A DNA stretch of 64,000 nucleotides, taken from NCBI GenBank assembly GCA_911728435.2, contig OU452216.1, positions 923,981 through 987,980 of the forward strand. The letters are read 5' to 3'. Below, one piece after another: positions 1 to 64,000 of this stretch. Under the pieces are notes generated by a model. That model saw only the letters and a program-made list of their open reading frames with translations, ran no database searches and had not been told where the DNA came from. The stretch is from Apoderus coryli. Lineage: Eukaryota > Arthropoda > Insecta > Coleoptera > Attelabidae. The position numbers and the translations under genes are program-made. The first letter of the stretch is position 1. Every line of letters begins with the position of its first letter.

Positions 1-2040
1 GCCCCGAAACGTTGACCAGACAAACACGCCACTTCAACAGGCAATGCGTTGTACAATCGTGAGATACTGTAACTAAACGACCTCTCAAATAATGCAGTGC
101 TATGTAGTGGCGGAGTAATAACGTGACTATTGCGAGTATATATAGAATGACCACGACCTCCATACTCAATTTTATTGAATAAGTATAGAGGAGTCTTCGA
201 ATGCACAATTTTATTGTACAAAACAAGTAGATGTAGAAGTCTCCTCTGTTCCATTCTCATCCATCTCAGTTCAATAATCTTAGCGCTCACTCCACGATCC
301 CTCGCTCGAATGCCAGTTATTAAACGCACACAAGAATTCTGCATGAGCTGAATCCTATGCTCATCGGCACCAAGTAGGCAGGGCCCATAAACGACATCGC
401 CAAAATTAAAGTGTGATAGAACCAGACTATCACAAAGCATTTTCCGGGTGGACTGGTTCAATAAAAGTCGTTGACTGTATATCATCTTCAGGTTGCAGAA
501 CGCTTTTTTGATGCAGGCACCTACATGTTCCCTAAACCGCAAATCAGCGTCAATTAATATTCCCAAGCTTTTAACAGTTTGACATTTCAAATCAACACCA
601 TCCAGATTAAGTTTCAGCACGGTGGAAGCAGCAATTCTGGCCTGATGCGTTCCCAATAGCAACAGCTGTGTCTTGTCTGGATTTATAGTAAGGCAGTGAT
701 TCTTAGATAGTTCCACAAGACTCCGCAAATCGTAATTCACATGCTCACAACTTTGAGCAATATCCGTCGGCCTAAAGGACATATATACTTGAGTATCGTC
801 AGCATATAAATGAGCTGAGCAATATCTCAATCTCTTTACGAATTGTGAAGTATACAAGGAGAACAGCATTGGCCCAAGAATCGAACCCTGAGGCACACCA
901 CACTTTAATCTCCTGCTCTGCGAGACCTTGCCATCCAAAACCACAGCCTGATATCTATCATGAAGATAGGAACCAAGCAATGCCAAAGCAGACTCTCCAA
1001 AGCCAAGATAATACATTATCGCCAACATTAAATCGTGATCGACCCGATCAAATGCTTTAGAAAAATCCAACAGTACCAAGGCTGTTAGCCGACCATGATC
1101 AGCCGCAAGCAGAGCATCATCCAACACCTTTAACAATGCCGTTGAACAACTGTGTCCCTTACGAAAACCTGACTGGACTTCCGGGAGCAAGCCATTCTCA
1201 TCAATGTATTTCCTCATTTGATCGTGCAAAATTCTCTCATATACCTTGGAGATAGCAGGAAGTATACTAATAGGTCTTAGATCCTTCAAAGCCGACGGAT
1301 TCCTGCACTTAGGGATAGGAATAACATTCGCTCGCCTCCAACTCGATGGAAAGTTCTTCGTTTCTATAGAGAAATTGACCAGATGTAGTATGATGGGAAC
1401 AATAAAAGGACAGGAACGCACAAGCATGTCGGCATTAATTTTATCATGTCCAATAGCATTAGACTTAATCTTGAGCAAAGCATTAAGTACGTCTTCAAAA
1501 GTCGCCAGTCTGAACTCGAAACTAATGTCAGAATCAAATCTATTCGATAAATAAAAAGCAAGTGTTTCGCGATCAGGGGAACTATTAGATATATCAAGGA
1601 AAAAGTCATTTATGTTATCTACATTACCCAAGGTAGATGGAATAGTTGTTTTGTCCCTGCTGTATATATCCAACTCCCTCAACAGTTTCCAATTTTGGCT
1701 GGAGCTATTTCGACGAATACTACTCTCCAAATATCGCCTCTTTGCACTACTTACTTCACATGACACCAAGTTCCTTATTCTTTTGTACGCATCCCAATCC
1801 GCAACAGAACGACTTCTTCTATATTTAGCTAACGCTTTTTCCCTTTGCCTTTGCAAATCCTTAATATTTTGTGAAAGCCAAGGAGCCTTCTTCTTGGAGA
1901 TTCTTACAGTTTTTAAGGGAGCATACCGATCGAAAACTTCTAAGAGGTACTGATTGAATAATGCAACCTTCATGTCTATGTTATTTATATAAAAAATATT
2001 ATGGAAAGGCATATTCATTAAATCATTGTAAAAAAGATAC
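1..2040 (-). pseudogene. LINE reverse transcriptase (ORF2 C-terminal part, runs off left edge)
   Basis: Translating the minus strand from about 2040 down to 1 gives one open frame with all core features of a non-LTR reverse transcriptase. These are LLDFSKAFDRVDHD (about 1030-1075), the GVPQGSILGP block (about 870-905) and the catalytic YADDTQVY (about 790-812), followed by thumb and C-terminal sequence ending in SRLYNALPVEVACL near base 20. I saw no in-frame stop where I translated it. It belongs with the endonuclease at 2023-2541 but sits in a different frame, because a 13-bp tandem duplication at 2041-2066 separates them. The clade looks Jockey/CR1-like from the endonuclease and the PHD-bearing ORF1; I cannot settle it. 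The protein is cut by the window edge. RT identity is very secure, exact clade is not. Confidence 0.93.
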
Positions 2041-2541
2041 TGGTGGAGAAAACTGGTGGAGAAAACGTCGGGAGTAGCCACAGTGCATGTCTAAAACATT
2101 AATGTTAAAATCCCCCATAGATATTAACTGATTACAGTCAACTAGACCTCTACAAATATTTCCTTCAAATTCAGAAAAAAACTCCCCCATCCCCGTTGAG
2201 CCTGGAGGTCGGTATAACAAACACAAAATATTTTTAACCATACCGAATTTAAATTTAATCCAAATTTGTTCAGCATGGTCATTATCAAAATTCAAAACTT
2301 GAGTAAAATTGATAGACTTCCTTACGTACAGCAATACTCCACCACCTCGACAGCGACCACGGTCGTGTCGTACAAAATTGTAGCCATTAATAATCAGATA
2401 GTCATCCAATGTGCGTTCGTCTAGCCAAGTCTCAGAGAGCCCAATAATGTCGAAACTATTATCTAAAACATAAGACTTAAATTGTTCAAACTTAGGCAAT
2501 AATGATCTGATGTTTAAATGAACAACATTAAATGCATCCAT
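2023..2541 (-). pseudogene. LINE ORF2 N-terminal apurinic-like endonuclease, frameshifted from its RT
   Basis: A 172-residue frame starting ATG at 2541. It shows the endonuclease/exonuclease/phosphatase fold of LINE ORF2: LNIRSLLPKFEQFK near the N-terminus, the metal-binding Glu in LSETWLDE, RGGGVLLYVRK, LLYRPPGS, and the catalytic GDFNINV near residue 145. Its function in an active element is to nick target DNA for target-primed reverse transcription. The frame ends early at 2023 after a 13-base unit (2041-2053) is repeated at 2054-2066; without the repeat the frame would run into the RT. It lies 126 bp downstream of the ORF1 stop, the usual two-ORF layout. The element is therefore recent in sequence but inactive as written, unless the duplication is an assembly error. 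Confidence 0.93.
2041..2066. repeat. 13-bp tandem duplication breaking LINE ORF2
   Basis: The 13-mer TGGTGGAGAAAAC occurs twice in a row (2041-2053, 2054-2066). Thirteen is not a multiple of three, so it shifts the frame between the endonuclease and RT. Confidence 0.95.
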
Positions 2542-2667
2542 TGTGAAACTATAAGTCTAAAACTAAACTTTAATTTGTCAAAACTTAAATATAGTTAAAT
2601 ATGTAAATAAACAATATTACATGAACCAAGAAGCAATACATATTCAATAAAACTAAAAGGACACAAA

Positions 2668-3780
2668 TTATTCACTAACATCACCCTTCAGAACTTCTAT
2701 CTGCTCAAGGCTTTCCAGTCTAGCTATTCTTGCCGTTTCATTTTTCCGACAGAAAATATGGCCATCTTTATACCAAACGTACTTGTATCCGGACTCCCTC
2801 AGCTGACGCGCTCTGTAAAACAAATCCCTTGATTCCTTAGACATATCTTCATTAATATAAATTCTTCGCCCTGGTCCAGGCAATTGCAACTCTACTGAGT
2901 TCAAATCACCTATTCGCCTACGTTTTTCCATAACACTACTCTTTGCTTTGCTATCACCAAATGTTACAAGTAAAGGCCTAGTACCCGAACGACCAGGAAG
3001 CTTTTTAACAATTAGCTTACTCTGCTCAGATGTTGGTACACCCAAACCGCTGAGGAGTTTTGTCACTTCCTCCTTTTCCGAAGAACCTTCCTGATGCAAT
3101 CCTCTAATGATTATGTTATTACTTCTCCTCTCAACGTCCTTCTGATTAGATATTACCTTTTGGATAGCGTTCACTTCAGTTTGCAAGGCATTTACACTTC
3201 TCTTCAATTGTTCGTTTTCTTTCTTTAATGATTTATTCTCCACCAAAATCTGCTTTAAGGTACTACGTATTTCCTCCACCCCACGGTTGTGAAAATCAAG
3301 CGATTCCTCAAAGCTTTCAAACTTTTTAGAAAGACGTCCAATTACCTCCTGCAGATTGTTGATTGCAGCAAGTTGAGTCTCCTGCGGAACACCACATGAG
3401 CCACACTGGTCGACACGAGCAGCGACAGGAGTCTTGTCCTTGGGAAACAAGAGGGCAGATCTCCTTCTATTTCTGCTAGGAGAAGGATCCCGTATGTCAG
3501 TTCTGTACATCAAAGAAGGTTCGTCATCATCCTCAGATAGCTGGCAATTAGCAGATGATCCTCCTTTCACTTGACATTGTTTACATATCCAGGACACATC
3601 ATGCTTTTTAGGTCCAGTTACATCCTCCTTTTTATATCCTGCACATGTCAAGTGTACCCATAACTGACAAGCACCAGCACACTGTATACGAAAATTGGTC
3701 TTACCCAATTTCTGGCCACATAACTTGCAGGACATAATATTTTGTAGCAACTCACTAAGTCCCAAATATAAATCAATCAA
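2668..3780 (-). CDS. LINE ORF1: PHD-finger, coiled coil and FP25K/L1-ORF1-like nucleic-acid-binding domain
   Basis: A 370-residue intact frame. A Cys-rich PHD-type finger opens the protein (CKLCG, CAGACQLWVHLTC, WICKQC, residues about 18-70); the Met 15 residues in (base 3735) directly precedes it and is the more likely start. Residues about 135-215 are a heptad-rich coiled coil for oligomerisation. The C-terminal third (RRSNNIIIRGL, LLVTFGDSKAKSSVM, RRIYINEDMSKESRDLFYRARQLR) matches the baculovirus-FP/L1-ORF1-like RNA-binding fold common in insect LINE ORF1s. It would package the element RNA. The ORF is intact while its partner ORF2 is frameshifted. Identity is by motif recognition; a search of LINE ORF1 families would settle the clade. 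Confidence 0.9.
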   Translation of the reverse strand: MIDLYLGLSELLQNIMSCKLCGQKLGKTNFRIQCAGACQLWVHLTCAGYKKEDVTGPKKHDVSWICKQCQVKGGSSANCQLSEDDDEPSLMYRTDIRDPSPSRNRRRSALLFPKDKTPVAARVDQCGSCGVPQETQLAAINNLQEVIGRLSKKFESFEESLDFHNRGVEEIRSTLKQILVENKSLKKENEQLKRSVNALQTEVNAIQKVISNQKDVERRSNNIIIRGLHQEGSSEKEEVTKLLSGLGVPTSEQSKLIVKKLPGRSGTRPLLVTFGDSKAKSSVMEKRRRIGDLNSVELQLPGPGRRIYINEDMSKESRDLFYRARQLRESGYKYVWYKDGHIFCRKNETARIARLESLEQIEVLKGDVSE

Positions 3781-4059
3781 TGCAAAGCCGATTTATTGTA
3801 AAAACGGAATATACAAAAAAAATGTAGTACCTACAGATACAGAATGATATGGGAATTTAACAGTTTATACACTAATTAAAAGTACAAAATCAACAGGTTA
3901 CTTAACACATTTGAGTAAATAAAGATACGCAAAATCAAGTCCACAACTACATCTCAAAACTCGCGCAAACCACAGATCAAAATACAAATATGCGACCGAA
4001 AAAAATCATATTAAACACGAGCGCGAGTTTCACGTGCCTATACTTATAAAGGCCCATGG
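3781..4059. other. Probable 5' untranslated region of the antisense LINE
   Basis: No coding signal. It lies immediately 5' (on the minus strand) of LINE ORF1, so the element's 5' UTR or promoter should be here, but I cannot place its 5' end. It includes GC-richer sequence around 4010-4030. Confidence 0.4.
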
Positions 4060-4495
4060 AATTTGAGAGAGTTTCTCTTACCCCGGCAGCATTTTCGCGG
4101 CGAACACAAGTATCGATGATAACCTGAAACAACTAGCACTGAGGCGATTGTCAGGCACCAGCTGCCATGGACTGGTCACGTAATCCGCATGCCAACGGAA
4201 CGCCTTCCGAAGAGAATACTTTATTCACAGCTTAAGGTCGGCTCATGAAATCAGGAAGGACACCAAAAGAGGTACAAGGATGGCTTAGATGTGAAGAACA
4301 ACTGGGAGCAGATCGCGAACGATCGACCGATATGGACGCATACCATTTACGAGGACCATAAAGTTTTTGAAGAGCAGCGCGACGACATGTGGATGCGAGG
4401 AGAGAGCATCCAAACGCATCTGTGGTACATCGCACCTGCAACAGCCGGTAAACAACAGAAATCCCTGAGTTGGACTAATTCATAGTCGCTAGCGA
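4060..4495 (+). pseudogene. 3' fragment of a second LINE family, internally deleted
   Basis: Base-level similarity to the larger LINE remnant at 45,440-46,760: both carry the block giving VSLTPAAFSRR / VSYLGSILAA, then HANGTPSEENTLF / HANGTPFKENPLF, then LGADRERSTDM-type sequence near the 3' end. Relative to that copy, about 270 bases are missing at about 4128-4140, and frames are interrupted by stops (for example after ENTLFTA). This is the C-terminal end of an ORF2, downstream of the RT active site. It is old, non-functional debris. Certain as a homologue of the 45-46 kb copy; clade uncertain. Confidence 0.8.
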
Positions 4496-5423
4496 GTGAT
4501 GATGATGTCATTAGGCATCATTTTTAAAGCCAAACCAGATGGCATAATTAAAAGTTTAATTAAATGCTAAGGAAAAATAATTCTCATATGATACGTACTT
4601 TCTATGTGACACTGTGTAAATAAAAAAAAATTGGTAACAATAAATCTGAAATATTCATCAAATTATACATGTCGGTTCAAAAGTTAGAATCGAAGATGTA
4701 AATTGTTGCGTAGAACTTTGGGGGTAAATATTCGTTAGGAGAAATTTGGTTTAGGTAGATCACAAACTATACTTATTAGGAGCTCCCCAATCCGCTTCCA
4801 GATTTATGTACAAACTTCACCGGACAGCCTATATAAATATTAGTACCTACTAATCTTATACATACACTTGTATACATGGTTTAATGTTGTGCAGTTGCTT
4901 CTCAATGAATTCGATGGTTTGATCGGTTCGTAAATTATCCAACTTATTTCGACTAATTTCGCTCTCCAGCCATTTACAGGAACTTTTCAAACCTAGAAAT
5001 ATGTAAATACATTATTTTATTATATCCTACAAGACTGTAATATATTATAGATCTGAAACATGTTTCAGTCTTGACGATTTCAGCATTTCTATAAATAAAG
5101 CCTAACATTTCTACATGCCTTCTGGACCACATTTTCTATATGATTCCCAAATGTCATATTTTTATCGCTAAGCTTTGACAAGACATTCTCCTTCGACATT
5201 GTACTTAATATTGGGACTAAGTCGATTGATATAGCAGGAGTACAATAAGTTTTAAGAGGGAGTTTATGTTAACACAATCTAAGACTGAAGATAGTATTTT
5301 ACTAATTTTAAGCTCGTCAGCATTCATTATGCAGTCAGCATGAATACAATTGTCTCCAATGCCATAAATTAAGTGATCAGATAATAAAAAATTGATTTAA
5401 GAAAAATCGATTAACCATCATGA
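4496..5423. other. AT-rich non-coding sequence
   Basis: Frames are short and stop-filled. I see no gene, tRNA or long repeat here. Confidence 0.5.
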
Positions 5424-5425
5424 TA

Positions 5426-6209
5426 TACAGGGTGTACGGAATGACGTGTACAACGGAATAGCACACATTCCTTGGCCGAAAATATTATGATTTAGGTCAA
5501 GTTATCTATATACAAAATTGCTTCGTTTCTGCCCTAGAGGGCTTTAAAAGTGAATATTTGATAGATTTTATTCATTTTTTAGATACACGTTTGCACCAAT
5601 AAACTACAGTTTTTTATTGAAGAAACTCCAACTTCTAGAATTACAGGGTGTTTAAAAGCTTAGTCACAATAACTTATCTACCCATATTTTTTGTAACCCT
5701 CGTATAATCAATACCAGTTTTGTTTTGTGAATAGTTCTTTTTATTTAGAAACTATTTACTTTTTTACAAAATTTTAGTTTGTCAAACAGTTTAGAAATAA
5801 AAAAATATTTTCTAAGTCGCTACAAGCCTGAATCAGTACAATACTATAAATACGTAGTTAAAATTGACAATGACTTAGAGATAAACCGTAAAAACAAAAA
5901 GACGAAATTCTAAACGCAAATCAGGTTAAATGAAATTATAATAATAACCATCTTTTAATAAATACTTTGTGCTAAGTTACAATAATTATTAAGTATGCTG
6001 ATTCAGGCATGCATGTAGGGATTTAGAAATTATTTTGTTACCTCTAAACTGTTAGACAAACTAAAATTTTGTAAGAGAGTAAATAAATATTCACTTTTAA
6101 AGCCCAAACCACGCAATTTTATATATAGATAGGTTGACCTAAATCATCATATTTTCGGCCAAAGAATTTGTGCTATTCCGTTGTACACGTCATTTCCAGA
6201 CACCCTGTA
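5426..6209. mobile_element. Palindromic MITE with TACAGGGTGT ends and TA target duplication
   Basis: Begins TACAGGGTGT and ends ACACCCTGTA, flanked on both sides by TA (5424-5425, 6210-6211). The similarity continues inwards for roughly 400 bases per arm: the AACGGAATAGCAC and TTCGGCC blocks on the left reappear inverted on the right, as do TTTTAAAGC and ATTTTAGTTTGTC. The whole element can therefore fold back on itself. No coding capacity. TA duplication and termini fit a Tc1/mariner-mobilised non-autonomous element. Confidence 0.88.
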
Positions 6210-6719
6210 TAAAAAGAAAAATTGAATAGCATAATAATGTTAGTTTTTGATTTTATTTAAATAGAGGTGACCTCAATGGAAATTTCTGGAACATTAAATT
6301 TATAAGTTTCTCTTTTTGCAACTGATGATGAAGCTGGTTTAAGTTCCGAAAATTGTTTGGATACTGATTATAAATTTCTATTAATTAACTCCACAGTATG
6401 GACAATTTTTAAAAATTATCATTAATTAATTGATGATTTATCACTCACTGATGCACGACCATGAAGAAATTCTGGAAACTACTTATACATTAATTTTCTC
6501 TAGGGGTGATTCATTACCACCCTGTATATCTAATTCTAATACAAAACACGTACACGATCGTCAATTTAATTTGGGTCCTAGAAATTTACTAAATGAATTT
6601 TTATTTGGTTATACTTTTATCTACAACTGTCACATGGCTGCAATTGAACAAACTAATATCTCTTAAATACAACATTCTACAGGGTATTTTGAATGTGATT
6701 TTATTTTTGTTAGATGCGT

Positions 6720-7600
6720 ATAGAGATTTTATTGATAGTAAAAATAAACTGTTCCCTTCGAGAGACGAATAGCTCTCAATATTTAAGGCTGTTTGATCAG
6801 ACTCCAAATATAGGTATAAGGCATTCATGATTGTGCACTTATTTCTTAATCGATTTGAAAAATTCTTTTTGGATCATAGAGAGAACACTTTAACAGAGGT
6901 TTATATAGCAATAAAAATAAAATTTCTTAAAAATTTATTTTGAAGTCAATATAAATTGCTAAGAAAAAGTGTAAAAGTAATATTTATGTCAGTTACCTTT
7001 TCGGTAATGCTCTTGGTGACAAGCTATATATTTCCAAATAAAATATGTTATTTATTGTAGAAGCAACTATTTCTTGCCTATGGGACATATATTTTTTGGC
7101 GTGCATTTTGAATACCAAATCAACTACATAAAAAAAAAGATTTTTACAGTCTAATTTTTTGACCATTTTCTACTATTTATGAACGCCTATGTGAACAAGT
7201 ATTTTCTTTATGCTGCATTTTGTAGGTTATCCTATATCAAAACTATATATAATTACTTAGCCAATTTTTAGTTTTAGAAAATTTTTTTTTTCATTTTTGA
7301 CCCCTTTTTACACTATTTGTGAATACCTATGTGAACCAATTCTGCTATGTGATAGTTTTTAGGTTATTTTCTATCACAACTATAAAATTATTCCATATTT
7401 CCAATAATATATAAGAATTATGTTTTTAATTTGATTCCAAGTCAATATTTCTACTCAGTTTAGGAATTATATTTTTTTTAAAGTTTTTAACCCTTTTTAT
7501 ACTGTTTCGAATGCCAATGTGATGTACCTAATTTTTTTATGGTACATATTCTATGTTATACCTACTCTATTAAACCAATAACAAATTATTCAATATTTTG
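6720..7600. repeat. Short tandem-unit repeat family (GAACGCCTATGTGAAC units), partial copy
   Basis: Contains several ~115-145-bp units, each with a T-run, an ACTATTT(A/C)GAA core, the GAACGCCTATGTGAAC signature and a GGTTAT(A/C) block (near 7180, 7325, 7510). The leading part (about 6740-6790, CGAATAGCTCTC) also matches 50,210-50,280 and, inverted, 38,060-38,095, so all belong to one repeat family. Confidence 0.75.
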
Positions 7601-7603
7601 GAT

Positions 7604-8259
7604 AATTTTTTCACAAGTGTCATATGTATTTGCTTTTTAAAGCCATCATGGCGAACTAAAATCAATTAAAGTTCAAAGTCCTATCACTATTGTAATAGAA
7701 AAATGTAAAATTGTCAATATTTTAAAAACTATAAATTTGTGGAATAGACATCCTTTCATAAACTTGCCCTTATTTTTGATGCAAAAAATAAAAAATATCT
7801 AAAAATTGGGGGTTGCCATTTAAAAAGTTTGACAATTTGATTTGATACCCTTTTTTTCAAATACCCTGTACTTATTATTATGTATTAAAGAATAGAGATA
7901 GGCGCAGAAAGCTCTATAACTACTAGGATATCCCAACAAATTAAACTATAAAAGCATCCATATAATAAAAAATTGTAATTATTCTTTAATCTGCAAACGT
8001 GATGTTTGACATAAAATTTCAAATATTTCGAAAACTGCACATGAACTATCTTTAGAATTACAAGTAGAATCTAAAAAAATATATAATTTATTTAGGATCC
8101 TATTTAAGATAAGGAAGTTGACACCAACTTCTGGTATAACCGAAAGTACTAGATTATTGGAAACATTTTAGCCGAATTGGCGCCGTCGACCTAAGTAATA
8201 CACCAGATTTTCAGATTGTTCCACAGGGTAGTTTCTCCGTAATCGATCGAAACCCGGTA
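7604..8259. mobile_element. Truncated copy of the TACCGGGTG-ended MITE
   Basis: Sequence from about 7604 (AAGTGTCATATG..., AAAGCCATCATGGC) to the terminal ACCCGGTA at 8252-8259 matches the long form at 55,511-56,705, including CATCCTTTCATAAACTTGCC and the CAGATTTTCAGATTGTTCC block. The other terminus is missing, so this is a broken copy. Confidence 0.78.
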
Positions 8260-8260
8260 T

Positions 8261-8627
8261 ATGACTCAAAAAAAAAATTTAGGATATTTTTCCAGCTTTA
8301 ATATGTTTTCAAGCATTAAACAAAAAAATCTTGGTGTTAATGGGCACATAAATCAATCGCTAGAAATGTATGGTAGGTATTTTCAAGTAATAGGAGCGCC
8401 AAATTCCCTAACGGGACACCTAAAGTTATTCGGGCTAGTCCGTCCCCAAAAAATTATAATTATTTAATTTCTGCGGCTCATGTAATTTTAATTTTTATGG
8501 ATAATAGTCCTCGTTATATACTTCTTAAAGAATATACTAGTAATTATGAATATAATAATTATTATGTTTATGCGTATGTAGTAGGTATATACCAGACCTT
8601 AAATACAATTTAAAACAGAAAATATAC
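8261..8627. other. No recognisable feature
   Basis: A 68-codon frame begins at 8261 but has no recognisable motif and overlaps the end of a MITE. I treat the stretch as non-coding. Confidence 0.4.
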
Positions 8628-9310
8628 TTTTTTCGCCTGCCTGCACTTAAACAGAGTTTTACCGCCCGCATATGCGGGCGGTAAATGACCAGTTAGCGCC
8701 CGCTCATTATAATTTTTTTTCATAGATGGCGCTGCTGTAAGATTTCCAATAATAACGTTAACATCAGTAGTTTTCACTCACTTAACTTAATGTGCATTCC
8801 ATCTAGAGGATAAGTTGACAATTAATTGAGAAAGTTCACTTAGGTAGTCGTCTGCCATTCCATTATTAATTAGTAATCACTTTTTGATTATTATTGTAGT
8901 ACCTAAATATACCTAAGATTCTAAAATCAAATTTCTATAGCGTACACGCTCGGATAATAATTTGACAGTTTCTCTCTACAGTTAAAATACTCAACACTGA
9001 CATGTGAGCCTGTCACAAAAGTTTATCTGATCTGAGTTTGTCAAAGGATAGGCCTATTATTATGTACGTCAAAAAATACTCCCATTAATTACTGTCAAAA
9101 ACTGTCAGTTCATAACAGTAATAATTAATTATTAAAATAAAGTTCTTTTGATTTAATATTGTAGTATGAAGAGGCAGGCGAAAAACAGTTGTAAGCACCA
9201 CTGGCGGTAAAGCCGCTGCAGCCCTTCGCTGTATAGCTGCCCTCGCTCGCTTCGCTCACTCGTGCGTCTATACAGCGGCGGGCTGCAACGAATGCTTTAC
9301 CGCCCTTTAT
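8628..9310. mobile_element. Candidate element with GC-rich hairpins and CGCCTGCCT / AGGCAGGCG inverted ends
   Basis: TTTTCGCCTGCCT near 8628-8641 recurs inverted as AGGCAGGCGAAAA at 9172-9184. Just inside the left end is a perfect 28-bp palindrome (8658-8685, centre CAT|ATG, arms CCGCCCGCA / TGCGGGCGG). Just outside the right end is a ~100-bp hairpin (9203-9304) whose stem also opens with GGCGGTAAAGC. The GC-rich pieces stand out sharply from the AT-rich surroundings. No transposase frame is visible. It might be a small non-autonomous transposon; the family is not recognised. Confidence 0.5.
9203..9304. repeat. ~100-nt GC-rich imperfect hairpin
   Basis: GGCGGTAAAGC pairs with GCTTTACCGCC, and GCTGCAGCCC..CGCTGTATA pairs with TATACAGCG.GGGCTGCA. 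The loop itself contains CTCGCTCGCTTCGCTCACT, a second small hairpin. Confidence 0.85.
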
Positions 9311-10290
9311 ACTTAATATACTATAGAACTTTCCTACATCCACAACGAAAATAATGTCAAAGATGTTGGAAAACTAACATCACAATTCGATGAACAATTA
9401 ATAACATATTATGCGGAATATATAATAATGTAGGTACCATGGTATGATATGTAACTATGTGAATGTTTACCTTACTTCTACCAAAGATAAATACATATTT
9501 TGTCTTTGCTTCTACTATGATGGGTATCATGTCGAGTGTTACATTTATTATGTTATTATTACTATCCACCACTATACAGATACACCACCTAATTTAAGTC
9601 GCAATAAATTCTTAAAGATACACCTACCTACCTACCTACCTCCTACCTTACGTTCCCACAACATACGCTTTGGTAGAATGGCGTTGTATAATAGTCTATT
9701 TTACAGCAACACAAAATATATAAACCTAGGTACTTGCATATAAGTATTATTATTCAAACCTACCTTGAATTTTTCCCGTATGTTCGACGAGACTTCTGTT
9801 TCGTGCATTAATTGTGTCGGTTATATTTTTTATGCAGTTGATTGAATCCATAATTAATTATTCTGATTCGATTGAACAATTCAAATTTTTTAACCAGTCA
9901 CTATCAGCTGATGCTGATTATTTCTATTACAAATTACGAGTGTTTAGTGTTTGTGTTTACTTATTTACTGTGCTTGAGACTGCTCTGAGAAATTCCCGAA
10001 AGAAGGCTCACCCTTAATAATTATTATCACCTCACAACTACTGACTGCTGTGAACTTAGCTACCACGCCACGCCAGCGCCTCTCTGTGGAAATAAGGAAC
10101 ATGGCCAGTTTGCACCATACTGCTTTTTTAATATTGAATTTATTACAAATGATTTTTATTTACTAAATTATATGTGCCGCGTCCACCCCTTAATTTGTTT
10201 CTATTATTGTTTTTTTTTGTTACTTATTATAAGTTCGGTCGTTCTTATTGTTATTATTATTTTCCGCAATTCAAGGCACATTAATGTTCA
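9311..10290. other. AT-rich spacer, no gene seen
   Basis: Contains only short frames without motifs and a small CTAC microsatellite at about 9621-9649. Confidence 0.4.
9621..9649. repeat. CTAC-type tetranucleotide microsatellite
   Basis: About five CTAC units in a row, with a CTCC interruption. Confidence 0.9.
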
Positions 10291-10299
10291 TAATAATAT

Positions 10300-11372
10300 C
10301 TTTCATTTGTTTGCGATAATATAACAAGTGAACTCTCTTTTAGTGATAAATTGACAGATGCGGTGTTGCCACTTCTATACGTAGCTGATACCAACTTTGA
10401 AATTTCAAATAGAACACCCTGTATTTTATTATTTTTTTGAATAGTGCTCATAATTCTGTGTATATTTGATATAATAAGGTATATTTTTATCTGTTACCGT
10501 TTTAACGATTTTAATTATTTTGTGATTTTTATGCTAAACCCGTGTATAATTTAAAAATATATATTTTTGTACCGGGTCAAGCCAAGCGACTGATATTTTC
10601 AAAAACGTTTCTCAAGACATTAGAGTTGCGTAATTGATAACACTTGATAGCCTATAATTATATAGGGCATTCAAAAAAATTGCACATTTTAAATACAAAA
10701 AAATCGATTTTTTTCAAAAGGAACACCCTGTACTTTTTTTTATCTCAATGGATTGACAATTAAACTCCCTATAAAAAGATATAACAATGAATAATTATTT
10801 TGATTATGTCAATATTTTGACATATTAGGTGGCATGGCCTACTGGTAAATTGAGTTATATTTAAAGAGATAGGTATAGGCATATTATGTTATATCTTTTT
10901 ATAGGGAATTTAACAGTCAATCGATTGAGATAAAAAAATACAGCGTGTTCCATTTGAAAAAAATCGATTTTGTTGTATTTTTTGTATTAAAAATGTTGCA
11001 ATGTTGTGAACACCCTGTATAATTATAGGCTATCAAGTGTTATCAATTACGCAACTCTACTGCCTTGAGAAACGTTTTTGAAAATAACAGTCGCTTGGCT
11101 TGACCCAGAACAAAAATATTGATTTTTAAATTATACCCCGTTTTAGCATAAAAACACAAAATAATTAAAATCTCAAAATCGGTAACAGATAAAGATATAC
11201 CTTATTATACCAAATATACTAAGATTTATGAGCAGTATTCAAAAATATAATAAAGTACAGGGTGTTCCATTTCAAAGTTGGTATCAGCTACGTAAAAAGC
11301 GGCAACACCGCATCTGTCAATTTATGAATAAAAGAGAGTTCACATTGTTATATTATCGCAGACAAAATTTCA
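10300..11372. mobile_element. ~1.07-kb palindromic (foldback) element
   Basis: The two halves are inverted copies about a centre near 10,836. GTGAACTCTCTTTT at 10,329-10,342 returns as AAAAGAGAGTTCAC at 11,330-11,343. GATGCGGTGTTGCCAC, TCAAGCCAAGCGACTG, AGAGTTGCGTAATTGATAAC and CCTATAAAAAGATATAAC all have inverted partners. Several ACACCCTGTA boxes sit inside both arms, suggesting nested MITE ends. No coding capacity. Its right end coincides with the left edge of the 2.7-kb duplicated segment. Confidence 0.88.
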
Positions 11373-11699
11373 TTTGTATATATATAGTACAATTACATGT
11401 ATACCAAAATGCTGTTTGCTCTCTTATAATTCAAAATCAAATTTTATTAGTAAAAAGAAATTAAATTAAGCGCAAATAAGCCATTTAGAAGGATTTAGAG
11501 TGTTTAGTGATGTTATTTAGAATTAAAAAGTTTTATAGCCGATCTGGTCAATCGGATAATAGAAGATAATAATCTCTCTTTTTCAATACCCTCCAAATAA
11601 GTATAGTTGTTTTCACGAAAAATGGTTCTGGCTTATCAACTGTAATAAATTACCTGGTTTAATCTTTATTGTGTGGAATATCACCAGGTAAAAAATGCA

Positions 11700-12290
11700 A
11701 ATATGCTACAGGTCTGTAATAATATATAAATGTTTTAAAATTATTGCAAACCGTAACCCAAGTGAACACTTCCATTTGGCCGAGGGATATAATTACCTGT
11801 TTTCAGAAATTATAATACATATACAATCCGGTCATTTTACATTTATGGTAGGCCTTCTTGGGTTTTATGATGGGCAATATCGGAATACAACTTAGTCAAA
11901 ACCATTTATCCTGAATTCCATTATACGCACGTGTCTAACAAAAAGGGACAGTTTATTCATGATCCTTTAAAAGTTTTATAGCCGATCTGGTCAAACGGAT
12001 AATATATTATAATATTCGTATAGTGGACTTCAGGATAAATGGTATTTACTAAGTTCTGCTCCGATGTTGCCCATCATAAAACCCGAGAATGCCTACCATA
12101 AATGTAAAAGGACCGGATTGTATATTTGTTATAATTTCTAAAATCAGGTAATTTTGTCCCTCGGCGAGGTATTGTTATTTTAGTCTTTGGATTTCATTGG
12201 AATTGTTGTGTTACGGCTTGCAATAATTTTAAAACATTTATATATATATTATTACAGACATTTATTGCAAATAATTTATACCCCAACGTA
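11700..12290. repeat. ~590-bp inverted repeat within duplication copy 1
   Basis: Left-arm blocks such as ACAATCCGGTCATTTTACAT, TTTTATGATGGGCAA and ACCATTTATCCTGAA return inverted between 12,035 and 12,165, and the ATTGCAAACCGTAAC / GTTACGGCTTGCAAT pair joins the outer arms. The same structure is present in copy 2 at about 23,710-24,295. It could be the terminal inverted repeats of a foldback element, or regulatory sequence of the adjacent transposase remnant. Confidence 0.85.
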
Positions 12291-12396
12291 CGAAATAGGC
12301 AGTATGCGGCGGCCGTGGATAAATAGTAATAGCGCTTTTCCAGTGGCTCGTTTAAGAAATATCACTTATCTAGTGACGCGAAAGTCATTATAAAAA

Positions 12397-12970
12397 ATGT
12401 ATATAGATAGTTCCTTACTTCAGCAAGGATATAACGCGAGTGCTGCAGCAAGTGTAACCAGTAATTTGACGAAGCTGCCTCTTACTTCAGTTAGACGAAT
12501 TGTTGGAAATCCCATTGAATCAAGACAAAAACGTAAAGATTCCGGTGTCACAAAAAGTCTAGACGATGGGAAAAATCTACACTATGTACGATGAGCAGTG
12601 TGTCTCTACAATCAAAAGTCTAAAACACCGGCTCATCAATGACGAAACTCAAATCAACTGTAGCATCACTACTCTTTGGCGAACTTTGTCTGCAAAAAAT
12701 GAACTTTTACAAGTGCTGGTGTCATTTTCCTTTAAAGAAAACGTATGTTTTTGATACAGTTGCAGAAGAATTTTGACATACAGTGTTACGACTACTTCAC
12801 TACTACTGCGTAAATCCTGTAGAGCTTATGTGGCACCAACTTAAATCGTAGGTACGCGGAAAAATTTTTAAGTGGTATTATGATAGAATTAATTAGGAAC
12901 TGTTTGCATGACATTCCTACCGAGAGTTAGAAAACTTCTGTTAGTCATGTTATAAATGTTAAAAACTCGT
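12397..12970 (+). pseudogene. Decayed Tc1/IS630-like transposase, copy 1
   Basis: The frame from 12,397 begins with a helix-turn-helix-like region (SLLQQGYNASAAASVTSNL, then LPLTSVRRIVGN). The frame from 12,566 continues with a second helix-turn-helix-like block (TIKSLKHRLINDE, INCSITTLWRTL). After a large deletion, 12,800-12,960 gives NPVELMWHQLKS and then LIRNCLHDIP and VSHVINVKNSY. This is the pattern of the last catalytic acidic residue and C-terminal tail of the DDE_3 family. Frames differ and the central catalytic part is missing, so it is inactive. The second copy at 24,415 is equally broken, so the decay predates the duplication. Family assignment rests on short motifs and is moderate. 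Confidence 0.58.
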
Positions 12971-14056
12971 ACCATCCTGTAGCATCAATTGCACCAATTA
13001 TAATTAATTTAGATGCTATTACCATTATTGTCTTTATAAACTTAGGATGTCAGCGCTTGATTAGTATACCTGGAAACTAACACCAGACTGCGTTGGCGTT
13101 GGAATTTTCATGTCGTTCATTCATAAATTTGGGTTTTTAGAAATCTGTAGTAATCTTGTTGGAAAACTGGAAGAGCCATGGTTTCAGACCAATCATATGA
13201 ACATACCCACATTTATAAGTTCGTATTTTTCTTTCGCTTCCAGCCATAGACAATGTTACCAGCCGTCATATAATTATATGGTTTCAACATAATTTTATTG
13301 CGACAAATAATTCAAAAATATATTTTTTAAATGTCATTTTGCTTGACCTAAATTCTCCATATTTGTTTTTACTATATTATTTTAAAATGTCTTTGACTTC
13401 ATATTATTTAGGCGATCACATAATTTTAAAATAAATAAATACGTACACATTTACTAAATTCTAAATAGGTAGGTATATTTTTATAATACGTTATTTTTAT
13501 TTGTTGCTCATTAGACAGTTGAAGGGCTTCCATTTACGTAAACGAAAACGTGAAAGTTGACAGCTACGCGTGCGCAAGTCGATTTTCTTTGCGTTTGGGT
13601 TTACGCCGCTATGTGATCTCGCGTGCCTCCACGTAGTGTCCGTTATCGCTTATACGCTACCCGAAACGCCCCGAATTGGAATTCGGTGCATACCGATCGT
13701 GTTCTGTCATGTCATTATTTATGTATGATATATTTATTATTTTGTACTTTCTTACATAGTTCAATTATATCTTTGCACTCACAAAATATTTATTAGTTCG
13801 AATTATCAATAACAATAGTCCTCAAAATAAAAATTTAAGGTTAAGTGTGTCGTTAATGCGCCACGACTTGTTACACTTCAACTAGCTTTTTAAAGCATTC
13901 CATAAACATCTAGTTTGTACGTTAACGTATATGTTAGCGTTTACGTTTGATTTCAACTTCAAGTGTCTATTGTCTGATATGTCAAACGGCAATTCGCTGA
14001 AATCGCTCATGAACCGTTCCAACCACCATTCTTTTCTGTACCAAAATAAAAGCGTG
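12971..14056. other. Non-coding remainder of duplication copy 1
   Basis: Has short, motif-free frames. Near 13,530 there is TTTACGTAAACGAAAACGTG, and near 13,925 ACGTTAACGTATATG..GCGTTTACGTTTGA in roughly inverted relation, perhaps terminal repeats of another old element. The 60-residue frame at 13,110 is conserved in copy 2, but that is expected from duplication. Confidence 0.4.
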
Positions 14057-14061
14057 CCAGC

Positions 14062-15069
14062 CCATAAGAATTCCGTTTTTCCTTGTAAATCAGTATTTAA
14101 TAATTATTTTGCAGGTATTTTCTTATCAGGTGGGATCTTCTTTTTCGAATTGACAAGACATTTTCTGAAGAGTTTATACAGGGTGGTCAAAAAATTATAT
14201 TGAAAACGGTTCAAGAAAATCAGTTGAAAGTCAATTTTTTCAAATGGAATGGGTATATTATTATTATTTTATCTTCCTTAACATTAAAAAATAATGCAAT
14301 TTTGTAATAGGTTATCACTTTCTAAAATAGTTTTCGAAATATCGTCATTTTAAATTTTTCTGCAGCGCCTACCGTTGTCTCTCTGAAGGTTAATTTAGTT
14401 AGCCATAAAATTATGGTCATTTTAACGTCAAACTAAACGTCAAATTAATAAAAATGAAAAATACTTATTGATATTATAAATTTATTATTAATTCATGGAG
14501 AATAAAATAAAGTGATTAATATCACCTGTAGAGTATTAAACGAGAGAAACCCCTATTTGCTAACGATGACTAGAGAAATTAGGAAGAATTTTGAGAAATC
14601 ATTTAGAGCAGGTTGGGAGGTATACAAATCAAGTATTACAACGAACTAAGACTAAAATTTAAAATAGTACAGCAGAAATGAACAGAAGATTAAACTAAAT
14701 AAATTTTCAACTAAAAAAAGTTCACAATCAACTAACGATACAAAAATAATTTAATTGTTCGATATGACCCCCATTTAAAATGACGATATTTCGAAAACTA
14801 TGCATTTTAGAAAATGATAACCTATTACAAAATTGCATTATTTTTTAATGCTATGGAAGATAAAATAATAATAATATACCATACCATTGGAAAAAATTGA
14901 CTTTCAACTGTTTTTCTCGAACCGTTTTCAATATAATTTTTGACCACCCTGTATAAACTAATCAGAAAATGTCTTGTCAATTCGAAAAAGAAGATCCCAC
15001 CTGATAAGAAAATATCTGCAAAATAATTATTAAATACTGATTTACAAGGAAAAAACGGAATTCTTATGG
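14062..15069. mobile_element. Foldback element carrying a nested MITE at its centre
   Basis: Outer arms 14,062-14,174 (CCATAAGAATTCCG ... CTTGTCAATT-type) and 14,956-15,069 are inverted copies, for example GGTGGGATCTTCTTTTTCGA versus its complement at about 14,985. The arms are separated only by the nested 777-bp MITE, so the original outer element was a near-perfect palindrome of about 230 bp. Flanks the right end of duplication copy 1. Confidence 0.85.
14177..14953. mobile_element. MITE with TACAGGGTGG ends, TA duplication, nested in a foldback
   Basis: Starts TACAGGGTGG, ends CCACCCTGTA, flanked by TA on both sides (14,175-14,176 and 14,954-14,955). Long inverted similarity inwards: AAAACGGTTC..GAAA, GAAAGTCAATTTTTTC and CATTATTTTTTAATG have inverted partners. 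No intact ORF. Confidence 0.9.
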
Positions 15070-15194
15070 AGCCCTAAATTGTCAATTTTGACATAAATCT
15101 TGATATAAGTCAAAAACGACTGACGTTAGGTATATCACATGATACATGAAATATGTCTGAAATGTTATTTAGAATCCAAAAATGTAATAATATA

Positions 15195-15378
15195 TAGGGT
15201 GTTCCATTTAAAATAACAAAGTTGCCATCAACTTCCGGTATAATCGGAAGTGCTATGCCGTTGCTATTATATTATTTGAGTAGAGCATATCTGACAATAT
15301 AGACACTGAAATTTCAAAATTCAAGTCGAAGTAGTTTCTGAAATAATCTAATGGGTTGCCACCGTAGGACACCCTGTA
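15195..15378. mobile_element. Short MITE-like element (~184 bp)
   Basis: TATAGGGTGTTCC at the left and GGACACCCTGTA at the right with TA on both sides. It includes a CTTCCGGTATAATCGGAAG hairpin resembling that in the TACCGGGTG-ended MITE. Immediately outside is a longer-loop hairpin, ACACCAAACAAATCTAATAT (15,392) with its inverted copy near 15,510-15,537. Confidence 0.65.
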
Positions 15379-16234
15379 TATTATAAGGTTCAACACCAAA
15401 CAAATCTAATATTACTTTTTCAGATTGCGTATTATTTCAATTTAGATATTTTCCTTTTAATTATATCACTTTTTCACATTACATACTATTTTTTTCTTAT
15501 TGTGACTTGTATAATATTATATTAGATTTGTTTGGTGTCGTACTTAAATTATTTTACTGAAAAACTCATTCCAATTAAATATCGACTAAATTTCAGTTTC
15601 AAAATAAGTTGAATAGCGGTTAAATTCAAATTGAAAAGCGCGCCAAGGATAGCCCCGCCCCAAATGCTCTGATTGGCTCGGCACGTTGGCATTTTAATGT
15701 ATGCTATAAAAGAGAGTTCACATTGTTATATTATCGCAGACAAAATTTCATCTGTATATATATAGTACAATTACATGTATACCAAAATGCTGTTTGCTCT
15801 CTTATAATTTAAAATCAAATTTTATTAGTAAAAAGAAATTAAATTAAGCGCAAATAAGCCATTTAGAAGGATTTAGAGTGTTTAGTGATACCAGTGTGAA
15901 GACAGCAGTTAAAATTCTAGCAGTTAATTCCGAACATTGCCGAATGGGGTATACGGGGGCGATTGATAATTCATAATAATATACACTTTAAACGTATATT
16001 ACACGAGCACAAATGTGTTACAAATATATAATAATTAATATCAATAAAACAAATTTATTAAATATTAATATTGCAATATTTTTTTTTTCAATAAATAGGT
16101 AAATCGACATAACATATTTGAAATTAGTAGGTATATGTAGTCAAATAAAAGATTTAGATTCAATATGGTTATATACCCTTACAGACAAATAACATAAATA
16201 TTTCATTGATTGATCCAGGGCCGTACTCTATGCT

Positions 16235-18430
16235 ATAAGTTCACGCGAGTTTTAACTGCTGGCCTCATATCTAAAAACTGGCAAAGCGTGCATTCTTGAA
16301 ATTAATAGTGTAAGTAGCTAACTAAATGTCCTTATTAAAAATATAGGTCAGAATCACTAACACCCCGTCAGAGCCGCACTATATATTTTTTTCTTCCGGC
16401 TGCAACTTCTAACTGCTGACCTCATATCTAAAAACTGGCAAAGCGTGCATTCTTGAAATTAATAGTGTAAATAGTCAACCCTATGTCCTTATTAAAAATA
16501 TATGTCAGAATCACTAACACCCCGTCAGAGTCGTACTATTTATTTTTTTCCCCGCCAGCATCATTTAACTGCTGTACTCATAGCTAAAAACTGGAAAAGC
16601 GTGCATTCTTGAAATTAATAGCGTAAGTAGTCAACCCTATGTCCTTATCAAAAATATATGTCAGAATCACTAACACCCCGTCAGAGCCGTACTATTTATT
16701 TTTTTCTTTTGGCTGCAATTTTTAACTGCTGACCTCATATCTAAAAACTGGCAAAGCGTGCATTCTTGAAATTAATAGTGTAAGTAGTCAATCCTATGTC
16801 CTTTGCAAAAATATATGTCGGAATCACTAACACCCCGTCAGAGCCGTACTATTTATTTTTTTCCCCGCCAGCATCATTTAACTGCTGACCTCATAGCCAA
16901 AAACTGGCAAAGCGTGCATTCTTGGAATTATTAGTGTAAGTAGTCAACCCTATGTCCTTATCAAAAATATATGTCAGAATTACTAACACCCCGTCAGGGC
17001 CGTACCATATATATTTTTTTCTTTCGGCTGCAACTTTTAACTGCTGACCTCATATCTAAAAACTGGCAAAGCGTGCATTCTTGAAATTAATAGCGTAAGT
17101 AGTCAACCCTATGTGCGTATTAAAAATATATGTCAGAATTACTAACACCCCGTCAGGGCCGTACTATTTATTTTTTTCCCCGCCAGCATCATTTAACTGC
17201 TGTACTCATAACTAAAAACTGGCAAAGCGTGCATTCTTGAAATTAATAGTGTAAGTAGCCAACCCTATGTCCTTATCAAAAATATATGTCAGAATCACTA
17301 ACACCCCGTCAGAGCCGTACTATTTATTTTTTTCTTTCGGCTGCAACTTTTAACTGCTGACCTCACATCTAAAAACTGGCAAAGCGTGCATTCTTGAAAT
17401 TAATAGCGTACGTAGCCAACCCTATGTCCATATCAAAAATATATGTCAGAATTACTAACACCCCGTCAGGGCCGTACTATTTATTTTTTTCCCCGCCAGC
17501 ATCATTTAACTGCTGTACTCATAGCTAAAAACTGGCAAAGCGTGCATTCTTGAAATTAATAGCGTAAGTAGTCAACCCTATGTCCTTATCAAAAATATAT
17601 GTCAGAATCAGTAACACCCCGTCAGAGCCGTACTATTTATTTTTTTCTTTTGGCTGCAACTTTTAACTGCTGACCTCATATCTAAAAACTGGCAAAGCGT
17701 GCATTCTTGAAATTAATAGTGTAAGTAGTCAATCCTATGTCCTTTGCAAAAATATATGTCGGAATCACTAACACCCCGTCAGAGCCGTACTATTTATTTT
17801 TTTCCCCGCCAGCATCATTTAACTGCTGACCTCATAGCCAAAAACTGGCAAAGCGTGAATTCTTGGAATTATTAGTGTAAGTAGTCAACCCTATGTCCTT
17901 ATCAAAAATATATGTCAGAATTACTAACACCCCGTCAGGGCCGTACTATATATATTTTTTTCTTTCGGCTGCAACTTTTAACTGCTGACCTCATATCTAA
18001 AAACTGGCAAAGCGTGCATTCTTGAAATTATTAGTGTAAGTAGTCAACCCTATGTCCTTATCAAAAATATATGTCAGAATTACTAACACCCCGTCAGGGC
18101 CGTACTATATATATTTTTTTCTTTCGGCTGCAACTTTTAACTGCTGACCTCATATCTAAAATTTGGCAAAGCGTGCATTCTTGAAATTAATAGCGTAAGT
18201 AGTCAACCCTATGTGCGTATTAAAAATATATTTTAGAATTACTAACACCCCGTCAGGGCCGTACTATTTATTTTTTTCCCCACCAGCATCATTTAACTGC
18301 TATACTCATAACTAAAAACTGGCAAAGCGTGCATTCTTGGAATTATTAGTGTAAGTAGTCAACCCTATGTACTTATCAAAAATATATGTCAGAATTACTA
18401 ACACCCCGTCAGAGCCGTACTATTTATTTT
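16235..18430 (+). repeat. Left satellite array of the foldback: ~14 units of ~156 bp, alternating two types
   Basis: The landmark CAAAGCGTGCATTC recurs every ~156 bases from 16,286 to 18,328. Units alternate between type A (CGGCTGCAACTTTTAACTGC) and type B (CCCCGCCAGCATCATTTAAC), giving a ~312-bp higher-order period, with one A-A neighbour pair near 17,960-18,130. Every unit carries TTTAACTGCTG(A/T)..CTCAT, AACACCCCGTCAG and a CCGTAC..ATTTTTTT block. Confidence 0.95.
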
Positions 18431-19139
18431 TTAAATTAATAGAGTAGGTAGCTAACCATATGTCTATGTAACTAAAAATTTAAATCAGGATGATTAGCAC
18501 TCTGTACACGTTTAAAATTATTCATGTAATTAGCAGATTATGTGTTCTTGTTAATCTCAAAATGAATAATAGGTACTGCTTTAGAGGGTTCTTGCAACGA
18601 ACCTATTATTAGCCGTAGTCGTCTAATGTCAAAATTCATCCTGCTTTGTGAGTGCGTTTGCTTTAATTAAATCTCTCTTTTGTTTATGTCAAATCACTTT
18701 TACTATTAATTTCCTTTATGACAGTTAATTTTAAATGAGATGTCTTTAAAAATATTTTATCTGCAATCATATCGGATCAGTTCAACTGAGGTGAGTTGAA
18801 AATCGAGAATTCCTAATAACATAATACGCACAATATAAAACTATTATAATATAGGTACCTACAACAAAATTAAAGTATCATCTTAGTTGTCCAACAATAC
18901 TTAATAACTACTAAACAAAATATAGTTAGTTAATATCGTATCTATCATATATCCTAATTATCTAAGGGTATTTTCATTGTCTTGGCGCCTTTTTAATTTT
19001 TTTCAACATTTTAAACCTATTCTTTTCGGCACGCGGCACAAAGTAGAGTAAAAAAACGGGTACGCGACAGAGTAATGTACAAGTATATTATAATATACTG
19101 ATTAGGTGTTATTTTATTGTTTATTTCGCAGTTTTATAA

Positions 19140-19698
19140 TTATCGAGGATTTTATCTGAACAGAAATATTCAAAAAGTTCAGTTCGTTTTCCACTGATTT
19201 TTTAAATAAAGAAAAATTTTTTAATAAGCCTATTGTCGGAGGTAATCATTTTTGTTTAATATTAATAGACTTTCAATTAAAAACTTTTGCATATTTAGAT
19301 CTTATGGGTTCATCACGTATAAAACCGCAGAAATGTATTATGAAAAATTTAAACATTTTATGAATCAATATGATGCAATTTTCGACGATCCGTTCGATTA
19401 CAACGAGTTTTCAATTATTTCCCGCCCCCATCTAATTCAAATGGATCAATATAATTGCGGTCCATATATTATATATTTTTTTAATAACATTTTGGAACAG
19501 AAGCCTCTTGATCATTCATGTGATATTGATTCTTACAGGGATACAATATAACAGATTATTTTAGATACATCATCGGATATGAAAGGTAAATGTTTGTTAT
19601 GTGGACATAATGTTGTCGATAAATCAATTTCATTAACTTGTCAATTTTGCCACAGAATTGTTCATACTATATGCAACAATTCATTAAATGAAAAGTAA
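19140..19698 (+). pseudogene. Decayed Ulp1/adenain-like cysteine protease with C-terminal Cys/His finger
   Basis: One frame (from about 19,223) gives GGNHFCLILIDF and FAYLDLMGSS, the His and Asp blocks of the Ulp1 (SUMO-protease) fold. The frame from 19,252 gives SRPHLIQMDQYNCGPYIIYF with the Gln and nucleophilic Cys. The switch between frames lies near 19,300-19,320. A single TAA at 19,549-19,551 separates this from an in-frame finger, CLLCG..LTCQFCHRIVHTIC (C-x2-C-x12-C-x2-C-x4-H-x2-C). Catalytic residues are thus present but the reading frame is broken at least twice. Ulp1 domains are known as passengers in plant Mutator elements and in other large DNA transposons. The protease call is strong; a function in transposition is inference. 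Confidence 0.72.
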
Positions 19699-20740
19699 TT
19701 ATAAAATACAGTACAAAAAAAAAACATATTAATTTTAGCCTATTGAAATTCGGTGTATGTGGGCGAAATTTTAAATTTAATTAAAAAAAGGTTTATTAGT
19801 GTCAACCAAAAGTCAAAATGACATGAGTTTGAATAATTGCCGAAACACTATTATTAACTTAAAATGGCCAGCTGGATAACATGTTATACCAAAGATATAT
19901 ATGAGATTTAGGTACTTGTTACACTTTTCCCTTAGACAAGGATTTCTTCCCTTGTTTAAGCTATTTCCGAATATATTTTTAGTTTGGTTTTGTTTTTGAC
20001 CGTCGTCGTGTCGATACTATATACAACTCTTTACATCGTCTATTGAGAGATTATTTCGACAGGTCCAACTTCAATGCAAAAACGCTACGCGTTTCTGGGT
20101 AAATTCGTATTTATTTATTTTCTTTATTTTTATATTGGCAATAATATTTTTGTTTATTTATTAACCTACTCCGTAATCTATTCAAAATAATCCTTCCTAG
20201 TCCTTTACAATAAGGTAGTTTTGGGTAAAGTGTAATTTTTAATAATTTAATAATTATTAAAAAAATATTTTTGCTCAATATTTTTGTACTATTATTAGTT
20301 AGAATAATTATTATCTTATTACCAAAAAACTGAATAAAATTGTATTTAGTCCCATTTATTAATTGTACTTTAGGAAAGTGAAAAAAGTGATTTTCGTAAA
20401 AAGTGGACTTAATACAGTTTTATTCTGGGGTACAGATATGTAAACCGAAATAGTTAAAACTTGGTTTACTCAATTGACGAAGTAGAGCGTGCCCTGTAGG
20501 AAAAAAAGTATGAAATAAAGATATTAATTTAATAATCTGAGTTTTTTTAATACATTTTAGCGCTAAAAATGTCATTTTTATTTCAAACAAAGTTCTTTGA
20601 ATTGATGATTTTATAACATCAGCCAATATGCCGCATATTTGAATAAATTCCAACGGTACATTTTTAGTGCTAAATTATATTTTTATTTTCATGGCGATCG
20701 AAAACATATATTTTTATAAAGTACTTATGGTTTACTACTT
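19699..20740. other. Unassigned centre of the foldback element
   Basis: AT-rich. A 77-residue minus frame (20,420-20,653) ends FNYFGLHICTPE; I do not recognise it and it could be residue of a larger lost protein. 18,430-19,140 is likewise without a recognisable gene. Confidence 0.4.
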
Positions 20741-20744
20741 AGAG

Positions 20745-23150
20745 TATTAATTTCAAGAATGCACGCTTTAACAGTTTTTGGCTATGAGGTCAGCAGTTAA
20801 ATGATGCTGGCGGGGAAAAAAAATAGTACGGCTCTGACGGGGTGTTAGTAATTCTGACATATATTTTTGATAAGGACATAGGGTTGACTACTTACATTAT
20901 TAATTTCAAGAATGCACGCTTTGCCAGTTTTTAGATATGAGGTCAGCAGTTAAAAGTTGCAGCCAAAAGAAAAAAATAAATAGTACGGCTCTGACGGGGT
21001 GTTAGTGATTCCGACATATATTTTTGATAAGGACATAGGGTTGACTACTTACATTATTAATTTCAAGAATGCACGCTTTGCCAGTTTTTAGATATGAGGT
21101 CAGCAGTTAAAAGTTGCAGCCAAAAGAAAAAAATATATATGGTACGGCCCTGACGGGGTGTTAGTAATTCTGACATATATTTTTGATAAGGACATAGGGT
21201 TGACTACTTACACTAATAATTCCAAGAATGCACGCTTTGCCAGTTTTTGGCTATGAGGTCAGCAGTTAAATGATGCTGGCGGGGAAAAAAATAAATAGTA
21301 CGGCTCTGACGGGGTGTTAGTGATTCTGACATATATTTTTGATAAGGACATAGGGCTGACTACTTACACTAATAATTTCAAGAATGCACGCTTTGCCAGT
21401 TTTTAGATATGAGGTCAGCAGTAAAAAGTTGCAGCCAAAAGAAAAAAATAAATAGTACGGCTCTGACGGGGTGTTAGTGATTCTGACATATATTTTTGAT
21501 AAGGACATAGGATTGACTACTTACACTATTAATTTCAAGAATGCACGCTTTGCCAGTTTTTAGATATGAGGTCAGCAGTTAAAAGTTGCAGCCGAAAGAA
21601 AAAAATATATATAGTACGGCCCTGACGGGGTGTTAGTGATTCTGGCATATATTTTTGATAAGGACATAGGGTTGGCTACTTACACTATTAATTTCAAGAA
21701 TGCACGCTTTGCCAGTTTTTAGTTATGAGTACAGCAGTTAAATGATGCTGGCGGGGAAAAAAATAAATAGTACGGCCCTGACGGGGTGTTAGTAATTCTG
21801 ACATATATTTTTAATACGCACATAGGGTTGACTACTTACGCTATTAATTTCAAGAATGCACGCTTTGCCAGTTTTTAGATATGAGGTCAGCAGTTAAAAA
21901 TTGCAGCCGAAAGAAAAAAATATATATGGTACGGCCCTGACGGGGTGTTAGTAATTCTGACATATATTTTTGATAAGGACATAGGGTTGACTACTTACAC
22001 TAATAATTTCAAGAATGCACGCTTTGCCAGTTTTTAGATATGAGGTCAGCAGTTAAAAGTTGCAGCCGAAAGAAAAAAATATATATAGTACGGCCCTGAC
22101 GGGGTGTTAGTAATTCTGACATATATTTTTGATAAGGACATAGGGTTGACTACTTACACTAATAATTCCAAGAATGCACGCTTTGCCAGTTTTTGGCTAT
22201 GAGGTCAGCAGTTAAATGATGCTGGCGGGGAAAAAAATAAATAGTACGGCTCTGACGGGGTGTTAGTGATTCCGACATATATTTTTGCAAAGGACATAGG
22301 GTTGACTACTTACACTAATAATTTCAAGAATGCACGCTTTGCCAGTTTTTAGATATGAGGTCAGCAGTTAAAAGTTGCAGCCAAAAGAAAAAAATAAATA
22401 GTACGGCTCTGACGGGGTGTTAGTGATTCTGACATATATTTTTGATAAGGACATAGGGTTGACTACTTACGCTATTAATTTCAAGAATGCACGCTTTGCC
22501 AGTTTTTAGCTATGAGTACAGCAGTTAAATGATGCTGGCGGGGAAAAAAATAAATAGTACGACTCTGACGGGGTGTTAGCGATTCTGACATATATTTTTA
22601 ATAAGGACATAGGGTTGACTATTTACACTATTAATTTCAAGAATGCACGCTTTGCCAGTTTTTAGATATGAGGTCAGCAGTTAGAAGTTGCAGCCGGAAG
22701 AAAAAAATAAATAGTACGGCTCTGACGGGGTGTTAGTAATTCTGACATATATTTTTAATAAGGACATAGGGTTGACTACTTACACTATTAATTTCAAGAA
22801 TGCACGCTTTGCCAGTTTTTAGATATGAGGTCAGCAGTTAGAAGTTGCAGCCGGAAGAAAAAAATATATAGTACGGCTCTGACGGGGTGTTAGTAATTCT
22901 GACATATATTTTCAATAAGGACATAGGGTTGACTACTTACACTATTAATTTCAAGAATGCACGCTTTGCCAGTTTTTAGATATGAGGTCAGCAGTTAGAA
23001 GTTGCAGCCGGAAGAAAAAAATATATAGTGCGGCTCTGACGGGGTGTTAGTGATTCTGACCTATATTTTTAATAAGGACATTTAGTTAGCTACTTACACT
23101 ATTAATTTCAAGAATGCACGCTTTGCCAGTTTTTAGATATGAGGCCAGCA
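20745..23150 (-). repeat. Right satellite array of the foldback: ~16 units, mirror image of the left array
   Basis: Same ~156-bp units in inverted orientation (landmark GAATGCACGCTTTGCCAG every ~156 bases, 20,758 to 23,114), again mainly alternating type A and type B. Unit count differs from the left (about 16 against 14), and type A dominates nearest the right terminus (last three units). Confidence 0.95.
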
Positions 23151-24414
23151 GTTAAAACTCGCGTGAACTTATAGCATAGAGTACGGCCCTGGATCAATCA
23201 ATGAAATATTTATGTTATTTGTCTGTAAGGGTATATAACCATATTGAATCTAAATCTTTTATTTGACTACATATACCTACTAATTTCAAATATGTTATGT
23301 CGATTTACCTATTTATTGAAAAAAAAAATATTGCAATATTAATATTTAATAAATTTGTTTTATTGATATTAATTATTATATATTTGTAACACATTTGTGC
23401 TCGTGTAATATACGTTTAAAGTGTATATTATTATGAATTATCAATCGCCCCCGTATACCCCATTCGGCAATGTTCGGAATTAACTGCTAGAATTTTAACT
23501 GCTGTCTTCACACTGGTTTTAGTGATGTTATTTAGAATTAAAAAGTTTTATAGCCGATCTGGTCAATCGGATAATAGAAAATAATAATCTCTCTTTCTCA
23601 ATACCCTCCAAATAAGTATAGTTGTTTTAACGAAAAATGGTTCTGGCTTATCAACTGTAATAAATTACCTGGTTTAATCTTTATTGTGTAGAATATCACC
23701 AGGTAAAAAATGCAAATATGCTACAGGTCTGTAATAATATATAAATGTTTTAAAATTATTGCAAACCGTAACCCAAGTGAACACTTCCATTTGGCCGAGG
23801 GATAAAATTACCTGCTTTCAGAAATTATAATACATATACAATCCGGTCATTTTACATTTATGCTAGGCCTTCTTGGGTTTTATGATGGGCAATATCGGAA
23901 TACAACTTAGTCAAAACCATTTATCCTGAATTCCATTATACGCACGTGTCTAACAAAAAGGGACAGTTTATTCATGATCCTTTAAAAGTTTTATAGCCGA
24001 TCTGGTCAAACGGATAATATATTATAATATTCGTATAGTGGACTTCAGGATAAATGGTATTTACTAAGTTCTGCTCCGATGTTGCCCATCATAAAACCCG
24101 AGAATGCCTACCATAAATGTAAAAGGACCGGATTGTATATTTGTTATAATTTCTAAAATCAGGTAATTTTGTCCCTCGGCGAGGTATTGTTATTTTAGTC
24201 TTTGGATTTCATTGGAAGTCTTCACTTCTGTTACGGCTTGCAATAATTTTAAAACATTTATATATATTATTACAGACATTTATTGCAAATAATTTATACC
24301 CCAACGTACGAAATAGGCAGTATGTGGCGGCCGTGGATAAATAGTAATAGCGTTTTTCCAGTGGCTCGTTTAAGAAATATCACTTATCTAGTGACGCGAA
24401 AGTCATTATAAAAA

Positions 24415-24990
24415 ATGTATATAGATAGTTCCTTACTTCAGCAAGGATATAACGCGAGTGCTGCAGCAAGTGTAACCAGTAATTTGACGAAGCTGCCTCT
24501 TACTTCAGTTAGACGAATTGTTGGAAATCCCATTGAATCAAGACAAAAACATAAAGATTCCGGTGTCACAAAAAGTCTAGACGATGGGAAAAATCTACAC
24601 TATGTACGATGAGCAGTGTGTCTCTACAATCAAAAGTCTAAAACACCGGCTCATCAATGACGAAACTCAAATCAACTGTAGCATCACTACTCTTTGGCGA
24701 ACTTTGTCTGCAAAAAATGAACTTTTACAAGTGCTGATGTCATTTTCCTTTAAAGAAAATGTATGTTTTTATACAGTTGCAGAAGAATTTTAACATACAG
24801 TGTTACGACTACCTCACTACTACTGCGTAAATCCTGTAGAGCTTATGTGGCACCAACTTAAATCGAGGGTACGCGGAAAATTTTTAAGTGGTATTATGAT
24901 AGAATTAATTAGGACATTAGGAACTGTTTGCATGACATTCCTACCGAGAGTTAGAAAACTTCTGTTAGTCATGTTATAAATGTTGAAAAC
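24415..24990 (+). pseudogene. Decayed Tc1/IS630-like transposase, copy 2
   Basis: Same layout as 12,397-12,970: helix-turn-helix-like frame at 24,415-24,612, second frame at 24,584-24,793, then CVNPVELMWHQLKS..VRGKFLSG and LIRTLGTVCMTF-type sequence with a 9-base expansion (GGACATTAG region near 24,911). The central catalytic region is missing in both copies. The two are diverged by only a few bases, so one mutated ancestor was duplicated. Confidence 0.58.
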
Positions 24991-26050
24991 TCGTACCATC
25001 CTGTAGCATCAATTGCACCAATTATAATTAATTTAGATGCTATTACCATTATTGTCTTTATAAACTTAGGATGTCACACACCAGACTGCGTTGGCGTTGG
25101 AATTTTCATGTCGTTCATTCATAAATTTGGGTTTATAGAAATCTGTAGTAATCTTGATGGAAAACTGGAAGAGCCATGGTTTCAGACCAATCATATGAAC
25201 ATACCCACATTTATAACTTCGTATTTTTCTTTCGCTTCCAGCCATAGACAATGTTACCAGCCGTCATATAATTATATGGTTCATATGGTTTCAACATAAT
25301 TTTATTGCGACGAATAATTCAAAAATATATTTTTTAAATGTCATTTTGCTTGACCTAAATTCTCCATATTTGTTTTTACTATATTATTTTAAAATGTCTT
25401 TGACTTCATATTATTTAGGCGATCACATAATTTTAAAATAAATAAATACTTACACATTTACTAAATTCTAAATAGGTAGGTATATTTTTATAATACGTTA
25501 TTTTTAATTGTTGCTCATTAGACAGTTGAAGGGCTTCCATTTACGTAAACGGAAACGTGAAAGTTGACAGCTACGCGTGGGCAAGTCGATTTTCTTTGCG
25601 TTTGGGTTTACGCCGCTATGTGATCTCGCGTGCCTCCACGTAGTGTCCGTTATCGCTTATACGCTACCCGAAACGCCCCAAATTGGAATTCGGTGCATAC
25701 CGATCGTGTTCTGTCATGTCATTTGTGTGTATGATATATTTATTATTTTGTACTTTCTTACATAGTTCAATTATATCTTTGCACTCACAAAATATTTATT
25801 AGTTAGAATTATCAATAACAATAGTCCTCAAAATAAAAATTTAAGGTTAAGTGTGTCGTTAACGCGCCACGAATTGTTACACTTCAACTAGCTTTTTGAA
25901 GCATTCCATAAACATCTAGTTTGTACGTTAACGTATATATTAGCGTTTACGTTTGATTTCAACTTCAAGTGTCTATTGTTTGATCTGTCAAACGGCAATT
26001 CGCTGAAATCGCTCATGAACCAACCACCATTCTTTTCTGTACCAAAATAA

Positions 26051-26548
26051 ATGTGTGCCAGGGCAACGCATGCGCCTGCAATCGATCCTAACAGTTCCGA
26101 ATACAGTTTCATGACGATACGAAAACGGGGGGTTGGAACTAACCTAATAACTATCCAGTAGCCACTTGCCCAACAAATAATTTTAATTCTCTTTGTTATT
26201 CTGCACGCGCCACTTTTCGACCCATCGATGTATTAACTCTAAGAGAGAGATATCACATTTCATTCATAAATTATAGTTTGTTTGGGCGCAGACAATAACA
26301 AACAACTTCATGGAAAGAAGCGAGAAAAAACATCGGACTTTCTTGTCACTCCGGATGTTTCTTCCACCGTTGCGGCAACGTCGCTGTTTTGATTTTGACA
26401 AGATGCGACATGGAAATATTAATACCAGTGGCGTATCCCATAATAATGCTTTTACATTATATTTATTTATTTTATATAAAAAAAAAAAGTTATATTTTAA
26501 CTTTCTAGAAGTGAAAATAGCTTCTGTACATTAAACAAGAATCTAGAT
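26051..26548. other. Spacer, no gene seen
   Basis: Frames are short (the 74-residue frame at 26,310 has no motif). The sequence is less AT-rich around 26,050-26,130. Confidence 0.35.
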
Positions 26549-26904
26549 TAGGGGTTCCCAAACTTATTTTGTCTACTGCCCACTTTGAGAATAAATTATG
26601 TTTTAGCGCCCCCCTTTTTTCACCTACTTAAAAACCACTATAACTTCAAATTAAATTAATTAATTATTGTGAGCTATATTAGCAGATATTAAACATTCAT
26701 TCTAAACGAGACTTACTATAACCAACAAGAGTTAATTTGAGACCTGAGCGCAGTAGGTAGTACACAACGGCGTTCAAATCTTAAGTTAACTCTTACGGGC
26801 TTCACCTGCCAATGAGAATGATTATTGAAACGCAACTTTTTTGTATTCAGACAGAGTATCTTTTATTCAAAATAAAACAAACATAATCGATTCTTATATA
26901 AAAG
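26549..26904. mobile_element. hAT-type terminal sequence and 3' non-coding region
   Basis: AGGGGTTCCCAAACT at about 26,552 is the typical outer end of hAT elements. It lies on the 3' side of the antisense hAT transposase remnant. The matching far end was not found upstream of 28,213. Confidence 0.6.
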
Positions 26905-28213
26905 CTAATGTGAAGGATAAATATGATGCTGTTTAATAAGTTTGTTGATATCAGGTTCCAATTTACTCAAGAACAGCCGCAAGTCGCCACGTTCGGTAAT
27001 ATGCAAACGATTCCTTTCTTTAGTAAGCAGCGTTGCGACAGCACTAAATCCATGTTCACACAAATACGACGATGGGAATGTTATCAAGAATCGTTGAACG
27101 ATTGACCACAATCCAGAGTACAATTGCGAGATCGGTTTTTGTAGCCAAAATTCTTGATAGCAATTTTTGAACTTGATTTTTATTTCCTTGTTTGTTGTCA
27201 ATTCTATAAGTTCTTCTTCCAGCTGAGGTGACATTGCTGTGTTGACATTTGAAAACGGATCCAACACCCAGTCTGGTATTTCCAAGTTCAAAATATCCTG
27301 GTATCGTTCGGTGAAGTCAATGTGGAGGTTTTCCAAATGTTGGCAGTAGGCAAACAAGTCATCGTTACTGCAGGATACTGATAAATTCGGAAAATTGTGA
27401 AACTTACGTCTGCCCATATTCTTTTTGTGCAGAAGCAGTTTGACTGCGAAAGCAGCAACGAAATTTTTTGTTTTAATTAAATGTAGTTCATCGCCTTGCA
27501 GTTGGAGATTCATGTCGTTGAACAATTTATACAGGTCTGTCATGTAAGCTATATCATTCATTGATGTAATGAGCTTGTTGCGCAATCCTGTATCTTTAAT
27601 TTCCAAGAACTCTATCACAGAGTCAAACAGGTTGTAAAATGGAGTCAGACAATTGCCTCTTGATAGCCTATGAACTTCAGTAGGAAGCAACAAACGCTTG
27701 AAATCATCGTCATTAGTAACACAAAGTTGATGAAATAATCAATCATTCAAAGAGCTGTTACGGATTTTATTGACTTGATGACATATTGCAGTGATTGAAA
27801 TAGTCGTTCACTTAAGTTTCTAGCAACCAAATGTTGTCTATGAATAACGCAATGTACAGCAAGGACATCTGGAATTTTATTTTTTAAGTACGCTATGAAG
27901 CCTTTCTGGCACCCTGTCATAGCCGGAGCGCCATCCGTAGCAACTGATATAATATTTTTCAAGGGAATCTCTTTCTCATCACAAAACTTTTCCAATGTAT
28001 TGAATATGGTTTCGCCTTTTGTATCGGTGTCTAAATTTCTAGCAAACAATAGTTCTTCACATATTTAATAAACCTCAGGTAAGACAGCAACAATGCTTCA
28101 TTAGTTGGTAAGGTGGACTCATCGAGCTGAATTGAGAATTGACTAGTCCTCAGATGATTGCACAATGATCCTTCAATGTTTTCAGCCATTTCATCAATTC
28201 GTCTTTGCATAAC
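26905..28213 (-). pseudogene. hAT transposase (SCAND3/ZBED5-like), broken by frameshifts
   Basis: Minus-strand pieces in order are as follows. 28,060-28,213 begins MQRRIDEMAENIEGSL and includes FSIQLDEST, which carries the first catalytic Asp. 27,747-28,049 has ISVATDGAPAMTG and VHCVIHRQHLVARNL, the second Asp and the CxxH block. 26,905-27,693 has VHRLSRGNCL, a long helical insertion and the C-terminal dimerisation block FPSSYLCEHGFSAVATLLTKERNRL. Frames change near 28,050-28,065 and near 27,750-27,780, and a TGA follows. The BED zinc finger that usually starts this family is absent. It is a truncated, inactive transposon gene; the remaining catalytic Glu should lie near the C-terminus. Family identity is strong. 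Confidence 0.9.
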
Positions 28214-29195
28214 CCACGACTATATAGCCAATAACAACTTGGCATAGGCAAGTCTACCGACTCGGCCGGAAGCACCGTGCACCCATCCAACCTCGATCCA
28301 CGCGACCAGGTACTTTAATACCATAAGCCCGTCGATGCGCGCTTGCACATATGGGCATGTCCTTTTGATAATTATTAACTGTTTTTAAATTAACAACTTC
28401 ATATTATACGAACTTACTACAACTTCGCCATTTTAACAATGATTCTATCTTCCAAGCCACAGTATCACAATTCTTATAATAAGCAAATAACATTCAACTA
28501 TACCATATAGATATTGTTTGGCATCAGGGAAGAAATATTAAAACTAAACCGAGCATTAAAATGTCTTTTCAATTTTGAAAGCAAACTAAAGCTTTATATT
28601 AAAATACTTCAATAATAAATGTTGTGGAAACTTTACCCAATTTTCATACTTATTGATCACGCGGATGATTGCATCTTTCCCGGCATGTATGCAGAAAAAT
28701 GAAAATTTCAATCAATCCGAAATCGTGTCTGTAACACTGGTTGAATGAGTAAAAGGTTTACAAAGGTGCAGCTTTCCTTAGAGCTTTTTTATGTGTTAAC
28801 CAGCAATAATATTATTTTCAAAACGTTAATAACAAGATATAGCGAAGTTCAGGCATCGGCTATTATTCGTTATACAGGGTGAGTCATCGAAACAATCAAT
28901 AATAGTAATACTGATAAGGCAACCTTCACAACATTCTTATTGTTAATAACATTAGTTAATTATTAACAAAGTAACAAAATTTCTGTTGGTGTTGAAAGTT
29001 TCCTTTCATGGACTATACACAACACATAACTAACTTTTCTCTTTGGAAATGAAATTATAACACGAAGATACTATTTAGTTAAATTATTTAATTTAGTAAT
29101 GATTATTAAAAACATATAACAATTAAAAGAAAAACAAATACAAATTTTGCGGAGTATTAATAAACGCGTCTGTTTTTAACGAAAGGCGGCAGCTT
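28214..29195. other. Spacer between hAT and BEL/Pao remnants
   Basis: 28,240-28,340 is GC-richer (CGACTCGGCCGGAAGCACCG) but has no coding or tRNA-like fold that I can recognise. TACAGGGTGAGTC at 28,875 looks like one end of a MITE or the 3' LTR area of the adjacent retrotransposon. No LTR could be delimited. Confidence 0.4.
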
Positions 29196-30428
29196 TTAAA
29201 CAGTAGCAGAGTCAGTCTCATAAATTGGAAAAACACATAGTTTTGACACAGGTCGTTTGATTATATTATCCTTAACCTTAACACTCACAACACTGTCTGC
29301 ACCAGGATGAAGGTTGACTACTTTGCCCATATGCCATTTGCATGGAGGAGCGTTATCTTCCTTGATTAACACGATTGTGTCAATTTTCAAATAGTTTTGA
29401 GAATTTTGCTTCCATTTCACTCGGACTTGTAGCTCGGACAGATATTCCGCATGCCAACGATCCCAAAAATGTTGGACAATTTATTGCAGTCGTTTGTAAT
29501 GTTTTAACCGATTTTCTGGTACAGCTAAATAACTTGGCTCGGGGATGGCTGTTAAGGATTTTCCAATCAAGAAGTGAGCCGGGGTTAATGGATTGAGGTC
29601 CTCGGGATTGGAAGTTAATGGGGATAACGGTCTCGAATTGAGAACTGCTTCAATCTGAAGAAGAACTGTCGTAAACTCTTCAAAGTTTAAATAACTATTA
29701 CCTATTATTGGTTTTAAGTGATATGTTGCACTCTTAATGCCAGCTTCCCATACTCCACCGAAATTTGGGGCATGTGCTGGTATAAATTGCCAAGTGATAT
29801 TATCTTTACTTAGATCATTATAAATACAGTCTGATTGTTCCTTTAATAAATTTATCAATTTAGCTAATTCAGTACAAGCTCCTACAAAATTATTGCCGTT
29901 TTCGGAAAATGTGTTTAATGGCTTTCCTCGACGGCTTATAAATCGTCTTAAAGATGCGAGAAAACACTCAGAGGTTAAGTCAGAAACCGCCTCCAGATGG
30001 ACAGCTAAACATATCAATAGACAGACATATGCTTTAACTATTTTAGGGTTCCTTGTTTTTCCATCCTTTAAATTAAAAGGGCCTGCGTAATCGACTCCTG
30101 TATTATGGAAAGGTAAGTATTGCGAAATCCTACTTTCAGGTAAGTTTCCCATTATGTAGTTGCAAGGTTTAGGATTAACCCGAAAACATACAATGCAATT
30201 GTGTAAAATACGTCTTATCAAATTTCTAGCTGAAACTGGCCAATATATTTCTCTTATTGATGATAACAACATAGTAGGCCCACAATGTTTTAATCGTTCA
30301 TGTTCATTTTTGATAATTAGTTTAGTTAATATATGGTTTTTAGGTAATATTATTGGATATTTTTTGTCGAATTGACACTTAGAATTTTCTAATCGACCGC
30401 CTACACTTATTAATTTATTTTCATCCAT
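29196..30428 (-). pseudogene. BEL/Pao pol: integrase and C-terminal DUF5641 region, one nonsense codon
   Basis: The integrase frame (29,481-30,428) has the zinc-binding HHCC part (EHERLKHCG, LHNCIVCFR), NTGVDYAGPF with the first catalytic Asp, and FGGVWEAGIK with the Glu. The second Asp position reads SENGNNF where the family has SDNG, so the triad is altered. The frame ends at a TAA (29,481-29,483), but the same frame resumes at once with FWDRWHAEYLSEL and continues to 29,196 (VLIKEDNAPPCKWHMGKV), the DUF5641 module typical of BEL/Pao pol. This is old retroelement DNA in the genome; it is broken and not expected to integrate. Confidence 0.93.
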
Positions 30429-30792
30429 AAACGGATTTAAAGATAATATTTCGCTCTTTTTATTTACATTGATGTTTTTACTTAAATCTAAATATTCCTT
30501 AGGAAAAGATTCTTGCTGTGCTAGACTAATAAGAATATTTAACGCTCCTTGTAATTCGTGGGACGTAATAACTCCGTATTGACGCCGTTCTTTAGAGAAT
30601 TTTAAATTGTTTATAAATCGTAATACATAGTTCTCTGTAATTTAATTAGAGAAGCTGTTTTTCAAAAATATCGAAATTTTGCTGCTTTACAGAATGATTG
30701 GAAGCTAAACGTTCTTCTGGCAATTTATCCAAATCAAATTTAATATTATTGCTTATAGGTAAGTTGTCATGACAAAGCCACTCAGGACCTTG
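30429..30792 (-). pseudogene. BEL/Pao pol: degraded linker between RNase H and integrase
   Basis: Lies between the two recognisable domains and has frames interrupted by stops and shifts. Low-complexity AT-rich runs suggest several small indels. Confidence 0.6.
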
Positions 30793-31480
30793 TCACCATA
30801 AATTACAATTTTGTAATTTATATGGGTTTACACCGCGCGATATTAAATCCGCCGGGTTCTCTTTCGATGTCACATGAAACCAAGTGTTGATATCGGTGAA
30901 TTGTTGAATTTCGCTAACCCTAATGGCTACCAACGTTTTCCATCTTGGGGAAGAGGCACGAATCCAAGATAAAGTTATAGTGGAGTCACACCATAGATAT
31001 TCGCGACTGATTGTTATGGTTAGTGCTTCTCTAAACTTTTGAATTAAATTGGCTAAAAGAAATGCTCCGCTTAATTCTAGTCTAGGTAACGATAATTGCT
31101 TTAATGGAGCTACCCTTGATTTAGCGCATAATAAATAAGAATTGTAATTGCCACATACAGATTTACATCTAACATATATACATGCTCCGTAGGCTTTTTC
31201 ACTAGCGTCCGAAAACCCGTGGAGCTCAATATAAGAGATTTTTGTTTTTATAGTAACTTGCCTTGGAATTTTTATTGTATTTAATTGCATTAAGTTGTTA
31301 CGGAATTCCAACCAAAATTCGAGTAAAACATTGGGTATTTCTTCATCCCATGACAGTTTTTCTTTAAATAGTGTTTGGATAAATATCTTGGTCGTAATTA
31401 TTACAGGACCTAGAAGACCTAACGGATCAAAAATTTGCGCGATCTCCGATACAATCTTCCGTTTGGTAATAGTGTTTTAA
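30793..31480 (-). pseudogene. BEL/Pao pol: A17-type connection region and RNase H
   Basis: The minus frame holds AQIFDPLGLLGPV (about 31,400-31,440), a hallmark of Pao pol between RT and RNase H. It is followed by the RNase H core ELHGFSDASEKAYGACIY, LPRLELSGAFLLA, YLWCDSTITLSWI and ISRGVNPYKL, which supply the Asp/Glu/Asp residues. In the family it degrades the RNA of the RNA-DNA hybrid. A frame change separates it from the RT near 31,530. Its 3' end is at the stop at 30,793. Confidence 0.9.
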
Positions 31481-31533
31481 ACTGAGATTGTGAAACATGG
31501 TATTGTATTATGTCTTTACTCGCGTTCCAATAC

Positions 31534-32660
31534 TTACACACCTAGAGTTTTGTTTTCGCCAAAACTTAGAAAACTTGAATCTATATCGGTATTTATTTCT
31601 AAATTGTTGAATAATTGATCGTTGCATAACCATTTTCTTAATACAAAACCTGATGAAGCTAGTATATTCGAAACATCTTTTTGTAATTGTATAATTTCTG
31701 TTTTAGAATTAGAGCCTGTCAACAAATCATCGACACAAAATGAACTTTTAATAACATTGCACGCCATTGGATACTTTTCTTTATTATCGTCAGCTAACTT
31801 ATGTAAGCGGCGTATAGCTAAGTAAGGGGCTGACGCCGTTCCATAAGTTACTGTATTCAATTTGTAGCAATCTACATTGTCATTCGGTTTTTCGCGCCAG
31901 AAAATTCTTTGAAATTTTCGTTGCTTAGGATTTATATCGATTATCCTATACATTTTCGAGATATCCGATGTTATCACATAATTAAATTGCCTAAAATTTA
32001 ACAAAATAATGAACAAATCGTTTTGTAAAGTGGGGCCGGTAAATTGTACATCATTTACTGACAATCCGCTGTCGCTCTTCATTGAACCGTCAAAAACAAC
32101 GCGAACTTTAGTTGTGCAACTACCTTCGCGCACCACAGCATGATGTGGCAAATAATAGTTGAGTTCTTCAGTTCCCGGTGCATCTATAATTTTAGTCATG
32201 TGCCCTAGAGCTTCATACTCTTTCATGAATTGCTTATAGTCATTTAATAAATCAGGATTTCTTTGTAACCTACGTTCTTGAGAATAAAATCGTTTAATCG
32301 CAAATTTTCGAGTATTACCTAAATATTCTAGCTTGTTATTAAATGGAATATCAATGACAAAATTTCCCTTTTCACTGTGCTTTACTGTTTTTAGGAAATT
32401 GTCTTCACAAATTTTGTCTGCCTCTGAATATATTTTATAATTGTTTTTAACTTCTTCCATTTCCCAAAATTTTTCAATTTGATTATTTAAAATGCTGTCA
32501 ATAATTGTACTGACGTAACTAACATATTTGCTGTTACAAGAAATTGAATTTAAAGTACCTGCTATGATCCATCCCAAAGCAGTATTTTGCATTACTAAAT
32601 TTGAATTGTCGAGTTTAAATTGTCCGTTTTCTATTAGTTGCCAAAATATAGTTGAACCTA
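31534..32660 (-). pseudogene. BEL/Pao pol: reverse transcriptase
   Basis: Starts inside the conserved lead-in TALGWIIAG and continues through HHAVVREGSCTTKVRVVFDGS, TSDISKMYR, VTYGTASAPYLAIR and the active-site FCVDDLLTG (the YxDD-type box). Upstream, IFWQLIENGQFKLDNSNL in the same frame extends it to about 32,660. It is followed by a frameshift near 31,530, so the polyprotein is interrupted. Confidence 0.93.
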
Positions 32661-33145
32661 ATAAAATATCAATAGGTCCTGATTTATTAAATTATGGATC
32701 TGCTAATGATAAATTTATCGGTATATTTAACCTAGAATTATCGAAACATGCACGCGGTAAATTGTTTGTAATTCGCGGCAAAACTAAACAAGATACTGAC
32801 GTATTGTAATTTTTATTGCACTAGAAAATATTGTTAGTTGTAGAAAATTTAACGTTGGTCATTGCTTCGCCTACACCAACTATAGAATAGTTAACTTTAT
32901 TCAATTGTATGTTTAATTGTTTACATGCTCATTCTGATATAAAATTACTTTGCGATCCGCTATCTAATAGCGCCCGCCACTGGTGATAATGCCCAGTACG
33001 ATCTTGAATTTGAACTATCGCGGTTGACAACAACACCTGCGACGCACTCTTTGTAAAAGCTGCTGTTTCTGTTGTGCTTTGCGGGTACTATTGTTTGACA
33101 TTGCCCACACAGCTGAGATGCTTGCAGTTACATTTTCTGGCGGTG
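32661..33145 (-). pseudogene. BEL/Pao pol/gag junction: aspartic protease, truncated
   Basis: WRALLDSGSQSNFIS (about 32,940-32,990) is the retropepsin active-site block, preceded by the strand QVLLSTAIVQIQD. Farther upstream is a Cys-rich scrap (CNCKHLSC) that may be the end of the gag zinc knuckle. At about 33,145 homology stops abruptly at the tandem-repeat family, so gag and the 5' LTR are missing. Several stops interrupt the frame. Confidence 0.8.
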
Positions 33146-33147
33146 CG

Positions 33148-34871
33148 CTTAACAGATTTTAACCAAATTTGGTACAAAAATACTATTGGACATGGCAAGG
33201 AGCTGATTAGATTTTGGGAAACATTGAGCGTAGGCAATGGGTTTAAAAGAGGGTTCAAAAATTAAAAAAATTCATAGTTCTTAAACTTATCCGAAATACT
33301 GCATAATTTTTTACGCATTTAATTGAATATAACCTAAAATAATGAACATAAATTATTATACCACATTGGCGTTCGAAAATAGTGTAAAATGGGGTAAAAT
33401 AGATTAAAAAATAGCAGAAATATTAACTAGTTATTTATAGCTTTGATAGAATATAACCTATAAAATGTGTCACAAATAACTTACTTTCATAGTCGTTCGT
33501 AAATAGCGGAAAAGGGGTCAAAACATAAAAAATATATATTTCCTAAACTTATTCGAAATATGGAATAATTTTTCATAGTTATGATACAATATAAGTTAAA
33601 AAATATTCCATAAAAGAATTGGTTCTAAAATAGTCTAAAAAAAGGGTCAAAAACGAAAAAAAAAAGGTTTCCCAAATATACAAGAAAAATTGGCTAATTA
33701 TATATTTAATCGATGAGTAGAACCTTTGGCGTAGAACACTAAACTGACAATCGTTTTACCACTTCACCAAAACACTTCTTTTAAATCTCGACGCGCGTTT
33801 CGCTAACAATGTTAGCATCCTCAGGAGAGAATTAAATTAATTCTCTCCTGAGGATGCTAACATTGTTAGCGAAACGCGCGTCGAGATTTAAAAGAAGTGT
33901 TTTGGTGAAGTGGTAAAACGATTGTCAGTTTAATTATATATTGTTTTGATACACAAAATGCCACATAAAATTTTCATTTACATAGGCGTCCGTAAATAGT
34001 AGAAAAGGGAGTAAAATAAAAAAAAGGAAATTGTTAAAATTTTTATATGTAACTACTTGAATTGGTGTTAAAAATATACTACAAAAATTAATGAACCTTA
34101 GGCGTCCGTGAAAATTCTATAAAAGGGTCAGAAAAAAATTGTATTCGTGATAACTCAAAAACCACGTAATGGATTTTAACCACATTTGGTACGAAAATAC
34201 TACAGGATTTATAAGTGGTGATTAACATAGAGCAAGGGGTTTAAAAGAGGGTTCAAAAATTAAAAAAATCATAGTTCTTAAACTTATCCGAAATATTGAA
34301 TAATTTTATGTGTTTTTAATTAAATATAACCTAAAATATTCAACCTAAACAATTAGACCACATTGACATTTGAAAAAAGTGTAAAATGGGGTAAAAAGGT
34401 TAGAAAAAACCGTATTTCTTAAAAGTAGCAGAAATATTGACTAGTTATGATATAAATTTACCCGAAATAGGTAGTGCATAATTTTTGACGCATTTAATTG
34501 AATATAACCTAAAATATTGAACATAAAATATTAGACCACATTGGCGTTCGATAATAGTGTAAAATGGGTTAAAAAATATGTAAAAAAAAACGTATTTCTT
34601 AAACATAGGAGAAATATTAACTAGTTATTTATAGCTTTTATATGATATAACCTATAAAATGTGTCATAAATAACTTGTTTTCATAGGCGTTCGTAAATAG
34701 TGGAAAAGGGGTCAAAATATATACTTCCTCAACTTATTCGAAATACGGAATAATTTTTCATAGTTGTGATAGAATATAACATAAAAAATGTTACATAAAT
34801 GAACTGGTTCACACAGGCGTTCAAAAATAGTGTAAAAAAGGGCCAAGAACGAAAAATTGGCTAATTATATA
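33148..34871. repeat. Tandem-unit repeat array (inverse orientation of the GAACGCCTATG family), copy A
   Basis: Units of about 115-145 bp with the signature GTTC..AGGCGTTCGTAAATAGT and AGGGGTCAAAA. Similar arrays occur at 6,720-7,600, 50,450-51,740 and 51,982-53,260. Confidence 0.88.
33735..33935. repeat. ~200-bp near-perfect palindrome, absent from copy B
   Basis: CTGACAATCGTTTTACCACT runs into its exact reverse complement about a centre at AATTAAATTAATT (33,840); each arm is about 97 bases. The site in copy B (around 52,530) is uninterrupted. Arms contain CTGAGGA..GCTAAC ATT GTTAGC..GAAA in both strands. Confidence 0.93.
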
Positions 34872-37120
34872 TACACCCTGTTTCATTAATATTGCAAAAA
34901 AATTTAGGATGAGTTTCCTTGCTTAAAAATAAGAAAAAAAGTTCATGTGAACCTGTGTCCGAAAATGCTTTGTTTCGAAGATACAGGGTGTTAAAATTTT
35001 ATTTATTTTTTTGGTTTTTGTAAATAACTTTTGACATAATTGGAATATTTTAATAAAAATTAGTATGTAGGGGTTTTTTGACATGAGAAATTTAATTTTG
35101 ATATTAGTTTGGCGTTTTCTTGTAGGTGGCGCCACCTACATATGTTTTCACCTATTTAAAGAGTCATAACTTTTTTAATCGTACTTCTTTTTATTTCTAA
35201 GAATAAAAATGGATTTATCTATCAGTTTTTCCGCAAAACATGCATACTTGGTAGAAGTCGCTACGAGTAACCGTTCTCGAGGTATTTAGATTTGAAACAG
35301 TCAATGCCTGTAATTTTAAAAGGTAATATTTATGTATTATAAATTTTCTTTTATCTTAGAAAAGTGTTTTAAGGTTAATTGTTATTTATTGTAAGTAATA
35401 AATTTAAACGCATTTTGTCACAAAAGATTTAGCAATAGTTATTTGTCTTAAATTTTCGAAACATAATAATACAATAACGATTTTTCTGGAAAAGGCAAAA
35501 ACGCAAAGGTTTTATTATTATCTTTTTTTATTTATCAATATTAATCATAAGGGCGTTTAAAAAAACGAACGTTTAACAAAAATGCTGTGAAACAGTCAGC
35601 TACTAAAATAATAATAACAATAACTGACATTAACAATTTTGTAAGAAAAATATTTAAGAAATGACAATCTCATTAAAAAGTCCTTTGTTTAAATTACAAG
35701 AGTTGTTCAAAATGTGAACCCCCAACTGTAATACAAGCATCTATCCTACGACGCATTGATTGGCGAACGCGTTCAAATATTCCGGGTGTGTGTCTAATTG
35801 TTTCACAGGATGCAATGATGCGGTTTCTTAATTCCTTCACAGTTTCTATTGGGGTCGTATAAACCAAATGTTTAAGGTGACCCCAAAGGAAAAAATCCAA
35901 TGAATTTAGGTCCGGAGACCTCGGGGGTCAGGGTTGTGCTCCTCCTCGACCGATCCAACGATTTGGATACACAGTATTTAAATATTCCCGCGCAACTAAA
36001 CTGAAATGTGGAGGAGCGCCATCGTGCATGAAATACATTTGCAATCTCAATTGTAGTGGGACATCTTCTAAAAGTATGGGTAATACATCTTCAAGAAAAC
36101 GACGATAAACTTCTCCAGTAAGCCTCGGTTGTAAAAAATATCGGCCTATCAAATGGTCTTCAATAATCCCCACCCAAACGTTAAGTGAAAACTGGTGTTG
36201 ATGACGGCCTTCTAAAATTGCATGTGGGTTTTCACCTGCCCATACATGATTGTTGTGGAAATTAATTATGGCTTCTCTGGAGAAATTTGCCTCATCGGTG
36301 AATAATATTCGTCCTAAAAAATGTGGATTTTCTCCAAGTTTTTGTTGCATCCATCGACAAAAATCTACTCTTAGGGGAAAATCTGTGGGTAAGAGTGCCT
36401 GTACACGCTGGATGTGATAAGGGTATAAGAGATTGTTCTTTAAAATTCTGAAAACTGTTGAAGCACTTACATTTACGTTTAAAGCACGATTCATATTTAA
36501 AGCAATCTTTCTGGTACTTGTTGTAGGAGTTTCTTCAATCTGATGAAGCACATGTTCTTCTACCTGTGGAGTTGCTGCTGTGCGGGGCCTCCCGTTTTCA
36601 GCGGTTTGTTTTTGAAAACTTCCATTTTCAGGAAGACGTTGATGGAGACGAGAAAACATCGTATGATACGGGATGACACGATTAGGGTATTTTTCTTCAT
36701 AAAGACGTCTAGCTGCTAATGAATTACCGTTGGCCAGGCCATAAACGAAATGCATATCGCACATTTCACTATTTGTGTAATTCATTTTGAAAAGCTTAAC
36801 CAACTTAATAATTAAATACTTGACCAATCAATGTCAATATGAGATGCTTTAAAATGTTTTTTTTTTCAGTTGTCATTTGTTATTTGCTTTCTATTGCCAT
36901 GACAAATCATAGCACACTCGATGAAAAAAGTGAACATTTACTTTTGCGCAATCAGTTACTGTGCGCTTTAAATAATTTACACAAAATAAATAAAATTTTA
37001 ACACCCTGTATCTTCGAAACAAAGCATTTTCGGACACAGGTTCACATGAACTTTTTTTCTTATTTTTAAGCAAGGAAACTCATCCTAAATTTTTTTGGAA
37101 TATTAATGAAACACCCTGTA
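34872..37120. mobile_element. Tc1/mariner-superfamily transposon (2,249 bp), inserted at TA in copy A
   Basis: Copy B reads straight through the target (ATTATATATATATAAGATAACC near 53,260), proving the insertion and its TA duplication. Terminal inverted repeats exceed 120 bp (TTTCATTAATATT, TTTAGGATGAGTTTCCTTGC, TTCATGTGAACCTGTGTCC). They are nearly perfect, except that the heptamer CACCCTG reads in the same direction at both tips instead of inverted. Encloses an antisense DDE transposase. Confidence 0.95.
35694..36827 (-). pseudogene. Tc1/mariner-like transposase (DUF4817 + DDE_3), one premature stop
   Basis: The N-terminal part has a DUF4817-type helix-turn-helix (MHFVYGLANGNSLAARRLY, then RVIPYHTMFSRLHQRL), a second HTH block (TSTRKIALNMN, VSASTVFRIL) and the DDE domain. 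The DDE domain shows FTDEANF (first Asp), FMHDGAPPHFS (second) and, after a TGA at 35,928-35,930, SPDLNSLDFFLWG (third acidic position) in the same frame, continuing to 35,694. By my count 36 residues lie between the second and third acidic residues. The stop sits where relatives have Trp (WPPRSPDL), a one-base TGG to TGA change. Apart from this codon the gene is full length (about 377 codons). Likely start is the Met in FKMNYTNSEM, codon 15. Confidence 0.95.
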
Positions 37121-37362
37121 TATATAAGATAACCTACAACATGCAGCATAACAATTCTGTTTACATTGGCGTTCGTAAATAGTAGAAAAGGGCGAAAACA
37201 AATGTTTTAATAAAAAAAAACAACTATATTGCGTACAAGAACTTGGCCTAGAAGATCTGAAATATAAAATAGGTACGTATAAATAGTGCCTCCAAAGAGA
37301 AGAAAAAGGAACAAAACCCGATATTTAAAAAAAAAAATAGCTGACGTCTAAAACAAAAAATA

Positions 37363-38005
37363 TACAGGGTGTTAGTAAATAAGTGCGACAAACTTTAGGG
37401 GGTAATTCTGCATGAAAAAATAATGACAGTTTGCTATATAAACATCTACCCGCAAATTCTTCGTCTTCTGAGATACGGGAAGTTAAAATTTTTCTTAAAA
37501 ACTGAAGATTTATTGATTGCTCTCAAACCGGTGGAGATATGCAAATGAAATTTAGTGAATTTTAAGAGGTAGTCATTGCGCATTTTTTGGCAAGCAATTA
37601 AGAATTTTGTGTTCATCAGTGGCGCGCATACGGGTAATGATCTCAATTATTTTAAAGAAAAAAATGGCACGCTACTGGAATTTTTCAAAAAAAAAATCAT
37701 TTTGCAATTCCTCGTTCAATTTGTGATAAAAAATCTCTGCTCTCTTGCTATTTTATCGTAGGCGTCATCGTCTTTATGCAAAAAAATGCGCAATAACTAC
37801 CTCTTAACACCCAGTAAATTTCATTTGTATATCTCCACCGGTTTCAGAGCAATCAATAAATCTTCAGTTTTTAAGAAAAACTTTAACTGAATCTCAGCAG
37901 AAAACGAAGCATTTGCGGACATGTGTTTATATAGCAAACTGTCATTATTTTTTCATGCAGAATTACCTCCTGAAGTTTGACGCACTTATTTACTAACACC
38001 CTGTA
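37363..38005. mobile_element. MITE with TACAGGGTGTTAGTAAATAA ends (intact copy in A)
   Basis: Begins TACAGGGTGTTAGTAAATAA and ends with its inverse; TA duplication at both ends. Long arms include CTGCATGAAAAAATAATGAC, TTTTTCTTAAAAACTGAAG and AAGAGGTAGT.ATTGCGCATT with inverted partners. The copy in B (53,506 on) is truncated by deletion. Confidence 0.92.
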
Positions 38006-38199
38006 TATATAAATTTTAGATAAATGACAAAAAAGTCATAAAATTATTAATTTACAATTAAATATGGAGAACTATTCGAGGGCAACAGTTTATTTTACTG
38101 TTAAAAAATGAGTGAAAATTGCAAGGAAATCTGTGGTAATTCACAGAAAATGTTACTTTTTTTTACCATAATGAACTACAATCTGTTATGCCGGAAAAT

Positions 38200-38460
38200 T
38201 TTACATTAGGTACTTGATGATATCAATGTATTACCAGTAACGTCAGCTTCTGCCGAAAGGAGCTTTTCTGCACTTAAAAGAATTAAAACTTACGTACGAC
38301 ATAGCACATAGGGCAGGCGCGATTAAATAATATGGCCAAAATATCGATTGAAAAAGCTGTAATAAAATTAGAAACTAACGAGGATACTTTTATAGAAGAA
38401 GTTATTGATCACTTTTTCTACCCTTATCCTATATTCCGCGGAATTGAAAACGCACCCTCG
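38200..38460 (+). pseudogene. hAT transposase C-terminal fragment
   Basis: LPVTSASAERSFSALKRIKT is the C-terminal dimerisation signature of hAT (ZMYM1-like) transposases. After a stop and frame change the next frame gives NNMAKISIEKAVI. Only this C-terminal scrap is left and it occurs in copy A alone. Confidence 0.85.
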
Positions 38461-40081
38461 TAAACTTAATTAATTTCCTTTGAAAATGAATGTAAGTGAG
38501 TTGGGAATAAAGCTTTATTTATTTATCGCGTCACATTTAAAAGTCGCTGATATTAAAAAATCACATTACCTATAACATATCTACTGCCATCCACCTGCTG
38601 TCTTGAGCTCATTTTCTAGAAAGAAGTAGATGTGCAAATTTAATAATAAAAAAACATGAAAAACTATGTCTGTACTCATATGTCTGTGTAAGCTTGAACT
38701 TTTTTTTATAAAACATGCTGTATAACTACGAGAAAATCTTTAAGCGCTTATAAGCTTATGCAAATTTCAAAGCAACTTGAATATTAAAAAATGTAAAAGA
38801 ATACAAAAATATTTTCACCATCAGCCTTATTAAAAAATGCTTCATCGCTCATAATTCATCAACTCGCGTACTCTTGGCCGCAAACTTGCATATTATCCAC
38901 GAGAAAGAAAATAAGAATAAAACACGCGGCCGATTGCATAATTAATTAGAATTATCCCACCAGTGTGGCGTAATTAAAATATTCGTTGGAAAGTATAATA
39001 TACACGTTCGTGTATTCGCCGTCCATACTTGAAATGTTCCAATTAAATGGCGCAGAAAGGCGAACAACGAAACGCCTTTATTATGAACAGAGAATGTCTA
39101 TGTGGATTCAATTAGAGATCCATGCCGAATAAATGCTTCGCTATCTCTATGTGAATGTGCTTATTCATAAAATGTAGTGTCAGGATATATTTGTGATCGT
39201 TTGTCAATGTAGTACGAAGGTGGTACATAAGACTAAATTTTGCAATTATGACGTTTAATTAGTAGAAAAAATTAAAATTATTTAAATAAATTGACCATGT
39301 TTTTTACAAGTTGATTTTCCTCGAAAACGGCCAACTTTAGAGCTTATGACCAAGAGTACCTTTTTTGTGTAGAAAACATTGGCGGTTCAAATGAGTATCT
39401 TAAAACCGTACTTTTTCCAGTGGCGTAGAAATTAGGGGAGAAAAACACCCACCACTCCTTCAAAATCTTCACCAATTATGAATTTAAAAAAAAAACATTC
39501 TTGCCCAAAACATAGCTTATTATGAGTAGAAAATGCTTACAAAAGCTGTTTTCTGTACGATAAACGGTTCCGGAAATATCCGCAAAAAACGGTTTTTTTT
39601 TTCAATATCTCGAAAATGGTGCATTTTAGAGGTTTAGTTAATAGAAACTTTTTTTTCAATTTTTGGACGAGCTCTCACATCCTGGGCATATATTGTGAAA
39701 CAGCCTGTATATCTAGTTTTCTCATAAAACTCCGTGGCGTCCGTCGTGACGCACCAAATTAGAGAATCGCATACACAAGCACGCCGGAGCTTTTATTCGC
39801 CGTTTGCACGAATGCATTGATCAAAATGGTGAACATTTCGACACTTGCCTTTGTAAATTTAAATGTTTTTGGTTTGTTATATTATGTTTAGTTAATAAAT
39901 AATTTGAATTTAAATATGTGATTTGATTTTCGAAAATTTAAATTCAAAATGGTCATACTAGAAGCCATTTTTTGGGACGCCCTGTATAGGTCACCCTGTT
40001 TGTTTATTTCTTGTGGCAAAAATCGGCAACTTAACACAAAATATTGACCTGTACAAACGATTTCCACAGTCCACATTCATA
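38461..40081. other. Unrecognised conserved block of the duplication (A)
   Basis: Matches 53,990-55,510 nearly base for base. Includes low-AT segments such as TGGCGCAGAAAGGCGAACAACG (about 39,047) and CACGCCGGAGC. No coding frame longer than ~60 codons and no motif that I recognise. Confidence 0.5.
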
Positions 40082-40620
40082 TACCGGGTGTCCCACCGGG
40101 AAGGGATTCGATCGATTATGGAGAAACTACAGTGTGGACGAATCTGAAAATCTGGTGTAGTACTTAAGTCGACAGAAGCAATTCGGCTAAAATGTTTTCA
40201 AAATTCTAGCACTTCCGGTTATACCGGAAATGGGTGTCAACTTCCTTATTTCAAATGCGACCCTATGTAAATTATTTAGCTTCCATATAATAAAAAATTG
40301 TTATTCTTTATTCTGAAAACGTCATTTTTGACATAAAATTTCAAATATTTCGAAAACGACAGGCGATAGGTATAACATATTATGTATGGAATATGTTTAA
40401 AATTACAAGGAGAATCCAAAAAAAATTTAATTTATATAGGGTCGTATTTGAAATATGGAAGTTGACACCTATATCCGGTATAACCGGGAGTGCTAGATTC
40501 TTGAAAACATTTTAGGCGAATTGGTCCTATCGATCTAAGTACCACACCAGATTTTCAGATTGTTCCACAGTGGAGTTTCTCCATAATCGATCGAATCCCT
40601 TCCTGGTGGGACACCCGGTA
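40082..40620. mobile_element. MITE with TACCGGGTGTCCCACC ends, short (deleted) form
   Basis: Starts TACCGGGTGTCCCACC and ends with the inverse; TA flanks (40,080-40,081, 40,621-40,622). Long inverted arms include TCGATCGATTATGGAGAAAC, CTGAAAATCTGGTGTAGTAC and CACTTCCGGTTATACCGGAA. It lacks about 650 bp of the centre present in copy B. Confidence 0.92.
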
Positions 40621-41310
40621 TAGGTCATTATGATCAAATTGGAAATACCATAAAAATCTACCGACATAACATATTTATTCATATTAGGTACATTTAACAG
40701 AGTATGGTAATATAATGCCGAACCCTTAAGCTTCATAAACATTGGTACCACCTACCTTTTGTAGTTCCGAAAAATTTTCAATAGCCCACTCAGAATGAAT
40801 CACCCTTGTTATTCACATTAGGTAGATTTACCATAACAGTAATAAAAGTAGTACCTGCTACCGATAGTGTTGATGCAATAACACTCGAAAGGATAGTTCA
40901 TCAATATCATAAGCTAGCCAGGGTAATAAAATATTTAAAAACCAACAGATCAAAACATGTAATAGCATGCAGGGGCGCCGTAACTTCAAAATTACTATGG
41001 GGGCTCAGGGCTATATCATATATTTATTTGGATTACATCTACCTGGCCAAAAACAAATCCAATTACAGGGCAGGTACATTAGAAAACAATAAAATTAACA
41101 TAAATAAATTAGCATAAAAAAAACACAAGTTTAATATAAAAATAAATAAATGGGAATTCAATATTTTTGTACCCGAAAGAAAACTCAAAAATTTATTAAA
41201 ATCTTTCATAAATACAAAAAACGAAAATAATAAAAACCATGTCTAAAAATGACAAAAGCAAAAAAACTCTAATTAGAGTTTTACTTTTAAACCTTAATAA
41301 TCATACCTAT
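40621..41310. other. Unassigned end of duplication A with conserved 103-codon frame
   Basis: The frame at 40,806-41,117 (MLFTLGRFTITVIKVVP start) is also open in copy B at 56,891-57,202 with four residue differences. No domain is recognised and no second homologue is available here, so I do not call it a gene. Conservation follows simply from recent duplication. Confidence 0.35.
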
Positions 41311-42039
41311 AGGTTAAGTTAATTTAGTTTCAAAAACATTTTTATTGACAATACTATATAAAAAGAAAACAATTTTATAATAAAATCTAATGTGATTTTT
41401 TAATTTTAAATCTTTTAAAATAGTAATTACATTTGTTCCGCAGAGTGACTCCAATAGAATATCTGAACTGTGATAACAAGAAATAAAAATAATTCATAAA
41501 GTTTTCTCAAATTTTAAATGTTTGCCACTGATGATGGAACTGACCTAGTCTCGAAACATGTCTGGCTGAAAAAATAACAATTTACAGTTTTCTATTAAAT
41601 TTATGTGGTGGAGATTTGACTTTTATTTTTCATCCCTAAAATAATAGGTACTTGTTCATCTTTATCATAATTACCTCAACATGAAGAATAAAGCTTTCTG
41701 AAATTTCACTTCTTGAAGGTCGTCAGTTTCCACTTTTTCGTTTATTTTTTATTGTAATAGGAGCAAATAAATACGGTAGCGTCAAAAAAGCTTTTGTAAC
41801 GAGATCTGCAAATCAAATGTCATAGATTTTAATCATTTGAAATCAGACTTAATATTAAAAAAATACAAATTACACTAATGAAAAATTATTAGTTCTTCTA
41901 TTATGGATTTCTTCCGTATCTCTTCTAACAAAAGTGATTATGAGAAGGGCAATTTTTCGAATACTTCACGCAAGTGAATTCCATAAGAGTAAAAACCTTT
42001 AAACAACGCCTGTGAATACTTTTTTGAAATAAAAGTTGT
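41311..42039. other. Spacer with a CTGATGA..GAAA motif
   Basis: AT-rich; no frame of note. CTGATGA at 41,528-41,534 and GAAA at 41,553-41,556 bracket a possible short stem (see findings). Confidence 0.4.
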
Positions 42040-44049
42040 TCACAATTTAATCAAGAAGTATTTGAAACGGGAGCTAATAATAATCTCATGATTCATATGC
42101 TTACCAACATCGTCCTCAACAACAGAAATTTTTCTGGAATTGGCTTCAGCCAATATGGACTTGCCAACTTCTGTTATCTTTAGAAACAATTTTTCCTGAT
42201 GATTAATAAATTTCTTCTTAAAGTCTCTCTCAAGCTTGAAATTAAAAATTAAATAAATATCCACTGAAATAATTTGTTGTAATATATTAACTTACTAATT
42301 CCGGTCCTAGACTCGTTGACAGAGCAGCATATCTGTCAAAAACTTCTTGAACTGTTAGGGATGAACTGCGTAATATACGCCTCCTCTCTTCAAACGTCGT
42401 ATCCCATAATTGAATCACTTTTTCTTTTGGCTCTATAACCGTTAATAATAAGTTTAAGTGCTCACTTGGTTCCTCTGAAACCTCTGGAAATACAGTAAAT
42501 AATAAAGTTTTTTAATAATTCCAACAACACATTATAATAGGAGATCGTGATTAAAACATTATAACTATAAAAAAATAATATGTATAAGTAGGAGTAAAAT
42601 AAGTAAGTACTGTTTCTAACCCATGATTCCTTATAATTTAAAAATTGATAAGATTTTATAAGCTATTTTCTGTAAAGTATTGTCAGTCAGATTTGGAAAA
42701 AATATTGTGGGTTTTGATATTGAATTGAATTTAATATGTATTGATGTCTTACTTGTGTTTGGGGAGTTTGAATGTCGTATTCGTGCTCTCTCTGAAGTTC
42801 TTATAGCATTCCTAACATTTACAAATCGGCTCCAAAGCTTTCCTTTTGCCGCTTGTCGTCGATTACCTTTTACCTTATTATTCAAAAAAGGCACAAAGTA
42901 GGTTTCCTTAATTTCGTTAGGAAATAATTGAACTATCTGACTAGCAACATGATCTAAAATATAAGTCTTGACCCTAGAATAGATATAGAGTTAGTGTCTT
43001 CTAATATTGTTTATCTAAGTATTCTCTGGTTCAATATACCCGTTTATTCCTAATTTTTCTATTAAATAGTTTATAACTTCTTTTACAAGTCTTTGCCGAC
43101 AATCATTATTTAAACTAATTTTTCGCAATAGGACAATCCTGCCATCGACCGTTCTTTCCAAAACTGCTTCTAATCCCTGTAATTATTTAATTATAAGTAG
43201 GTATAAACGACGCATGACAAAAATGTATTAAAATTACCTTATCAAAAACTCCTTCTAAATTGCTCAGTTTTTTGTTCGCCGTTTCTTCACATTCTTCAAG
43301 CTTTCTCTTGTTTTCGTTATTTTGCGTGTGAATCCCCAGCTCTTCAAGATCGTTATTTTCAATTTCGGATATTTCAATGTATTCTCCAGAAGACCATGTT
43401 AATGTGTCTGACGTCGAAGAGTAACTAGGTGAGGTGTTAATACCATCTACATTATCTGCCTACATGCAATATTACATAACGCACAATGTATACAAAGTGA
43501 TTCACGGTCGATGACAGGTTAGACGTTCATGGAAAACGAGATATATAGGATTATTTAGAAAATTTGGAGGGTTACATGTGTCAATCTAATCTATACTTCT
43601 AACATATTTTGACATTTGTGCCATTTCCGGTTATGCCGGAAGTTGATACTAATTTTATTTCAAATTGAACATTCTGTATTGTATTCCATTTTTAGATATA
43701 ACAGAAAGTGGCTCAAACCTTAAAATATTCTAGAAGTATAGATTAGCTTGACACAACATGTAAGCACCAAATTTTCAAAATAATCCTAAGTAGGTATATC
43801 TCGTTTTCCATAAATGTCTAACCTGCCGTCGCGTCGACCGTGAACCATCGTGTATTTGATTAAAACAAAAAAAAAACGATTATGAAATTATATTAGCGAT
43901 TGTAGTTAATACCTGTACTATCACGACTTTTCTTAACTTATATTCTTCATACTTTTGTTTGAATAATAATCGGGGTCCTGCTTTTGGGAAAATTTTATTT
44001 ATGGTTTCTTCATCCAAAAGATCAAAGGATGCGTCATCAATTCCCTCCT
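42040..44049 (-). CDS. SAMD3-like protein gene (six exons visible, 5' end not found)
   Basis: Six minus-strand exons join in frame across GT-AG introns: 43,913-44,049; 43,238-43,459; 43,040-43,176; 42,753-42,973; 42,296-42,483; 42,040-42,234. The first supplies the end of a SAM domain (GIDDASFDLLDEETINKIF, AGPRLLFKQKY). The third and fourth give a conserved core (RQRLVKEVINYLIEKLGING, VKTYILDHVASQIVQLFPN, GKLWSRFVNVRNAI), and the fifth gives VIQLWDTTFEERRRILRSS and EVFDRYAALSTSLGPEL. Intron phases agree at every junction, which random sequence would not do. The order SAM, linker, FP-containing core, then W..T...R resembles vertebrate SAMD3-like proteins. The first exons and start lie beyond 44,049. 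A donor-like GGTAAGC just inside the last exon leaves the true end open. No stop or shift seen, so it may be functional. Confidence 0.75.
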
Positions 44050-45050
44050 CTAAGAGAATTTAAAAATATTTTCCTTTTTAATTGTTTCACACGAAATGTA
44101 ATCCAAGTGATAAATTTACGACATGAACCATGTAAGATTGATTATTTTTATTGTACAAAATTCGTATTTAATTAAGTAATGCATATTTTGATTTGCCAAT
44201 AAGTACCTGTCGCATACTCATTTAGGTATTAAATTCTCACAACGAAAGATTTTAGAATAAATAAATAAAATATATATTTGTCAAAAAATTAAAAATAATT
44301 TTCTGAAGTAATCCATCTATCGAGGAGTGAATAGTATGATTTATGAATAAAACGACGTCTACTCCACAAAATGATCTATATATATATATATGCATAGTGT
44401 CAAATTGGCCTCCGTATCAGTACATTCGCTGAACGAACTTGCCTCCAAAACGGAGGCAACTGCGAAATTTCGGAGGCAACTCAGTACCCCCGTGTATAAG
44501 TTGTTTAAATGATTAGAATAGACCCCAGGAGGCCACTGCCGAAAATTGTGGTGGAGGCCAGTTCGCCACTTACACATATACAGTTATACAGTTTAGTTCG
44601 AGAAAAAAAGTTCAGGTGGCGCCTTGGACATATACACATATACAAATTATATGTGAGCTGAACGAAGTTGCCTCCATACATCTAATGGACCTACTGGCCT
44701 CTGAGATTTGGCAATCACGCATTTGAAACAATAGTGGTATTAATATACTTGCATTACAAGTGTAAGATAGGTGGTGGAGGCAGTTACGATATTTGAACAG
44801 TCTGATAATTTAATAACACGGATTCGGAAAAATAGGATAAGGGTTGGAAATTCAGGTTTTGTACGTAAAATGAAACAACTTGAAACATTAAGAAGCTGTA
44901 TATGTTTTCTCTTTGAACTAAAAATTAGAAAGTTTTTTAAAAAAGGTAATTAACATAAAAACAAATATCGTCAAATTCAAATAAATTCTAGCAATCAAAT
45001 GGTAATATTTTGGTTACTATTATTTAGGCTAAACATAATAAACTGTTACA

Positions 45051-45230
45051 TTATGTAAGGTAAGTATCGTATGTCTTCATTCTAACCCAGCCCTTATTGC
45101 TCAATAAATTAGGATGTTTCCTAATCAATTCTTCATTTTTCTTTTGAATATGGCTCTTAAAGTATCGTTTTACTAATTTAGATTGCTCTGCCGACAATAG
45201 AATTTTGTGTGTTAGTGTTTGTTTTGATGC
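45051..45230 (-). other. Exon-like frame of unknown gene
   Basis: After a TTTTAG acceptor near 45,231 the minus frame reads LLSAEQSKLVKRYFKSHIQ then HPNLLSNKGWVRMKTY, stopping at 45,051. The basic, Trp-containing pattern resembles C-terminal tails of transposon-linked insect proteins, but I cannot name the family. It could be the end of a gene inside the GGAGGC-bounded region. Confidence 0.35.
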
Positions 45231-45307
45231 TAAAATAAAAGAGACCCATGATACAAAAAGTTTAAAATGAACCAAAACATGTAATCTTTACTCAAAGTGG
45301 AATCAAT

Positions 45308-46996
45308 AAATCGGAAATGGAACTCAAAATCCAAATCACTATTTTAATTATTGAAAACACACGTTTCGAAAACAGTAGTTCTCATCATCAGCTTAAAACG
45401 GTCCAAAGCGATAAAATTAATAAAAGTAAAATAAAAATGTTTGAAAACCTCTCGAAACGCTCACAAGTAATTAATGGCACTGCTAGTTTGCTTTCGTTTA
45501 TTACAAAATTTGCAGCAGCAGTTCTAATCAGCAACGGACCGGGGGAGCCCTTTCCCATAACACTGGCGTAAAACAGGGTTGTGTCATTGCACCGATTTTG
45601 TTTTCGATGTTTGTGGAAACGGTCACTCAACTTGTTAAGGATGAACTACCGGGGGGAATAGAGATCGTCTACAGATTTGATCGCGGCGGACTCTTCAAGC
45701 TTCCTAGACTGCAAGCTGAGACAAAGATCGTATCCACATCATTGAGCTTCAATGCGAGGATGACAACGTTGTACTAGCTGATACAGAAGGGGATCTTCAA
45801 TATATACTAAATGCATTTAACAGCGCATACAGGAGATCGCGCATGAACTAAATATAAAGAAAACACAGATTCTCTGCCAGCCTGCACCAAACAATGGGGC
45901 TGTCCCACCACATATTCAAGTTAACAGAGACAGACTTCAGAACATCGAGAGTGTCTCTTACCTCGGCAGTATTCTCGCGGCGTACGCAAATATCGATGAT
46001 GAAATTCAGCATCGCAGAAGATGGGCAAGCGCATCTTTTGGCCGACTGAGGCCGAGAGGCTTCCATAATCAGAACATCGACGTTCGAAATAAATTGCAAG
46101 TGTATAATGCTATTGTAGTTCCTACCCTTACGTACAGCTGTGAGTCTTGGACCACTTATCGGAGGCATTTAAGACCCTTAGAGAAGTACCATCAACGATG
46201 TCTTAGAAGAGTTCTTGGAATCAAATGGCAGGACCGACGAACAGACATCAGCGTTCTAGAGGAAGACAAAACAACTGGCATTGAGGCGATGATTGTGAGC
46301 CACCAGCTGCCACGTAATCTGCATGCCAACGGAACGCCTTTCAAAGAGAATCCTTTGTTCACAACTTAAGGTCGGCTCACGAAATCAAGGAGGGCAGCAA
46401 AAGAGGTACAAGGATGTTCCTAAGACCAACATAAAGAAGTATGGCTTAGATATACAGAGCAACTGGGAGCAGATCGGGAACGACCGACCGAGATGGAGGC
46501 GTACCATTTACTAGGGTCATCAAGTTTTTGAAGAGCAGCGTCGGCGACATGAGGGTGCAAAGAAACAGCATCGAAAAGAGAGAGAACGCATCGATGGGGC
46601 AGCACACCTACAACAGCCGGTAAATGTTGGCGATTGGGTGTGTCAATTTTGTGATAAGGTTTGTGGCTCGATGATCGGTCTGTTTAGCCATCTTAGAGTT
46701 CACAACAGAAATCCGTGAGATGGAATAATTCATACTCATTAGCGAGTGAATGCCGATTTTGCGAGTGAGTGCCGGTTTTGCAATCCACAGTTGTGAGCGT
46801 TCCACCAGCCAATGGAGGCTTTTCAAACCATTTTCAATATTGACTTTGTATGTTGGTTTTATTGCTTTGTATCGTTAAAAGTTGATGATGAGAACCAGTG
46901 TTCTCGAAATGTACTTTTGCCCATTGGTGTGTTTGATAGAACGTTTTGAATTAAAATAGTAGATTGGACTTTGAGTTTCAATTTCGAGTTAATATT
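45308..46996. mobile_element. Retroelement remnant flanked by inverted ~100-bp modules
   Basis: 45,308-45,400 on the minus strand and 46,882-46,996 on the plus strand are copies: both contain TGATGATGAGAAC, TTCTCGAAA (TTTTCGAAA) and AATTAAAATAGT..GATT, then TTTGAGTTYCA. Between them lies a LINE ORF2 fragment. The modules each hold a CTGATGA/TTGATGA..GAAA arrangement. Confidence 0.7.
45440..46760 (+). pseudogene. LINE ORF2 fragment (RT palm to C-terminal zinc finger), multiply frameshifted
   Basis: Pieces in three frames: GEPFPIT, KQGCVIAPILFSMFVETVTQ, then DDNVVLADTEGDLQYILNAF (the DD active-site box reads CEDD or similar), VSYLGSILAAYANIDDE, YNAIVVPTLTYSCESW, CLRRVLGIKWQDRRTDISVL, LGADRERPTEM and a terminal C2H2 finger VCQFCDKVCG..LFSHLRVH (C-x2-C-x12-H-x3-H). 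The order is that of insect non-LTR elements with a C-terminal zinc finger. At least four shifts or stops. A shorter copy sits at 4,060-4,495. The endonuclease is missing. Confidence 0.88.
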
Positions 46997-47910
46997 ACCG
47001 GTTATAAGTGCGAAATTATGAAGTATCTATATGTTTAGGTTAAAAGGTATTTAAACATTTGCCGTAAAAACTATTGGCCAATAAGCTGAAACAGGTTTTT
47101 CCTTTTCTCCATAAAAAGTCTATTATAGTCCGTATAAAAGGTGATTATGATGCAATATTTTAACGATGAACAGCGTTTTAGCGATGAATTTACAGCACTA
47201 CTGTAAAAATAATCCGAATTTAGACAAATTTAATGTTTAGTATTGAAAAATAAAAGTCCAATCTCAACGAAATTATTTTTATTTTATTTTTCATTACTGA
47301 AATTATAACTCCACTTAAGAATGAACTACTTTTTCAAGAAATTTATTTATATTTAACCAAAAATCAACATTTAATAAATAATTATCTAACAGATCATTGT
47401 TATTATTTTATAATTTTAATTAGGCTAACATTTTTTTTTTTCATTTCAGTGTTTATAAAAAAATAATCAAATTTTAACGGAAATCTGGGATCTTTAAGTT
47501 CGAGAAAAAATCAGTAGTTTTGTTTACAGCCTGTAAATTTCAGTATCGATTAAATTTAAAAAATCTACAGTCATGGCTCTAGTCACATAATGGTTTGTCT
47601 TTAATCTCCTGAAAATCACATGTCCGTATCTCTTCTGGTTATTAAAATATTTGACTTGTCAAGTCTAAACCAATGAAATTGTGGAATAACAAATAGGGCT
47701 TTCCATTTAAAAAAACGTAAGTTTGGTTCAGCCTGATGAGATGAGCCACCCTGTACAAATATCAATAATTTTAAAATACGTACTTTATGACTGCCTAAAC
47801 ACTGGCTGCTTAGTTATGCGTGAAATTTTTGGTATTTGAGGTTCAACGCACTAATAACTCACCGTGTATATAATTTTAGTTAAAATAATTTTTACATTAA
47901 AAGGATTTCA
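46997..47910. other. AT-rich spacer, no gene seen
   Basis: Short frames only. Confidence 0.4.
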
Positions 47911-47917
47911 TGTCCGT

Positions 47918-48590
47918 AAATGTAATAAATGAAAAATAACTTAGTGGCAAAGCGGACTAAAATGCTGGTTTTATATACACAAGGAATTTTGTTTAATTTA
48001 GTAATATAAAACCAGCATTTTAGTCCGCTTTGCCACTAAGTTATTTTTCATTTATTACATTTACGGACATGAAATCCTTTTAATATTTCAATATTTGGCA
48101 TTAAACATCGACGGCAGAACGCTTGGAGACCACCGTCCGAGCATTGCTGAAACCCAAACATTTGGCAGATGCTGGCAGAAGGATAAAATGGTCTCCTGCT
48201 AGCGTTTTGTGTTCATACTATTTTTATTTTTATCTATATTTATTTCTATTTATACGACTGGTTTTACCTATACATTGAATTTTTTCGGCCTCTGCATGGT
48301 ATGGGATATGCATTACTATGTACATGTAAATGATACGTGTTTGCATGTGTCTACTGTTGTGTATCCTATTGTGCTTAAATGCAGGGTGATATTTGTAGAT
48401 GGGCAACGACTATGGTACTCTGACCAGCTCATAACAAGAGCGAAACGAATTCGTCAGTATCTGTCGACCCATGCCTCGGTCTAGTTCCTAGTGAATTAGA
48501 CTGGGGCCTTGCTAAATTAAACAAAATTCCTTGTGTATATAAAACCAGCATTTTAGTCCGCTTTGCCATTAAGTTATTTTTCATTTATTA
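47918..48590. repeat. Palindrome with a third, separate arm copy
   Basis: 47,918-47,985 (CATGTCCGTAAATG, TTAGTGGCAAAGCGGACTAA) is followed after a short loop by its near-perfect inverse at 48,004-48,087. A further inverse copy, including CTAAATTAAACAAAATTCC, lies at 48,508-48,590. The left arm can thus pair with either. The 400 bp between the last two are GC-richer with small hairpins (GGAGACCA..TGGTCTCC at 48,122-48,196). Confidence 0.9.
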
Positions 48591-48599
48591 ATTTTTACT

Positions 48600-49860
48600 T
48601 TCCATATTATACCTTTTTAATGGATTTCTACCCGTTATGTTAACACCCAAGTAACATTCAGGCTCCGGAAATATTTAAAAGATTTTCACACACTGACATT
48701 TGAAATTGAATAATAGACAATTGAAGTGGGTAAAAAAATCACAAAGTTTCACTCCTACACATGCGATTCTTTTTTTGTTGTGCAGGTTTCGTCACGCAAC
48801 AGTCGAGGTCAAACATCAGAACTTGTACAAACTGTTGTTTATCTCAGACTAATATGTTTCTTTCTTATGAAAGTTGAAGATTAGCTGCGCTATAACCAAC
48901 CCTTGAGTAGCCTAATTCATCACTTCTTTCAACTCTCTTATTTATTCGTGTAATTTTTTTTTTATTGAATGCTTGCAATATTGATGTTAACTGTCCGTCC
49001 GTACGATATGTGCATATTGTTTATGTAGTTTTTTATGATCCCTTTCCTTGTTAACTTCGATTACTGTTTAGCTGCCACGACTAATTCATTAAGTTTGTAC
49101 AAATGACTCACGCTGTTTGCTCAACGAACAAAAATTTTAAAAAATATTTCTTAAACCGATAAATGAAAAATTTAAAAAAACTTCAAAAATATGTTGATCT
49201 AGGATACGCAATCTTTTTATCATTTGAAATAGCTCCTGTTTCTTAAGATATTTGGTTATTCAAAGCATAACTATTACTTCCTGTCAATCTTAGATCAATT
49301 AAAAAAAATCTACGCTACCTCAGCTAAGGTCCTTGTATATATTTTTAAGTTTTGTTATTTAATTTTCATTTACCTTTTTCGGCCTTGTTTGTTGCCATTG
49401 CGACCAATCTTTTGCTTCGGCCAGTTATGATTCTAAAAATTCAATTACTTTCGTACCACAAATTCTTACAGGATATCTGCTCGAAATATATCCATATTTA
49501 CCTGCTATAGCGATCGCCGAAACCGAAAGTCTTTTGACTAAATCTGCAGTTAGTTCTTCAGACAAGCCAATATTTACAAGAATTGGTACACGTTTAAAAA
49601 AGTTACAATGCAAGTACAAAATATTATTATTATATTTTTTTTGGATCACCCTTAATGAAGTTAATAACATAATTAAAACTCGAAATAATTCTGTATCTTT
49701 CGCACCAATACCACGTAATCGTATCTATATACTAGGTATTATAGTATAGTATTAAGTAAGGTATTAAACACTTTTTTATTCATCGTCACATACATAAGCT
49801 CAAATATTTCACTGAACTATTTCGGCGACGTAAAAACAATCAAATAAATAAGAGGGGAAA
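48600..49860. other. Spacer; one unrecognised 81-codon frame
   Basis: The minus frame 49,425-49,670 (VPILVNIGLSEELTADLVKR...) has protein-like composition, but I cannot name it and see no supporting splice partner. Confidence 0.3.
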
Positions 49861-50157
49861 GCGTGCAACAGCGCTGGAGGCCACTGCGTCGCATCCGTGT
49901 TGTTTTATATACACACTGGAGGCCAATTTGTCGCTACATGTATGGAGGCCATTTGCTATCTTGTGTTTCATTTTTAGTTGTATAAGTTTTATTTTGTATT
50001 TCCTTACCCCTCTCACCGTGCCCTTAATAAGATGGCAAATGCGAATCGTCTGGTATATAATATACAGCTGTAGCATTAGCGGAAAGGGTGGAGGCATGTG
50101 CGTCTGTTATATGTGTGGAGGCAAGTAAGATAGGTAGGCCAATATATATATATATGG

Positions 50158-51885
50158 ACTATTAGTTTCATGAAATTTGTTTTTTTTAATTTCACCGGAA
50201 ATACTCGTTTTTGGTCATTTTATACATAAATAAACTGTTGCCCTCGAGGCACGAATAGCTCTCCATATTTAAGTGTAAAAGTAATAATTTTATGACCTTT
50301 TTGTCATTTATCTAAATTTAATAAATTTTTGTTTTGTTTTAGACATAAGCTATTTTTTTTAAGTGTCGGGTTTTGTGCCTTTTTCTTCTCTTTGGAGGCA
50401 CTATTTATACGCAGATATTTTATATTTCAAATCTAGGCCAAGTTCTTGAACGGAAAGTAATTGATTTTTTTTTAGTTTTATTATAAAATTAATTTTTCCC
50501 CCTTTTGTACAATTTTTACGAACGCCTATGTAAACAAAATTGTTATGCTGCATGTTGTAGGTTATCCGTTAAGTGGTTTTATAGAATTTTCACGGACGCC
50601 TATGGAACATTAATTTTTGTCGTGTATTTTAAACACCAATTCAACTAGTTAAATATAAAATTTTTTGCATTTTATTTTTTTTTTATTTTACCCCTTTTTT
50701 TACTATTTACGAACGCCTATGTAAATAAAAATTTTATGCTGCATTTTTTAGGTTATCTTATATGAAAGCTATATATAATTAGCCAATTTTTCTGGTATAT
50801 TTGGGAAACATTTTTTTTTCGTTTTTGACCCTTTTATAGACTATTTTCGAACGCCTTTGTGAACTAATTCTTTTATGTAACATTTTTTAGGTTATATTGT
50901 ATCACAACTATAAAAAATTATGCAATATTTCGGATAAGTTTAAGAACTATGTTTTTTTAAATTTTTGAACCCTCTTTTAGAATTTTCACGGACGCCTATG
51001 GTACATAAATTTTTGTCGTGTATTTTTAACACCAATTCATCTAGTTAAATATAAAAATTTTTAAATTTTAATTTTTTTTATTTTACCCCTGTTTCTACTA
51101 TTTACGAACGCCTATGTAAATAAAAATTTTATGCTGCATTTTTTAGGTTATCTTATATCAAAGCTATATATAATTAGCCAATTTTTCTGGTATATTTGAG
51201 AAACATTTTTTTTTCGTTTTTGACCCTTTTTTTAAACTATTTTCGAACGCCTATGTGAACCAATTCTTTTATGGAATATTTTTTAGCTTATATTGTATCA
51301 CAACTATGAAAAATTATTCCATATTTCGAATAAGTTTAGGAAATATATATTTTTTATGTTTTGACCCCTTTTCCACTATTTACGAACGCCTATGAAAGTA
51401 AGTTATTCATGACACATTTTATAGGTTATATTCTATCAAAGCTATAAATAACTAGTTGATATTTCTGCTATTTTTAAGAAATACGTTTTTTTTAAATCTT
51501 TTTTACGCCATTTTACACTATTTTCGAACGCCAATGTGGTCTAATATTTTATATTCGATATTTTAGGTTATATTCAATTAAATGAGTAAAAAATTATGCA
51601 GTATTTCGGATAAGTTTAAGCACTATGAATTTTTTTAATTTTTGAACCCTCTTTTAAACCCTTTGCCTACGCTCAATGTTTCCCAAAATCTAATCAGCTC
51701 CTTGCCATGTCCAATAGTATTTTTGTACCAAATTTGGTTAAAATCTGTTAAGCGGTTTTTGCGTTTTCGTGGATACAGACAGACAGACATTTTTTTAAAA
51801 CTACTTATTTATGTATAAAATGACCAAAAACAAGTATTTCCGGTGAAATTAAAAACAATTTTTTTTTCATGAAACTAATAGTCTC
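50158..51885. mobile_element. 1.73-kb element with GACTATTAGTTTCATGAAA terminal inverted repeats and tandem interior
   Basis: Left GACTATTAGTTTCATGAAA..TTTCACCGGAAATACT..GGTCATTTTATACATAAATA returns inverted at 51,800-51,885 (~75 bp). Interior is the GAACGCCTATG tandem array in about ten units (50,450-51,660). A CGAATAGCTCTC block at 50,250 ties it to 6,720-7,600. No coding region. Confidence 0.82.
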
Positions 51886-51914
51886 CATATATACATATAT
51901 GATATGGAGAGCTA

Positions 51915-53260
51915 ATAAGTAGTTTTAAAAAAATGTCTGTCTGTCTGTATCCACGAAAATGCAAAAACCACCCAACATATTTTAACCAAATTTGGTACAA
52001 AAAGACTATTGGACATGGCAAGGAGCTGATTAGATTTTGGGAAACATTGAGCGTAGGCAAGGGGTTTAAAAGAGGGTTCAAAAATTAAAAAAAATCAGAG
52101 TTCTTAAACTTATCCGAAATACTGCATAATTTTTTACGCGTTTAATTGAATATAACCTAAAATAATGAACATAAATTATTATACCACATTGGCGTTTGAA
52201 AATAGTGTAAAATGGGGTAAAATAAATTAAAAAATAGCAGAAATATTAACTAGTTAATTATAGCTTTGATAGAATATAACCTATAAAATGTGTCACAAAT
52301 AACTTACTTTCATAGTCGTTCGTAAATAGTGGAAAAGGGGTCAAAACATAAAAAATATATATTTCCTAAACTTATTCGAAATATGGAATAATTTTTCATA
52401 GTTATGATACAATATAAGTTAAAAAATATTCCATAAAAGAATTGGTTCACACAGGCGTTCTAAAATAGTCTAAAAAAAGGGTCAAAAACGAAAAAAAAAA
52501 GGTTTCCCAAATATACAAGAAAAATTGGCTAATTATATATTGTTTTGATATACAAAATGCCACATAAAATTTTCATTTACATAGGCGTCCGTAAATAGTA
52601 GAAAAGGGAGTAAAATAAAAAAAAAGGAAATTGTTAAAATTTGTATATGTAACTACTTGAATTGGTGTTAAAAATACACTACAAAAATTAATGAACCTTA
52701 GGCGTCCGTGAAAATTCTATAAAAGGGTCAGAAAAAAATTGTATTCGTGATAACTCAAAAACCACGTAACAGAGTGTAAAATGGGGTAAAAAGGTTAGAA
52801 AAAACCGTATTTCTTAAAAGTAGCAGAAATATTGACTAGTTATGATATAAACTTACCCGAAATAGGTACTGCATAATTTTTGACGCATTTAATTGAATAT
52901 AACCTAAAATATTGAACATAAAATATTAGACCACATTGGCGTTCGAAAATAGTGTAAAATGGGTTAAAAAATATGTAAAAAAAACGTATTTCTTAAACAT
53001 AGGAGAAATATTAACTAGTTATTTATAGCTTTGATAGAACATAACCTATAAAATGTGTCATAAATAACTTGTTTTCATAGGTGTTCGTAAATAGTGTAAA
53101 AGGGGTCAAAATATATACTTCCTCAACTTATTCGAAATACGGAATAATTTTTCATAGTTGTGATAGAATATAACATAAAAAATGTTACATAATTGAACTG
53201 GTTCACACAGGCGTTCAAAAATAGTGTAAAAAAGGGCTAAGAACGAAAAATTGGCTAATT
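51915..53260. repeat. Tandem-unit array, inverted relative to 50,158-51,885
   Basis: 51,915 on (AGTAGTTTTAAAAAAATGTC, TGTCTGTCTGTCTG) mirrors 51,760-51,815, so the two arrays form a head-to-head pair around 51,890. From 51,982 on this is the start of duplication copy B. Confidence 0.88.
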
Positions 53261-53505
53261 ATATATATATAAGATAACCTACAACATGCAGCATAACAAT
53301 TTTGTTTACATTGGCGTTCGTAAATAGTAGAAAAGGGGGAAAACAAATGTTATAATAAAAAAAAACAACTATATTGCGTACAAGAACTTGGCCTAGAAGA
53401 TCTGAAATATAAAATATGTACGTATAAATAGTGCCTCCAAAGAGAAGAAAAAGGAACAAAACCCGATATTTAAAAAAAAATAGCTGACGTCTAAAACAAA
53501 AAATA

Positions 53506-53972
53506 TACAGGGTGTTAGTAAATAAGTGCGACAAACTTTAGGGGGTAATTCTGCATGAAAAACTAATGACAGTTTGCTATATAAACATCTACCCGCAAAT
53601 TCTTCGTCCTCTGAGATACGGGATGTTAACATTTTTCTTAAAAACTGAAGATTTATTGATTACTCTGAAACCCGTGGAGATATGCAAATGAAATTTAGTC
53701 AATTTTAAGAGGTAGTCATTGCGCATTTTTTGGCAAGCAATTAAGAATTTTGTGTTCATCAGTGGCGCGCATACGGGTAATGATCTCAATTATTTTAAAG
53801 AAAAAAATGCCACGCCACTGGAATTTAAAAAAAAAATCATTTTGCAATTCCTCGTTCAATTTGTGATAAAAAATCTCTGCTCTCTTGCTATTTTATCGTA
53901 GGCGTCATCGTCTTTATGCAAAAAAATAAAAAAATGCGCAATAACTACCTCTTAACACCCAGTAAATTTCAT
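53506..53972. mobile_element. TACAGGGTGTTAG MITE truncated by deletion (copy B)
   Basis: Left end as in copy A. The sequence breaks at CATTTGTATAT, which joins directly to TCCGCGGAATTG; copy A has about 610 bp between these. TATAT at both break ends suggests a microhomology-mediated deletion. Confidence 0.9.
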
Positions 53973-55510
53973 TTGTATATTCCGCGGAATTGAAAACGCC
54001 CCCTCGAAAATTTAATTAATTTCCTTTGAAAATGAATGTAAGTGGGTTGGGAATAAAGCTTTATTTATTTATCGCGTCACATTTAAAAGTCGCTGATATT
54101 AAAAAATCACAGTACCTGCAACAACTGCCATCCACCTGCTGTCTTGAGCTCATTTTCTAGAAAGAAGTAGATGTGTAAATTTAATAATAAAAAACCTGAA
54201 AAACTATGTCTGTACTCATATGCCTGTGTAAGCTTGAACTTTTTTTTATAAAACATGCTGTATAACTACGAGAAAATCTTTAAGCGCTTATAAGCTTATG
54301 CAAATTTCAAAGCAACTTGAATATTAAAAAATGTAAAAGAATACAAAAATATTTTCACCATCAGCCTTATTAAAAAATGCTTCATCGCTCATAATTCATC
54401 AACTCGCGTACTCTTGGCCGCAAACTTGCATATTATCCACGAGAAAGAAAATAAGAATAAAACACAGCGGCCGATTGCATAATTAATTAGAATTATCCCA
54501 GCAGTGTGGCGTAATTAAAATATTCGTTGGAAAGTATAATATACACGTTCGTGTATTCGCCGTCCATACTTGAAATGTTCCAATTAAATGGCGCCGAAAG
54601 GCGAACAACGAAACGCCTTTATTATGAACAGAGAATGTCTATGTGGATTCAATTAGAGATCCATGCCGAATAAATGCTTCGCTATCTCTACGTGAATGTG
54701 CTTATTCATAAAATGTAGTGTCAGGATATATTTGTGATCGTTTATCAATGTAGTACGAAGGTGGTACATAAGACTAAATTTTGCAATAATGACGTTTAAT
54801 TAGTAGAAAAAATTAAAATTATTTAAAAAAATTGACCATGTTTTTTGACAAGTTGATTTTCCTCGAAAACGGCCAACTTTAGAGCTTATGACCAAGAGTA
54901 CCTTTTTTGTGTAGAAAACATTGGCGGTTCAAATGAGTATCTTAAAACCGTACTTTCCCCAGTGGCGTAGAAATTAGGGGAGAAAAACACCCACCACTCC
55001 TTCTAAATCTTCACCAATTATGAATTTAAAAAAAAACATTCTTGCCCAAAACATAGCTTATTATGAGTAGAAAATGCTTACAAAAGCTGTTTTCTGTACG
55101 ATAAACGGTTCCGGAAATATATTATGAAACAGCCTGTATATCTAGTTTTCTCATAAAACTCCGTGGCGTCCGTCGTGACGCACCAAATTAGAGAATCGCA
55201 TACACAAGCACGCCGGAGCTTTTATTCGCCGTTTGCACGAATGCATTGATCAAAATGGTGAACATTTCGACACTTGCCTTTGTAAATTTAAATGTTTTTG
55301 GTTTGTTATATTATGTTTAGTTAATAAATAATTTGAATTTAAATATGTGATTTGATTTTCGAAAATTTAAATTCAAAATGGTCATACTAGGAGCCATTTT
55401 TTGGGACGCCCTGTATAGGTCACCCTGTTTGTTTATTTCTTGTGGCAAAAATCGGCAACTTAACACAAAATATTGACCTGTACAAACGATTTCCACAGTC
55501 CACATTCATA

Positions 55511-56705
55511 TACCGGGTGTCCCACCGGGAAGGGATTCGATCGATTATGGAGAAACTACAGTGTGGACGAATCTGAAAATCTGGTGTAGTACCTAAGTCG
55601 ACAGAAGCAATTCGGCCAAAATGTTTTCAAAATTCTAGCACTTCCGGTTATACCGGAAATGGGTGTCAACTTCCTTATTTCAAATGCGACCCTATGTAAA
55701 TTATATTTTTTTTGAATTTTCTTTGTAATTCTAAACATATTTCATGCACAATATGTTATACCTATCGCCAGCCGTTTTCGAAATATTTGAAATTTTATGT
55801 CAAAAAGGACGTTTTCAGAATTAACAACTTTTGGTGATGGCTTGTGTTTTTCTGGGTACCTGGCAGAAAATCTATCACACGTTTGTGACATCACTCTGTC
55901 ACATTATCCATAAATAATAAACAAATTTAGATAGTATGCGTTAGTATAATTTATACGCCCGCCATGATTATTACTACTAATTAATGTCTACAATTTGTCA
56001 TAGTTGTTGATTATTTTTGTCAAGTGTCATATTTATTTGCTATCTAAAGCCATCATGGCCAACTAAAATCAATTAAATTTTAAATTCATATCACTATTGT
56101 AATAGAAAAATGTAAAATTGCCATTATTTTGAAATATATCAGTTTTTGGGTTAGACATCCTTTCATAAACTTGCCCTTATTTTTGATGCAAAAAAAAAAT
56201 AAAATCGGGGGTTGCCATTTAAAAATTTTGAATTATGACACTTTTTTCAATTTGATTTTTTACCCTTTTTCTCAAATACCCTGTTTTTTACTAAAAAAAT
56301 ATACGTAGGCGGCTAAAGTAGGTCTATATATCCTAGGATATTCTAACAAATTAAATTATTAAAGCTTCCATATAATAAAAAATTGTTATTCTTTATTCTG
56401 AAAACGTCATTTTTGACATAAAATTTCAATTATTTCAAGATCGGCAGGCGATAGGTGTAACATATTATGTATGAAATATGTTTAAAATTACAAAGAGAAT
56501 CCAAAAAAAATATAATTTATATAGGGTCGTATTTGAAATATGGAAGTTGACACCTATATCCCGTATAACCGGAAGTGCTAGATTCTTGAAAACATTTTAG
56601 GCGAATTGGTCCCGTTGATCTAAGTACCACACCAGATTTTCAGATTGTTCCACAGTGGAGTTTCTCCATAATCGATCGAATCCCTTCCGGGTGGAACACC
56701 CGGTA
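55511..56705. mobile_element. Full-length TACCGGGTG MITE (copy B)
   Basis: 1,195 bp, TA flanks. Ends as at 40,082-40,620; the centre (about 55,700-56,365) matches the partial copy at 7,604-7,900 (AAAGCCATCATGGC, TCCTTTCATAAACTTGCCC), showing that this is the ancestral form. Confidence 0.92.
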
Positions 56706-57424
56706 TAGGTCATTATGATCAAATTGGAAATACCATAAAAATCTACCGACATAACATATTTATTCATATTAGGTACATTTAACAGAGTATGGTAATATAA
56801 TGCCGAACCCTTAAGCTTCATAAACATTGGTACCACCTACCTTTTGTAGTTCCGAAAAATTTTCAATAGCCCACTCAGAATGAATCACCCTTGTTATTCA
56901 CATTAGGTAGATTTACCATAACAGTAATAAAAGTAGTACCTGCTACCGATAGTGTTGATGCAATAACACTCGAAAGGATAGTTCATCAATATCATAAGCA
57001 AGCCAGGGTAATAAAATATTTAAAAACCAACAGATCAAAACATGTAATAGCATGCAGGGGCGCCGTAACTTCAAAATTACTATGGGAGCTCAGGGCTATA
57101 TCATATATTTTTTTGGATTACATCTACCTGGCCAAAAACAAATCCAATTACAGGGCAGGTACATTAGAAAACAATAAAATTAACATAAATAAATTAGCAT
57201 AAAAAAAAAACAAAAGTTTAATATAAAAATAAATAAATGGGAACTCAATATTTTTGTACCCGAAAGAAAACTCAATAATTTATTAAAATCTTTCATAAAT
57301 ACAAAAAACGAAAATAATAAAAACCATGCCTAAAAATGACAAAAGCAAAAAAACTCTAATTACAGTTTTAGTTTTAAACCTTAATAATCATACCTATACT
57401 ACAATAGTAACATAATATGTCAAT

Positions 57425-58300
57425 ATAAACTATATAATATACACTGCGTCCAAGATAAGAATTGGATAGCATTGGAATCAATAGGAGTTATACACAAAAT
57501 TACACAATTTAAACACTTTTTAAATGGTGTTTTCAAAAGTAAAGTAACTTTAGCCGTTTTCGAGAATTTTTTAAAAAAATAATTTTCTGGGATTTTGTTT
57601 TTATATATTTCTGACATTATTTTTTCAGATATAAAAATTTCATGTTTTTATATCCAGCCCTTTTTTATTGTTAGTTTTTGAGGAGAAAAAGATAGCGTCC
57701 ACAAATTTTCACTATGACGACGTCTCGTTTTTAAAAATCATCATTAACTTGTTTTTTTTTTCAATACGGCCCTGGATTTTTTATTGTACAATTTAAAGCC
57801 ATTTTCAATTCAAAAATAGGTGGTATATCAGATGCAATGGTTTAAACAAGTTTTCAGTGTTTTTAGGTGTTGAAATTTTTTTTGCTTTTTGAGGTTAATA
57901 AAAAACGCCTTTCTCACATGAATGTTTTACGTAAAATAAGTAGGTACCAAACTATGGCGATTTTTCTTGAATAATTTTAAATAAGAGCTAAAAACACTGA
58001 AAACTTGTTTACACCATTATGTGTAATGAAAAAAATAACAAGTTGATGATGGGTTTTCAAAAACGGAACGTCGTAGTGAAAATTTGTAAACCCTGTCTTT
58101 TTCTCCTCAAAAAGTAACAATGAGAAAATACTTTTTATTTTTTTATATCGAGAAAAATAATGTCAAAAATAAATAAAAACTAAAATCGCAAAAAATCGTT
58201 TTTCCAAGAATTTTCGAAAACGGCTCAGTCTTTGCTGTGTCATATTAGACCGTAAATAGGTTTGAATCTTCGTAAAGTCCCGAAAAACTCCGAATGGTGA
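57425..58300. mobile_element. ~0.85-kb foldback element
   Basis: Arms mirror about 57,955: CCGTTTTCGAGAATT / AATTTTCGAAAACGG, TTTTTGAGGAGAAAAAGA / TCTTTTTCTCCTCAAAAA, AAATTTTCACTATGACGACG / CGTCGTAGTGAAAATTT and AAACAAGTTTTCAGTGTTTT / AAAACACTGAAAACTTGTTT. No coding. Confidence 0.85.
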
Positions 58301-58908
58301 AAAATAATTTTATACCTTTAAAAAACTCTGAAAATTATTGTTTCAGGTGGTTCCAAGTATAGAGCTCTAATTAATTGTTCTTAACGGAAACATTTGCTGT
58401 GAAACGGGATGAGTATACATAAATACCAAAATCACTATTGGGGCTCCGCCGTCATAGCTATTTGACTATGGGGGCTCGTGCCCCATTGTCCAAATTTCTT
58501 GGCCTGGATATAAAATCAACTTTGCTGTTTTATATCTATGGCCCGACCATGGTAACTACCTAACTTTTACCTATAGGAAAGAGATAGTTAAATAACATAA
58601 CAATATCTACCTAAACCTATTCATAAAATTAAACCTTTTCCTTAATCTCTATTTGATGCCATCTGACCTGCCAAATTTGTATGAGATTATATGTAAGTTA
58701 CATTTAGGTACTTACCCAACCCATATACTCTTGTTACCTGTGAAACTAATAAATATTGTGGTTGTATCTGCCAAATTTCAGTATTATAGAAACAACGTAC
58801 CGACCTGTATATATATTTTTATAAAATATAGAATCGTTATATCCAGACATTTTCAAAAACATTAACTGTTAAGCAGTTTAAAATCTAAAGTGTTAAAGAA
58901 TAATAATA
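58301..58908. other. Upstream region of the PHF21A-like gene
   Basis: No gene seen. 58,435-58,500 (GGGGCTCCGCCGTCATAGC..ATGGGGGCTC) is GC-richer. A promoter may lie here, but no clear core motif decides it. Confidence 0.35.
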
Positions 58909-61900
58909 ATGAGTAATACACCGATACCTTTAGTGCTGCCTTTACATTCATTTGCTACACAAAATACGTTAGATATCAAAAGTATCCCAAAGCAAATGAA
59001 TAAATCAGAGAACAAGAAGAAAAATGCAGCAATGACGGATATAGTCAGAAAAAATCCTGTGAGACAAGCAAGATTGAGAAGGTCACGAAGAAATTCACCA
59101 GACGAATTGTTTGGGGACGAATTAGCATTTTTGGATGATTTTGATGGCGAAAATAGGGTAAGTTTCATAAAAATTTGTAATATTTGTTCATCATTTGTGA
59201 AAATAATCAGATATTGCTTGATAAACCTTCACGTTACTAACCATTATTCTCTCAAAGAATTAGAATATATGGTTTAAACAAGTTTTTAGCTGTTATTTAA
59301 AATTATTCAAGAGAAATCGCCTTAGTTCGGCACTTAACTGATTGAATGCAGAGTAGCAGGTTTTGCAAAAAAATTCTTTCGTCACTACACACAATTATTG
59401 TGCGTAAAACATTCATGTGAGAAAGGCGATTTTTAATAACTTCAAAAAGCACAAAAATTTCAACTAAATTTAAAAAACCGCGTACAGAATAAAATGTTGT
59501 ACTGAGAAAGAAATAAATGGGCAAATAATAATCAATACTTGTCATAGATGCGTATTTTATTATTGCGGCATCAGAATATGTTTGGGTATCTATCATATGA
59601 TATATCTTATTATTAACATATCATCAGGTTTTCAGTTTTCGTTCTACCTAATAATTTTAAGCAATAAAGTACTTTTTGAAGTTGTTCTTGTGTAATAAGT
59701 AGGTATAAGCTAAAAATATAGGTAATACAAAATTACATCAAGCGGAGTGGAAAATATTATTTTTTAATAATTATGAATTAATTTATTAATTACTTTGAGT
59801 CATTCAAATGTCTTAAAAAAAAGTTAAAAATTAAGACAACTACATATTAAAAACTTGGATATACCAATAGACATGTGTCACGTGACATAACTTACCCTGC
59901 AATATTATTTTTAAAGTGGTTTTTACACGTCAGAATGATGATTTAATTAAATTTTATTCTTTCGGGTCTTGATTATAATATAAAATAAAATTCTTACGGT
60001 ATCCTTTTTATTCATAAAAATGTCGTTATCATGTCTTGCAATGAAATCTTATAGATACTACTTGTTGTTTTATTCTCGGAAGAAGACAATATGGCGGGAT
60101 TTTTTAATTTTAAATATTTTTATAAAATACAATAATTTTAATTACTATAAATTATAACAATAATGGTTTTATTATTATAAATTAAGGATGTATTGCAATT
60201 TATCTATTTTATACCTATACCTAGGTATACAATTTTAAGGCTGACTGTTTATACGTTAGGCTCTGTTGGTACCTACGAAAACTTATTCACACTTCTTGTA
60301 TAATTGAATCTCACTAAAAGGAAATTTATTTGAATTAAAAACAACACAAATTCTACGGATTCTTTCAAAACTAATATATAGAAATAGCAGTTGGTTTTTT
60401 CGTAGTACGATATTTGTCTACGGGCTTAAATAAAAGCAGTAGGTAGCTTTGAAACACTTTATTGATTCTCGAAGATTAATCCAATTTATTAAATCCCTGG
60501 TCAGGTCTGAAATGTACATAAGGTTCCATGAAGCTGTAATTTTCTGAAGGCCATCGATTCCCTAATTTTTCATCTTCCACTATTTCTCATTTTAAAACTG
60601 ACTTTGAAAACTTTGATTGCAAACATTTTCATACAATTGTAAATTCTGACTTATCAATATGCAATAAGAGCGCTTCTTGATTACGTACCTACGTCCAACA
60701 ATCAACAGCACTGGTTTCGGTGACAACTTTCTATTCTAATGGATAACGTCCACAATAATTATTATTTTTGTACCAATTTTACTATTATTCTGCTCTATTA
60801 ATCCAATAAATTTGACAACATTTTAGGGGCTGTATCAGAAATCCAAAGTTGAAGCCGACAATGACGATATTAAGAAGGAAAGATCGAAATCCAGAAACAT
60901 CCAAAAAAAAGGAAAAGCTAAAATTGTTAAAAGTGCTACTGAAATTGCAAGTGGCCGAAATTCAATAACTCCAATACCGCAACCAGAGCGTCAACCAGTG
61001 TTGCCACACGATATTACGCAGGTGAAGTTTCTGGGTTTTCTTGGACTGGTCCCGCATGAGGAATTCAAGGAGATCGAAAAGGAGATGGAAAAGAAACGGG
61101 ATGGGAGAAAACGTCGAAGTACCGCCAATCCAAAATACGCGTATCGAAAAGAAAGGGATTTGAATACACAACTAGTGAGTTCTAACAAATGTCAGAAACG
61201 TAAGCGTACAATCTCCTCAGCAAATAAGCGTCAAGCCACACGAAAACGTCAGAAATCTCAATCACCTCCATCCCCAGCTAGTAGTTTGACAGCAAAGCCA
61301 TCTAGATCGCCAAAAACACACGGTAGCGGTAACAGCGCTATGGTTAAAGCAGAGGGTGTTTTGGAAGGTCCTACTGCTGTTAATGATAACGCGAAATCAT
61401 TGTATACGTCATTCACGAACCTTCAGAATTTACCGAGTGGATTGATTATCGAACCTGGTAGTAGTTCGGCAGATTGTAAGATGTGCGTTATAAGCAAGCA
61501 ACCTGGTAAGTTTCTTTGATTTTTCTATGTATGTAGATTGAGGAGAATGAGACTGGCAAGCATAATATTTAATCCTGTAATCCTACTTTACTGAGTAGCG
61601 ATCCTACACCGCAGGTAGTTAATATACTAAACAGCCAATCTATGATAAATATCTATGAGATATTCATCAATTATTATTCTTTGATTTGCTTGAATTAGTT
61701 ATAATTCCACCAAATTATCTTTACTAGCATAGGTTTCAAAATATTATGTCCATTTATATAGAGCTATCTCCAAATAGCGTTGTCCACCAATTTTAATAAA
61801 AGGATGTGTCATAAATAAAACGAGAGACCGTATTATTTATTTACAAATTGCTTGGTACATAAAGTAACAAGACTTTTAGTTATGTTGGAAATTTGTTTCA

Positions 61901-63417
61901 CACTACCATGCTTTCATCAGACGTGCCATTTCGTTGATCCACAATTCATCTGTGGTGATCGACAGGCAGTGTGACACAAATTTCCACGGCCCGTCTGGTG
62001 AAAGCATGGTAATGGGAAACAAATTTCCAACATAATTAAAAGTCTTGTTACTTTCAGGGAATTCGGGCGTATCTAGTGTTGGCAATATGATTTAATGGAG
62101 TTGATACTTCTTTTCCGGCCATCGTTTGTGAACTGTGTTTCACCGGGCATATTGACTGATCACACTAGATGTCGCCAGAAATATTTTGTTGTCACCTATT
62201 ATTTATTTTTGGGGATATATTCATTTATACTCTCTAAGTATCTTGATATCAGTAACAGAGTAAATCAAGCGAGAAGCTATGGCTGAGTTAGTTTTATAGA
62301 TTGATATTTATGTACATTTTTCCGGCACTAGCACTAAAAACAATTTAAGCAACCTTCAATATTATACGATTTGTATCTGAAAAATGTTCAAGATGTATCT
62401 AAATACTTTGACCTATCTTCAAATAACATTACACACAATTAATAACCAACGATATTTCGTAAATCATTTTTAGCTGATTCTGGTTTTAGAGCTATGTCGG
62501 TATATCAATTTTTTGAAAACGTCAATTTTCTAATATATCCTGCGCTATCTTCAATTTCACACACCGCATTTATGTTAATAGCCTTATAATAATTTGTTTT
62601 TAGGTGTTTTATCCAAATGCGAGAGCTGTACGAATGCATTCCACACTAGCTGCGATAATCCGCCACTAACCCATACACCACGACTGGACAATGTCGTATT
62701 GGAAAGGATAAACGTACTGTTGGCGTACTAAATGTCCCATCTGGTATAAGTGTTTCATATGTGACAACAGCAGACGTTTCAGGTTAGAACCATAATACAC
62801 ACAATCACAGCACAGATGTTTCTGTCGACAATACTTCTTGTGGTCGACGTCTTGTTGTTTTCGCATGTGTATGTGAGGATCATTATTAATTTGTTATAAA
62901 TGTTAAAGTTTACAAACGCCACTTAACGCAATGATTTGGCATACGTACATTTAAGTCGGAAACACTTTGTATATGTCTTATTTTTTTTATTTTAATTCAA
63001 CCATTGTTTAAGACTAAAAGCTTGAATTCGGTGTTTTCCCCTTTCTAATTATACCACCAAGTCGTTCAAAGCGTATTTTTTAAATTATTGCAACCGCTTA
63101 CTACTATTACAAGCAAGAAATAATGTGATTTTTTTGTTTGGAATGTTTACAACAAATTAATCAATGAATTTAATCAATTTTTCTATCAAGTGCATTGTCT
63201 TAAACTCTCAATTCGCCAGACATAAATTAATTTCTTTAGTTTTGATTTTCGAAAATATAAAAAAGAATAATTTCAATTATGCCAATTAAGTTAATAGAAA
63301 GAACGACTTTTAGAAGCTAAAACGAATTTAACAGCGGAACTGACTCAGTTACAAAATCACCATTCAGAACTAACGATTTTGTTAAAAAATCAGAAAAGCG
63401 AACAAGAGGAATTGTAA
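58909..63417 (+). CDS. PHF21A/BHC80-like PHD-finger protein gene (apparent frameshift in PHD exon)
   Basis: Four exons: 58,909-59,157 (83 codons, then GGGTAAGT), 60,827-61,505, 62,604-62,782 and 63,314-63,417; borders are GT-AG. Exon 2 has VKFLGFLGLVPHEEFKEI and KRRSTANPKYAY, closely matching the LGLV.H...EI..KR..RKRRTTANP.Y block of vertebrate PHF21A, then a Lys/Arg/Ser-rich tail. The PHD finger spans the exon 2/3 junction: CKMC, then CESCTNAFHTSC (C-x2-C-x11-C-x2-C-x4-H-x2-C). After DNPPLTH the frame stops at 62,729-62,731. One base later the alternative frame gives QCRIGKDKRTVGVLNVPS and splices in phase to exon 4, a coiled coil (AELTQLQNHHSELTILLKN). In vertebrates PHF21A reads unmethylated H3K4 in the LSD1-CoREST complex. 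Either a pseudogene or an assembly indel. Confidence 0.8.
59266..59465 (-). repeat. Fragment of the 57.4-58.3 kb foldback inside intron 1
   Basis: AAACATTCATGTGAGAAAGGCG and GGTTTAAACAAGTTTTTAGC match 57,880-58,020 in inverse orientation and inverse order. Confidence 0.8.
61866..62053. repeat. Inverted repeat in intron 2 of the PHF21A-like gene
   Basis: AGTAACAAGACTTTTAGTTA..GGAAATTTGTTTC and CATGCTTTCATCAGACG pair with their complements at 61,990-62,053 (arms about 60 bases). Likely a small foldback transposon. Confidence 0.88.
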
Positions 63418-64000
63418 TGCGCTACCGAAGCCAAATTATTAAGTTTATTGAGCATTTTAAGAAGCTTTTGGATAAAACTGTTGGTTCGTCATAGTTTATT
63501 AGATGCCGTTTCATTATTTAGTTTTTAATTAGTACAATATTTGTAATTAAGTAGTTTATTAATAGATAATTAGTTGTTCTTCCAAGACTGATTGATCAAC
63601 TTTATTTAGGAATGTTTTTTAATAATAATAGTAATAATTAATTATGTTATTATATTTATATATTGATTTTTCAAAAAATAAATGCAATAATAAATACGTG
63701 TTCGTTTATTAATTAATGGTTAGAGAGTGCAATAGTGCCACAAGACTATAAGAATCCTGGAGATATAAACGCCCAAGACTATAAGGCCAACAGAGGTAGG
63801 AATCTGTTCCAAATGAAAATTAATGAATTTTTACATTTTGGTTCACACTTAAGCAATTAATCTTACTAATCACAGTAAAACAAAAAAAACACTAATGAGA
63901 TGAGACAATAGTTTGTAGTTGTGGATCAATTTTACTTGTACCTACCAATTATCAAATATTTATTTTATTTATTATTATTGTTTTACATACACATAGTTAC
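63418..64000. other. Downstream region
   Basis: After the exon 4 TAA, a frame from ATG 63,416 (RYRSQIIKFIEHFKKLLDK) continues for about 25 codons and looks like more coiled coil; it may be the true C-terminus after a second small shift. Beyond 63,500 no feature is seen, apart from a repeated CAAGACTATAAG near 63,739 and 63,775. Confidence 0.4.

Follow-up and report, generated by a model that had tools for sequence, protein, structure and literature searches.

A non-autonomous foldback transposon with mirrored satellite arrays in Apoderus coryli and its probable Rehavkus-type coding parents in the same genome

The Element and Its Parts

The window, i.e., the whole stretch of 64,000 nucleotides of Apoderus coryli analysed here, contains an element of 7,628 bp (15890-23517) flanked by exact copies of TTTAGTGAT at 15881-15889 and 23518-23526, the perfect 9-bp target duplication which a first-pass annotation, made from the letters alone, had reported. 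Its features are the following (coordinates of the window; strand, where one applies):

15881..15889: left target-site duplication TTTAGTGAT
23518..23526: right target-site duplication TTTAGTGAT
15890..23517: whole element, 7,628 bp
15890..16249, forward: left tip domain, 360 bp
23158..23517, reverse: right tip domain, 360 bp, identical to the left one
16250..18432, forward: left satellite array, period 156, 13.9 copies (Tandem Repeats Finder)
20704..23157, reverse: right satellite array, inverted, period 157, 15.6 copies (Tandem Repeats Finder)
18433..20703: centre, 2,271 bp
18988..19124, forward: stretch matching the region upstream of the L057 frame (L057 2-132, 88%)
19123..19124, forward: deletion junction; L057 133-4044 (~3.9 kb) absent, AT common to both sides
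19123..19839, forward: match to the 3' end of the transposase frame and downstream (L057 4045-4825, 86% with gaps)
19246..19551, forward: Ulp1-like (Peptidase_C48) frame with Q and NCG motifs; H motif in another, overlapping frame
19552..19698, forward: C-terminal C1/PHD-like zinc-binding remnant; one TAA between the protease frame and the remnant
19840..20481: ~640 bp of centre without counterpart in the coding copy L057
11319..12011, forward: paralogous empty site, 98.3% to the joined flanks; single 9-bp target at 11503-11511

The first 581 bases of both ends are identical and gap-free; identity over about 350 bases had been annotated, which was right as to the identity and too short as to its length. 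The two arms align at 93.0% over 2,555 columns, and anchor counting gives 14 units in the left array and 16 in the right one, the same numbers initially given for two inverted arrays of a ~156-bp unit; the centre of 2.3 kb described then corresponds to the 2,271 bp measured. With 93% identity between arms that measure 2.5 and 2.8 kb out of 7.6 kb, the element has the foldback architecture proposed for it. The joined flanks correspond to an uninterrupted paralogue in the window itself (11319-12011; 694 bp, 98.3%), which contains a single TTTAGTGAT.

A Family of Copies in the Genome

The genome searched was a 428-Mb assembly in 129 contigs. The search with the 360-bp tip gave 209 first-look candidates, and the 40 of them which were scored are 99-100% identical to it. 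The 27-bp tip, allowing up to three mismatches, is present at 182 places genome-wide (90 forward, 92 reverse), and its reversed control at none in the whole genome. Among the first 100 places listed, 92 are exact, forming 37 facing pairs separated by 818 bp to 28.9 kb.

Eighteen element loci (the window, eight pairs and nine singles) were compared; both ends lay inside the stretch examined per locus in 16, while L025 and L028 ran over theirs and were excluded from delimitation. The 16 complete non-coding copies measure 7.2 to 13.0 kb, and 15 of them carry a perfect 9-bp duplication, every sequence being different, the duplication being absent from C7:22231034-22240787. Together with the coding copies described below (6/6), 21 of the 22 complete copies have 9-bp duplications, and no other length was seen among the 22; the ~9 bp typical of Mutator-like elements, as stated initially, are matched as well. 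A centre like that of the window, 96-100% identical, is found in 14 of the 16 copies, one of these bearing a 2.36-kb insert, and L020 (8.7 kb) and L021 (7.3 kb) are nearly pure palindromes with no centre. Three copies of 7,246 bp, at three different targets, are 99.94-99.99% identical to each other; the recent insertion proposed for the window's element was borne out. The 2.36 kb of extra sequence in C7:22231034-22240787 was considered as a coding remnant and rejected; because it bears its own imperfect 42-bp inverted ends, it is more likely a nested second transposon.

The Centre and the Coding Copies

The centre carries a broken gene end, consisting of a protease-like frame followed by a C1/PHD-like zinc tail. 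The protease frame shows the Gln and Asn-Cys-Gly motifs of the Ulp1 type, with a Peptidase_C48 match at E 0.025 that is weak when taken alone. A TAA separates the protease frame from the zinc tail in all 13 centres aligned, the window's included, and is lacking at this place in a fourteenth, C7_22. The 150-aa frame of the latter, used as query against its own genome, gave 92 matches: 26 at 97-100% over nearly the full query (25 with the TAA), eight at 86% in stop-free frames of 641 to 1,453 aa, and classes near 70%, 41%, and 25%, with frames of 1,448, 1,482, and 1,302 aa among these; partial matches also occur, and C5:18219228 matches at 93% in a stop-free frame of 142 aa. No database protein was found for the 150-aa remnant at E 0.001, which is unsurprising since candidates had to be of similar length.

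One coding copy, L057 (C1:3360500-3367900), was read. It contains a single frame, of 1,440 aa when counted from the first ATG; an array of the window's 156-bp unit comes after it, with 15.2 copies to the end of the stretch read. Directly upstream, L058 carries the inverted left array, 91% identical to the right one, and, in conserved order, the left portion of the centre seen in the window; mirrored arrays of the window's unit are thus present inside the coding copy sampled. Among the matches listed, exact tips face each other around six of the eight copies of the 86% class, at tip-to-tip distances of 14,511, 22,148, 22,357, 22,734, 23,464, and 28,875 bp, and all six have perfect 9-bp duplications, all different; the remaining two have one exact tip within 20 kb among those matches. 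In the 14,511-bp copy, the 180 bp read at each end are identical to each other, with 179 of 180 bases matching the window's tip. A long coding relative sharing these tips, which the first-pass annotation had suggested looking for, therefore exists, in six copies of 14.5-28.9 kb. In the coding copy sampled, the gene with its near flanks occupies only about 5.7 kb; judging from the tip distances, coding copies of 22-29 kb should thus consist mostly of array. Furthermore, a second family in the genome (the 72% class), whose tip has one mismatch, could be an additional supplier of transposase.

Compared with L057, the window's centre lacks positions 133-4044 (~3.9 kb); the two sides of the joint (19123-19124) have AT in common, and the identity of the remainder is 86-88%, gaps counted. 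Given this collinearity, the ~3.9 kb missing and the AT at the joint, the best interpretation of the element is that it derives from an L057-type coding element by internal deletion. About 640 bp of the centre have no counterpart in L057, which, together with the identity of 86-88%, leaves room for a different, unseen copy as the direct parent. Parent and derivative have tips and arrays in common, the remnants are collinear, the deletion junction is located and the parental frames are uninterrupted.

The Protein Encoded by the Coding Copies

The 1,440-aa frame of L057 presents DDE motifs, a PHD finger, and YqaJ nuclease and Ulp1-type protease domains; domains of a recombination-type nuclease and of a SUMO-type protease are an unexpected set for a cut-and-paste element. 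The PHD finger (864-910) has an E-value of 9.2e-5, with 22.8 bits against a Pfam cut-off of 24; PF00628 is precomputed in 7 of 15 database relatives, and PHD-bearing PDB chains are matched by the protein. The lambda-exonuclease family of NCBIfam gives E 1.9e-11, at 44.3 bits, under its cut-off of 68. The fold is nearest to an IS256-type transposase by structure match only (best Foldseek E 0.007); Foldseek gave no match at E 0.001, and no eukaryotic MULE or Rehavkus protein is among the Foldseek matches listed. No match to PF10551 or any other Pfam MULE model, nor any FLYWCH, SWIM, or MULE domain, was found in Pfam up to E 1. Against a profile of the genome's own PF10551 MULEs, a shallow profile of five frames and hence a weak test, the probability was 0.4%.

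Relatives of the 1,440-aa protein occur in other genomes (15 database proteins; 14 in the protein alignment A1, from which P0013 was left out). Three of the 15 are named, from the beetles Phaedon, Pyrocoelia, and Ceutorhynchus, and the named relatives bear no Rehavkus label.

Sequence and Turnover of the Arrays

A consensus of the array unit was built from 247 near-full-length matches to one unit, not from every unit. An 18-bp stretch of the tip, TGAAGACAGCAGTTAAAA, ending in CAGCAGTTAAAA, is the reverse complement of this consensus at 16 of 18 positions, a match equalled by 4 of 2,000 shuffles; a second AGCAGTTAA is present in the tip. Inserted copies having a centre carry between 2.6 and 42.6 units per arm, and 212 distinct unit types are found when the arms are read as strings of units. 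Four copies, the window's included, have one arm alike almost unit for unit (16 anchors), and 14, 19, 27, and 35 anchors in the other arm. A copy whose centre is 100% identical to that of the window has 18.9 units in one arm instead of 13.9, so array length can change faster than bases.

The arms were compared in 13 of the 16 copies, leaving out the two centreless ones and C17_3.7, one arm of which is too short. The outer 940 bp of the array are more alike between arms than the inner 940 bp in 12 of the 13 (means of 97.0% and 92.9%; the exception is L026, with 91.4 outside vs. 92.7 inside). Since the effect comes mainly from several copies that are closely related to each other (99.6-99.8% in the outer part vs. 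93.6-95.9% in the inner one), the 13 are not independent. In the window's copy, the arms are 94.7% identical over the whole outer array stretch vs. 93.7% inside. Outer parts are 97.0% identical within a copy vs. 95.1% between arms of different copies. Inner parts retain the identity of their own arm (left-left 94.6%, right-right 96.3%, left-right 92.6-92.9%). Exchange between arms thus seems strongest close to the tips.

Proposed Mechanism and Possible Role of the Arrays

With high confidence, we interpret the element as non-autonomous and as derived, by internal deletion, from a large Rehavkus-type foldback transposon of the same genome. As the first-pass annotation had suggested, it very probably moved in trans, now that long coding relatives with the same tips have been found. 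The predicted parental protein would bind the tips and the AGCAGTTAA-bearing array units, pair both ends, cut, and insert with a 9-bp stagger, and transposase from the long copies would move the deleted ones in trans, the arrays possibly acting as a ladder of accessory binding sites. Unequal exchange, together with break repair templated by either arm, would alter array length, and the same processes would keep the outer units of the two arms alike; repair starting from an excised end and copying inwards off either arm may produce the gradient of identity from outside to inside.

Alternatively, the arrays could be carried satellite with no role in transposition, turned over by neutral unequal crossing over, a reading that we regard as a real possibility even if not the favoured one. 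The span of array lengths among inserted copies and the five extra units beside an identical centre speak for it, and exact tips occur as close as 818 bp, judging by tip distance, for which reason long arrays may be dispensable. The stretch shared by tip and consensus unit at 16 of 18 positions argues against it, as do the arrays at both ends in the 16 derivatives read and in the sampled coding copy, and the end-repeat sites of Galileo, described as bound by the THAP domain of its transposase (PMC3688188).

A more speculative proposal, which we consider doubtful, makes the transposon a self-maintaining satellite generator, in which the fused YqaJ nuclease would resect the arrays and the inverted arrays would anneal and recopy each other, the lambda-exonuclease-like resection taking place at excision or integration. 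If so, the outer units of both arms would be homogenised, arrays would lengthen or shorten faster than point mutations accumulate, coding copies would be able to reach 14-29 kb, mostly of satellite, and such arrays would be protected against SUMO-dependent silencing by the Ulp1-type protease fused to the transposase.

Class Assignment

Among the defining features of canonical MULEs is an RNase H-like DDE core, of IS256/MULE kind, that includes a CxxH motif. The initial label of Mutator-like is tenable in the wide sense rather than in the canonical one, the L057 protein having no Pfam MULE match and the shallow profile of the genome's own MULEs not aligning to it. Its features point instead to Rehavkus, in the literature a close relative or an outgroup of MULEs: the 9-bp duplication (21/22), the PHD finger, and the 156-bp satellite in inverted termini, seen in both arms of the window's copy and of the sampled coding copy.

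That the coding copies belong to a separate, undescribed DDE superfamily with PHD, YqaJ, and Ulp1 domains, other than Rehavkus, seems to us unlikely. The likeness to Rehavkus rests on published descriptions rather than on a protein alignment, and the main text of PMC6446971 gives a PHD finger for it with no YqaJ, exonuclease, peptidase, or protease; nonetheless, a PHD finger, 9-bp duplication, insect host, and satellite termini of ~160 bp are those of Rehavkus as published. Literature searches found no combination of YqaJ, transposase, PHD finger, and Ulp1 in insects, and nothing relevant, by title and start of abstract, on YqaJ or SUMO protease with Mutator or transposon.

Mobilisation by a canonical Phantom-type MULE is highly improbable. 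Phantoms of aphids are reported to have a minisatellite after the transposase ORF (PMC6446971, Table 1), the nematode Tm1 is described as a Phantom-type MULE with foldback ends (PMC3169594), 9-bp duplications are in common, and the genome contains 28 PF10551 matches, some in frames of 607-611 aa. As canonical partners, however, these 28 loci were rejected, none matching the element by blastn at E 1e-5, a search on 3.2-3.3 kb per locus that would miss tips lying further out. The gene between the identical tips, moreover, has no MULE-model match, no profile match to five of the genome's MULE frames (a shallow profile), and no FLYWCH domain listed.

Finally, a mirror structure arising as an assembly artefact, by chance, or by local inversion or inverted duplication with no transposon is very unlikely, close to negligible: long palindromes are difficult to assemble and L020 and L021 are centreless ones, but the structure recurs, each time with a separate 9-bp duplication, at 21 of the 22 loci checked (of differing sequence in 15 of the 16 copies first compared), an empty-site paralogue lies in the window, and the 27-bp tip occurs 182 times vs. 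0 for the reversed control.

Significance

Foldback elements have been known for decades, and this one is largely accounted for as one of the Rehavkus/foldback kind, whose transposase probably comes from coding copies of its own genome. What is new is how large the coding copies are, that parent and derivative occur together, and which domains the protein combines, besides the sign of an inward gradient of arm-to-arm exchange. Since numerous recent non-coding copies share a genome with coding copies bearing the same tips, 9-bp duplications and uninterrupted frames, old questions on foldback elements become testable, such as what mobilises them, whether the tandem repeats bind transposase, whether array number sets mobility, how transposons seed satellite DNA, and how arrays grow.

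Comparison with Known Systems

The end repeats of FB/FB4 are short, unlike the 156-bp satellite, and the target duplication of Galileo is 7 bp. Rehavkus, reported from insects and annelids and described in Repbase only, makes 9-bp duplications, has a PHD finger and a minisatellite, and serves as outgroup to MULEs (PMC6446971); an arthropod MULE survey of 2026 counts it among MULEs in its introduction, yet uses it as outgroup (PMC13359780). Rehavkus-1_TC of Tribolium castaneum measures 9.5 kb, and its inverted termini contain a 164-bp satellite whose short arrays count mostly five and eight monomers (PMC10218199). Compared by description, the 9-bp duplication, the PHD finger, and the satellite in inverted termini are shared, whereas arrays here have 2.6-42.6 units per arm, coding copies measure 14.5-28.9 kb, and the YqaJ and Ulp1 domains have no mention in the published Rehavkus text at hand. 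The claim that no described insect family has such an architecture fails, since Rehavkus-1_TC (PMC10218199) and Tetris (PMC4079207) are described with it. Among the literature naming Rehavkus, no title concerns an aphid or foldback family, and the available text of the A. pisum satellitome paper (PMC12241859) contains no "156" and two "157", both in its reference list.

Among other systems, FB/FB4 of Drosophila resembles the element in its long repetitive inverted ends, similar duplication length (9-10 bp) and non-autonomy, its transposase being called unknown (PMC8277862). Tm1 of Meloidogyne shares foldback ends, mostly 9-bp duplications, and coding and non-coding members, and differs in its Phantom-type MULE transposase of 496 aa with FLYWCH and in its 13-15-bp repeats (PMC3169594). 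Galileo of Drosophila belongs to the P-element superfamily, with a THAP domain, and has long ends with tandem repeats holding binding sites for that domain of the transposase (PMC3688188), an arrangement which the motif shared here by tip and unit resembles. Tetris of Drosophila virilis is non-autonomous, with an outer domain and ~220-bp tandem repeats at its ends, sharing 37 bp, and 8-10-bp duplications; likeness extends from the outer domain and end repeats to the stretch shared between them, but three complete copies and no coding partner are described for Tetris (PMC4079207), vs. at least 16 non-coding copies together with coding copies here.

Insertion site and unusual copies of the element

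The element was inserted in one copy of a local duplication, so that the other copy was left as an empty site.

Window 11319-14060 and 23518-26061: the two copies of this duplication, identical at about 96-98%

Elsewhere in the genome, the centre can be missing altogether, as in two fetched stretches (L020 and L021) whose copies are palindromes of 8.7 and 7.3 kb with almost zero spacer, each of them with a 9-bp duplication. The sole complete copy lacking the outer target duplication (in stretch L018) carries a nested insert.

L018, about 3970-6335: nested insert, 2.36 kb long, whose 42-bp inverted ends are imperfect

A second family and more distant classes

Matches to the 150-aa frame of copy C7_22 extend to a second family, in which the tips enclose gene ends belonging to the class at 71-72% identity; among further classes, at 41% and 25%, open frames of 1,482 and 1,302 aa were found.

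C1:16294591-16306446 and C1:28127114-28139021 of the source assembly (G000): second family, tip with one base difference

Other repeats and putative mobile elements in the window

The window also contains other repeated structures. One is an inverted repeat whose tandem units measure about 139 and about 396 bp; it may be a second inverted structure carrying satellite repeats, and an older one.

Window 50579-52728: inverted repeat, length about 1.8 kb, 87%; relatives at 33146-34873
Window 10306-11366: 1.06-kb palindrome, self-complementarity 84%

Segments at 37119-41311 and 53264-57398 lie in the same order at 96-99% identity, spaced about 16 kb apart, and are a further recent duplication. Judged by eye, three long frames resemble a non-LTR retrotransposon, a retroelement of BEL/Pao type and a mariner-like transposase.

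Window 2023-3792, minus strand: long frame
Window 29481-32691, minus strand: long frame
Window 35928-36827, minus strand: long frame
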